Shown: positions 1 through 64,000 of the stretch, piece by piece
Layout: each line of letters starts with the position of its first letter
Numbering within the stretch: the first letter of the stretch is position 1
Assembly: GCA_902728285.1 (NCBI GenBank)
Contig: CACVBU010000973.1
Span: forward strand, 186,001 to 250,000
Length of the DNA: 64,000 nt
Source: Clytia hemisphaerica
Lineage: Eukaryota > Cnidaria > Hydrozoa > Leptothecata > Clytiidae
Direction: 5' to 3'
Notes under the pieces: model-generated
The model's input: the letters and a program-made list of their open reading frames with translations, nothing else
The model's database searches: none
What the model was told of the DNA's origin: nothing
Made by a program: the position numbers and the translations under genes

Positions 1-1352
1 GCTGGATGTGGGTAACCAAAAACTAGCCCAAGTCAAGCAAACCAGTAGGGAGCTGGGTATAAAACCTCTCAATATGAAATATTGTGGTTGTCTTTTTAGC
101 ACGAATGTTGCAATCATGTATTGGAACTCTAAATTACTTATAGGATACACATAACTATCCTCTGTTGTCAGGGTACGTTCAAGAGTGAACCCCATCCATG
201 TATCCAGCTTCGTTTCTCGTCCGTCTCTTCTCTCATCAATAACCACCGGATTTTCGGCCCAAAACATCTTCATTACTGCCGTATTATACAGATATGAAAT
301 AATCATTAAGTTACAACTCTGAGAATCCAATGGAAACATCAATAGATCCATTTCACAGTGTGCAACGACCCTTATTCGACTTGACAATGACACAATACCG
401 TCAGGGTAGATCATTACTCCTGACAAATCTTTCAGAAATGAGCTTTTTTCAGTATGTTTCATGTTACGTACGAACAAGTCAGGGATCCAAATATTTTCGT
501 ACGCGGTTTCTCCTGAAATGTAGAAAATGTATTTTGCACATATTACTTTGTTGTAACGCGTAATTAAGGTATAATTATATTTTTTCTCCGAGCCACTAAA
601 TCATGATTCAAACAAATAAACAACAATTTTTGTCTGATATGTAGATATATCTTTTAACCTAGAAATTTCATTTTAACCTGACGATAAGTTAGTAAAGACT
701 CAAAAAGCTTTGTTTAATAAAATCAAAATTTTGGTGTTGTTTATTTGCTTGAATTATTAAAGAGACATTAAAGTAGTAAAATGTAAACATTGCGCGAACC
801 ACGTGTCATTAAAGAGAACAATTAAAATCACGTGTCCAAAACAAACTTGTAAAACGCAATCGAACAATCAAAATTAGCCATATTTGGTTTGATTTTTTAT
901 TTTGACATGTGACATTTGTTTTGATTTTGTATCCGCTCCGCATACAGTTAGTTTACAAATTTCGCAAGTACTGTTATGTCCCTTTAAGGTAAGTTCGGAG
1001 CAAAAAATGAGAGAAAAATCTAACCTTTAACCAACGCATAAGTAGCGTTATTATATTCTTTGAAAGCCAATCTTGGATCAATCCATTTCATGCCAAAATA
1101 CATTTCAATTTCAAATGTCATTTTAGCGGTATCCAGGCTACCAATATTTAAAATGTACATTGATACATTAACATTAACGGTTTTACCGGGGTCTTCTGAG
1201 TAAGGGATGGCAACTTTACTGTAATTCTTTAAATTTATGTCGTTTAAGCTGGCCATATGGCCTATGGTAAGTTGGAACATGTTCAAAGCTAACAATGATA
1301 TTTTGAACATCAAAACACCCATTGTTATGTTTCTGACTTGATTATTATGCAC
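1..1352 (-). CDS. Cys-loop ligand-gated ion channel subunit, 5' two exons (partial)
   Basis: Two exons are seen: 1352-1025 and 512-1, joined in phase 1 by GT (1024-1023) and AG (514-513); the rest lies off the left edge. This family forms pentameric plasma-membrane channels gated by neurotransmitters or similar small ligands. The start gives a hydrophobic signal segment (MGVLMFKISLLALNMFQL, after a short Met lead). Next come the ligand-binding-domain motif FGMKWIDPRLAF, IWIPDLFVRN, and the signature Cys-loop CEMDLLMFPLDSQSC with exactly 13 residues between the cysteines. Further on is the pre-TM1/TM1 stretch, with LKRQPQYFILRGFIPSSLLV and then LTWASFWLP. The W-x-D-P-R-L motif and the FWL end of TM1 resemble GABA/glycine-type (anion-selective) subunits more than nicotinic ones. 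The pore-lining TM2 is outside the window, so ion selectivity and ligand cannot be read. Family assignment is very safe; subtype is not. Confidence 0.9.
757..987. mobile_element. MITE with TTAAAGGGACATAACAGTA-type ends, in receptor intron 1
   Basis: The left end (TTAAAGAGACATTAAAGTAG) is an imperfect inverted copy of the right end (reverse complement TTAAAGGGACATAACAGTAC). The element is about 230 bp, has no coding capacity and lies wholly within the receptor's 510-bp intron. TTAA/TTA at the ends could be the target duplication. Family unassigned. Confidence 0.55.
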
Positions 1353-2071
1353 TTGAAAATAAGTAGCTTTGAATAATTATTTAATATCTGACTTTACTTT
1401 TTTCGTTTTTTTTCGATAACAAATTTTTCTACCATTTTACTTTTTGAAAATGACTGTTATTTTGTAAAAAAAATGTCCTTAATGAATGGCTATCATAGAA
1501 CCATTGTCAAAGAAGGAAGGTGGCGTCAATTATTCATCAGGTACCCCCGCTATGTTCACTTTTTCCAAGATCTTTTCAGATGCATTGTTTTTATTATGTA
1601 AACTGGAACTGTGAAAGGAAATCCTACCTGAACAATGAATAATTTTCTCTATTCCTGCGAAAATGTTTTTTGTTATATAGTTTTAAGACGTGCGATTTTA
1701 CCTGTGAATGTTACTTAAGTGATTGGGTATAGAGCGAAATTGAATATTTTTTGTTATATAAGACGCCTCCTCCTGCACTCATTTTTTCTAAATCTAACAC
1801 AGGCTTTTTGTTGAGTTGTATACCTCAATATCGTCAAAAGTCACGAAAAGTTCAAAAGTTTTAGAACCATATCCATATTGATGAAAAAATTAAAATGGTA
1901 TACGAATAAACACAGTCAAACAAATTCCCTCATTAAACCCCTTGCAAGTCAAATTTTTCTGAGTGAAAAACGTTGTTCTTTTAATTACGAAATTTGAGAC
2001 TATTTAAGAAATTTCTAAAAACAACCCTGTCAAAAACCCGCTGGGGTCGCAGCCCCACTGGAAAATTTGGT

Positions 2072-3537
2072 TTAACCTTTTCAGCCCGGCGGACGAGTAT
2101 AGTCGTCGAGCATACGTTCCGGCGGACGAGTATAGTCGTCTTTTTGACATTGTGATCTTCTAAGCTATATTTCTCCCATTGGCTTCTTTGCTAGCCGTAG
2201 AAGTAAAGAGAAACGGAAAGTAGAGGTTCTAAGCTTTCTTTTGATATATGGTGATGTAATGTTTTGATCACGTGGTCAGGCAGCAGATTTCGGAGAAAAG
2301 GTAGAGAAAAACACTGAATCAAGATGGCGACCAAGAAATGGGTTTTTCAAACTTACTGCTAAAGTTCTTGGATTTTTTGACTGGTTTAGGCCACTTTTCT
2401 TCATGGAAACATTGTTTTTATAATGGCAAAACATCCAGTAAGTATATCTTATATTTTGTGTTTTGTTTTTAGCATAAAAATTCCATTTATTTGTCATTTT
2501 GACCACTTTTCTCGACAAACCATCGGAGTCGACCCAAACTTACAGTGCTTTTTACTTTTTATTCAGGTTGGAGCATGGAAAGTGGACAAATTCAATGCAA
2601 AAGTGTTTTCTACACCTCATTTATTTCAAAGGAGCACCAAAGAATTTGAAAAGCCTGGATTTATGTTGAATTGCACTACTTCTACCGCTCCACCAGCAAC
2701 GGTCGATCGATCCCCGAAATTCTTGGCTCATAACGATGTCCTGATTACAGCTTATATGGATCAAAATGATGGCAGGAACCACATAACAGCCACATGGAAT
2801 TATTATGATGACATTTAGCACTCCTTATGGGCAAGAGAGACCAGATTTGATAGCAATGAGTTTGCCTCAAAAGGCTTACGGTTTTTGGAAACTTTGCAAC
2901 TGTCGCCGATTATGCCATCTAGTTTCACGGTAGCCGATACCCTTCAAAAGCTTCAGGAGCTAAGAATACTGACTGAAAGTGTTGTTTAAATAGTTGGGGA
3001 ATACTTTTACACCATTTTTGATGTTGTAGCTGCTTCTGGAAACACATTATCATCAAAATACTTCAAAATTGTATATATTGGATTTTTTTAGCCGAAAATC
3101 GTGATTTTTGGCAAAAGTGACCGATATTTGGGAGGCTGGTGTGACACATACAGATTTTTCTGGATGCTGATTTTTGGTATATTACTTCAAAATGATGTAT
3201 AGATTGATAAATAGCCAAAGACAGATTTTTTAATTAACTTCCCCCCACTTTTTTTTGCTCTAGAAGTGAAAAATGCAAAAAAAATGACATTACCGCCAAA
3301 CGTGAAAAAAAACTGTGGTTTACGTGATGCTACCATTTTTGTTGGAATATTTTATTTGGATTGGTACTTGGTCTAAAAGTTGTAGAATTTATGTAGCTTT
3401 TCAGGGATACCTTACTTTTTTTCTAAAGATTCCTAGTTCTTGAGTTATGATCAAATAACTGAACATGTCTATTTTCTGAAAAAATGTTGCGCGCTGACAG
3501 CGTGAAAATTTAAAAAGTTGCGCGCTGGAAAGGTTAA
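2072..3537. mobile_element. piggyBac-like non-autonomous element with TTAA target duplication
   Basis: Both ends are flanked by TTAA (2072-2075 and 3534-3537). The first bases inside match as inverted repeats: left CCTTTTCAGCCCGGCGG, right (reverse complement) CCTTTCCAGCGCGCAAC. Just inside the left end, CGGCGGACGAGTATAGTCGT occurs twice (about 2087 and 2112). The right end carries two copies of GTTGCGCGCTG. TTAA targeting and CCTTT-starting ends are hallmarks of the piggyBac superfamily. The interior (about 1.46 kb) has no full transposase; its longest frame (2423-2818, plus) has no domain I recognise. The flanks (CCCCACTGG-rich) look like an older repeat into which it inserted. Confidence 0.75.
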
Positions 3538-3719
3538 CCCCCATTTGAAATTCATTGTTTAAAAATTGCACTCAAAGACATCCCCACTGGATTTTTTAAC
3601 CATGGATTTCAATAGGAATTTTAATCCCCACTGAAGAAAAATAGGGCTGTGAGACAGGGGTGTACACTAAAAATAATCACGAAATCTCAAATTATCATTC
3701 TTCGATTCTTCTTCAATTA

Positions 3720-4280
3720 CTGGCCAAAAAAATTTCCGAAAAAATAGCTTCAGCTTCTTTTTAAAGAACCTTGCCCTCTATCTGGATACAAAAAAATAAA
3801 AAAAAACCTAATAAAGCAATTTAACACGCAAAAAAAACCCTTTCTTTTGGCACTCTTTGGCCATATTTGGCCATAAAATAATTTTTTTCGAAATCAGACT
3901 CCATCAGATTTTAAAATCATTACCATTTTACATCATTGTGCAAAAAAATCAGAAGTAAATACCAAGGCAAACCGCGAGAAGTGTTCATTTTTCCTAAAAA
4001 TGATACGGTCAAAAACAATTTTCTGGAAAAAACGACTTCAGCCACTTTTTAGAGACCTTTGCCCTCTATCCTCTATCTTTATGCAAAAAAAATAGAAAAA
4101 GCTAATGAAGCAATTTCCTACTAAGTCCAAAAAACGCTATTTTAAGGCACTTTTTGACCCAAATTTGCCCAAAAAAATTATTTTCAAAAATCGGGCTCCG
4201 CCATTTTTTGAGTACTGTCATTCTAATAAAGAAAGTCCAGATTTCATTACTCCTATAATGAACCAAGAAAATGGGGAAAA
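3720..4280. repeat. Pair of diverged direct repeats, about 290 bp each
   Basis: The segment from about 3720 (…TTCAGCTTCTTTTTAAAGAA, CCTTGCCCTCTATC) is repeated in diverged form from about 4012 (…TTCAGCCACTTTTTAGAGAC, CTTTGCCCTCTATC). Both continue with an A-rich stretch, a CTAATRAAGCAATTT block and a TTTGGCACT/TTAAGGCACT block. This looks like an old tandem or dispersed repeat. No coding signal. Confidence 0.5.
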
Positions 4281-6199
4281 TAGTCCATTTAAAAATTTCA
4301 ACCCCTACTTTTTGGGGTTAGCTGACCTTACAATTTTCGGGTCTTCATAACCTGACATAAAAAAGTTTTTCAAATTATATAAAACTTGTTTGTTGTACTT
4401 TCATAACATGAAAGCATAGTCATTATAAAAACACTGGTCTGGAAGGCTTTTGTCTCTTTTTATTGTTAAAAGATGGAGCTTTCGTACCAAAATCGGTTTA
4501 TTTTTCAAACTTTTTGATCATGTGATAAGAAAATAGACCGATCCCAAGAGGAGATTTTGGTAACGTGATCAAAAAGTATGCAAATCGCAACTTGTCTTTT
4601 GTTTGTAACAAAAGAAAATTGAACAAAAAGCTAAAACAATACATTGTTAGACCGGGGTTTTTTATAATAACTATGATGAAAGTATTACCTGAGAGATGAT
4701 TGATGTTGAAATTTTGAGCTTTCTGTTTGGAACAATAGAATATCCCCATTAGGACTTTAGTAGAAATTTTTGACCCCGCTGTGGGAAAGGTTCCAGCGGT
4801 GCTGTGATGCAGGGGCGTTATTACATTACTCGCATAAATCAACACAAGATTTTCAACAAAAACCTTTCTTGTCTGCTCTTTTCGTCCTTTCTTTTACTTT
4901 TCCTCATTTGTAGCACGATAAAATTAATATCTTTGTTAAACCCTTGTCAGAGTATATTTCTAAAGCATAAATTTCACTTAGAGAACAATAATTTCCGATG
5001 AATACTGAAATTTCGCTTTCAACAACTAAATCTCTTCGCATACATTCTGGGGCTCAAAAAATCGAAAACAATCCAATTTTCAGAATAACAAAATGCTCGA
5101 AACGGACGAACATCGGTTAATTTAAAAGACCTCCGAGGTAGGTCCAAAAATGAACACTATGTTTTTACTATAGCGGTAGTGATAAGTACAAACTTCTCTT
5201 CCTCCTACTTTTCTCGACCTGTTGATTTCGACGTTACCCTGAACATGTAACAGCAAAAGGTCCGCATCGTACACTTTTGCTATAAAGATTTGTTAACCGT
5301 TAGGAAAAGTGGATTGAAAATTATTTTCTGACGAATAATACAGAAAGTTCTGTCCTTTTTTTGAAGCAGTCGCCAACAGGGTGATTGAAACACGCTGACC
5401 TAGTCTATCTTTTAGAATAAGGAGAATAAAAGAAAACAGAAGAGATTGGAAGGATAAGAGGAACGCATTCAAAAAGCATAGTGTGAACCCCCCCCCCCGC
5501 ACTTTTCAAGAAAGGCTTTATCCCTATAAGGGTAGGTTATCTTCCAAATAAAATGGGGGGTTTGAGCTTTTAGGGGGGTCAAATAAAAAAGGGAGATAGC
5601 AACTTTTTGGTCTAAATATTTTTTTTTTTACTGATTCAGACTGAAGATCACAATTATTTTTCAACTTTCAGAAATGGCAAAATAACAGAAATTTGCTTTC
5701 ATTTTTAGACCAACGTCCGAGATTCAGAAAAGGCCTTAAAAATGGTTTTCGTAGGGCACCCCTTAGATCAGGGCAAATTTTTGATATTATACCCCTAGTA
5801 TGGTGTAGAATTGACAAAAAAAATTTGCCCTTCGAATCTCCTGCAGTTTTCGAGTGAATCGATTTTTAGTTAATCGATAGAACTTATCAAGGGTCCCCCC
5901 TTTACTAACGGTTTGTGTGGTCTATTTTCTGAGGTTTTTAACTAGTATGATGCTTTTAGTATTAAATGGTTCCAGTCGTGGATCGCTACATGCTTTTTAT
6001 ATGTCCATGACCCGGGGGGGGGGCAGTGGGTTTACCAACTGACGGTATGTGCGGCGAAAAAATTGGCATCTGCATACTATGAAAAGTATGGTCCAAATTC
6101 TTCTTGGTGTATCATCATCGTTGTCATATTGATGTGTTTTTTTTCAGCGAAAAAAAATTATTGAAAATTAAAAGTAATATACATGAAAGACAACACAAG

Positions 6200-9100
6200 A
6201 TGGGGAAACGGAACAAAGATATGAATATGGGTCGACGAAGACAAATGATACAATTAGGAAGCAGTCAAAAACAAGGTAACTGGTTACACTTCCCATCTCG
6301 TCACCTTTTTTCTGCTTTGTGGGTTTTTCCTCGTTAAATGCTTTGAAATGCTGAAAAATCATAAAGTTCATCCATTAACTGTTTATTATATATTGACTTC
6401 TCTTTAGTTGTGTCACGAAACCGTGTTGCCACTCCTGAAGTTCGAGATGAGCCAGTGGGTAAGATTAAAGGTTTTGTTATTAAATACGAGTGTTATCGTT
6501 GGTATACTCATCACTTTTAATTTACAAGCTTTTTGATATTGAATTGAATTGACACGGATGTGGAGCAAGATTGGTCAGAAAAAAGGAAAAGAAAAACAAT
6601 TTTTAGTTTATTCATGACATCATAACATTTGGGAGACACCGTCCTATGAAACATGTGCCTGATATGAAACCAATTGATTCGGTGTTGATTATCAATCCAA
6701 GTTTGGGTTTATCAAAAAGGTTTCTAAAAAAGAAATTGGGCCTAGAATTATTTTTACATCTCTATACACCCATTTAGATTTTAAAGGTTTTCTTTTTTTG
6801 CATATATGGAAAGGAGGTGCGTCTTTTTTGCTGACAGAGCAGAATTGCAAAAGAATTTATCAAAATTTGTTATCGCGGGGTGCAAGATGGGAAGAAAGTT
6901 GTTTTTGTCTTGTTTGAAAATATGCAGTGTAAGCAAATGTCAGGAGATAAGTTAATTGATTGTTCTTCAAAGTCGTGGAGAAATCTTAGGTGATGCTAAC
7001 TAATTTATAAATTCTTAGCTGTGGTTGTGAACACTTAATATTTCTTATTACTGATAACAAACTTTTTATTTACAGAAGAACAACCGAAAAAAGAAATGGA
7101 TGATCCTCTAGCTGGTTTCTTAGCCGTACGGTTATTTTTTCAACTTTATCTTTCAATCGGGCGTAGTGGTGTAGTGGTTATCGTGCTTGACTTCTGTCCA
7201 GGAGGCTCGATTTCGATACCCACCATGGCACTACGATTCACTTGGCAAGTGGATACTCCTTCGCCCGGGTCAACCCATGCCATGTGAGGGGAATTGGGAA
7301 TTGGGTACCATAACTCTGATACAAGAGTATGGGTAGATATTTCCCATTCCGATGCATCGGAGGGCATATCTATATCTATCTTTCAATCTGTATCTTTGGA
7401 TTGTACTTACAATATAATTACCGAACTCCCAAAAATCTTTTTTATGAATAATAGAATTCTAAGGATTTTGTGATAGATCCAACCTTACAGAACCTAACCA
7501 TCGAAAATCTTTTTATACTTCGATTTAAATCTAAACCAGTAATGTATAATATAATGTGGATTTCACATAGGCTTCTGATTATCGTCTTCTAGCGAAAAAA
7601 GATCTCTTATACATTAGCCCGGGGTCCACTTAAAGCTTTTTTTAGACTGGATGGCGCGATTAAGTTTACTTCACTGGAAAAATATTACATTATTAGAAAG
7701 CAAAGTTCAGCCAGAAGTAGACTCTAATCTTCTTATACATATGTCTTTAGAGATCTGCACTTTTTTGTTCATTTAGGAGATCAACTCTTTAGAAGGACCA
7801 GCATCATCTTCTACGGCAGCCGAAGAAAGCCGTCCAGCAATGTCATCCGCAACCGGAACTAACGCTAATACTCAATCTCAAGCAAGTAGTGACAATCAAA
7901 TGATGTATGATCCAGAAAATTTCAATCCTGCTACACAAGGTATGATAGATGGTGCATTATTGTCTATTTATTATTAGATTATCAGTTATAGACTAACTAG
8001 ATAATTATTTACTAATATCCGACCATAAGGAGCGGTGACCTAGTGCCGTGGGTCAAGCTGGAGTTTTTACAAGTTCTTTGATGACTCTGTTGGTCGTTAA
8101 ATGTTGAGACAAACGATTTTATTACTTTTTCTAAAGAACGCGTCATCCCTATTGTTTAAAAATAACCAATCAGTTAAGAATCTTGTAAAAACTCCAAGGC
8201 ATCCCAGTGCCGTGCCCCCCCCTCTGAAAACAATCGAAAGACTATCTAAAAGTCCTAGATTACTAGATTATCCACGTAAAATATTTACAAATATTTACAA
8301 TATTCCTCAATAGGTTTACACATGTTATTACACAAACAGAAATTCTGGTGATCAGAATCCCTTTCAGCTGTGGTGTTATTGAAAAAAACCATCCGTTTCA
8401 ATTCTATTGTGTATTGATCTCAAGGCGTAAAAAATAGTTTCTCTCTATCTTAAGCAATTATTCACACAAAATCAAAAAACATCTCATTTTTCATTCCAGT
8501 TGATTTATTACCAGAGAATTGGCAAGCTTGTTTAGATGAACAAACACAATGTTATTATTACTGGAACGTAGTGACGAATGAAGTCCAATGGTACCCGCCA
8601 TCTGCACCCTTGCCTCCACCGCCACCGCCTCCCGCCCCTGAGGAAAAGGTAGAATCACCAGTTAAGAGATTGGAATTAGAGGAAGAGACTTTTGTTGAGC
8701 ATAAAGATGAAGATATTGATTCTCCCGTATCTTTGAAGTCGCCTGTGGAATCGAAAGCAGAAAAAGTTGAGAAGGTTACAGATGTCGATTTGAAATCTCC
8801 TGAACGTGTGGAGGAGGAAGAAAGCGCGTCTTCAAAGAAGGAAAAGGACAAAGTATTAATGAGTCAAATCAAAGAACGAATCAAGCGTAAGAAAGAAGAG
8901 AAAATAAAGAAAGAGAGAGAAGAAAAGGAACGGCTGGAACAAGAAGCACTTGATAAACCGCGTCGCGACCGCGAGGAGGCGTTACGCGAACGCCTGATCA
9001 AGAAAAAGAAAGAGAGAGACGATTCCAAGGATGACAAATCAAAAGATAACGATGACTTGAATAATTCTTTGAACGCGAGTGCGGATTCGTTCGCTTTGGA

Positions 9101-12100
9101 TATGTTTGCGGCCGCTGAGGAGTCTTCTAGTAAAAGGGAACGCAAGATCAGTGAATCCTCCAATCACTCCGCTAAAAGTTTGAACGATACAAAAATTACG
9201 AAGGAGGAGGCCAAAAACTCTTCCAAAGCTGATTTCAATCCAGGTGAGAGAGGTCTAGCTTCAAGTTTTTTTTCAAGTTATTGTTTTCTCAAACTATGTT
9301 TTTGTTGATAATCTCCTCGTTTTCTACCCAATAAACTTTGTTATATCACAGAGTACTAAAACGATTCGCTTAGCTTTCTGAGATTAACTTCAATAAAAAT
9401 AGAAATTTTTTTCTCAATTTTTATTTCCAATGAAAGTTTACATACCTATCTTTACTAACATATTAAAGTTTATACAATATTCCTCGCCAGGGTACCTTAT
9501 TACACAAAAAAATTAAAAATTTCGTATTAATCAGAACCATTTTCGCAAATCTTAATTCTGTCGCGTATTAATTTCAAGGTTGTTAAATGACTTTAGTTAT
9601 GGTTCATGTAATAAGGTGAACTATTTTTTAAATGTACAATTAAAATGGTGGTTAATAAAAAATCGATTTAAAGGGATAATCAGATGGTCTGAGATATTTT
9701 GCCTGCAGAAAGCTTCTAGGATTTTAGGAAAAACCTCTAAATTTTTCGGTGTATTTATTTTCTTAACTCAAGTTATGCCAATTTGAAATCTCGAAAAATG
9801 GGACTTTTCAGGGACTTTTCACACTTTTTTCTATTGTTTTCAAGCAAAAGTTCAAAATTTCAAAGTGGTATAACTTTAGTTAGGAAAATAAGTACACCGA
9901 AAAATTTAGAAATTTTTCCTAAAATCCTAGAAGCTATCTATAGGCAAAATATCTCAAACCATCTGATTATCCCTTTAAAAAAAAAAATTCAAAATTTCTA
10001 GCCATTACTAAGACATCCAAAAAGCCAACAGAAACGAAAGCATCGACGGTGTGGAGAATCATTGATTACGGAGACGAGGAAAGCGAAACTGAAAGTGAAT
10101 CTGAAGAAGGGGAAATAAAATCAAAGAAAAGTGCTGAATCAGCAGAAACCACTCCGCAGAAGAAAACCCATCAGAATGACGAAGCGGTTGACAATTACGC
10201 TGAAATGCTCTTAGAAGGTAACTCATTATTATTTTTAGCTCTTTATAGTAGGGGGCAAACTCTTAGGACCCGTGACATCTTTTATACGACAAAACCAAAC
10301 CTGATCCATTTTAAAGAATGAAGTATTTAAAGAGTTTTTCGCGAGGGGGTTTCCTTCTAAGGACTAGGAAATATTTTTAGGGCTCGAAAACTGACGTCAC
10401 AGGCAAAACCCCTTGACCCCTAAATTTGACGAAATTTCAAAGTCCCAAAACCACTTACACCAATGGAAAGCTCTCAAAAAACGACATAGAGGACTTTGAA
10501 GTGGATATAGCCACGCGATTTTTTAGCAAATAAGTGGCTTCAAATTCTGCATAGGATACCTTACGTAACAATGGTATGCAGTCACTTTCGGTCGGGGTTG
10601 TGGACGGCGAAATTTGTAGTTTTTTAATGACATTTGTCGTTCTTTTTGTCTATTTTTATTAAATGTAGTTTTCTTTAGATAAATCCCCTTTTACATCATG
10701 GTCTCTGCTATCATGCCAACTACAAAACATTTTCTTCCAACGTTCTCTTTGATATCGGCATTATGTTTTGAGCACGACGGAAAAGGTTGCTCCGAAACGT
10801 TAATACTACCCGTATTGACGGTAATTTTATTTGACGTACGACGTCGTGGTCTGCGATACGATTTATTGCCCAATATATAAACGCACGGATTGATTAGACT
10901 GTTACCAGTCATTGTAACAGCGCCAAACTTGACTAAATTCAACGTTTCCTCATTGGGGTTAATCACAAAGATGATTAACATTACAAGAGCGGTCAACGAG
11001 CATACCATGTATGCGACTACGATAATCAGTACGTTTTTAGTGACTTTTCGTTCTATAGTTTTGTCTCTCACTTCTGCAGCGTTGCTCTTGTTCGTTATTC
11101 GATTGGTCGAGTTTTTCATAACTTTTAAGATCATCCGATATAGGTATGAGAGAAGAGAAATAGTGGCTAAAAACAAAGCTATTAATAAAACACCGTTTAC
11201 TTGTAAATTGACGAAAATGATGGCTGGAAATATGATCGAAATTGCTGAGATCAGCACAAGGAGTGTGTAGACCCGTTTCCTTGGCGTTCGGTCTTGATAA
11301 TTGTGTGGGCTTGAGATTTTGAGGTAGTTATTAAAAGCAATGAGGACGACGATCAAAGAGGAAGACCAAATGCAAATCGCATCTAGGTAGCCAAGAAAAG
11401 TGGGTTTACTATCCATATCTGGGTTTTGCATGTAAATCGCTATCTTGACTGGTAAATCTCCAAGACACATGAACAAGTCTGAAATATTCAAAGCTAACAG
11501 CAAAATCTCGAGATTACCAAACGAAGTGTTCTGCGATCGTCTGCCTCTATTTCTTTGCTTGAAGGCCACAAGACAATACAATGCATAAATGTTTGTTAAG
11601 CCACCAATGAGTGAAATCGGTATGTAAGCAATGCCCAAATATAGATAAACCATCATGAGCGAAAGTGGACTTTCCGTTTTCAACTTTTGACACTGGTAGT
11701 TTTTTATGATTTTTTTGTTGTTTTGGTATGTTTATGGCGTTTATAATGTAATGAAACGAATGATATCGGTTGACATGGTAATCGAAGTCACGCTCTTGTT
11801 ATGTAAATTGGCCTTTCTTGAGATTTTATTGGTCCAATCGTCGTTCAAGGATATTCGTCGCTCAAAACTTGGTGTAGACTGTTGCCATATTATCATTACT
11901 CAAGACTTAAGGGTTCCTTTTATTACTTTATTTTGATTACCGTACAAAAAAAGCAGCTGTCTTTTGCATCTTCCTATTGTTAATAACAACTTGTTCTACT
12001 TTTTGATCATGTGACTTGGTGTTAAACCAATCAGAAGAGGATTGTTAGTGGAAAAGACAAAGTATTCTTTGTATCTTTGTATTCGCGATGACAATAATAA

Positions 12101-15100
12101 TAAAATATTTCAATAATATATTTTGGCTTTTATGCGCCCACTAGCTGTGAAAGTAGTATTGTTGTTTTTTGCTCGACTTCTCTTGTTTTTTATGACGTTA
12201 AACAAGTTTCTTATCCACTTATACCTGTTATATAACACGTTTTTTATATTCGATTAGAGTACCTAAATTTTCGCTGAGCTTGGATTTGCTTACTTTTTCA
12301 GCCAATTTCAGCATCGGAGTTCTTATCGACGTTCTTAAATTTCATTTCTTAAAATGCATTCCCAAATGCATTTGCAATTAACTAATGATACTAACGGGCA
12401 TTGAAAAAAATAAAAAAATAAAAATCTAAATGCAAAAATCAAAATAAAACAAAGTTGAAGCGCAGAGGAAACAAAATGGCGGCAAATCGAAGGCTGTTTA
12501 CCAGTTTGTGTTCTTAGTGGCAACCTAAGTGCGAACCTAAACCTAAGTGATTAAAGTTGTTTAATTATTAATAGAATTGAAATATTTTGTCTTTAAAAAC
12601 AAATAAAGATGAGATAAAGCATTATGAGACCCGGAAAACCCGAGTTTCAAAAACTCGAGTTACAAAAACCCAAGTTACGTCGAATGTGACGTCATAAGGA
12701 GACTTCTTAACTCCAAAAAGTTATTTTCTGTCGTTAATAAACTCGAATTATTTTTTTGAAATTTTGTTTTCAAGTTACATAACTCGAAAAGAGAGAGAAA
12801 TGTAAAATAAATATTCCAGTTACCTAACTCGAAAAATTAAGTTACAACATTTTCAACTTATGTTAAAGAGTGACCAAGTTGGCCAAAAACTCCAGAACAG
12901 GCTTTTTCATTTTACAAATGGTGTTTATAGTCTTAGTTCGCTAGACCTTGCAGTTTCTCTATGTTTTAGCTCAAAAAATATTCTTGATTGCGAAGGCCCG
13001 GAAAACCCGAGTTAAAAAAACTCGAGTTACAAAAACCCGAGTTGCGTTGAACGTGACGTCATAAGGAGACTTCTTAACTCGAAAAAGTTATTTTCTGTCG
13101 TTATTTAACTCGAATTATTTTTTTGAAATTTTGTTAACTGGCTGTGGCCCTTGGAGACCAAGGAGACCATATATTGATATCATGAGAGGTGTCTTGGAAT
13201 AATACCTTATTGTAATAGATTAGATTAGACCTTATTAAAAAACCTTATTGAAATCTTGTAAAATCTTGTGAAATTCTTAGTTCATATGGGCTTTTCCAGA
13301 AAAAAAATGAATATGGCAATGGGGGATGGATGATATAACAATTTTCAGCGATTTACCCCCCGGACAAAGTGACTTTTGTTCCCCAGGACAAGCATCAGTT
13401 GACCCCCCGGACAAAACAAATTTACCCCCGGACAAGGCAAATTTTGATGATTTTTTGCTGAGAAATCCCCTTTGTCTCAAATATTTTGTTGTTATGATCG
13501 TGAAGTTTTCAGGGGATGCTTTTTAGAAACCCGTAGGAAAAATTTGGAGTTGATGTCGTTATCACAAAGTCTCTGCGTACTGTTGACCAGTGAAAACATA
13601 CCCTTAACTAAAACTGCAATAAAAATTGAATAAATAGAGGTTTTTCAATTGATTTTCTAAAAGCTTGAAGGTCATTTATCTTATGATTTTTACCAAAATG
13701 TTAAAATTTAACGCTTAAAACTTATACTGAAAAGGTGTAAAATCTTAAAAAATTGATGAAATCATTTGACGTGCGAATAAGTATGAGTAGAACATAGAGC
13801 TAAAAATAAGAATTTTTTTTTACAGACGGTATAGCAGATGAGAAAACAATGATTCCAACAACGAAATCCATAGTCGAACCTATCTCACCGGTGTCTATCA
13901 AAACAGAACCACCAATTCCTCCGTCTCCGCCCGCTGAACCAGAACCGCCCTCAATGCCACCACCACTGCCCGAGAACGAACCACCACCTCCACCTCCTGA
14001 AGACGAAGGTTTGAGAATGAAAGGGTGTTTTTAATTCACTTCTTTTACCAATTGTTTACAGTATATTCCCGCTGTCTCGGCTACAGCCTACCTTTGTGTG
14101 CTTAATTGTAGGGGGCAGAATGAGCGGGGAAGGTGTAATTTTGGAAGAAGATGCGGGGTCATAATTATGTGATATTAGAGTGATTTTAGTGAATTTCCTT
14201 AGGAAGGTTTTGGGGTTGAAAAAATGAAAAATGACTCCCCCCCTACAATCAAGCACAGAAGAGTGCCTCTCAATGCCACACATATTTTTTTTGGTTCCTC
14301 GCAGTAAGGAGATTCTATTCTAGATTTGATTCTGAATATAAGGAATGCTCTGAAGCTAAGCTCTTGGGCTTATGTAGAAAGAGGACAAACCAAGTTTTTA
14401 GTGCATTAGATGTTCACTTTTCTTTTTTTCGCAATATTTTTAACTCTAATATTTTTCTTGTTTTCAGGCGTTGCGAACGAGAGAGACTTGAAATCGGAAT
14501 ACGAGAAAAAGGTATTGATCTCTTTCTCTTCCCCTCCTCTTTTTTACCCAGTTCCCATGAGTTTTTGTTGTGCGAAGACACCATGTTGTCCTACACGCTT
14601 TTTTATAAGAACATCCAAAAATTTTGAAGGCTTCGGATGTTCTTAATTTTCAGAGTTTTATAAGCCTAAATATATTCTTAACTTGGTCTTAATATTTTGA
14701 TTATCGAAGACTTATGTTCTTATATAGATTGTTATTATAAAAAACGTATATATTTCTTTAAATCGTGGGAAACGTCTCAATGCTCTTTTTTATAAGAACC
14801 AGTAAATTTCGGTTGAGGCTTGGCTGTGCTTATATTTCCATGATTTTCAGGCTTAAAATGTTTTGAATATACTAACTCTATACACTTATTGGCTTATGAG
14901 ATATGTGTTCTTGGACTGGAGTCGTTTATCATCCGTGTAATACAGTAATTTGGATGCTGCATGATAATACGGGATAACATCAGGATTGTCCTTGTAATGA
15001 TTTTGAAGCGCAACTTCTTGATAATAAAGATCACTCTTCTCTTTGGGAATAGCCCTTATCGGGGTTTTTGATTTTTCTAAAAAAGCGATGCATTGTGGGA

Positions 15101-18100
15101 TTGTTTCGAGTGTATTACAATAGAATTCCCTCGAGGAATTCCTAAGAGATTTCTATTGTAATACACTCGAAACAATCCCACAATGCATCGCTTTTTTAGA
15201 AAAATCAAAAACTCTGATAAGATGTATTACTTTTGACTCTTACGTTATCTTTGCTTCCTTTTCAGAGCGCAATCAAAAGCAAATCACGAGAGATTTTCGA
15301 CAAGTTGGATTTCCTTGGGATCAACAAGAAAGATATTCGAGCTTTGGTTTTATCATTGATCGAACTTGAGGTAGGCAAGATTCATTTCTCTTGTTTACCA
15401 CATGTTTACTATGAACACTGTATGACAGAATTGAGAATATACTTATTTATTATGTATGATGAATTCACCATCACACTGAAAATTAAAATAAAACGCAGCA
15501 TGACAACCATGACACATTTGATCGATTTCTCTCGTTTTTATTATTTGGCTTCAAAATCCACTAAAAGATTAAAACATACCAAGGCTCTTATGCCGAACAA
15601 AATAGAGTTTGTCGTCAATTGAGTTCACACTCGAATCTGTGGACTTTGTCACTGATTTCGTTTCCACTCTAAAGTCTTGAATTTATTGAAATGCAAATTT
15701 GAACTAATGTGGGAATTTATGGACATTATGGAATTTCTCATTTGCACGCTGAAATGTTATATAAGTTCCTGAAAAATTCTGCTTATTTGGGCACAATTTA
15801 AAAAAAAAAGAAGAAAGGCAACCTTGTACAACAAGATGCAGTTTGTAGGTACGTATAAAACGTCAAACAGGTTTGTTGAAAGGTTACTTTTATTTTGGAA
15901 TTTACCCAAAGACTTTACAACACTGCAAATTTTGGTGTGATTGAAAAAGATTTGAAAAATTTCTTGGTTTTAACGCCGAACTGAAAATGGAAAGACGAGT
16001 TTTTCGATTTTGGGAGAGGTTTTTTGGTTTCCAGGCTCTACCTCTATCGGTGTAAAGTCAATTTTTAGCGACAAATTTTCTACCGCTTTAAGGTATTGTC
16101 AGCCTTATTCAAACATTTTTGTTAAAATTCAAAGCTTTGCCTAAAATATTATGACCAATTTGCAATTATTATAGAAGATTTTATGATTTGCAGTGTTGTG
16201 TGATTATATTTTATGTGTTTGTGTTGTTCACGTTCTGTCTGAATTTCGTCATTTTAAATTCGAATTCCTTTTCAGGATGTTCTGGTTACTGATTGGTCGA
16301 AAACCTTTATCCATTCTCCTTTTTCTTTGACTTATTTTAGATTCGACTAAAAGACTGGGAAGCAGGAGCTCTGTCCACATCATATCTCCTGGAGAAAATT
16401 GGTGAACTTAATAAACAATTGGAAAATCATGAGAAATCTGCTGCCCCTAATGGCTGGGTCTGTCACTGGAGTAGGTAGGTTGACATTTAAATATCAAAAT
16501 GGTCCATCTATGGCTTCTTTGATTTGTTTCATCAAATCTTTCGTTCATAATATATACTTAATATTTTCTGATTCACTTTATAGCCCAAAGCAAGGAATTT
16601 AACAGAAAATTTAGATCGACAGATATTTTTATTCATTGAAAATTTAAGTCAATAATTTAATGTAAAAAGATTAATTTAATTCGTAATTAATATCGTAAAG
16701 ATTCTAATAAACTCAATTTAACTTAATTTATACTATAATTTGTTAGATAATGTGTAATATATAATACATAACATCGTGAATGGTATTATGGTATAATTTG
16801 CGTATGACCCAGAGACGGTAAGTTGTATTTCCTTTGTCTTTTACCCTTTATTTTCAAATTAATTTTCGTTAATATAATATTTGTTAACCTGAACAAAAGA
16901 ATATATTCGCTCAAATCAGGCATTACTTCTGGAATGAAAGGATTTTTGTTTCAATGCACATATCAAATATTTGTCAGCCCAAGGTAAAGATACTTATACA
17001 TTTTTAGTATAAACCAGATTTTTTTACTTTTTGAAGAACTTACTCTTCAGAGTTGAAACTGAAAACTTTAACTCTATCTTTTTAGAGCTGTATGGATGAA
17101 TGAATAGAGAAGTTGACCATTTGAATCAAATTGAGGTAAGTCTTGGTGTTTCCCTTTTCTACTTTTTGAACTGACTTTTTGGTTATTTATTTTACTTTCA
17201 GTGACTACAAGATGTATTACTATTTCGAAACGGCAACCGGAAACTCACAATGGGAGTATCCCGCCTCTAATCAACCGGTGCCCACACAACAACAGGTGCC
17301 CCCTCCGCCCGTTGTTTCCATGCCAACGCTACCTGCACTACCCGCGTTTCCAACGTCACACGTTATGGCTCTTCAAACACCTCAAATGATGATGGCGGCG
17401 CCTGTTGCCCCTGGTTACCCAGGATTGATCATGTCAGCAGCGTTAACAACACCACTTGTAGCGCCGCCCATTCCTGCCATTATACCTGCCATGCCACCCG
17501 CTTTTGCACCGCCTCCACCTCAACCACCACTCCCTTCAACTATCGAAGCCAAAAAACGACCTGCAGGTATCTTTTTAACTATTTACTTTCTTCATAAAAA
17601 TATCAACCTTTATGCTTTCTTCAGCAAAAATTTGTCCTGTAAACGAATTCAGACCTTGTTCCTAAGTAACAGTTCCGTTTCGCACCGAAACGAAATCAAG
17701 ACATTCTATTGGTTCTAAGTGACGTAGAAATTGAATTTAACCAATAGAATGGCTTCTTTTTGTTTCGGAGTGAAACGGGACCGTAGCGTGTGAATGTGGT
17801 CGTAGTTGAACTTTTAGTTTAGTTTTAGTAAACTTTAACTGAACTGTGGTTTCAAACATTTTATTTTCACTTTCTAGCACCAGATACCGATGTTACTACA
17901 GGTATGTGTATGTGTCTTGTTTACCATGTGTTACTTGTAAACAACATTCCTAAACAATGGAATTCACGGAAAAATCATGGAATTCATGTACACGTTTTCT
18001 AATACAGGAACAAATATAAGAACGTATGGCTTTCATGGCCAAAATATTGAGAGCAAGTTACAGCAAGAACAAGAACATTTTTATGCTTAAAACTCAAAAC

Positions 18101-20718
18101 TCAAAACGTCGAGATCATCCCAAGGTTTCGTAAATTTTAGATGTTCTTATAAAAAACATGTGATGATACCACTTATTATCATATTTTTTTCGAATTAAAA
18201 TTCATCCCTGGAAAAGCTTTCTTAATGCTTTCAAATTGTCTTTCTTGTTTGCAGACCCCTATCGAGATCCTTACCGTAGTGTGGCAGCAAAGAAAAAGAA
18301 AGAACTATCGACCTTCCCTGGTAAGAATTTCTCTTTTTGCTCAAAGCTTTATTCCGTGTTTTTCCAGCTTGATGAAATATTAAATTAACTTTTGGCCATG
18401 GGATCTCGAAAACTTCGAAAATAAACTCTCCAACCCCCAAAACCTTAAAAATTGTCAATTCCCAAAAGAACCTTGATCAAAACGTCTTTGTTAATAGTAT
18501 TAGCGATCTTAGCATGAAGGTAGAGCATCCAGCTACGGTGCGAAAGGTTGTGGGTTCAATCCCCAGCCGGGTCATACCAAAGATTCCCAAAATGGTACTT
18601 TGTGCCTCTCTGCTTGATGCTCAGCAACTAAAGAGACGAATCAAGGGTAAGTGGAGAAATCCAGGGAAAGGAGTGGCGCCCTCCCCTACCTTCGGGTAGA
18701 CAGCTACACGAAAAGGGAGCCTTCGGGTCGCCCTCGACTGCGGTCGCAAACTTACTTACTAATAGTATTATGTTTGTTCTACTTTAACTTGATTGAATTT
18801 TGATTTATCTAATCCCTCATTTCGTTAGCGATCATCTAAAGGCGCCCCTTTTTAGAGAAAATTTCTGTGCCCTCGAAAGACTAAATTAAAAAGGTATTTT
18901 GGCCGACCTGATTTCATTAATGGTATTTTTTCTTTGTGTTTTTCAGATCAAATAGCAACACAAGACGTATTGTCTGGCACTTCGAGTCCTATCATTAGTA
19001 GCTCGATCATCGCAGCTGCACCTGCCATTATTAATCGGAATACGAGTCGAGAGTCCAGCCCCGCCTTAATACCCTCCAATGAAAATAATGGAACTTTCTC
19101 ACCAGTCGCCAAAGCTGTAAGGAGAGTTTTCGACTCTTTATCTAATGCAAAAGTTTTTGATCTGATTCCAAATGAACTCTGCCTTTCAAGTACTCTTTGA
19201 AAAGTCATCTTGCTAGAAACAAGTTCCTTCCTAGAAATGATTGCTAAAAGTATATTTTTTTACAAATTTAAAAGCTTTTGGTTGTAGATTTTAATTTACA
19301 TCGTTCATTTGAATTCAGTGATAAGTCTACTATCTACGAGCTACAACGTCCGTCGTTTACATATACGACTTCTACCTTTTATTTCTAGAATATCGCTGCA
19401 GAAACAGTTCTCAACGCCAAAGCTAAACTGAAAAAGGTTTGTAAATCTCTCAAAACCTTTCAATTGTAATGCTCTAAGACTGAAGAGGATAGCTATTGAC
19501 AGAATCTCTATACATTGTCTAACGAAGTTTGGTGTCATTTAAAAGTCAATTTTCCCGTCTTTAGCTCATGTTTTAACCTCTATCAGTGATGGAATTTTAA
19601 GATTTCAAATTTTCAAATGGTTTTTCCACCATTTTCCTTAATCTCTAGAGCATGAAGAATTGTAAATTTTCTCCAGCCCATGGATTGATTTTAGCTTTGC
19701 TTATCTGATTTCCCCTGCAATTTTGAATTTCAAAAACCCTCTATAAAAATTCAAAATATACGGTTTCGATCTTTTCTAGAAAAAGAAGGTGGAGGGTAGT
19801 GGGCTACCTTCGAAGAAGAAGAAACAAGTGACTTCGATGGTAGCAAAATGGCAGACAGTGAAACAAGAAGCAGAAGATGAGCAGAACATCATGATCGAAG
19901 AAGAAGAAAATGAAGATTTTGAAACACAATCCGAAAAAAGAATACAAGAGTGGAAGAGTAAAATTGAACAAAGGTAAAATAGAAACAAACACGTACGATC
20001 TCAACTCATGCCAAGATAAAGTATACCATTACTACATTAAAAAAGAAATCTTGACTAATAGTGTAGTCTAAATGTGCCAAAAGTCATTAACATTGTGCAC
20101 GAAGGCGTACAAACATGAGACTTTTCACAATTGTAGTTTAGGGGTCAAAAATGGATTTAAATCTCAGACCCAAAAAAATGGCACCTGTTTGTGTATTTTA
20201 TAGACCAGAACAGGTTTTTTTCTCCAAAGAATGTCATGTTACATAACGTTGGAAAGCATTTTTCATGTTCGTTTAGAAAAACATTACAATCCATTTCTAA
20301 AAATGAAACCAATAAAGGTATTGTGGAACATTGTTTGAAAAATGACGTGATTGCTGACGTCAGCAAAAACTCCAAGACCACCCAAAGACGTTTATTTTCC
20401 ACTAGCAGCGGCTCACTTAGCAAGTGAACGAACCTTCGCCCGCGGGTCAACTCATACCTTGTGTGAAGGGGATAGGGAAGTTAGTCCAAGGTGCTGACGG
20501 GGCGCTATTTGAAAGTGTCTATAGTTGCGAAATTGGATCATAGAGCCTTCTGCAACTGAACCAAATACTAGCTGCATTTACTTCGAGAAAAATTTGTCTT
20601 GTGTTTTCTGAAAATAGATTTAATTTTTTTTTTCAGCGGTGAAAAAGACTACAATCCAAACTTTCAAGAGATCAAAGGTGATTGGCGTGAACGACTAAAA
20701 CGTAAGACAACAACGTAA
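6200..20718 (+). CDS. FNBP4: Formin-binding protein 4 orthologue, two WW domains, 17 exons
   Basis: FNBP4 is a nuclear WW-domain protein that binds proline-rich ligands, including formins. Exons read: 6200-6275, 6408-6458, 7076-7125, 7777-7939, 8500-9243, 10002-10217, 13826-14008, 14468-14511, 15266-15370, 16341-16474, 17202-17566, 17878-17901, 18255-18320, 18947-19116, 19389-19436, 19780-19973, 20637-20718. All borders are GT/AG, phases agree throughout, and the product is about 904 aa (human about 1017). WW1 (residues about 117-150) contains LLPENWQACLDEQTQCYYYW and ends EVQWYPP, followed by a polyproline run. A conserved helical block (FDKLDFLGINKKDI; LKDWEAGALSTSYL) precedes WW2 (about 581-615: NGWVCHW, YKMYYYFETATGNSQWEYP). 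Proline/alanine-rich linkers follow. The C-terminus MVAKWQTVKQE…KRIQEWKSKIEQ…GDWRERLKRK matches the family end. The start ATG gives the family-like MGK-basic N-terminus. Exon 12 is only 24 nt. Introns are loaded with MITEs and SINEs. Confidence 0.95.
7159..7377 (+). mobile_element. tRNA-derived SINE (family 1, short form) with perfect 11-bp TSD
   Basis: It starts GGGCGTAGTGGTGTAGTGG and has A-box-like TAGTGGTTATCG and B-box-like GATTTCGATACCC promoter sequences. It ends in a TATATCTATATC-type short tandem tail. Perfect target-site duplications ATCTTTCAATC flank it at 7148-7158 and 7378-7388. It lies in FNBP4 intron 3, in gene orientation. A longer relative lies at 52213-52602, and a decayed body fragment at about 20411-20490. 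Confidence 0.9.
8059..8196. mobile_element. MITE with TGGAGTTTTTACAAG ends (copy A)
   Basis: The ends TGGAGTTTTTACAAG and CTTGTAAAAACTCCA are perfect inverted repeats around a 138-bp element in FNBP4 intron 4. It shares its core (TTACTTTTTCTAAAGAACGC, then GTCAT) with the copy at 60127-60255, which shows this is a dispersed family and not a chance hairpin. Confidence 0.85.
9667..9979. repeat. Large imperfect inverted repeat (foldback element), about 135-bp arms
   Basis: The left arm begins TTTAAAGGGATAATCAGATG and runs through TAGGATTTTAGGAAAAA and AATTTTTCGGTGTA. The right arm is its reverse complement with about 10-15% mismatches, ending CATCTGATTATCCCTTTAAA. The whole could fold into one long hairpin. 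It ends 22 nt before the AG of FNBP4 exon 6 (exon starts 10002), so it borders the branch-point and pyrimidine-tract region. No coding content. Confidence 0.8.
10691..11683 (-). CDS. Intronless atypical class A (rhodopsin-like) GPCR
   Basis: An orphan seven-helix receptor of 330 aa in one exon, lying antisense inside FNBP4 intron 6 (10218-13825). Seven hydrophobic segments are visible: TM1 about 13-40 (GGLTN, conserved Asn), TM2 58-84 (LALNISDL, conserved Asp 69), TM3 100-122, TM4 138-160, TM5 163-187, TM6 215-241, TM7 250-272. TM7 carries NSLINPCVY, the class A NPxxY signature. Oddities: the DRY motif at the end of TM3 is replaced by NNY (118-120), no Trp is seen in TM4, and no clear Cys for the usual TM3-ECL2 disulfide is visible in ECL2. 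The tail is short, basic (YRRPRRR) and Ser-rich. Lack of introns suggests retroposition or a lineage-expanded receptor family. Ligand cannot be predicted. Confidence 0.85.
   Translation of the reverse strand: MKTESPLSLMMVYLYLGIAYIPISLIGGLTNIYALYCLVAFKQRNRGRRSQNTSFGNLEILLLALNISDLFMCLGDLPVKIAIYMQNPDMDSKPTFLGYLDAICIWSSSLIVVLIAFNNYLKISSPHNYQDRTPRKRVYTLLVLISAISIIFPAIIFVNLQVNGVLLIALFLATISLLSYLYRMILKVMKNSTNRITNKSNAAEVRDKTIERKVTKNVLIIVVAYMVCSLTALVMLIIFVINPNEETLNLVKFGAVTMTGNSLINPCVYILGNKSYRRPRRRTSNKITVNTGSINVSEQPFPSCSKHNADIKENVGRKCFVVGMIAETMM
11684..13825. other. Rest of FNBP4 intron 6, gene-free
   Basis: Upstream of the nested GPCR (its 5' side) the intron holds no exon I can support. It contains the 139-bp direct repeats described separately, a block near 13350-13440 with four CCCCGGACAA/CCCAGGACAA motifs, and otherwise AT-rich DNA. 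The GPCR promoter would have to lie just above 11683; no distinctive element was seen. Confidence 0.5.
12630..13135. repeat. Two 139-bp direct repeats (12630-12768 and 12997-13135) in FNBP4 intron 6
   Basis: Both copies read CCCGGAAAACCCGAGTT, an ACTCGAGTTACAAAAACC block, then a GTGACGTCATAAGGAGACTT block, then CGAATTATTTTTTTGAAATT. They differ at only a few positions and lie 367 bp apart. The spacer also holds scattered AACTCGA motifs. GTGACGTCAT contains a consensus CRE/ATF site, but as part of a repeat this may be incidental. Confidence 0.8.
14097..14257. mobile_element. MITE with TGTGCTTAATTGTAGGGGG ends in FNBP4 intron 7
   Basis: Left end TGTGCTTAATTGTAGGGGG and right end CCCCCTACAATCAAGCACA are inverted repeats with one mismatch, about 160 bp apart. 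The G/C-run ends resemble those of the element at 27545-27811. No coding content. Confidence 0.7.
14592..14750. mobile_element. TACACG-family MITE, copy 1 (FNBP4 intron 8)
   Basis: It starts TACACGCTTTTTTATAAGAA, then CATCC, and ends with the inverted form ATTATAAAAAACGTATA. The interior contains AAGGCTTCGGATGTTCTTAA and ATCGAAGACTTATGTTCTTA, also found in copies at 21195 and 41145. A related sequence (TTTTTTATAAGAACCAGTA) follows at about 14785. Ends in TA suggest TA target duplication. Confidence 0.8.
15055..15221. repeat. Near-perfect palindrome, 62-bp identical arms and 25-bp loop
   Basis: Arms 15064-15125 and 15151-15212 are exact reverse complements over 62 bp (key block GCGATGCATTGTGGGATTGT). 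A short outer extension (CTTATC at 15055, GATAAG at 15216) also pairs. The loop is 15126-15150. It sits in FNBP4 intron 8, ending 44 bp before exon 9. Absence of arm divergence implies a recent foldback insertion or ongoing arm-to-arm conversion; in transcript form it would be a stable hairpin. Confidence 0.9.
17670..17783. mobile_element. Short foldback MITE in FNBP4 intron 11
   Basis: Left CAGTTCCGTTTCGCACCGAA and right GGAGTGAAACGGGACCGT pair as inverted repeats. The inner ATTCTATTGGTT / AACCAATAGAAT arms pair exactly. It is about 114 bp and non-coding. Confidence 0.7.
17980..18160. mobile_element. Degraded TACACG-family MITE relative (FNBP4 intron 12)
   Basis: It begins near TGTACACGTTTTCTAATACA and ends TTCTTATAAAAAACATGTGA. 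Between these, several AAGAAC motifs occur as in the other copies. The ends are more diverged and boundaries are approximate. Confidence 0.45.
18503..18759 (+). mobile_element. tRNA-derived SINE (family 2) with perfect 11-bp TSD
   Basis: The tRNA-like head reads GGTAGAGCATCCAGCTACGG and has the B-box GGTTCAATCCC, followed by a GGGTCATACCAAAGATTCCC body and a TTACTTACT tail. Perfect target duplications TAATAGTATTA lie at 18492-18502 and 18760-18770. It inserted in FNBP4 intron 13 in gene orientation. The head looks like a tRNA gene but is part of the SINE, not a functional tRNA. Confidence 0.9.
20411..20490 (+). mobile_element. Decayed fragment of SINE family 1 body
   Basis: CACTTAGCAAGTGAACGAAC, CTTCGCCCGCGGGTCAACTC and a GTGTGAAGGGGATAGGG block match the body of the SINE at 7159-7377 with scattered changes. 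The tRNA head and tail are missing. It lies in FNBP4 intron 16. Confidence 0.6.
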
Positions 20719-22681
20719 GCTGAATATTAAGGAGATAATAACAGGAGTTGGCCTGTATATATACTTATTGGTTGGTTCTGGTACGAGGAACACTTAATGG
20801 AAATAAGTGAATGTATGAAAGTTCACTTTAGCATGAAATTACCAAGAGAGATTTGGTCACAATTTTATACAATTTTCCAACACTTACCGAAAAGTGTATG
20901 AGACTTTGGATAAATACTGAATACTTTATTATTCTAGATGGCAATCAGTAAATTTTGAACACTATCAGTTGAACTGAGTAGAGTGTGTTTATCAGCCTTC
21001 GTGGATCGGCTGCGATTGGCTAATAGGTTGAATAAATGTACATAATTTTGTATCTTTGACCTATAGTGAGGTTTTTTAAGGATCTTATTTTTAATCAAAA
21101 TTGATAAAATATTTCTGACAGATAATGGAGAACATTGCTTATAATTTCTTTAGTTTAACTGAACGAAAATTTTGACCATGGGTGTTATTTGTTATACACG
21201 TTTTTTTAATAAGAACATCCAAATTTTTGAAGTCTTCGAATGTTCTTAACTTTTTGAGTTTTAAACCTAAAAATGTTCATAACATGTTCTTATTTTCAAC
21301 ATTTTTTGAGCATTTTTGCCCATTTTTCTAAGAAACCGAAGAGTCGGCAAAGCCTTAAAATATTCTTAACTTGTTCTTAACATTTCGGCCATCGAAGCCT
21401 TATGTTCTTATATAGTCTGTTCTTATAAAAAAACGTGTATTGGGAATTATTGGGAATTGGACAAATATACAAATCTTTTTACGAAAGTCAAGTCTAGACC
21501 CTTACAAAATGAACTAAAATAGTTTTAATATCCTATTTACATAGAGTTAGTTACATATATTTCTAAATTCTAGAAATTCTAATTTTCAAAGTTTATAATA
21601 ACCTTTAACTTAAGACTTTATTCGCACCAAACTTTTTTCCAACGTTCAGCTAACCTTATATTTATATGGATGTTGTGGACTTAAAACTTAAAACCCTAAA
21701 ACAGCGTTGTTTATCAGTCGGTGATATAATGAGGTTTCTAACATGCATGGATGCATAAAAACTGTCCATATAACATATAAACTCTGCACTGATTGAGCAG
21801 TATATAAAAACTATTGATTCCTTATTTTTGTGCTATGAAATGTACGATGACAATGTGTGGGTGTGGAGTATATTTGAATTCATGGTCAGACGATTGATTG
21901 ATTGATGAATATTTTGAGAGGATTATTTCGTTATTGGTTGATCTCATTCCAGATGGACAGACGGAGTGAATTGTCCATGAATTCTGAATATTAATTCGCC
22001 TGAACAAATAATGTGCAATGATTTTATTTTATCACAAATAGACGAATGAATGCAGATGAATGCATGTATTTTGATTTTGATTTGAATGAACTCTGTGTGG
22101 TGGATTAGCTGCACTTATCCAAAACAGAAAAGCGGGTAAATCATGCATGGATTCAAAAAATGCCGTACCCATTACCACTTGCACCACCTTACTAATGGAC
22201 CTGGTACAATCGTTAGCGCTCGGAAACGAGTTAGATGTATTCTGTATAGTGTTTGGTTACATTCAGATCATTGGTGAATGAATGATACGTGCATGGTCAG
22301 TGGTTGGTGGATTTCGTTCGATGTTTGATTTTTTCATGAATGTAGATATTGGTTCAAAGGTTGCACTCATCAACTCTGCAATGAAAAATGAACAAAGAAA
22401 TGACAACTAATTATTACAAAAAAACACTTTAAATATCCTATCCGCTTGATATCAAAGCTGGATAAACCAAATTCACTATGTGAATTTTGTTCCCACTAGA
22501 GAAATCTAATGTTCGTTTTGGAGTTTTTGGTATTCAGGAAATGAAGACAGCTTTGCGAGCAAAATGCAAATCCATGATTGTTAAGTGTTTGAATTCTGTG
22601 GTGTTCCATTTTGCATTATCAGTATTTGATGACATAGTAACCTTGATTTGTTACCAGTATCTAAGAGAACCCTTCGATTCT
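20719..22681. other. Convergent intergenic spacer (FNBP4 3' side)
   Basis: No exon is supportable. AATAAA at about 21031 is a candidate FNBP4 polyadenylation signal. One TACACG-family MITE lies at 21195-21439. The remainder is AT-rich, with many ATGAATG/TGATTGATT-type short repeats between 21880 and 22340. Confidence 0.55.
21195..21439. mobile_element. TACACG-family MITE, copy 2
   Basis: It begins TACACGTTTTTTTAATAAGA, then ACATCC, and ends TTCTTATAAAAAAACGTGTA. The interior GTCTTCGAATGTTCTTAACT and CATCGAAGCCTTATGTTCTT are shared with copies 1 and 3. About 245 bp, flanked by T-TA/TA-T. Confidence 0.85.
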
Positions 22682-25600
22682 TCAAAGCTTGTTTTTTGAG
22701 TTCAAAATCTTGGTCCTGATTTTAGATTTCCCATTTAGCAGGTTGTGGTCCGCTTTTTGTACTTCGTTAATAATCGAACTAATTGCTGTATGAGATAAAA
22801 ATTGTTTTTCCACATCAGGATTCTTGGTGCCTTTCTCATTCAAATGGAGCATGAATAATTTCAAATGTTCTTTCAAATTACTCGTATCGTTTTTTGTTTG
22901 ACTTTTAAACGATGAAAATAATCCAGGTGTGCTTTGTTTGGTAGGTGGTGTCACATCCGCCAAAGACTTCAGAAGAGAACGTTGAAAACTTAAACCAGCA
23001 ACTTTAGTGGTAATCAATGACTTAGCACTACCCATAGTCTCGGTCAATCCTTCAGGAAGTTGTGAAATTTTCTCATCATTCATGGGAGTTCCCAAGAGCT
23101 GACTTATGGAGCTGTCTCCACCAGTTGGTGATAATTCTGCAAATTCTTTCTCGTGGTGATTTCCAGGTGTTGCAAAGTCATTTTCATGCTTAAGACTTAA
23201 GAGTTTATTCTCGTAGTTTGAAATAGTGCTAACATGTGGATTCCCAGTTTCAGTGATTTCAGAACTTCTCCGTTCTCCACTTAAAACTTTCTTTTCAACA
23301 TTACTTGCAAAGCTTTTAGCTAGTAATTCATTCTCACGATTCGATGCATCCATGATTTTTTGTATCGCTTTCCTCTCTTCAGGAGAACCCATCTTATCAG
23401 TGCCTTCGATCATACTCAACATACCTTTGGTGGATTGAATTTAGTATTGATATAATGTTTTATGGAACTAACTTTTAAGAGCATTGGTAACTTTTAAGTT
23501 TAGTTTCTAAACGAAGAATTCAGAACGAGCTTCTCACGACCACGTTTTGAAAACCAAAAAAACAATGCATGGATTTTTTTTTACTTTTTGGGTTTATCAG
23601 CTTTTTTGAATGCCAGTTTCGTAAAATAAAAATGATGCGTGAGAAAACGAAGACATTTTAAAATCTTACCTTTCACTCGATTTGAAATCTCACTCTCCGA
23701 TCTTCGAGCAGCTCCTTCGTCTACTTCAGTTTCTGGCACTTCTCCATGTTGTTCTTCTACGAGAGCGCTCTCCTTTTCATCACCCTCCTCCTGCTGCGAA
23801 TTCGCTTTCTCCTCGAGGCTCTTTTCCTGGTCACCCTCCTTCGTTTGTTGAAGAAACTTACCTACCACTCCATCACTCTTTTCATAGCGCATTGGGCGGC
23901 CGTTTGAATCTAATAAATTGTCTCTCGATGTACCTTGCTCGTCAGGTAAGAATCTAGAGGTCGTGTCTTCTTCTCTAGTCATTTTCTCTCCTTCGTTGCT
24001 AAAGTTTCTCCCCTCTTCACCTTCACGTTCATTCTCCCCTTCATCATATCTTTCTTCGTCTTCACGTGGACCGTCTTCATTAAAGTGTTGTTTATCAACA
24101 AAATGATTTTCATTTTTCGTTTCAACATCTTGTTCCCGATTCTCAACTCTCACATTACGATTCCGAGCGTCTTGCCGTTCATCTTCGTATTCGTTATCCC
24201 GGTTCTCTTCATCGTGAAAATGTCGGCCGTCGGGATGCCTATCGCCTCGAACACGGAACCGCTCGTTTCCTCGAAACGGTGCTTGACTTCCGTGTTCGTC
24301 CCGATCTCGGTCATCGTGATGTCTTCGTTCGTCGCTTTCACTCTCTTCATCTGGCCGATCAAGATTGCGATCTCGGCTATTGAATTCGTGACGGCGGTTT
24401 CCTTTTTGTGGTCCATCTTGATCACTGTCGAACGAATTAAAGGGAGTCATAAACCCACTTAGTGTATTGAAAACAGCCCTTGTGTTTTCCTTGTCGGTTT
24501 TTGTCACCTCAGTCATCTCGCGTGAACATGGGTCGTAACGTTCTCCTTTGATTCGATAGCGTTTTTTATCATATCCGTAATTGCGACGACCGCGAGAACA
24601 AGGCCTGCGCGTGTCTTGCTCTACAGGGGAGACGAATTTTGACAGGTAATTTTCACCAGAAACAATTTCTCCTGGATAAGCTTCAACATGATTATTAGTC
24701 CATTTCATTAGCATGTTCCATTAGCTCGTGACCTCCGTCTGTAAAACCTAGCGATACCTTATAATTCGGGTCTTCAAAATTGATTTTTCTGTCATGGTGA
24801 ACCTGTGGTGCTTCATACTGGTCCCATTTCGCACCATTATCATAGAAGTCTTGCCACTGGCTTGGCGCATGCCCTGTTGAAAATACTGAACTATCTAAAA
24901 CTTCGTTCATGAAATCCCGTTTTTTCGAGAATCTGTCTCATTACGAGATTTTAGTAACTTTTTACGAAATATCTCAGTCAAATTACGAGGAGTCGTTATT
25001 GTTTTACGCGATCCTGGCATTGTTTTTCTTGCATGAATGTTTTGTTTGATTTGTTTCTTATGACAGGTGCAGCCGCATGATTGACAGTTTTGGTTACAAG
25101 GGCAGTTTGTGGGCACGTGTAGGTCGAGTTGGAGGTGTAGGACGAGTTGGGCGAGCTGGACGAGTACCTCGAGTAGGTGGTTCAGTCGGGCGGATCATTG
25201 CATGGCGGGCTGACAGAGATGTCATATTCCGCCTTTTCATTTTTCCTTCTTTGATATTTGCTAATACGTTGTAAAGTCCACTTTCCAGTGTTTTAGTTTT
25301 TTGAATGTTCTTCTTTTGTGTTGATGAGTGAATAGGATCTTTTGTAGTTGCATGTTTTGGCTGAGCATTGGCAAGCGTTTGATAAAGTTTATTGTTCCTC
25401 TCCTTGCTCTCTTTGGTCTCAAAAGCATCTGAAAAAAAAAAGTAAATGTTACAATGACAAAAGCATTTTTTCCATTGGAAAGCTATCATCTTCTCTAAAA
25501 TTTTACGAATGTACTCTTAGGTTCCAAATAAACGGGCCCCCCCCCCCGCTTGTTAATTTTTCGAAAATTTTCCAACCCCCCCCCCCCCCCCGACCTTATT

Positions 25601-28050
25601 AGGACCCCCCCGTTTATTAATCTCTAAGAATATTTTCAGCTGTCAAAGAGAAGGCCCCTTATTTTGCTCTAAATAGCCTGATATTAGCCTATTTTTACCT
25701 TATTTTTGGGTTTCAGAAGTACAATTTCCAACCCCCCCGGCAATTAGGTCCCCCCCCGTTTATTAAAATCTAGAAAATTTTCCACCCCCCCCCCGTTTAT
25801 TCGAACCCCTCCGTTTATTTGGAACCTAAGAGTACATTGTTTTTTTGACCTGTACTCTTGTGGGGGGGGGGGTGTAATAAGCAGATAAAAATCAACAAAA
25901 TTGGGGTTCGGGGTCATGATTAATTGACCTGATTTTGCTAAAAATCCCTAGGAAAATGAAGGTTTTTGGCAAATTTTGGCACTTCCGTGTTCGTCCCGAT
26001 CTCGGTCATCGTGATGTCTTCGTTCGTCGCTTTCACTCTCTTCATCTGGCCGATCAAGATTGCGATCTCGGCTATTGAATTCGTGACGGCGATTTCCTTT
26101 TTGTGGTCCATCTTGATCACTGTCGAACGAATTAAAGGGAGTCATAAACCCACTTAGTGTATTGAAAACAGCCCTTGTGTTTTCCTTGTCGGTTTTTGTC
26201 ACCTCAGTCATCTCGCGTGAACATGGGTCGTAACCTTCTCCTTTGATTCGATAGCGTTTTTTATCATATCCGTAATTGCGACGACCGCGAGAACAAGGCC
26301 TGCGCGTGTCTTGCTCTACAGGGGAGACGAATTTTGACAGGTAATTTTCACCAGAAACAATTTCTCCTGGATAAGCTTCAACATGATTATTAGTCATTTC
26401 ATTAGCATGTTCCATTAGCTCGTGACCTCCGTCTGTAAAACCTAGCGATACCTTATAATTCGGGTCTTCAAAATTGATTTTTCTGTCATGGTGAACCTGT
26501 GGTGCTTCATACTGGTCCCATTTCGCACCATTATCATAGAAGTCTTGCCACTGGCTTGGCGCATGCCCTGTTGAAAATACTGAACTATCTAAAACTTCGT
26601 TCATGAAATCCCGTTTTCGAGAATCTGTCTCATTACGAGATTTTAGTAACTTTTTACGAAATATCTCAGTCAAATTACGAGGAGTCGTTATTGTTTTACG
26701 CGATCCTGGCATTGTTTTTCTTGCATGAATGTTTTGTTTGATTTGTTTCTTATGACAGGTGCAGCCGCATGATTGACAGTTTTGGTTACAAGGGCAGTTT
26801 GTGGCACGTGTAGGTCGAGTTGGAGGTGTAGGACGAGTTGGGCGAGTTGGACGAGTACCTCGAGTAGGTGGTTCAGTCGGGCGGATCATTGCATGGCGGG
26901 CTGACAGAGATGTCATATTCCGCCTTTTCATTTTTCCTTCTTTGATATTTGCTAATACGTTGTAAAGTCCACTTTCCAGAATTTTAGTTTTTTGAATGTT
27001 CTTCTTTTGTGTTGATGAGTGAATGGAATCTTTTGTAGTTGCATGTTTTGGCTGAGCATTGGCAAGCGTTTGATAAAGTTTATTGTTCCTCTCCCTGCTC
27101 TCTTTGGTCTCAAAAGCATCTGAAAAAAAAAGTAAATGTTACAATGGCAAAAGCATTTTTTCCATTGGAAAGCTATCATCTTCTCTAAAATTTTACGAAT
27201 GTACTCTTAGGTTCCAAATAAACGGGCCCCCCCCTCTTGTTAATTTTTCGAAAATTTTCCAACTCCCCCCCCCCCCCCCCCCCCCGACCTTATTAGGACC
27301 CCCCCGTTTATTAATCTCTAAGAATATTTTCAGCTGTCAAAGAGAAGGCCCCTTATTTTGCTCTAAATAGCCTGATATTAGCCTATTTTTACCTTATTTT
27401 TGGGTTTCAGAAGTACAATTTCCAACCCCCCCGGCAATTAGGTCCCCCCCCGTTTATTAAAATCTAGAAAATTTTCCAACCCCCCCGTTTATTCGAACCC
27501 CTCCGTTTATTTGGAACCTAAGAGTACATTGTTTTTTTGACCTGTACTCTTGTGGGGGGGGGTGTAATAAGCAGATAAAAATCAACAAAATTGGGGTTCG
27601 GGGTCATGATTAATTGACCTGATTTTGCTAAAAATCCCTAGGAAAATGAAGGTTTTTGGCAAATTTTGGCACTTCGTAGCATAAAGGTCACAAAATGCCC
27701 CCCCCCCCCATTATAAAGGTCATTATAATTATAAAGTGATATGGGGGTGATTTGTTTCCTAAAAATAGCAAATGACCCCCCCCCCCCCTCATTACTAAGC
27801 ACACAAGAGTAATAAGACTTGAAAGCCCAATTAATCAAAAAGAAAACATTCTCCATTACCATCAAGATTTAGCTCTTTCACGTTATCCAAAACTGAGACA
27901 GGGTTACCTCTTTCTTGAAATAAGATATTCAAACAGGTTGAGTTCTTTTCAATAAAGCTACAATTAATTGTTGTCCAAAAGATTATTACCTGTTCCACAT
28001 AATAGGATTGTTACCAAAAAAGATATAGCTAAAATCTTCGAATACTGCAT
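22682..28050 (-). CDS. Unrecognised secreted Cys-cluster, charged protein; disrupted by tandem duplication
   Basis: I do not recognise this protein. Exon 1 (28050-27990) encodes a 20-residue signal peptide (MQYSKILAISFLVTILLCGT). Exon 2 exists twice: a right copy from 27119, open to 25948 but truncated, and a left copy 25428-23670 with three frameshifts. Exon 3 is 23424-22682. Ignoring the frameshifts the product would be about 852 aa. After the signal come a basic helix-rich stretch, an RPT-repeat (RPTRPTRPTPPTRPTR), a six-cysteine cluster (NCPCNQNCQSCGCTC), then a long Arg/Asp/Glu/His-rich region with RDRDE runs that turns acidic. Exon 3 is Ser/Lys-rich with Leu-containing helices and no cysteines. 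Many dibasic sites occur. Composition suggests an extracellular matrix, granule or processed precursor protein, but that is inference. The exon 3 acceptor (CCACCAAAG) has a weak pyrimidine tract. Confidence 0.6.
25511..25835. mobile_element. C-tract MITE in left duplicate (25-bp perfect terminal repeats)
   Basis: The ends GTACTCTTAGGTTCCAAATA and TATTTGGAACCTAAGAGTAC are perfect inverted repeats extended by AACGG/CCGTT. Between them are runs of up to 17 C alternating with CGTTTATTAA-type segments, all C on the plus strand. The same element recurs at 27201-27537 because of the tandem duplication. It lies in intron 1 of the secreted-protein gene. Confidence 0.85.
27201..27537. mobile_element. 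C-tract MITE in right duplicate
   Basis: Same terminal repeats as 25511-25835. The internal C-runs differ in length (one reaches about 19 C), as expected of slippage-prone homopolymers. Interior motifs CCCCCCGTTTATTAA and CAATTAGGTCCCCCCC are shared. Confidence 0.85.
27545..27811. mobile_element. Foldback element with G-run/C-run arms
   Basis: TACTCTTGTGGGGGGGGG at the left pairs with a C-run and CACAAGAGTA at the right. Internal C-runs and an ATTATAAAGGTCATTATAAT block also occur. The right boundary of the tandem duplication (27675) falls inside it, so the left duplicate (25855-25980) retains only its left part. Confidence 0.6.
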
Positions 28051-28645
28051 TTTGGTGATTTCTTGGGCCTAATCCACTACATCTCCAGGTTAGATTTACC
28101 ATTACTTTGATATAAATCTGTGATTATTTTGATATTAACCTCTGCACAAAATCTAATGCACAGCTTGAGCTTAATTCAATTAACGACGTGATCAGTCAAC
28201 TGTAACTAAACATAGACCTGGTTTTTATATGTTGCTGTTTATTCATAGTCTGTTGAGGATGGTTTCTATCAGATTTGTTTTGAAAAAAGCTTTTTTTCAA
28301 CTCGTTCAACTTACAGTGTTTTTTTGAGAACAGTTAAATAACAGGACCAATGGGATGTTCTATTCAAAATCCATACATGGGTGGGGGCGGTGTGGACACG
28401 AACCTTTTCAAGCAAAAAAAAATTGAAAAAAGTATACCCCTTGCTTGGAAATGGAAAAAAAATTTAAATAAACATTGGAAAAATTATTCTTTCATATCTT
28501 AAAGTGAAGGCGGGCGAACTAAAATCAGTCTTTTACCCTATGAAAGTTTAAAAAACCTTTACCTGGCTGGAAATTCTTCTTCAGATTACTCCCTGGAAAA
28601 GTTTGTTCACCACCCTGTATGGATATAAAATGGAATGGCCCAATA

Positions 28646-28960
28646 CAGGGTGTCCCGAAAAAAAGTATCGAGTTCGAACATGATCCTGAGTAGAAAGTTG
28701 TTGTGTGCGTTTAACAAAATGTAAGAAAATTGTTTTATACAGTCATTATGATAAAAAAATTAAATTTATTTACTATTTTCATGGCGTTAAAGTATTGAGA
28801 ATTGTTTTTTGTAAAAGTTATTCATAAAAGATCTCATGTCAATATGACACATACAGTAGAGAAACTTTGATAAACATTGCAAATTTAGTGAAACACACAC
28901 AAGAACTTTTTTTCAAATAGAAGTGGTACGACTCGATACTTTTTTTTTCGGGAGACCCTG
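28646..28960. mobile_element. Tc1/mariner-like MITE flanked by TA
   Basis: Ends CAGGGTGTCCCGAAAAAAAG and (right, reverse complement) CAGGGTCTCCCGAAAAAAAA are inverted repeats continuing into TATCGAGT. TA lies immediately outside both ends (28644-28645, 28961-28962). CAGGGTGTCCC ends with TA targets are typical of mariner-type elements. At 315 bp it is non-autonomous. Confidence 0.85.
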
Positions 28961-29533
28961 TACAGTCCAAAGAAATTTAAATCAACGTTTCCCTCTAAAA
29001 ACTTTATTATAAAGAGTCTTTCGCGACTTCGGGGATAGGTACAGGTATAGAGGTATTTGAATTATTTTTCCCAGACGACAAAAGCTTTCTAATGAACCCC
29101 TAACAGTAACGATATCGTGTAACATTTAATCGAATTTGAAAATTATTAAATTAGATTTATTTTTAAAATTGATTGCAAAAATATATAATTATGGCCTATT
29201 TACACTGCGAAAATATATGTACAAATCTAGATTCCGCCAGGGAACTAGAATATAAACATCTAGTCTGCCCCCTAAATAATTTCACATTTTTTACCTAACT
29301 GTGAAGGATGATGAAAATTTTGTGTTTAGAAAAATTCAGAACACGAAAAAAAGTTTCGAACATTCTGGAAAAGAAAGAAAAAAAATGCGACGACATAAAA
29401 ACGAAAAGCAATATGTAGTAACTCGAAACCTGGGGAAAAAAGAAATATAAAAGCGAAGGCGTAAAAATGAAAACTGAACTAGCCGCAAGAGACAAAAAAT
29501 CGTTGAGAATTCAATGACGAAACACACTCAGTA

Positions 29534-29672
29534 TACCTTATCGGGGAAAACTTCGTTGGGAAAAATTTTCGTCGGGGAAAAATATTCGTCACTTGCTGGT
29601 AGTTGGTAAACTAACTGGTAGTTGGAAAAATATTCGTCACTTTTCCCCGACGAAGTTTTCCCCGATAAGGTA
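29534..29672. mobile_element. Short palindromic MITE with TACCTTATCGGGGAAAA ends
   Basis: TACCTTATCGGGGAAAACTT at the left and its reverse complement at the right enclose further GGGGAAAA and ATATTCGTCAC inverted repeats, plus a GGTAGTTGG direct repeat in the loop. 139 bp in all, with possible TA duplication. Confidence 0.85.
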
Positions 29673-30286
29673 GTAGTTTTTGTTTTAAAACGGCCTTTCT
29701 CATTGTTTAATTGTATTCTCAGCGGAAAATTTGTGATTTAGAAAGTATTAGATATCTCGCGTTGAGTAGTCTTAGTGATTTTCAGTGCAGAAGATTACGT
29801 CGTGCATATCATAAGAAGGGTAGCAACATAAAAATGATAAAACCACTTTCTAAAATTGATGCTAAAGCGTGCATTCGTGATTGGAGAGCCAAATCCTACG
29901 GTAACGAAAATATTTACATGGCAAATAATAAAATATGTAATATAAAAAAACTTTTATTTTTTTTGAAAATCTATTTGCGCGGAAAATGCGAGAGTTCTTA
30001 TTTTCGATGTGAAAATTGAGTATTCGTGTATATTTGACTTGAGTATTGAGTGTAGATTAGAAGTAAGTAGCGCAATTTCCTTGGCTTCCAGGGTTTTGAA
30101 AAATGTTTGAAGTATATTTGTGTGTGATAGAAAACCTTAAAGAACCATAAGATTTTGTAAAACCTTCACGAGTTCTGAAAATACGCAATCCCCGCGAAAT
30201 ATTTATTATAACAGAAAACTAAATTAAAAGAAAGATGACGTATACGTATAAAGAATACGTCATCTATTATTACGTCATACAAGTTG

Positions 30287-33200
30287 TCACGTGGTACTTA
30301 TACTGAAAACTGGGATTTCTTTATTGTTTTTATTTTGTGATGCGAATTTTGAATTAAAGTCTTTTCTTCGTTTGTCACTCTTGGCTAGCTTCTTCTTGGA
30401 AATTTTAAAACATAAATCGAATTTCTTATCGATTGCGTAATACATGTTCGAATTCATCGGGATGTAGAAACTATCTGAAAATGAGAATAAAAATCGAAAA
30501 AATATTAATTGTACTCTACCTAACAAATTCCTGATTCTAACTCATGCTCCCTATCTATATACTTTAAATTCAGATAGTTCACGTTTAAGAGTTTTAAGAG
30601 GGTATTTTTCGAAGTTTCTTGGGACCAGACAATGACTAAAATTCCACCTGCTACAAAAATTCGCACTCTTGGGCTCTAGAGCACTCTAGATAATTGGTGG
30701 TAAAGGGATGTCCCTTCTCCGCAAGGGGACTTTAACAGGAGAAAACTATGATAAGTCTAAACAGATCGAATGATGTTTTGATTCAGAGACAGGTGAGGGT
30801 AATACGAAGTGAACGAACCTTTTTTATCAACTTGATCGTACGTTGTATGAAAGGAGCTCCTGTTTCCTTTGATTTGAAATAAGGAGTATTCGATAACGTT
30901 ATTCTTCGAGTGTGTCTTTTCTAACGTTTGAGAGATGACGTCACATGCTCTGTGATTAGGTTTAATCTGAAAATTGAATTAAATAGAGAATGAAAATCAT
31001 TTTATTATAATTGTTTAGGTCCATGGCTGGAATAAATTTTCCAAAATTTTCCACCTTTTTCACATTTTTGCAGTGCACTAGTTGCTGGTATGTGTGTACC
31101 TAAATCTCGATTCAAAAATGTGTCAAATGTGTTGAAAAAATTAAAAATATTAAATTTTTCAAAATTTGGTCTATCGAAATACATTTGGTACTAGAGAAGG
31201 TTATTTAACTTACTACGATACTTTTGTATTGCACTTCACGAACGCCCTCCAAGAAAACACGCGCCACAACACCCATGTCATCAAGTTGAGTAGCCCCATC
31301 CTCAGGGTGAAGCGTGTCACGTGAGTGAAGACTTTGAGCTCTCGGTGCCGTAGATTTTGTGAAGAGGTTCTGAATACTTCCATATACGGACTGCAAAGAA
31401 AGATTAAGGTTTTATCATGCTGAATTTTCAATCCAGCTACTAAGACCCTGAGACCACATTTACAATTTATAGTCTCGAAGCAAAATGTCTTTTTTAAAGA
31501 ATGACACGGAACCTAAGGGCAAAAGGTGTCATTTTAAATAACTGTCATAGATGCTTATTAAATATATTAAAAATGGCTTGGCCGTCCTCTACGGATTTCA
31601 CTTTCGACTGGCCATACTAGGGAGCCAAATAGGTTTCTAAAGCTAGCGTTTTAAAAACATGTATTTGAAGTTCAGGCATTTGTTGAACAGCTCTCTGGGA
31701 CTAAATGTGTCTGGTAAAAACTTACATTCGATTTGCGCAGCGTGTTTGTAGGAGAAGTTGGTGTTCCGGTTGACGATCGGTCGTCGTCCGTCGACGTGCT
31801 CCCGCCACTGCTACTACTCGTACATGACGTCACACTGCGGGTATCTCCGTTATCAGCCGGAACTGTGTTTGTAGAATGCGTTGAAATTCGTTTTTCCGAT
31901 TGGGTTGAAACTTTCTTCTCGGGTTTCAAAACAAGAATATCGGATTCGCTACGGTACTTTCTAGAATAAGAATGGGTTTTGAGTTCATATCTTGAAATCT
32001 CGTGTGTAATATTGGTAAGTCTGATCGATTAGTTCAAACAATTTTATGGTTTTTTATAAGCAAGTGCCTGTCCCTATATCAGGCTCACGTTATGCTTAGC
32101 ATTCTATTGTTCTTAAACAATAGAGCCATTATTTGTTTAGGCACCAAAAACTGAGCCTGCATATTCTTATAAACGCTATGTTTATAAAAGAAAAATATGT
32201 ATTTGTTGTTGGCTCTGGTCCGTTAAAGCAAAAATTAGTTACTAATCTACCTAAGTGGTGTGCTTTCAATGCAGATTTTACTAAATTTTGCAATAGTACA
32301 ATCACCATGTATATTAAGAGAAATCTTACTTTAATGTGAAATGTTTTCTTGTGGGTGATGGACTGGTACTTGCACCCGTAGAGGGCGTTTTTGGAATTGG
32401 CGGTTCCACTTCTTTTGATCGCTCGTATCTGAAGTTTAAAGTAATAAAGGTTTAGAGTTTTAGCGAGTGTACAATTTTGTTCGCTCATTGGTTTATTTAT
32501 TCACTGAGCTTAAATACTGGAACAAAAATTTCAAAAGCAAATTTCGTTTCAAAAAGTGAAGCTGTGTCTTAAAATAGTAGCTAGCGGTAAAAAGTAATAT
32601 GAATATTCAAGTTTTTATTTTATTGTTGAGTAAGCGCTAAATACATTAAAAATCTTAAACTCAATTCGATGACATCCCCTTCCTGCAGGGTTATATTTTC
32701 TATACTGATTGGTTGATTGGTTGATTGATTGAAAATAGCGGACAATAACATACTATCCAATTAGAGAGTTCGTGGGGGTTTGTGATATTTTTTGGTGTCG
32801 CTTACACGAAATCAAAACAGAGAACTAATTCGAAACTTTGTTGTATTTCTGATCACTTTTTTTAATCTTGAAAGGCACGATTTAAGATGGGAGGCAAAAT
32901 ACAAATTTCTTACCCATCTTTGTCTCCATAAGTGGGTAGTGAATTAAACCACGTGCAAAATTGTTGGTCAGCCTCGAAGCGATAATTTTTTGCTGACTGT
33001 TGCAATAATTTAATTTGAGCAACAATCTCGAATTCTTTTCTTCGTTTCTCGAAATTAATAAGATCGTCCTATGTAATAAAAAGAATAAATTTGAGTTATT
33101 TCAAAAGGACGGTTAGTTGGAAAGATAATCCAGAGTGAATCAAAGTGTAAAAGTTGATAACAGTTTCAAAAATTGCAATTATTGAATATAAAATCTTTAG

Positions 33201-36200
33201 ACATGTTGGAGGATAAAATGCTCAGAATGTAAAAAGAAAATCATTCTAAAAGTAACTATACTGTTTTCAATTTCAGCACATTTGGTTTTAAAGATGTCTA
33301 AATCTTTTATCGAGTCCTTTACCAGTGGATCCCCTTAAAATCTACATAAAATAGAGATACCCCCTATCTGAAAATTTAGGAGGAATTTGAGGCTAGAACT
33401 TTGTGTGTTAAAAGTAGGCTGTCTATGGTTTTCTTCTCTAGCAAAGATGTTTTGTAGAAACCAGTTTTCAGTTTTTCACGAAGAAGTGAAAAAATACTCA
33501 TTTAGCTATTTACTCTTAAAAATGGTTTTTGAATAACTTCGAAATCCTCGAAATCAGGTATCTTGCTAAAGTACCTTTATAAGAGGTTGTAAAAAAGTGA
33601 ATTAAACAATATTAAATTAAGTTTGGTGGCTAAGAGAGCCCGAAATCCAACTTTGTAGGTTTTAAGGGGTATCCACTGGTATAACCGATTTAATTCGTAA
33701 GCTTCAACAGAGCGCTTAGAAACACTAAGAAAACATACTTTAATTTTGTTAGGGAAAGCAGTATCGATCATCATGAGATCCGTCAAGAACGTCCCCAGGT
33801 AAGGTACTGTACCATGTGTCACACCCTGGAAACGAGGAGTAAATAAGAAGATTATATTAGTTGATAAGATTTCTTGAAGCATTTGATTGAGGTCATTGAG
33901 AGCTTTGGAAGAAATATTCTGAAAACCTCCCCTGACACTATTCATACAAAGTGTTTATTATAGTATCAATAGATCAAAAACTGTTTGAAATAAAAGTGTA
34001 TAATCGAATGAGGAGTATAAATTTCATACCTCTTTCATGAGCGATTCTCTTTTAGATTTGGTCCTTCGTAATGAGCTTTTGGAATACGTTGAATATTTCG
34101 ACGTTCCCTCCTATGAAAATAACAAACAAACTAAGTAAGTTGTCTCATTGACAAAGCAAAGGTTTTCAATCACCTTCAAGGCATTTCGGTCATCTGAATT
34201 ATCTGAGTGACAGTGACAGTGACAGTGACAGGGCAAAAGCTTATTAAGGAAAACATTCCACTGAGAAAAATCTAACTGTACTTTTGTGAAGGTCTACGAT
34301 TCAGACTAACATTCTTTTAAAGATATTTTAGTTTAGGCTGTTAGAATCACGTGCACACAAACAGTAAATTTATCACTTTGGGATTCAGGTGGGTCTAGAG
34401 GTTTTGATCGGGTTTTCGAAATCGATTTCTTACCATAACAAGAAGCTCACGAAATGCTTTGTTATTCAATTCACCAGAAAAAATATCTTGCATATCTTGG
34501 TACAACTCATGGCTTGATCTATGGTGGTAAAAATAAAACAAAAATTGTCAATATTCTGTGACTTGACTGTATTTCATAGTAGTAATGATAATTATTTTGA
34601 TTGGGTAACAAAGCCACTTAAATCAGGTATCTAGGGAGATTTCAAAACTTACTGTACTATCTTATGATAAATGCGAGACACGCTCTAGTACAGAGTATGC
34701 AAGGTATGGATCGCTTTGGTTTAAGTAAACAAGTAATACATTTGACTTACTTTGAAACTAGTTCCCAGGACCTCGGTAAACGATAAATGGCAGATGACTG
34801 AAGACCAGAAATAACTGCTTTCAGACTGGAAAAGTTTTTCAATTGACGAAGTTCCTACATTTTTGAAAAAAAAGAAATTCGGTCATGACATATGTGAGAT
34901 ATAATAGAATACAATGTTTCTTTTTCGGGCGAAATCGAATTGAACCCTTGGATGAAGATCCACATCAATATGAGTTTTTAAGAATTCATTCTGAATGACT
35001 TATATATAGATAGTTTACATTGCGTGGATTAATGGGCCATTGCAGGGCAATTTTTTAATGTTGAGGGTACAGTTTTTGGAAGATCAACCCCAGACTCTTG
35101 ACAAACTTTTTAAGTAGCCCCTTTTATTTTTCACGAAATTTCACTGACCATCCTCCCCCCTGGATTTTTCAAGTTTGCTTGCAAAGGTGGCATCCCCGGG
35201 AAGGAAAAATATGACATAGCAGTTTTTTTTTTGAACAGAACGAGATTAAACTCAGGTATTCATGTAAACTAACTGGTCAGTCAGTCATCATTTTTGTTCG
35301 GACCAAACGGAGACACCTGTCATTACAGTATCCTAGACAATTCATTTAAAGGATCATCTCTGAGATCCTCATTGCTAATGGTAAGGATTAAGAGGAAATC
35401 TCATAACTAAAATAAAAAAAAAGAAAACGAAATAGGTTGCAACTGTCACATACACCCGGATAAAATGTAACATCAGGAAAAAGACATTTAAGCGTAATTT
35501 CCGACCCAATCTAATTATGAGTATATCAAATTTAGCCTTTATGCCGCTTTTGATGTATGATTTTCATTGATCAATAGATGAATTAATACAACTTTCTGAA
35601 CGGAAATTGAGATTGATTAATAGGTGACATCTTGGATGACTCATGGTCGTCAGAATAAATCAATTTCTCTCACAGGAAGATTCGATGGGATTTTGGATAA
35701 TAAATCCATCTTTCCGGGTGATAATTTGTGACTAGACTCATAGTAAAGTTTCATTTCAGATATTATAATAAGCAACTACAACTGTATTCAATACCCTCAT
35801 AATAAATGAAAAACACTACAATTTTAGACAAAATATTTGAGACAAAGGAGATTTCCCTGCGAAATTTTAAACATCACAACTGAATTTTAAGCGCGTTACA
35901 CTACGTTTGGGAAGTATAGCTTTAACTTAGGAACTTAGGATCTCAAAATTGTTTCAATAAAGCTGAGAATATCGCCCAGAAGCCAATCAATCCTTCATAA
36001 ATCGAAGTATCTAATGAAATAAAGTGTACTAAAATCGCGTTTCTCACCAGAACTCTAAATTTTGCAAAACGTTAAAATAAATATAAATCTCAATATATTT
36101 TGACCAAGATTATAGTAGTGACTATGTGGAGGTGGAAATTGATTTCTATCCTTACCAAAGCGATTTCTAGCCATTTCGTGATAGCTTTGACTCGAGCATT

Positions 36201-39200
36201 CGTCGTGTGTTCTTTGGATTTCTTTTCTTTAGCGTTTAAGATGGTGGAGATAACTTTGAGGGAAACAGCATTGAACTGATCGACTGTCAGTTTGATGGAT
36301 TGTGCCTTGGATCCTTTGGATGCGTCACGTTTTCCCCAAAACGAGGCCATGCATTCACGCGGCACAACACGCTGGAAAAGTTCCTGTGGAATAAAAAGAT
36401 TATAAAATATATAGACCATTTCATAGTCGCAAAGCGTAATGGGTAATCAGGACCAGTGCACGCTGATGACAACTTACTATTGGTCCAAAGTTTTGAAAAA
36501 CTTTTAAGATTTTTTGCGTCTGGCCAACTGGAAGTCGTTACTAGAAAAATCGATAACCAGTCCTGATTACCCATAATTCATTTCGACAGTGAAACGGCCT
36601 ATTACAACAGATAAATTACTAATTACCAGTTAGGCCTGGCTGAAGGATTCATTGCATTCGAGCCAATAAAAGTCAAATATTTAATCATTCGAAATTCGAT
36701 CTGTAAAATGCTTATTTTTGGTGAATTCCATTGGAAAAATTAACTCTAGAGGGCCATAATCGACATCGATAGCTAATTTAATAAATTTGAAAAAAATAAA
36801 TTAAAAAAAATATTTTTTAAAGTATTGACATCATCAATAGTGGTCAAATTCACTTACGGCATCAATGAGAGTCAATTGAATAGCCACCAATTCAGAAGGG
36901 AAACTAAAGATATCGAGTGAATCGATATATCCATCGATGAAATCGTTTCTCGATTCGCATGTACAACCCACTACTGACGTGCACGAACAGAATTTGAACA
37001 TCAACGGTCCTGTGAGAAGAGAGAAAAGAAAGTTTGATCACGAATCAGCTGTTAACATAGTTAAATTTCATCCCTGATTTAGTTCACAATTTGGTTCTAA
37101 ATCTTTGGAATTGGATTTGAAGTCTCGCAATCTTTTGAATTCACGATGCAAAATTTCGATCATTAGATCATTCTAAACTGTTTAACTCATTTTTTTTTTC
37201 ATTTTAAGATTCTAATAGCGCATAACCACTAGCCCTAGCTTCGAAAATCATACATTAAAAGCGAGCGCTCTACTACACCCATCGATTTACAACAAAATTA
37301 TAAATTGGTTGATATTTCTCTCGGTTCGATAATGGAAACTCATCAGTAATTAGACCCCTGAAACAATGGAAATTGTGCTTTGTCACTAGTTTTTTTCTAA
37401 AACCTGATTTTGGTACAGTCAAAAAAACATGTCCTTAGACACTTAAGGAAACTAGTTTAAGTCCATCACGGTACTGCTTAAACTAGAATTCACTTTATAA
37501 AAGATGTTCAGGATTCGAAGTTGGAAGTTATGAGATAGGGTCTCTACTTGCGCGTGCTTCGATCGCACATTTTCGAGCAAAGCTTCCACGCTATTGGTCA
37601 AAAGAAAAATGAAACAACTCCAGTGGCGCGATCTGACGAAATGGTTGAAAAAGTTGAAATGTGTTCAACTTTTTTTTCGAGCGCGCTACTTTTTTATGAC
37701 GTAATCTTTTTTCCAAGCAAAAAGGATTGAAGCCAAAAGGTGCAATCACAGCGCGCGCAAGTGGAGACCGGCCTTTAAATGCTTACTTTCATCGTTGAAA
37801 GGGCTGACAGTTAGCGTGTTCAATTTCCCATCACAAAGCATCCATAATTTCTCTACAACAGGAATATGTCTCCGTTGGGCGGCAAAATGTATGAGGGCGT
37901 TTAGCGAGGCGTATTCGGGTGGTTCATCAAAATCACGTGGGTATTGCTCGATCCATATCCTTGCTACGGAACAGATCCGCCTGAAAAATAAAAATAATAA
38001 AATTCAATTGGTCCATCTATATTTCAACATGATAATTTACCAGTGATGTAATTATGTTTTATTAGATTGAACCACTGACCTTTATATATCCCTGGACCAA
38101 GCTATATCCGCCATCTTTGATCGAAGTTTTTTTTGAATTGGTACCCGTAAAGAAGCTATTGCAGTGTTAAAAATTAACGTCTAACGGCGCTACATCATCA
38201 AAAGTTTTCGAGGGAAAGTAGATCTAGCGCTCTCGATGCTATTGAGTAGTGCCGCCATTAGGGTACCACTTTTCAAAAAACTTTGATCAAAGATTTAGCT
38301 TGGCCGGGATTGAGAAACTTGGTTCAGGGATATATTAAGGTCAGCGGATTGAATGGAAATTAAAATAGATCTGGTTTTCGAGGTTCATTTGACCGAAATT
38401 CCTATTACTGATTATCTTTCGGACCGACATCATCCCTGGACGGGATTTCCGAGACGAAAAATTTGCAACACTGTAAGCAGGCATAAAGGGTCGATGTATT
38501 TCGCTCTTTTTTAATTCGAATTATAGAAAGTTCAAGAAATGAAATGAAGCAGACCAACCAATCAGAATTGTTCGAGTTACGGAAGTTCTTTTCTCTAACG
38601 ACCAGTTTGGTGAACTTTTGACTTTTTGTAGGCCATGTTTTATCAATCTTATTTCGAAATTATAAATTTCAACTATTTGTTTGGAAACCTGCCAGACAAA
38701 AAGAATTGCGGTTGAAACGCACTCCCACTTTTTATCGATTTGTCGTAATTTAGTGAATTTTAATTACTGGAAAGGGAAGGTTATAACTGACATCATCTTT
38801 GTCAACTTTTGCACTTTCGTAAGCGGGAAGAAAGATAATATTTGACTGAATAAGTCTCCAAGAATCAACTCACTTCTTCAAAAAATGTAAACAAACTCAT
38901 CAAGACGGCCGTATTGTAAACAAACTAATTACAACAGAAAAGCAGTTACCCAACAAAATAAACGACATTAGATTACGTAACACAAAGTTATGACATGGAC
39001 ATCCAGTAAATATATCAACTTTGTAAATCACTTCCGGGAATCGGCAATTATTGACGTTTTAATTCCGTTAAAATGAAAGTTGACGACCTTTTCTTACTAC
39101 ACCGCCGCCGCCGCGGAGTAATCACAGTTACACAAGATCATGCCTCTTTAACCCTCGTTAAAATTCTTTTCGATGCACAAAAAAAACAGAAATTAATTCA

Positions 39201-42200
39201 ATTTAAAAAATCTTCACTATTCATATCAATTTGTAAGTCCCAATTATTTGATTTTGTTACTTTCATACCTTAGATTATGTTCGGAATTTAATATTATTTG
39301 ATTGGACAAAAAATTGTCATAATTTATTATTCTTATTTCCCAAACTTGGTGAGATGACTGCATTCAATAAATTTTGATTATAAAAAAATTCTGTTCCGGA
39401 CATTTTTCGGACACACTGAACGTTCACATTTTGAGAAAGTAGCACAGCATAAATATTGATTAAGATAGGGGATTAATTATAAGTATTTATAAGAATTTTA
39501 ACCAGTCTATGATCTTACAAAGTCTACAACAATAATTTACCCTATCATTAATCAAAATTTTGTTTCATTCTAGTGCAACAACTTTTTAACGATAAGCATA
39601 TGATTATTACCCTTTACAGAAGCTCAAAAAGCTGGATAACAGAGGAAACATCGGTAATCTAAATGTGTCTCGTTTACTTTTACTTTTACTTTTACAAAGG
39701 AAGGAAAAAGAAGAGGTAGTAAAACGTTTATTAAAGCACAGAGGAGTGAGGAAGACCATGTACTTAAAGCAATTGGTGGGAAGGACATTTTAGAGAAAAT
39801 ACTATAATTAAAAACAGATGCAAAATATTGGATGCCTTTGAATAAATAAATTGTCAATAATTGCACTGATGACCCTGAGGTCTTATCGAAAATAATGAAG
39901 GCTTGATGTTCTTTATGACGTCATCTTAAGTCTTTCCAGACTTCTTTCAAAACTGAAAGAAAAGTTTTTTGATATTGAATCCCTCAAGGTATGCTTTCTA
40001 GACAGTTTGGCATTCATCAAAAATGTGTAGAAAACGTTTGAACGTCCTTTTTAGGTTAAATCATCAAAATATTTTCCTGTACCATAGTCAACTCTACACA
40101 CACTAAAAACAGATTTTTGAAGGATAACTGTCAAAACAGCAATGCAATGAAATGTACTACGCAATATTGGTCTCAACAAAATGGTTCAGATTTCAAATGA
40201 ACTTTGATTGATATCGATTTCCCATATTTTTTCAGAATAATATAAAGTAGAATCGATTCAAAATAAATAATTACCTGATTTGCGGAGCTACAAGAATAAG
40301 GAACTTTTTTTATAAGAGCCAGTATATTTTTGTCGATGCTTGACTGTTCTTGTGTTTTGGCACTTCAATTGAGCCTCGATTTGTTCTTATCCTGTTCTCA
40401 TTGAGGTGTTCTTAAGCTTTTTATCCAATTTTTTCTAAGTTTATTTGTTTGAAATTCAGCGATTTATTCTTGAACTGTTCATATTCTTTAAGGTTTTTTA
40501 AGTTCTTATGAAATTTTTCTAATAAAAAAATATTGCATCACAAAGAAATATAATAATCCGGACTGCTTATCAGAGAGGTTATCGAAAGAAAATCCGAGTA
40601 AATTTTCAATTCTGCTTAACTCTACGATCAGTCGAACAGAAATGAATAATTAGGGTTCAAATGAAATTTTTCAAAATACAAATTGATTTACATAAGTAAC
40701 CGCATATCAGATGATGAAAACCCAGCTGGCACACAACGTTGTTTTAACATTCATCTAACGTTATATGGACGTTGTTAACGTTATACAAACGTTGAAACAA
40801 CGTTGTGTGCCAGCTGAAAATCAAATCAAAATAATTCTGACAGAGTGTGGAAAATACCACAGAAAGATATAAAAGGGTTATGCAATAAAATGTAATTCAA
40901 TTCCTGTTCTACTGTAGAATAGAGCGACGTCTCGGAATTTCATTTGATGTTTTATAAAGCTCTCCTGTAAATTCAATTTGATACCAATAGATATAAACAT
41001 TGAAACCAGCAAAGTGAGATTGCATCATTTATCAGACTCCCCTGCTGATTTTCATAGACAGATTATGAAAGGCTCTTGTCATAAAGCAAACTTTTCATTT
41101 TCAACCTTGCACATGACTCCCTATCCCGACCCTGTCTCAGCATATACACGTGTTTTTTATAAGAACATCCAAAATTCTTAAAGCCTTCGGATGTTCTTAA
41201 CTTTTTGAGTTTCAAGATTTTGGCCATCGAAGCCTCATGGTCTTATATAGTTTGTTCTTATAAAAAAACGTGTACTACGAGGTACACATTAACTTGAAAA
41301 CAAAGTCTCTTTAACGTCCATAAAAATGAAACAACTTTGTAAAAACTCATTCTGGGAAATTTCATGACCGGAAAATTTCATCACAAAATTGAAGCGAGCA
41401 CGTGTAATGAAAATAAAATCATACCTTATAACACCTTCTCTGTCTTTCACTGGTTCTGTAATGCTCGTTTCGAAATATTCAAACCTACAGAAAAATAGAA
41501 TAGACAAAAAGAATAGAATAGAACTGACACTTGCTTTAATACACAGGTGTATTTCAGAAGGAGTAACCGAAGCTAAGGTTTTGTGTTTAATTAGCCCAAC
41601 TTCCTTAGATGAAGCTACATATTGCTCGGCGAGAATTCGTACAAAATGGATTTATAGAATCAGTTTGAAGCAAACTGACCCAAATGGAAAGTTAAAGATA
41701 TCGTTGATTGTCAAGTCCCTTAATAAAAAGAAACTCGATATTTTACAGACAGGTGTGAAGTTGTTTGAAGGGGCGTTGTAACTACCTTTGGCCAGAAAAA
41801 AGAAACTCAATATTTTACCTTTTCAACAGCAAATCCACTACTGCTTTCGTGGTTGTGAAACTCTTATACGTGCACAGAAAAGCTAAAAAGAAGCCTGGGT
41901 CGAACTCCGATACTTCTAACGAGACGGGGGTTAAATGTTCAACAAGTTTTTCTAAAGTTCCAGCCTTCATTTGTTTGACTTTAACCATTTCCCATTGTTT
42001 ACAGCAATTATTATCATTTTGGGTCAAGTCTTGAGGTGTGTTCGATTTGTATCGTACTTTCTTTAGTAACGTGTTGTAGAGGGTTCCATCCTCTTCAAGT
42101 TCTGTCCAAGGCAAAGCCTAAAAACAAGAAATTTGTAAATTCAGTGAAAATCAAAATCGCAAGCCTACAGAAATATTAAATAAATATACCAATCTTGTAA

Positions 42201-45200
42201 ACGTAAAACTATTCATACGAATTTAAACTCAGCTAGCTCACATTACGTAAGAACCCTATACTAGACATACAAGAATATCACTTCAGTCTTCAGTTCCTTG
42301 GACTTGCATTTACTGCAAAGGTTGAGAAGTGAAATCAAAGGATCATTATACCTCCTCCTTTTAAAATTAATTTTACAAGATTAAGTAACGATAACAGAGA
42401 GATCTTTTAAATGTCCCGTTTTCATTCTCTAACAAGATTTCAGTTCGGTCTACAATTAGCATTCCAAGAATATATGACACATCGTTGGAACATTTCTATT
42501 TGTGAACAAAAATCGAAGGCGAAAAAGGGAAAATCCCTTTAAAATTGCTGTATCAGTTGAATCACAGTGACAGTTTTTGCTGAAAGATTTCGCTTCAAGA
42601 ATATCTGTGGTTTTTGACCATTTAACTATAGCAAACTAATTTGCAAAGAAACCATAAAATATCAACGTTATGCAAATTTAGCTGTGTAAAGTATGCATTC
42701 AAAGTTTCTGTTTGATTCTATTGTTTATTTCAAAAAAGAATAAAACCAAGCGCTAGTTGTTCCGTGTTGTTACGAATTCTAAGAAATACTTTAGATAATA
42801 TCTAGCTTTGAATTATTAGGTGCAAATTCTGTTCCCTATAGGAAAAATTTCCATTTCCTTTCGAGTGATGATTTTAGAGTGGATGTCCTGAAGAGTACTC
42901 TCGACGATAACATCTTCTAATTTTATACCCAACTTTTACTCCTAAGCAAAGTTTACTATCCCTAAATCTAACAAACTGAAGAAAAGTTTCTAGGAAAGAA
43001 GTTCTCAACTAATAGTACTTACAATATACCATCATATACATTTTATGCCTCAGCTTTTTACATTTAAATATATGATATGTTTCGACAGAAAAGATTTTTT
43101 GTGAAGTACCGGGTTAGGTTTGATAATATCGATGCTTTCAGAATATTTTTAGTGTAAGAAAAACGCTCAATGGTTTTGAGAACTGAAGAAAACCTTGGGA
43201 CAGGCGCATGTATAAAAATCTGAAAGTCATTATGGATATGAAGAAAACTAAACTAAATCTTTCCTTGCATTAGGAATATGCTATTGGAACTAGGAATAAT
43301 CGGTAGTCAGGGGGATTTCTTTTAAACCTGAGTTAGAAATTCTTTTAAGAAATATATGGTGAAACACGAATAAACAAGAAATTGAAATATCAAACGAAAG
43401 CAATTTTCGTGCAAGAAGAGTTATAATAATGACGTTTCAACTTATGTTTTGTTTTGGTTATTTGCTAAGCGATACCGACTTTACCGTCATAACATATTTC
43501 GCATACTTCCAATCGACATTGACGACTTAGAGAAATTGACAGAAATAGAGAGTGGAAAACTGAACATGAAATTGAGGATTAATACATTCAATTAATTTAA
43601 ACATATTGAGAGTTTTTTTGAATCCTGAGACCTGAGGCTTTTAGGCCTTAGTTTTACGCTCGAAACGAAGGAAGATATGACGTTGCCTGGTTAAAAGGTG
43701 CTGTTTAAGCAAATGGAAGTAGACACGTTAAATGATTCTTTAAACACTATTTGTGTAGTAACTTTCCAGCGATAAGTATATGATATCAAAGGGAGGTTGA
43801 TTACCCACCCGACTCATTTAAAACCTATTAAAACTTTAATGATACAACGTCATTGTAACGGGTTGTCCATGGTAATAAGTAAAACAAAGAAAGTTTTTGA
43901 ATAACTAAAAATTCATTGGCAAAAATGATGAAAAATGAAAAGAAAAACCAAGCTAAGAAATTAAAAAAGTAGCTCAGCCACACTAAAGTTCCCTTAAACA
44001 ATCAAAAGCACCAAATTCGCAAATATTTGAAAAATGCTGCGGTACGGCCACTTTTTCTCATATTTTTGTTATAAATAATATCGCTAGTTCTGAGAGTTTT
44101 TTTGGGTTTTGGTTGCATTTGATGACTATTGACTTTGAAATTATAAACTAGACTTAAAGGTGTAAATGGCGTATAAAACAAAAAAAAGCGTTTTTGATAA
44201 TTTGGTTATTGAGGACCGGTTTGGATGAGTATGAAAAACGACGAGAAATAATCTAATTTCCACATTTCGAATTTCCTTATTGCAAACATATCTTTCGACG
44301 GTTAGGATATTACATTTTACCATAAGCTGAAGATTAAAAATGTTACAATGGTGTGTTTCAATCTCTTCCGGCGAAACGGAAAAGTATCTCTAATCTTAAG
44401 AACACAAGGAAGAATTATTTCATGTTTCATGAATTGGACAACGACTATGAAAAATCAATTTTCTTCAACACTAATGTAGCCTAGCTAGACTAAATATAAC
44501 AGGCGTTGCTATAGTTTAAACAAACTAACATATTCCCATAATAGTTATCGTATTATCGTGCACCCAAAATTATTTATGGTCTAACACTTATAATTTATAA
44601 ACGACTCTGGTCTACTCAGCCCTTTGAAACACGGAGGGCACGGAGAAAAGGATGGTCCAAGAATGAGTTGTTTTTTATAACCATTAGAAATGGCTTGCTA
44701 TGGTTTGGTATGGGGGGATTTAGGTTCGAAATGGCCGAGAGATACATTCTAAGTGAAATTTTGTTCGGAGAAATAAAATAAAAAATCAATAATTGATTAG
44801 AAAATTTATGAAACAGCCATTTCTCAAAAAACTAGTGGGCCAAGCCCCAAGGGAGCTACGACAATGCTTGAAAAAGGTACCCTTAAAGCCGCCATTACAC
44901 GGTAACCCATTTTCACCAACCCTGAGCAAAATACTGTTATTTCTTGAGTCGATATCCACTGGGTATCAATGTTTGAAGTATTATCTGTTTACCGTCAGTT
45001 GGATTAAATCATAGATTAAAGAACACACGTTTTTTTATAAGAATGGTGTAAATCCATTTTATTATGGATATTCTTAACTTTTTTTGGGAAAATCATCCTA
45101 AAATATTCTTACAGCATTCTAAGGGTAGAGTCGAAATTCAGACTAGATTTAATTTTAGTACATACGTCTCAAGCATAGAATGGCGTTTTTGTGAGCCTTA

Positions 45201-48200
45201 CTTTGGGGTAATTGGCAATTTATAATTGAAAATGCTCTAAAACTAGCATTCTTACCTTGAGTAGCCGAATTCCATGATGGTGATATTCTTAGCATTATTT
45301 TTAATATTTTGGCCATTTTCATCATGGACATTCCCATAAAGTGTATTCTTATAAAAAACGTGTAGGGTTAACTAAAAAATCAGACGGTTTTACGCCTTTT
45401 GACAGCTTAGAAAGATTTAATAAGATTTGATAAGGTTTAATAGGTTTAATAGGTTTAATAGGTTTAAGACATGATTAAATCAATACTCGATGAGGCAAAT
45501 TGACTACAGTTTCCTTAACTTAATTCATGATTAGGTATAAAAATTATACATGAAGCTGGATATCGTCCTGGGTCAAATCAGTTAGTAAATTTCACTTCAA
45601 TACTACAAAACCCAAAAGTACCGGATTATCTTAACTTTTTGAATTTTATGCTTAAAATATTCTTAAAATATCCCATGTTCTTATTTTCACCATATTTGAT
45701 ATGCAATTTCTTTAAGAAAGGTTGGTGCTTTAGAGTCCACACAGCCTTAAAATGTTCTTAACTTGCTCTTAATTGTTTGACAATCGAAGTCTTATATTCT
45801 CATATTCTGGGCTAACAGTTATTCTTGGGTTACAAAAATGTCAATGGGACTTTTCAAACTCTTGGTGTAAAAGTCCACATAACAATAGCTAATTCACACT
45901 AATGACAAAAATAAGCATGAATTCTATAGGACTTAAGAATAAATAGTCTGCAACATTAGAGCGCGATGAAAACCTGTTGTAAATAAACTACACTTATGAC
46001 CAACACGTCTTTTTTTCAAAACAACGTACACCTATTCAAAATGTCAAGCATTTCCTTTTCAAAATAATTATGATTTGATATTATATTTGTATCAGAAATT
46101 GTTTTGTGTTTAAAATACCACAAACATCCCAGTGGTATCAGGTATCAGCTTTCAGAATAGGCAACTACACTCGAATATTATTCCACCGAAAAAAAACAAG
46201 GAAAAAACAGCTATAATACTAAATTTCTAATGAATCACTTTTTGCTAATTTTTCGACTTGCAAATTAATTGCAAACTTTTGGGGTACACTTAGTCAAGTC
46301 AAATGAGTTTTATTGCGTCAGTAAAATACTTTAATACTGGCCATCATAAAACCCTTGAAATTCATTATCGAAGAATTAAAAACCATGACAGAGAACAAAG
46401 GAAGATCTGATACCTGTTGATTTATTGCTGAAACTTTCATAACAGAAGTGTATTTATAAGTAGAAACTCAAAACACGTATATAAAAAGTATAACTAACAC
46501 CAAAATAACAAATTAAAGTATAATTTATTTTTTTGAGGTCAAAATTGGAGAACAATAAAAAAGTTACACTAGTAAATAATACCAAATAGGGCCGTCTAAT
46601 CATCTATAGAAAGTTTGCGACGATCATTCAAAATATCGAATATCCATAAGATTAGTTCAAACAGACGCACATAATTTGTTAAATGACTGAATGGATAAGT
46701 CAATATCTCGAGCAAACAAAAAGACACCAATTGAACTTTAAATCGTTGTGTGTATTTAATAAGAGCAGCCTCGCGTAATATTTAGACAAAGACCAGACTC
46801 TAGCCTTGGTTCGTTGAATTATTCTCCTAATGGTAGTACTCAAGCAACCCAGCTGGTTCACCACGTCAAAATCTAACATCAATGATATTCGTATCCAGAA
46901 GACTACAAACTACTAGACTTTTACCTTGCTCGGTAGATATGGTAGTTATTAAATAAGATTAGCTGAAAGTATGAAACGAAACCCTAATGAAATATACTGC
47001 ATACTCAACCTGGGATTTTATTAAGAGGTCCAATGAAGGGTTTATTCTTTGACCGAATTATCGTAGAATGACTTAGCTTGGATGAAATCCTACAAAATTT
47101 GAAATAGCGAATTAAACTTACTGATATTTTCCCACTAAAGAATTGCTCCTCGTAGCTGACTGCTGAATCACGAGTAGAGAGAATAGCCATCCCTTATTCA
47201 TTCAGAGGAATAATATATAAAAATTCTTATGAAATCCGCAATAGCAAGATAAACTTTAACCAAAGATACGACTTTATGATAACCAGCTCTCAATCCAAAA
47301 AAATATCGAACGTCTTCCAAACACCACAAATTTTTGTCACGTTAAAAAGTGACTAGTAAATTTACTAGTGTGTCTACTATATAATATTTGAAGCCTAAAA
47401 TTTTAAATCAGTATTAGCTCAAAACTTAATCCAAACTACAAATTCAATCAACAAAGCCACTTCAAAGGTTATACGTAAATTAATGACATTAGCTTCGTCA
47501 CTTTACAAAATTAACAACAAAAAATCAGGCATTCAAGTATGATTCGTTTGTGAATGAAACAGTTTTAATTACAAATTTCTTTCATAATATAAGTCTTCTG
47601 AGGCTTTCAAATGGAACGTGACAATATATTACAAAAATACAAAAAACTCTTTCGCTATATCTAACAATATGAAGTAATACCATTTATAATGAGCTCTACC
47701 AGTTGTATTTTTTCGTATTTATTATAATTAAAAAGACATTCATGAGAGCAAGGTTATAACGTTTGCTTAATCATATCTAGCATGCTGTGTTGTGATATCA
47801 GAATGCTTTGTTGATGTCATGATTAAACCACAAAAAGACTGGCTACACATTTTGACATCATAATAGAAAGATAATACAATATAATCTGCAATATAAAAGA
47901 TGGAAGAAATCTAGGTCTTATCTTGGAATTTTTTCGAAATATTTTGATTCCACTTGACACATAATAAAAGGCATGGATAACTTAAGATTTCCTTCTAAAA
48001 CGATTCCTTTTCTCGTTTCTTTTTAGATGTTAAGAGGCTTAGCACACAACAAAAGACTGAGCAAAAAATCTGCCATTTTTTCACCATTTTTTTTCACCTC
48101 TACGTCTTCTTAATGGTAAAGTACTTATCACCGCAATAATAGCTAATGAGAATAAAATGGGAACCGAGCACTTTTTTGAAGGAAAAATAACTTTGAAATG

Positions 48201-50952
48201 TATAAAGTGACTAGAAAACTTTTCAATATCGATAATGATGACAGGATGTTCGATTTGGTCAAATCACAAGGTTTCAAACAGTACAATAATTAATTATAAT
48301 GGAGTCATTGCAGCAACTAACAACTGTAGTACAATATTGTTTACTTATATTACCTTATTCTAACCCTCTCAAGTTTTGAATTAAATGCTTAACAAAAGAT
48401 CAAAATAAAATTTAGTAAATAAATAATGGAAAATAATAATAACTAAGAAAAAAACAGACCTCTAGTTCTTCAGCAAAATTCATGATTTGCCAAAACAAAC
48501 AACAAGTTTACACTCTCTTGTTTCAAGTACCATTAAAAAAATCTAGAGTATTTTTATAAACTCTCTCGGGCTTCCTTTTGGATGTCAGTTCAAGCCATAC
48601 TTGCTCAAGCAAAATAATCTTTATTCATCAGTTCGTGTCCCTACACTTTTTACCTCAAAATACGATCTATCAATAGGTTGAAGTTAAATGGATTATGAAA
48701 ATGAAATGTTTTTTAGATTCCTATCAATCAGTTTATCAATACAAAATGTCGAGAGAAACTTAATTATTTGACCATATCAAGATTTAAAGTTAATTGTTCA
48801 TAAAGAAGGACTTGACCCCTAAATTCTCTTTTTCCCTCCTTTTAATTTATCCCAAAGAAATACAAAAAGATTAAAACTATCAAATGAACATGATCATGTC
48901 ATCAAACCTCTGTTCTGATTGAAAATTGCGTTCTTTTGAAGACAGTTTCATTTTTTGTACGAAACGCTTTTTGAAATCAGAGAAAACAGACTCTTATTTT
49001 GGAGTTATTGATGTCATTTCAATGTCTTTCTAACGTTCATTTGGTCCAATGTAGGATAGCATGAATAATACATATTGATGTCTAGTAATATTCAAAATTT
49101 CATCAAATGGTGTAAACTTTGTGAAAAATAAATAAGTGTAAAAATAGTCTTTTATAAGACCTTCGACCTTTATAATTGATATATAGAACTTTCTTCACAT
49201 AAAAAAGGATTTGTTTAGATTTAGCATTTAGATTCAAAACACACAAATAAATGAATGTTCAAATTGCATTTAAGAAATACCTAAAAATTGACAGCTAAAA
49301 CATCATCTTTTACCAGGCTATTTCACCTTTTACAGTTCTACAGTTTAAATAAATTTATCAAAAATCTGAGCTTGTCATTATTTCTAAAGCAAGAGAATAT
49401 AGAGTTTCAAGAACAGAAAACCAACAAAAACACAAACACAAATTTTCTTGGTTTAATTTTACACACAAGTAATAAGTATCCAAATAATCACTTACTACAA
49501 AACTCTTTTATAAGGATTCTAAATAGTGAATTTTGTTAAAAATTGAAAAGTCCTTCCCATTCCACAATACATAATGAATATTTCCTGGCTGACGCTTATT
49601 ACTGAAGAGGTAAAACTGACATGGTCTTTTGTCACTGTATTGAATTTAACTGATAACTGATAACCTTAAAACATATTTAATATTCTGTGGTTATAAATTG
49701 ATATTCTATCATACTGTAACAGCTTTTAGCATTTCTTATGGTTGCTCTATAGTAAAAATTAATTCCAGTCCTAGCTTTTGGTACCTTTCGAACATATTCG
49801 AATTTCTTCTTCTTTTTGATACCACGCATTGTAAACATATCACTTTTCAAAAAAATCAAAAATCAAAACACCCCATCTTAACCAAAACATAACATTGCTG
49901 CAACAGAGAATCTTGGTATTGTATCATTAGTTGAATAACAATTTTAAATCTCTTCAATTAACAATTATAGAATAAACACTCAGTTATCAAGAATCAGGGT
50001 TCACTCAACTCCAATAATACAACTTCTTTTTCACTCCTTTAAGATCAAAGCTACAAAAATTTGCCTTCTTTAAAATTTGAAATTATTAATAATGCTTTAT
50101 TGTAATCAATTTATTGAATCAAGTTGACATTTAATAAGCCAAATTGAAAACATTAATTTTTTTCTGACACAATCTAATCAAGAAGATTCACCTGTTTTTC
50201 TCTCGTCAGAAAGCATGCATTGTTATGGTAAAAACAATAAAGCATCTTAATTATGTAACATCTAATTAGTAATACAATGAACTGACAAAGTATTGATCAT
50301 TTGTTTAAAAATGTCAGTTAGTCCAGATAAATTAATTTATTCTCCTGTGCTGATACTATAATTACTCTGAACATCACCAAGCGAGATTGTAATTCTTCTT
50401 GAAATGTAAACAAATTAATGATGGACCAAGAGACAATACTTTTGATACCCTAGTAACGGGTATATTAATTTCATAGCTTAATATAGATATCATTTCCGCA
50501 AGCAAAATTAAAGCAAGGCACATGTTACTTTTACAAACAAGTGCTTTTAGAAGTTTTTAAGTCAATATTGCACAAGAATTAGAATTACTAACCTTCAAAT
50601 CTGAGGTTCCTAAGGTCTGTAACCTTTGCTGGATAAGTGTAGGGTCTTCAGAAAATGAAAATGGATTTTCCAAAGAGCTAATTTTTCTCATCTTTTCAAT
50701 ATAACCATGTTCATCAACTTTATATCTTGCAGGAAGTGTCACTGAATGTCTGTGCAAACTTTTACTACGGAAACCATTTGAGCCTTCATATCTTGTCTTG
50801 CTTCTCATACGAACAACCGGCTTGTTGTTCAAACTATCTTGCTGTTGCTCATTACCTTCTTCATAGATTATGGAATTTTTGTTCCTATCCAGGATTGATA
50901 GATCAGAAGGGAATTTATCCCTTGATAAAAATAAAGACCCTGTTCGAAACAT
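30287..50952 (-). CDS. RalGDS/RGL-family Ral guanine nucleotide exchange factor, 15 exons
   Basis: This family activates Ral GTPases (GDP/GTP exchange) and is recruited by GTP-bound Ras. Exons: 50952-50593, 42117-41819, 37980-37787, 37009-36858, 36383-36156, 34854-34751, 34518-34434, 34110-34030, 33825-33739, 33068-32914, 32428-32330, 31960-31726, 31390-31214, 30966-30819, 30474-30287. Phases agree; product about 863 aa. The Ras exchanger motif (REM) begins about residue 168 ([36 protein letters not shown]) and continues in exon 3. The catalytic RasGEF domain (about 300-580) has [55 protein letters not shown] and [20 protein letters not shown], close to RalGDS. A Ser/Thr/Pro linker follows. 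The C-terminal Ras-associating domain (about 735-826) holds [15 protein letters not shown] and [20 protein letters not shown]. Intron 1 is 8.5 kb. Which vertebrate paralogue (RALGDS, RGL1-3) it matches cannot be decided. Confidence 0.93.
34207..34231. repeat. (GTGACA)n microsatellite
   Basis: Four GTGACA units in tandem in intron 7 of the RalGDS-like gene. Confidence 0.85.
36411..36602. mobile_element. MITE with about 45-bp terminal inverted repeats beside exon 5
   Basis: Left ATAGACCATTTCATAGTCGC and ATGGGTAATCAGGACCAG match the reverse complement of the right end (ATAGGCCGTTTCACTGTCGA; ATGGGTAATCAGGACTGG). It lies in intron 4 of the RalGDS-like gene, 26 nt from the acceptor AG of exon 5, so it supplies or borders the branch-point region. 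Confidence 0.8.
37539..37769. mobile_element. MITE with GGTCTCYACTTGCGCG ends beside exon 3 donor
   Basis: Left GGTCTCTACTTGCGCGTGCT and right (reverse complement) GGTCTCCACTTGCGCGCGCT are inverted repeats enclosing about 190 bp. The element lies in intron 3 of the RalGDS-like gene and ends 17 nt from the exon 3 donor. Confidence 0.75.
38073..38348. mobile_element. hAT-like MITE with 7-8 bp target duplication
   Basis: Left CCACTGACCTTTATATATCC and right (reverse complement) CCGCTGACCTTAATATATCC are terminal inverted repeats. Inner arms (CTTTGATCAAAG-like and GGTACCCT) also pair. GATTGAA flanks both sides (extending to AGATTGAA/GGATTGAA), giving a 7-8 bp target duplication as for hAT elements. 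In intron 2 of the RalGDS-like gene. Not autonomous. Confidence 0.75.
40300..40530. mobile_element. Diverged MITE relative (TTTTTATAAGAGCCAGTA type)
   Basis: CTTTTTTTATAAGAGCCAGT, then ATATTT, resembles the segment at about 14785 (CTCTTTTTTATAAGAACCAG, then TAAATTT). Repeated TGTTCTTA/TTCTTAA motifs fill the interior, and CTAATAAAAAAATATTG near 40525 may be the other end. Boundaries are approximate. Confidence 0.45.
40723..40816. mobile_element. 94-bp MITE with CAGCTGGCACACAACGTTGT ends
   Basis: The ends are exact inverted repeats (CAGCTGGCACACAACGTTGT…ACAACGTTGTGTGCCAGCTG). Several internal AACGTT palindromes occur. In intron 2 of the RalGDS-like gene. From memory, similar CAGCTGGCACACAACGTT elements occur in other marine invertebrates; I could not check this. 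Confidence 0.85.
41145..41274. mobile_element. TACACG-family MITE, copy 3
   Basis: It begins TACACGTGTTTTTTATAAGA, then ACATCC, and ends TTCTTATAAAAAAACGTGTA. Interior AAGCCTTCGGATGTTCTTAA and GGCCATCGAAGCCTCATGGT match copies 1 and 2. 130 bp, apparently an internally deleted form. Confidence 0.85.
45025..45364. mobile_element. TACACG-family MITE, copy 4 (long form)
   Basis: ACACGTTTTTTTATAAGAAT at the left and ATTCTTATAAAAAACGTGTA at the right are inverted repeats about 340 bp apart. The interior (ATGGATATTCTTAACTTTTT; ATTTTGGCCATTTTCATCAT) keeps the layout of the other copies but differs in sequence. A decayed related stretch follows at about 45610-45800. Confidence 0.75.
45420..45473. repeat. 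Short tandem repeat, (TTTAATAGG)n
   Basis: TTTAATAAGATTTGATAAGG leads into three to four units of TTTAATAGG. No function apparent. Confidence 0.7.
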
Positions 50953-51540
50953 TGCTTACATGTGTCTAAAGTAATTTAAGCCAAAAAGTTATTTTGAACA
51001 AATCATCTGCCACAAAAATAACATGCTTCTCAATACATCTCCCCTTAAGAAGAGGTGGCATAAACCTTCACGTAAATGTCACAGTTCTAAACAGCAGACT
51101 AACTCAGTGAACAGGCAATCACAACATACTTTGCAAGCTATATCAAAAGGAAAAGCAATACATTGTTTTCTTATGTAATCGGAGAAGATACCCTTTACAA
51201 AAAAAGTTGAATGCTTACTTACTTTTTTAAAAGACTTTTGTCCCCTTTTCATCAGCTGTCACATGCTAGTTGATGTTTTGATTTGGTCAAAAAAAAATTG
51301 AATGACAAATTGATCCTTTAGATACATAGTGTAACGTATCAAATTGGTCTTTGCCCTCTGTTGTTTCTAGTTCTTTCTACCCTGCAAGCCGACAAAAAAA
51401 TTAAGTTTAAACAGCGAAAGTAAACACCATCTTGAATAACCTGCATTGCTACACAAATCAGTCTATTTTTCCCGCCAAAACCTCAAAATTTTTAATAAGA
51501 GCACGTTGCGGCGCAATAGTTTTTTAAATTCGTGTTTATA

Positions 51541-51556
51541 ATGGGCGGGGCGGCGC
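51541..51556. promoter_or_regulatory. GC-box-like patch upstream of the RalGDS-like gene
   Basis: GGGCGGGGCGGCGCC in otherwise AT-rich DNA contains an Sp1-type GC box, about 590 bp upstream of the RalGDS-like start codon and about 160 bp before a possible divergent splice donor on the plus strand. Position and composition fit a bidirectional promoter, but this is inference only. Confidence 0.35.
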
Positions 51557-52212
51557 CTTGAGCATAACGGTATCAAGAGGCCCCTTCTTCGTGATTGCGT
51601 GATCAGAGGTCAAAACGTAATCGCTATTTCGTATTTGAAAGATTTTTGAGACCGTGATTATCCAAATATTTTACTGTTTTACGTGAGCGTAATTGAAGAC
51701 AAAAAGTTGCGTGATATTTTGATCAGAGTTACCGCTGGTGAGTCTCTATCAATACAATAATATACTTAATAATAGCGAGTTTATGTATTTGCACTTTAAG
51801 GACGGTGAAGTGACTACTGAATCAATTTGGAATACCGCAGTTCTGCCCAAAAGGTTAATTTTTTTACCGTGCCAAATCTCACTATAGCAACAAAAATAAT
51901 GACAAAACAGTTTCTCTTATAGGAAGGCATTGACCGGTTTGATTTCGAAAAATGTGAAAGCTGGTTTGAAAAGGTGACTGTAGAATTAGTTCAAAAGTAA
52001 TGTTTTTCTGAAAAAGTAAATTTACTAATTCCTTGTCTCTTGTAATTTAAAATGTTTATGATTTAAAGATGAAAATTTAAATTATTTGGAACGGCACTCA
52101 CTAATATCTTTTCAACGAGTCTAGAACTACTTTTTACTTCAAATTCTATCAAAAGTGGCAGCATTTTTTCATTCTTGTAAACTTTAGTTTCTATTAGCTA
52201 ATGATAACCTTT

Positions 52213-52602
52213 GATGTAGGCGTAGGCGTAGTGGTGTAGTGGTTATCGTGCTTGACTTGGACTTCTGTCTAGGAGGCTCGAGTTCGATACCCACCGTGGC
52301 ACTATGATTCACTTGGCAAGTGAATGCTCCTTCGCCCGGGTCAACCCATGCCATGTTTGAGGAATTGGGTACCATAACTCTGATACAAGAGTATGGGTAG
52401 ATATTTCAGACATTGTGGTGTGCCGTGACACTCAGTAGGTTCTACACCTGCGAGGACATCCGTTCTCCCGTGTAGTTCGAGTGTCGTGGTATACACCATG
52501 GCTCGGCAGCTCGCATCTGCAGGGTTGCAATGTCTGCTTGCGCTGCGATTTCTACTCCACCGTGGGTAGGACCCATTCTGATGCATCGGAGGGCATATCT
52601 AT
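52213..52602 (+). mobile_element. tRNA-derived SINE (family 1, long form) with perfect 13-bp TSD
   Basis: The head GGCGTAGTGGTGTAGTGGTT has a B-box-like GAGTTCGATACCC. The body CACTTGGCAAGTGAATGCTC and tail GATGCATCGGAGGGCATATC match the SINE at 7159-7377. Perfect target duplications AATGATAACCTTT lie at 52200-52212 and 52603-52615. Compared with the short form it carries about 165 extra bp (about 52408-52572, starting CAGACATTGTGGTGTGCCGT) between GGGTAGATATTT and CCCATTC. Confidence 0.92.
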
Positions 52603-53782
52603 AATGATAACCTTTTAAAACTTTTATTCAAAGGATATCTCTATACCGAAACCGAGAATCAATCTTTTTCAATCAAAGTTTTCAACTGCCAACTTTCTGC
52701 TTATTTTTTGCCTACTCTAACAATTAGAACTGGTAGGGTATGAAGTTGGCCGTCTAAACTAGAACTACATACAATGGCTCTTATATACCAAGCTTATCAT
52801 GTCAAGTTTCTAAATTCGTTATTTTTATATGATTTTGATGGTCTTCAATACTGTACCACGTCCGTGATGCAAGTTGCTATAGTTACGAGATTATCAAATA
52901 ATTCAAAACTTTCTGTTATCAAGAGAATCTAACCATGAAACTGTTGTATAGTACTTACACTATCCTCTGTTGGCAATTGTATTGTAGCTGATTTAACCAG
53001 ATAATTAACTCCAATTCCTTAAATTGACGCATTTAACTCTACGCCAAAATAAAAATTAAGATAAGCAGCTCAACGCAGTTATCTTTTTATATCGTGTGAT
53101 CATTTTAACACAAAATGCAGATTTTGGATGTTTTTCTGATATCTTTTGATCAATCACTACGTAAATATTAGATTTTAATCTCAAATATATTATTTTACGA
53201 GTTTTGAAAAAGATATTTTTTGTACAAACACACAAGAGTTTTTAATTGGTCATTTCATCTCTATTAAGAAGTAATCGCAATTTCGATAAGTATTAGTTTC
53301 CCTCGATTAAATTGCAAGTCAGCGTTAAATTTCGTTAAGAGACTCTCATAAAAGACGTTTAATTGTTTGGATATTCATAACTACAAAGCTTGAATGAGAT
53401 TGGACGAAATATGCGACTTCTATTTTATTCAGACTCTGGAGCACGGAAAAAACCAATGTTGAAAATGGGCAAAATTTGGGAAACTTCAAAAATTGGTATT
53501 TTATTTTGACTTAAGATATTTGCCCAAATATGAACTTTTTTAAACCATATAAACTACTTAATTTTATAAGAACCCTTGACTTAATTCAGTTGAAATCTAA
53601 GAACAAGTATCAAGGTAACCGAGCCTCTGATTTGAGAAATGGCTAATGAAAGGCTGATTTTAAGTCACTTTTAAAGTAAAAAGATGAAGAATATACAAGC
53701 CGTCTTTCAGGAAATATGGGGTAGGTACGAAGATGTACTACTCGAGGGGTAAATTACTCGAAAAAATCTCGTACACTTCTTA

Positions 53783-54024
53783 GAAAAATCACAAAAAAAT
53801 CACAAAAAAATCAAAAAATCAAAAAATCAAAAAGAAATCACAAAAAAATCACAAAAAAAAACAAAAAATCAAAAAGAAATCACAAAAAAATCAAAAAGAA
53901 ATCACAAAAAAATAAAAAAATCACAAAAAAATCAAAAAATCACAAAATCACAAAATAATCACAGAAAAATCAAAAAATCACAGAAAAATCAAAAAATCAC
54001 AGAAAAAATAAAAAAATCACAGAA
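53783..54024. repeat. Low-complexity (ATCACAAAAAA)n-type tandem repeat
   Basis: About 240 bp of irregular units AATCACAAAAAA, AATCAAAAA and AATCACAGAAA. Strongly strand-asymmetric (no G for long stretches, no T except in ATC). Likely slippage-generated. Confidence 0.9.
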
Positions 54025-56927
54025 AGCAGCGCAAGCATTCTTCAGCAATTCAATCATTGCACGCAGTTAACAATTTGTCTCTTCTGGCTCTTAGAGTATC
54101 TAGATAGACCAAGCTGTAATGAATAGAAACGTGACACAAGAACATGAAAAAAATAAAATCACAGATATGATAGCCAGACTACCAGACTACCAAAATATTG
54201 GATTTTGTCTGACAAAGTTCAACCGATCAGGGTCCATTTTTCCTAAGCACTTCTCCGTTGGCCATCAAGGACAGTTTTCCCCTTTGAGTTTAAAGCCCGA
54301 AGGGCTAGAGGGGAATCTCTAACCTTTCCCAGGCAAGAAAAATTGAAGCCACTTTGCACTTATTACCCATCCAGAACGCACCTAGAACGCGTCGTAATCA
54401 TGACGACAGATTGTATCTAGCGATTCCTTTGTTTTTGAGGACTGCATTTTTTGAAATCTAGCCATAGATTTTAGTTTCAATCTGGCGTTTGTATTAAAAC
54501 TACGCGCAGTCGTTCTGGATGGGAAATAAGTGGTTTGATTTCCGACATCCAGGAGGCTCGAGTCTAGTCCTTCGGGCTTGGAAGTCAATGATTTTCCCTC
54601 TAATAGTGGGATAAAGCCCCGAAATAACGAGAGAATAAAAACAGTCGGCCGAAAATAGTGGTTCTTAAAAACAAAATGTGCACCCTTTAAATCCTATATT
54701 TCAATACTTCAAATCAATTTCCAGTCACATTTCCAAAATTTAATTTACCTTGCCAGGGTCAACAAGCATTAGCCCAACCACAGAAATAATGAAATTCAAA
54801 TGAAACCAACCAAAAAAATCAAATATTACAAGCGCTTAACGGTAAAAAATCACTTTACTTTATAAATTCATTGATTGGGCTGCTCTCTTCTTCATCAAAA
54901 GCAATCAAAGAACACTCAAACAGTCCTTTCAATTAAACGCCAATTTGTTTTGACTCGTGTATAAAAGAGAGTGTGCGAGTAATTTGAAACCACAAAGGAC
55001 GTCAAGCTTTGTTGAGGAAGTTACCAAAATAAATACAAGGTTTTGTTGGTTGCCAACTTAATTGAGACCAACATGCATTATCAATAACCTATTAAAAAAA
55101 TTCGTTGTTATTTGTTACATTTTTATTACATTTGGGAATTGCTCAAACTGTGCTCTATTCTGTAATCTCTTAATCTGTAATCTGTTATGTTAAGTCCATT
55201 CCTAGATTTTCCTACCAAAGTCACTTGAGTAGAACGTTCGAACCATTGGGCTCCTCTTTTCCGGAAATGACTAGGGTGAAGGCAATGACACCTATTCTCG
55301 ATAGAATAGAACAGCTCTTGAATTGGATCTTATCACGTTCAATTTGTGATTTCAGATTGAATTAGGGAGGATTAAAACCTATCTGAAGGTTAATGAAGTT
55401 AATCCAACCTCGTCCCCGTGTATCCCAAGCTTTATTTACGTTACTGATTGACGCCAGAGAATTATTATCTAGCGCTATCAGTAAGCATCAAAAAGCTGAC
55501 AATACGCAGAGAACGAGGTTGAGGTTAATCTTCTGAATGAATATTCTAGCAAATAACTATATTCTTAAATCTCTGACCGAAATAAAAGGTTGTACGGGAT
55601 TAGTGAAAAATTTTAAGCGAGATTTTAGAATATAGGTAGTCCCTGTATGTTTGCAGCTCAAAATACTAGTTATTTGGCAATTTAGGACAGAATTCACTCC
55701 AAGAGAAAACTGGGGAAGGGCAAAAAAGGGGAGAAAAAAGTTACAGGAACGTGCTCCGTTAGACAGGGTTCCTCCTTAACCTCCACCAGTCTAAGTAAGG
55801 TGGCAAAAACATACAATTTCAGTGAAAATTGGGAGAAAGTAGAAAGTTTTAGGGTTTTACTATCCATTGAGGGTCACTTTTTTTCTTAAATTTTGGCAAA
55901 TAAAGGAATAAAGAAAGTCATACGTAGGTGGCGAATCCCGTCGATCGAGAAAGACAATAACTAACTTTACTTCGTAGCCGACTAGTGTAGGAATATGTTC
56001 ACGAGGAAACTTGAGTTACCCGAACTCGTATCCAGTTCCTTAGCTCGCTTTGTATCATATTTATCAGTAAAATAAAAAAAGTGGTACAGAGGGTATGAGA
56101 TTCTTAATTTACCTACCGCTATCATGATCATTTTGGCAGTAAGATTTATCAAAATGACATCAACCACTAATTCAAAGATTCATTATTGACCCTCCTCTTC
56201 TTAGAGTAACAGTAAAACACCAGGAAGATTTTTTGTAAAATGCAACACAGTTAGGTTTGAAAGCATAAAGTAAAATGGTCAGAAAAATATTATTTTAAAC
56301 AAAAATACATGTTAGAATAACATTTACAAGAACAAGCTAAGATTATTTTTGGGAAATTACGTCTACCAAAAGCAAAGTGCAGTATGATTTGCGAAAAAAT
56401 AATTCATCCTTTCAGACAATCTTTCGTCAAGTGGTACGATTTTAGTGAATTTTGGTCATTTTCCTTGCGAAATATTCAAAAGCCACAATCTAGGCTAAAA
56501 CCTAGTCTGTACACAGACTTCCACATAACCGCAGGCAGCATAAGCACGAATCCGTTAGTGGATGCCAGCAGCCTAGTAGAAACCCTTACGCTATTCCCAT
56601 CGACCTCACACACCCTGAAATTTACGGACTATGTTCCTACATGGTCTATCCTGGGAAAGCTCCGTTCATCTTCTCTCTTCTTTGCAGAGATATTTCACAT
56701 CACCCATTAAGATCATATTAACCAACAAAAATTGGGGAGACTGGCATTTGTCTTGATTTTCAACAGCTATGGTAAATTATTTTCATTCCAATAATTTCTT
56801 TTTGTATTAACGACAGTATTTCAATTTCTCTAAACGAACAAAATGCAATACTCAGTTTCACAAACGTCTGCTCAGATGAGAGATTTTATTATTGCCAATT
56901 GATATTGAAATACTGGACACAAATATG

Positions 56928-58167
56928 TACAGTATATGGCCCCCAAAACGGAGACGGCCCCCAAAACGGAGGTTTTTATTAAAATGAATATTTTGACTTG
57001 TAGATTTATCAGTATTAAACGATTTTTTTTTATTTTGAGAGAATGATGGTTATACTTAAAAATGAGCATGTATTTGCTGGTTTGAGACAGATTCAAAATA
57101 ACATATTTGCGTCTAAAGGAAATATTTTAACACCAAAATTAGATAAAAATTGCATATAATTCACTCTAGCTCCCTGGATATTGAAAATAAGTTATGAAAA
57201 CAGGGTATAAGAAACTTTCTATACCTAATGCCGTTCAGAAAATGCAAATACATCTGTGACTTTAGAGGCTGGGTAAAAGATATAGCATCTTGAAGGTCAA
57301 CCAGTATTTTGGAGCCCTAGAATCAGCATTGACAAAACCGAAAATTCTAAATATGAGAAAAAGCAAAAAATCTTGGAATTCTATTCCTATCACCTTGAGC
57401 TAATAGTTTATAACAAATAATTAACATTATATACAAAGATTTTCGCTGAATCAGCAAAAACGGCAAATTCTGTCATTTTCAAAGCTTAATATTTTCAGTT
57501 TCAGTTAAGCTTTTTTTCTAAAATTTTCACAGCTTATTCCATACATGAATGGAACTATTTTCAAAAGAGATTTGTTTTCAAAAACTTAAATAAGACGTTG
57601 TTAAATAAAAATTGTCATTTTGAAAATTTCTAAATTTTCAGTTTGGACTTTGCAATATCGAAAATCTTGAAATATTTCATAAAAATCATAAATTTTACAT
57701 CCATTGGGTCGTAAATTTAAAGGAAAACACAAATATGTTCATAGTCCCCCCCTATTACCACTGGGCTTAATAATTTGATTTTAACTACACCTCCGTTTTG
57801 GGGGCCCCAAACCTGCATTTTGACAACCAGGGGTATACTGTAAAAATTTTATCAAATGAATTTATGCCCAAAACCCTCTAAATCATATTTCAAAACTATG
57901 GTCAAAATTGTGTATTCATATCTTAAAGATATCTCGAGAAATCGCTAAAATTGCAAACCTCCGTTTTGGGGGCCATTAGAAAAAAGCTACTTATCTTTAA
58001 GCGATTGAAAAATATTGTTGAAATTGAAAATTTTGAAAAAGAACTTCCAGGAAATAAAGTGAGATGTTAAAGGTTTTCATGCAGCAAAAATTTTTGTAAA
58101 ATCTCTTTTCCTCTAGATTTGAGAGAAATTTCAAATTTGATCGCCGTTTTGGGGGCCACATACTGTA
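56928..58167. mobile_element. Tc1/mariner-like non-autonomous element with repeated CCCCCAAAACGG blocks
   Basis: Left end TACAGTATATGGCCCCCAAA and right end (reverse complement) TACAGTATGTGGCCCCCAAA are inverted repeats with one mismatch, continuing ACGG; TA at both outer edges fits a TA target. GGCCCCCAAAACGG occurs twice at the left (56939 and 56955). Its reverse complement CCGTTTTGGGGGCC occurs three times toward the right (about 57791, 57960 and 58144). The 1.2-kb interior is A/T-rich with no transposase frame. Confidence 0.8.
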
Positions 58168-58678
58168 ATCAAAATTATTCACCGTGACTTTTTGTATTCA
58201 GCTTTTTGCCGTGAGCTCAAACTTAAAAAGTCACAGTTAATTTTGTAGGGCATTTAAGTGCTGGAAAGACATCTAGTCAAACCCATGATAAGGTTTTTTT
58301 ATCTCATTCGGAATGGCTGCAATCTCAAGAAAGTGGACACAATATAACTTTGTTTGTGATCAAATGTTTTTGCTATAAAACTATTTATAAAATTTAAGCT
58401 ATCTACAATAGGAAAAAAAACAAATTTTCAAAAGATTCTCTGAAATTTTCAATAATAAAACTGTATTTTAATTCTTCAAAATTTTTATACTTATAAAAAC
58501 GAATGAATGAACGTCGAAGGTATTCCAAAAGTGCTTTATTTTATAGAAGAGTGAAAAAGGTAGGGATGGGGAATCCGTTGAGAAAAATTCAACGGTTTTC
58601 AAAAGGGAAAGGTCAAAAGGAATTCGGACTGAAGAAGATTTAGTGCACATTATTTAGAATATCCCTCGACAAAGAGTT

Positions 58679-61600
58679 TTATCTCCTAACATGAAGGAAA
58701 TTACATCGATCACCATTTCGACAACCTCGCGCTGATTGGAAGTGCTGACAAATTTCTGGAAAAGAAAAGAAAGGAGTGTAAGAATCAAGCAAAATTAATT
58801 GTAGTGGATTTTGACTAATAGATTCTCGAGAAGTCGAATATACAGAGAGCACAAAATAGTATACAGTATAAACTTGCAATTTTGGTTAAATGTAAATATG
58901 ATAATTTTGTCCAGATACTACCATAGATAAGATATATACTTACGTTTTCCACGATTTCCACCACCTCCTCTTGGTGGACCGCCATTTTGATTGTTTTGCC
59001 AATTTCCACCTCTTCCGTTTCCACCGCCATTTCCGCCACGGTTACCGCCCCGGAAATATCCGCGTCCGCCACCACGCCCGTAATTATCTCCACCATTGTA
59101 ATTGTCGTTGTTACGGAAATGTCCACCACCTCGGTTACGATTTTTCCCACCACCTTGTCCTCGATAATTGCTTTGTTGGTCGTAATTATCGTATGAATTG
59201 TCGTAATTATTGCCATTGTAATTTCCATCATCGTAATTATTCCAATCGTCCTGAGAAGATAGTTATTAGAAATTGAAAAAATGAAAAGGATAATACTACA
59301 GAGAGAAAACTTCTGGGTCAAAGAACCGAGAACTCTCACGCCCCATGGATTGAACCAAGAACCGAAATTGCCTTAAGTGACGTTTTTGTTTAAATTCACG
59401 TCTAATAATTTTGTATAAAACACATTTTTTCTATAGAAATATCATTCCCTTGAGAACAGACTTGAGACTCCGAAACATGTCGGAAAAAATCAAAATATAA
59501 TAGCCGCTTTCTTTTTCACCATTCAACACACTAGTTATTAGAAATTTTATGACTTATTTAGGAAAAGACTAATTGATTGATAAGTCCAAGAACTTGTAAA
59601 AGATATTGGCTGGTCTTCACTCACAAGATAAATATAAAGCAGAAAAGAGGGCAAAGAGCAAGTATAAAATTCAAACCTGTGGTGGCATGTTTTGATTAGA
59701 ACCTTCCCATCGTTGCCTTTGATTACCATTATTGTTGAAATTTCCACCTCGGCCACCACCACCACTACCACCACGTGATGCACCACGAAATCGCGGTCCT
59801 TGCCCACCTCGGCCACCGCCGCGAGGATTTGGGATATTCGAGTCGAGTATGGAAGGAATGCCTTCTGTTCCGTTACCAAAACTTTGTTTTTGATTATTAC
59901 CGCCGTTTCCTGAAGATCGTACAAAGAAATTGGTTTAAAAAGGTACAAAGTTTTGTGATCTAGCTTATAGAATATTTGAAAGTCTGTTCATAAATAATAA
60001 CAACTGGAATATTGTTATGCCCATATTCTAACTTTCGGGTGATTGAAGGTAAAAAACTTGAGATTAACCGTCGTTCAACTACTTCTCTCTTTGAGCATAT
60101 GTTAATCATTCAAATTTGGGACGAGATGGAGTTTTTACAAGCTCCTATTTGATTTGGCTGGTCGTTAACCAGTAATAAAACAGTTTTGTTACTTTTTCTA
60201 AAGAACGCGTCATTTTTTTTATTTCCAATTATTGAAGTATCTTATAAAAACTCCATCTCATCTATCAAATTTTGCGTTAAAAATATTACGATATCATTCA
60301 AGATTTACATACGGGATTCACCCGATGTTTACGCGACCCTCAGAATATTCTCTGGTAACCAACTCAAAGTTCAAAGAAAGACAAAATGTGTTCCGAGCGG
60401 AAATTAGTCATGGAAAGCAAATTTCGTTATAATTCTCGTATTCGTGATATTCATGACGTAATATTTCATACAGCAGCATCCAAAAAATACCGAGTGCGTG
60501 CCACTAACTTTGCTTTCGTATAAAAAATATTACGTCATGTATATCATGAATACCAAAATTCATTTTTGAGGACAGTCAAACCAGTTAAAGGTTTTAAGAG
60601 TTTGGAGAGGGATATCAGAAGTTAGGCGAGAGATATTGTTTGTGAGGAAGATTTGAAATCAGGAAGAAATTGGTGAAAAGATCGAAATTTATTACAATGA
60701 AAATATATAATCTTACAGAAATTATATATAAAAAATTTATTGAAAATAAATTGACGATTTTTTTCTTTGTATTGAAATACTCACCGTTAGAATTATTATT
60801 GGGTCCATTTTTCAGTAAATTTTGCATTATACTTTGAACGGCAGGAGACATATCATCTTGGTAATTATTATTTCCACCCGTGTTACGCCCTTGAGGTGGG
60901 GTGGTCGAGGGTGGTGTTTTGGTTGTGGGTGAAGGGATTCTTTCTTCGTCCGGTATGTTAGTGGTTGAAGGTAGCGGAGTGCTAGCGGTCGCTTTGGATG
61001 GAAAGACAGTTCCATCCTGTTTTAAAAAATAGATGTATTTTTATAATGTGAGTTATGGAGTAAGGTTTATAAGGCATTGTTAACTGAAGGGATGAGAAAA
61101 GTTGTTCGAGTTAGGACGGAGACGTAAAGGTAAGAGACTCTACCGTAATATCTGTATTACTGTATTGATATTTCATTTTTTACGCTGCGCTACTCCTCAA
61201 ACAGCGTGTTTCTTAGAAAAATAGGCAGTTTGTAATGTCTTGATTTGCTATCAAAATCATCTTGTGGACATTGTTCTGAAAATAGGGAGAATAAAGCAAT
61301 ATTTACCTCATCATGGGGAATGACGCGGGGTTGTGTTCGTGTACTGTGTTCTTCAGGATCGAAATCTGGTTCTGCTGGACTGTTTGGAAGACTGAAAGTA
61401 AAATGATATAAATCCTGAAAACCGCACGATTAATGTGGGCTTTAAGAACCAAGGGTTGATACTTAACTTTTTTATCTGTCAACACATAGAGGCGCGTCTC
61501 ATTTGCATGTCATATAAAAGAATATCATTAAATACGGAACCGCTTTTTAGAGAGCTAAAATCTGCTCTTGTTTTAGGCTAAAACAAAACAGTAATTAGAT

Positions 61601-63944
61601 ATACACGAAACGGGTATTGAGTAAATATCAATGACGAAGAGCAAACTATTACCTTTCTCTAGTCAGGAAAATGAAAGCTAGTACATTCTTTTCACGTTCA
61701 CTTTGGAGATATTTTTCACGACTCTTCTCGCCAGGAATGAAGTTGGGAACACCTGCGTTATCCACGGGTATGAGACGATTCCACTGAAAAGAGAACATAG
61801 GCTGGTGTATAAATTTGTGACACAATTGCATAATAAACCTAAAAATTATTTTTTGGAACAATTAAATATTTCTGGTACTGGCTTTTGCACCAAAAGTTAT
61901 ATTACCATTTGAGTAAATCAAAAGTTTTCATCATTAAACAATACAACATGATGGAGAGAATACTCAATCTTAGAGAATACTCAGTCTTACCTGTACCATC
62001 TCAGACATCTTATCATCTTCCGAACGGCGATTTTTGAACGCTTGTTTTTCCAATAACAATTCTTGCTGGCGTGCGATGGAAAAGTTTTCAGTATGGACGG
62101 CTAAATAGTAGAGATAAATTGTTGTTACTATGTAAATATTATTACCAATATCATTTGGAAAATATGTACTATCACGAACGGTTTTACTTCGTTCGTTTCG
62201 TTTGAAAAAAAACTTCCTATAAAAATTTGAGGGCCCTTAAAAACCTTTAATGTTGACCTACCTTTTCGCTCTCCAGGTAGTAGTTCGAAATATTCAATTT
62301 GAACCAATTTATCATCAGCAGCCCATGTTATGCTTCTTTTCTTCTTGTTTTTCTTACGTGCTAACGAGCCTTCGTCTACTAGTACAGTGTTATCTGTATC
62401 TTTCAAAGCTTGGTTGGCTGCCTCCTAAAGGAGATCGAAATGATGATTAAAAATATGGCAGTATTGTCAATATGTTTGTTGAGGGTGACATCATTATAAT
62501 ATACACACATCAGTACCAAGAAATCAAGAGACTACAAGGTAGTATTGGTATGCAATCAAAGAATAAATTTGAATTAAATTTAAACAAAGAATTTTTGCCT
62601 TTCTTACTGGTAAAATCGACCCAATCCCTTTGCGGTGTGAAGAGTTGATAGAGAAATAAATCAAGTGCAAACAAAGGGAAATAGAACTTACCACAGCTGG
62701 GGACACAAGTAAGTGTGCTAATGATTCTTCGCTTGTTGTTTCCGGTGAAGCGGGCGTCTCAGCAATTCTAAAATACATGAAATACTTAGTCATTGACCAA
62801 AAGTTCAAAAATAGAGGTAAGTAATAGCTCCAATGAATTTTTTTTAGAAATTTTAAGGTAAATTGGAGGAAAGTTTATAAATTGAATACAGCCAAACTTA
62901 CTTGTCACTGTCAGCTTCCAGTTTCAATTTCTTATCGTCACTCGGTTTGTTCAAAATCTCATCCAAAGGTAGTGTTGTCTAGAGAGTTAAGGAGAAGTAG
63001 AAAATATTTTAATCTTTCATGTTTTTTTTAATGTTTAAAATGGTTATGTACTCAAAGACAAAAATCTATTTTTTAATTTAAAAGATCATAGAAACTAATA
63101 TTATTCAGGAAAATTTTCAATGAATACCTTTTGGTCTTTAGAGTTTGATCTTTTCTTCTTTTTGGATGGTTTCTCAGGAGTCGATGCATTTAAAGCATTC
63201 ATAAAACCAGAAGAATCCGAGATACCTGTAACGAAAGGAAACCAGTATTAGATGTAGATTCTATATGTATACAGATTCAAGTTTACGCAATCTGACATCC
63301 TAGTTGCCTCGCTACCAAAAAGAGTACAAAACAAGAAAGAGTTTTAAATATTTCTTCAAGCTTCCTTACCTTTGTCAGAACTTAGTTTAGCACGTTTTTC
63401 AGGTTTTTCTGTACTTGATTTGCCATCTTCTCTTGGTCTTTTGTTGGAATCTTGAGCTTCGTTATTTCCACCACGAATCATCTCTTTCCATTGTTTGATG
63501 AGCTGACCAGCACTTTTCTTCACATCTAAATATACAAAGCAATATATATGAAAATATTGATGTTCCACATGGGCTTGGCATCATATACCTAGAAATGGTT
63601 AATGATCTTATAATCCAAAATGAATAAATTATTTTGCCAAAAGCTTTAGAAGTTATATTTGCTTACCAACATTCTCCAACTTCGTCATTTGCTTCATCAA
63701 TTTACCAGTGTTTCCTTGTTTGAGTAATTCAACTGTTATTGGCATTATCTTCAAAACCTAGGATATAAATAAAGAAAAGCTTAGAGCTGATAACAACACT
63801 TGATCAACGAGAAGAGTAATCTGGAATCTTAAAAATAAATGAAAACTTACATCAATAAGCTCTAGGAGAACAGGGTAGTTCTGAGACCGTGTGAATTCCA
63901 TGAGCCATTTGTTGAGGATTCCCCAACCACCAGTAGTGAGAAAC
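58679..63944 (-). CDS. PPP1R10: PPP1R10 / PNUTS, nuclear PP1-targeting subunit (N-terminus beyond window)
   Basis: PNUTS tethers protein phosphatase 1 in the nucleus and acts at RNA polymerase II transcription. Fourteen exons are seen: 63944-63851, 63757-63667, 63525-63370, 63225-63128, 62978-62902, 62767-62692, 62424-62262, 62100-61991, 61783-61653, 61391-61307, 61016-60785, 59909-59677, 59250-58944, 58755-58679 (about 642 residues plus stop). The first three finish the TFIIS-N-like domain (TTGGWGILNKWLMEFTR; MPITVELLKQGNTGKLMKQM; QLIKQWKEM). A lysine-rich linker with GFMNALNAS follows. The PP1-docking RVxF motif is KKKRSITW, followed by DDKLVQIEYFEL as in vertebrates. IPGEKSREKYLQSEREKN and FDPEEH match the family. 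The C-terminal half is Gly/Arg/Asn-rich with many RGG boxes. It ends in one CCCH zinc finger, CQHFQSARGCRNGDRCNFLH (C-x8-C-x5-C-x3-H). Exon phases agree throughout. Confidence 0.95.
60127..60255. mobile_element. MITE with TGGAGTTTTTACAAG ends (copy B)
   Basis: TGGAGTTTTTACAAGCTCCT at the left and CTTATAAAAACTCCA at the right, with the core TTACTTTTTCTAAAGAACGC shared with 8059-8196. It lies in the PNUTS intron between the exons at 61016-60785 and 59909-59677. Confidence 0.85.
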
Positions 63945-64000
63945 CTAAAAGATTTAGATATTATCATTAATTTATAAATATCTTTTATAGTTTACAATAA

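Follow-up and report, generated by a model that had tools for sequence, protein, structure and literature searches.

The minus strand of a 64,000-nucleotide stretch of Clytia hemisphaerica DNA (hereafter the window, whose positions are used throughout) carries, from 28050 down to 22682, the parts of a three-exon gene, namely a signal-like exon, a large exon 2 and exon 3. The locus looks like a real animal protein-coding gene with a charged, floppy product, and the character of its first exon indicates that this product is probably secreted. As the best explanation, to which we assign a probability of only about 0.37, we propose a single-copy gene of three exons, 1.69 kb of which was written twice in the assembly, encoding a cargo or scaffold protein of granules or matrix. 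The features on which the analysis draws are as follows.

28224..28229, minus strand: TATA-box-like TATAAA about 180 bases 5' of the start codon; a pattern only, not evidence of function
27990..28050, minus strand: exon 1, 20 codons plus one base, with a Lys near the start, a hydrophobic core and a phase-1 donor
25981..27670, minus strand: repeat copy A, with the 3' part of intron 1, the acceptor and the first 1.1 kb of exon 2, ending at the breakpoint
25993..27119, minus strand: open part of exon 2 copy A, a split Asp codon plus 375 codons
26920..26928, minus strand: Lys-Arg-Arg, a putative proprotein cleavage site ahead of the RPT and Cys part
26806..26883, minus strand: RPT repeat stretch, with a DNA period of 9 and 18 bases over part of it
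26755..26799, minus strand: six-Cys cluster, C-X-C-X3-C-X2-C-X-C-X-C, then His-Lys-Lys
24286..25980, minus strand: repeat copy B, with the same content as copy A and a frame broken near 25113, 24925 and 24701
23670..24297, minus strand: rest of exon 2, 209 codons, R/D/E/H-rich and then acidic, with a phase-1 donor
24241-24249, minus strand: single RGD, in the R/D/E/H-rich-to-acidic rest of exon 2
22682..23424, minus strand: exon 3, the end of a split Gly codon plus 246 codons, Ser/Leu/Lys-rich, with stop codon TGA
22023..22028, minus strand: possible polyadenylation signal, the first AATAAA past the stop codon; a motif only

The elements named in the initial annotation are all present on this strand, in the order RPT repeats, six-Cys cluster, R/D/E/H-rich stretch, acidic tail and Ser/Lys-rich end behind the signal-peptide exon. 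Its consistent GT/AG structure was likewise borne out: splice phases match across the exons (split codons GAT for Asp and GGT for Gly) and every intron is GT/AG, the exon-3 acceptor having no clear pyrimidine tract. The long protein that it described, however, is not encoded by the locus as assembled. Joining exon 1 to the acceptor at 27119 gives 410 aa, ending at a stop in repeat-rich intron sequence, and joining it to the acceptor at 25428 gives 131 aa, ending short of the Cys cluster, just after the RPT repeats. Both acceptors exist as annotated, but they are one acceptor in two copies of a direct 1.69-kb tandem repeat, which the annotation had passed over. The duplication, and the broken reading frame in copy B, make the gene model less tidy than the annotation has it, while its parts and phases hold. 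The sole reading open throughout is the single-copy one, which passes from exon 1 into copy A as far as the breakpoint and on through the remainder of exon 2 into exon 3 without stop or frameshift and amounts, by arithmetic, to about 852 aa. A gene model drawn through the repeat masks the fact that neither assembled copy yields the product, so copy number has to be settled before the locus is annotated or its expression counted.

The three pieces have stop-to-stop frames of 396, 379 and 252 aa. They exceed chance, given that the longest open frame in 30 Markov-3 random 64-kb sequences averaged 150 aa and never passed 188. Codon usage was uninformative as proof of coding: within the 223 open frames of 60 aa or more, the three pieces ranked at 54, 70 and 51% by synonymous-codon score and at 86, 98 and 88% by full codon score, the latter being matched or exceeded in another frame for two of the three. 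ARAGORN found no tRNA in the window, and no Rfam model matched it at gathering score.

By a crude hydropathy rule, fixed after exon 1 had been seen, exon 1 is the only signal-peptide-like first exon in the right phase on either strand of the window. When the upstream 4.5 kb was randomised with a Markov-2 model, 17 of 300 versions (5.7%) contained at least one comparable exon, and we regard the evidence for the signal exon as good, not overwhelming. That frequency, together with an overlapping upstream ATG, leaves some room for exon 1 being foreign to the gene, in which case the gene would begin with a different exon and the long frames would encode a charged protein of the cytoplasm or nucleus. 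The 250 bases scanned 5' of the start hold four ATGs. From the ATG at 28102 a frame of 38 codons runs across the start in a different phase. We consider a foreign exon 1 very unlikely, however, since exon 1 is the sole such exon by the rule used, is right in strand, phase and place, and has the TATA-like box upstream of its start.

The repeat covers the 3' portion of intron 1 and the initial 1.1 kb of exon 2. In copy A the frame is open but is cut off at the breakpoint; copy B is joined to the remainder of the gene and has three frame breaks, all of them run-length differences. The copies differ by 11 substitutions, and five of the six changed codons in the exon part alter the amino acid. A manual count gave eight indel events, each a run-length change or in poly-G; two of these also contain one further base, and in one a single G is doubled. 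The two copies are directly adjacent, with no gap between them, the window contains no N, and five bases (GAAGT) are common to both breakpoints. No paralogue beyond the duplicated copy was found in the window, the one other match (18195-18377, E 0.12) being at chance level.

We lean towards an assembly or consensus error as the origin of the duplication, and part of the gene's oddity may be of this kind. Copy B is the copy joined to the exon remainder and donor, so after a real duplication selection would be expected to maintain B while A decayed. What is seen is the opposite, with copy A open and copy B broken, and we infer that an assembly error is to be favoured because the damage sits in the copy that selection should keep. 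In its passages on false duplication, PMC9516828 names long-read errors and divergent alleles as sources, read error being the minor one, and gaps between the duplicated pairs as a main mark. Judged against that mark, the gapless junction counts against our explanation, as do the five shared breakpoint bases, which resemble those of a real microhomology-mediated duplication, and the 11 substitutions suggest more than read error alone. A real tandem duplication, fixed or heterozygous, would account for these three observations, for the preponderance of amino acid changes among the altered codons and for the want of an intact product as assembled: copy A would lack the downstream exon end and copy B the frame, leaving a damaged locus whose secreted products would be truncated to about 410 or 131 aa, or a pseudogene. 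We hold this to be unlikely, if still a serious contender, given that no damage was seen outside copy B and that what damage there is consists of run lengths only and affects the very copy on which selection should act.

In the explanation that we prefer, read errors or two alleles would have caused the intron 1/exon 2 segment to be duplicated in the assembly, and the second written copy would retain uncorrected run-length errors. The signal peptide would direct the product of about 852 aa into the secretory pathway; the protein would remain largely unfolded and most likely serve as cargo or scaffold of secretory granules or the extracellular matrix, lineage-restricted as a best guess. Its basic Pro/Thr and Cys-cluster head could cross-link by disulfides or bind metal. 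The long charged tail, the acidic stretch of which has a pI of 4.63, could take up calcium and, where late secretory compartments are mildly acidic, condense together with cationic partners in the manner of chromogranins. With regard to folding, charge-hydropathy classes two of the three pieces as disordered and puts exon 3 just across the boundary on the folded side (0.425 vs 0.418). Both single-sequence AlphaFold models gave a mean pLDDT of 46 (pTM 0.20 and 0.16), a weak sign of disorder from a procedure that often models poorly. The weakness of this sign and the position of exon 3 count against our explanation, as do the overlapping out-of-frame upstream ATG, the lack of a Pfam granin match and the lone dibasic site of the acidic piece.

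The Cys cluster is tight. Six of the eight Cys of exon 2 copy A lie inside it, forming three CXC motifs (CPC, CGC and CTC), and none of 20,000 shuffles of the copy A protein placed six Cys within 14 residues, in a test chosen after the cluster was seen. It is conceivable, if doubtful, that the gene founds a new family of animal secreted scaffolds that join a compact six-Cys cluster of CXC type, for metal or disulfides, to an RPT linker and a long charged tail; the family would be confined to one clade and perhaps one cell type. The concentration of Cys, and the two basic sites that frame the cluster 56 residues apart, would also suit a secreted Cys-rich peptide precursor, from which cuts at Lys-Arg-Arg and Lys-Lys would free a 56-residue RPT/six-Cys piece, the charged remainder being a carrier. 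We think this quite improbable: with 17 dibasic positions spread along exon 1 plus copy A the framing may have arisen by chance, the tight Cys spacing would leave little room for an ordinary three-disulfide fold, and no Pfam family matches. The 209-residue acidic piece, with a single dibasic site, is 29.7% D+E (pI 4.63) and holds the one RGD. An acidic matrix or mineral-associated protein binding calcium and, with RGD as an integrin site, cells would fit this composition; it is an improbable reading, though less so than the precursor, given that a stretch so rich in R, G and D easily yields an RGD by chance and that Pfam again gives no match.

The searches made, in Pfam, the PDB, IMG/VR and GTDB, support the initial annotation in calling the protein unrecognised as well as secreted, and a known family was rejected. 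HMMER found no Pfam family for any of the three pieces up to E 10, a threshold that is not exhaustive because its filters discard most weak matches. PDB matches were at chance level for two pieces (best E 0.92 and 0.35) and absent for the third. In viral (IMG/VR) and prokaryotic (GTDB) genomes, where animal homologues are hardly expected, tblastn confirmed no homologue for the two and the one of the three pieces searched, respectively; a short pattern matched 11, 53 and 1 stretches, none of which tblastn upheld. Literature searches returned chance words only for RPTRPT, nothing for the Cys-spacing string and plant work only for metallothionein with signal peptide, results that do not prove the protein unpublished. 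Animal genomes commonly contain orphan secreted proteins, and a further one is therefore unsurprising by itself; the gene would become a useful handle if it proved to mark a cell type or matrix specific to a clade.

Among known systems, SIBLING-type acidic RGD proteins resemble the product in being acidic, of disorder-type composition and endowed with one RGD, but differ in that no Pfam match was obtained; the remainder of this comparison is general background. Metallothioneins share the three CXC motifs within 14 residues. However, no metallothionein match was found in Pfam, which includes such models, and neither a signal peptide nor a frame of about 850 residues suits a metallothionein. The likeness to minicollagens and other cnidarian nematocyst structural proteins consists of the signal-like exon, a possible propeptide with a basic end and a Pro-rich stretch beside six Cys. 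As far as PMC4195985 and PMC2687796 treat the matter, genes for such proteins are often taxonomically restricted. Minicollagen identity was rejected, given that all three pieces lack the canonical cysteine-rich domain (CRD) pattern CXXXCXXXCXXXCXXXCC, any run of three or more collagen-like GXY units and PPP; the Pro-containing RPT stretch is present and the collagen part absent. The missing canonical CRD alone would not exclude group 3 minicollagens, because their patterns vary at both ends, according to the account of that group in PMC4195985. Granins (chromogranin A/B) differ in that the acidic piece has just one dibasic site and that Pfam, which includes a granin model, gave no granin match; the basic Pro/Thr and six-Cys head has no known granin counterpart. 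They resemble the product in its probable signal peptide, length, acidic stretch, dibasic sites and disorder-type composition in two of three pieces, and the sections of PMC9526250 on chromogranin B describe droplets formed at pH 6.1 and acidic stretches that are potential calcium sites.

The proposed three-exon gene on the minus strand is probably a real gene of a known kind, encoding an orphan secreted protein. All of the parts listed by the initial annotation are present, namely a signal-like exon, phase-matched exons, RPT repeats, a six-Cys cluster, charged and acidic stretches and a Ser/Lys-rich end.

28050-27990, minus strand: exon 1, coding for MQYSKILAISFLVTILLCGT plus one further base
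26883-26806, minus strand: RPT repeats, within exon 2
26799-26755, minus strand: six-Cys cluster, within exon 2
24297-23670, minus strand: rest of exon 2, acidic
23424-22682, minus strand: exon 3, Ser/Leu/Lys-rich
25606-25819 and 27300-27511: G-homopolymer motifs AATAAACGGGGGG, inside the duplicated unit described below

The phases of exons 1 and 2 agree (split codon, Asp), as do those of exons 2 and 3 (split codon, Gly), and exon 2 also carries the charged stretch. Open frames reach 396, 379 and 252 aa, compared with a maximum of 188 aa in 30 random 64-kb sequences. By a crude rule set after the exon was seen, exon 1 is the sole signal-like exon in the window; of 300 randomised versions of the sequence upstream, 17 also contained a comparable one. 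The exons did not stand out clearly in codon usage, with another frame scoring equal or higher in two of the three pieces (exon 2 in the copy A frame, the rest of exon 2, and exon 3), and the exon-3 acceptor is weak as judged by eye. An ATG at 28102, upstream of the proposed start, opens a 38-codon frame (28102-27986) that overlaps the start out of frame; translation could thus be damped, or the first exon could be a different one.

The signal exon had been joined to acceptors at 27119 and 25428. These two positions represent one acceptor, present in both copies (A, 25981-27670; B, 24286-25980) of a 1.69-kb direct tandem repeat, a duplication missed at that stage. The unit starts within intron 1 and stops 1.1 kb into exon 2. 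A manual count that leaves aside the five-base alignment end gives 11 substitutions between the copies, two of them next to poly-G gaps, and eight insertion/deletion events. All eight are run-length changes or lie within poly-G; two also hold one other base, one doubles a single G, and B is the longer copy in seven. The exon part contains eight substitutions spread over six codons, five of these codons encoding a different residue in the two copies, and three frame-breaking insertions, every one in copy B. All eight occurrences of AATAAACGGGGGG in the window (≤1 mismatch; 0.04 expected) fall inside the duplicated unit, and these motifs may be an internal repeat that aided duplication or misassembly.

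The remainder of exon 2, with its donor, follows on from copy B and not from A, so a real duplication should keep B working and leave A free to decay. The pattern is the reverse: A shows no break in its frame, and the breaks, all through run lengths, are in B. A falsely duplicated segment with uncorrected read error would account for this, and the local duplication is likely an assembly problem. One study gives read errors and divergent alleles, mainly the latter, as sources of false duplications, and gaps between the duplicated pair as a main mark (PMC9516828). Counting against a false duplication, the copies abut and no N occurs anywhere in the window; the five bases shared at the breakpoints, together with the 11 substitutions, agree with a genuine duplication or with a pair of alleles, although for a real duplication the damage sits in the wrong copy.

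The long protein described initially is not encoded as assembled: exon 1 read into copy A runs for 410 aa before a stop in intron sequence rich in repeats, and read into copy B for 131 aa, ending ahead of the Cys cluster. An intact three-exon product is absent from the contig under both readings. With the unit counted once, the stop-free pieces sum to ~852 aa (20 + 1 + 375 + 209 + 1 + 246).

Elsewhere in the window, Pfam detected pieces of a Cys-loop receptor, a rhodopsin-type GPCR, a WW-domain protein and a CCCH zinc finger, a Ku_C match below cut-off, and the following matches, read as one minus-strand RasGEF protein.

41818-42117, minus strand: RasGEF_N (Pfam)
37749-38003, minus strand: RasGEF_N, weak (Pfam)
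36093-36446, minus strand: RasGEF (Pfam)
33580-33954, minus strand: RasGEF, below cut-off (Pfam)

These neighbouring matches probably place the window in an animal genome. Minus-strand frames 7149-7382 and 52187-52405 have words in common (e.g., MAWVDPGEG, STITTTPLR), so a dispersed repeat is likely; our guess is a tRNA-derived SINE, and ARAGORN found no tRNA in the window. A second dispersed repeat is likely since LRTSE.FK.FGCSYKK is common to minus-strand frames 14467-14649 and 41066-41242. Frames 14889-15152 (minus) and 15124-15366 (plus) share FYCNTLETIPQCIAFLEKSKT and are thus inverted copies lying side by side, perhaps forming a fold-back element. A long low-complexity open stretch rich in Lys/Gln/Ile/Ser (53725-54123) is probably a simple DNA repeat.

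Consistent with the earlier statement that the protein could be matched to no family, Pfam searches at E up to 10 returned no family for any of the three pieces and PDB searches gave matches at chance level only; viral and prokaryotic collections (IMG/VR, GTDB genomes) yielded no confirmed locus for the pieces tried. Two of the three pieces plot as disordered by charge-hydropathy, with exon 3 just on the folded side, and single-sequence AlphaFold models had mean pLDDT of 46.0 (exon 3) and 46.3 (exon 2 copy A). Asp and Glu make up 29.7% of the acidic piece. For chromogranin B, condensation at pH 6.1 is described, and its acidic stretches are regarded as potential calcium sites (PMC9526250). We tentatively suggest, at somewhat better than one chance in three, that the product is a secretory cargo or scaffold acting like a granin or matrix protein. 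Since the Cys cluster lies between two basic sites, Lys-Arg-Arg and Lys-Lys, 56 residues apart, the protein might instead be a precursor from which a Cys-rich peptide is released, but basic pairs are widely scattered along it.

Pfam holds models for both granins and metallothioneins; the product differs from both families in matching no Pfam model, these included. It is not a canonical minicollagen, lacking the GXY repeats, polyproline runs and canonical CRD that define these proteins (PMC4195985). Taxonomically restricted genes for secreted proteins are described from Hydra nematocytes (PMC2687796), so the kind of gene is known, though this gene itself is not placed.
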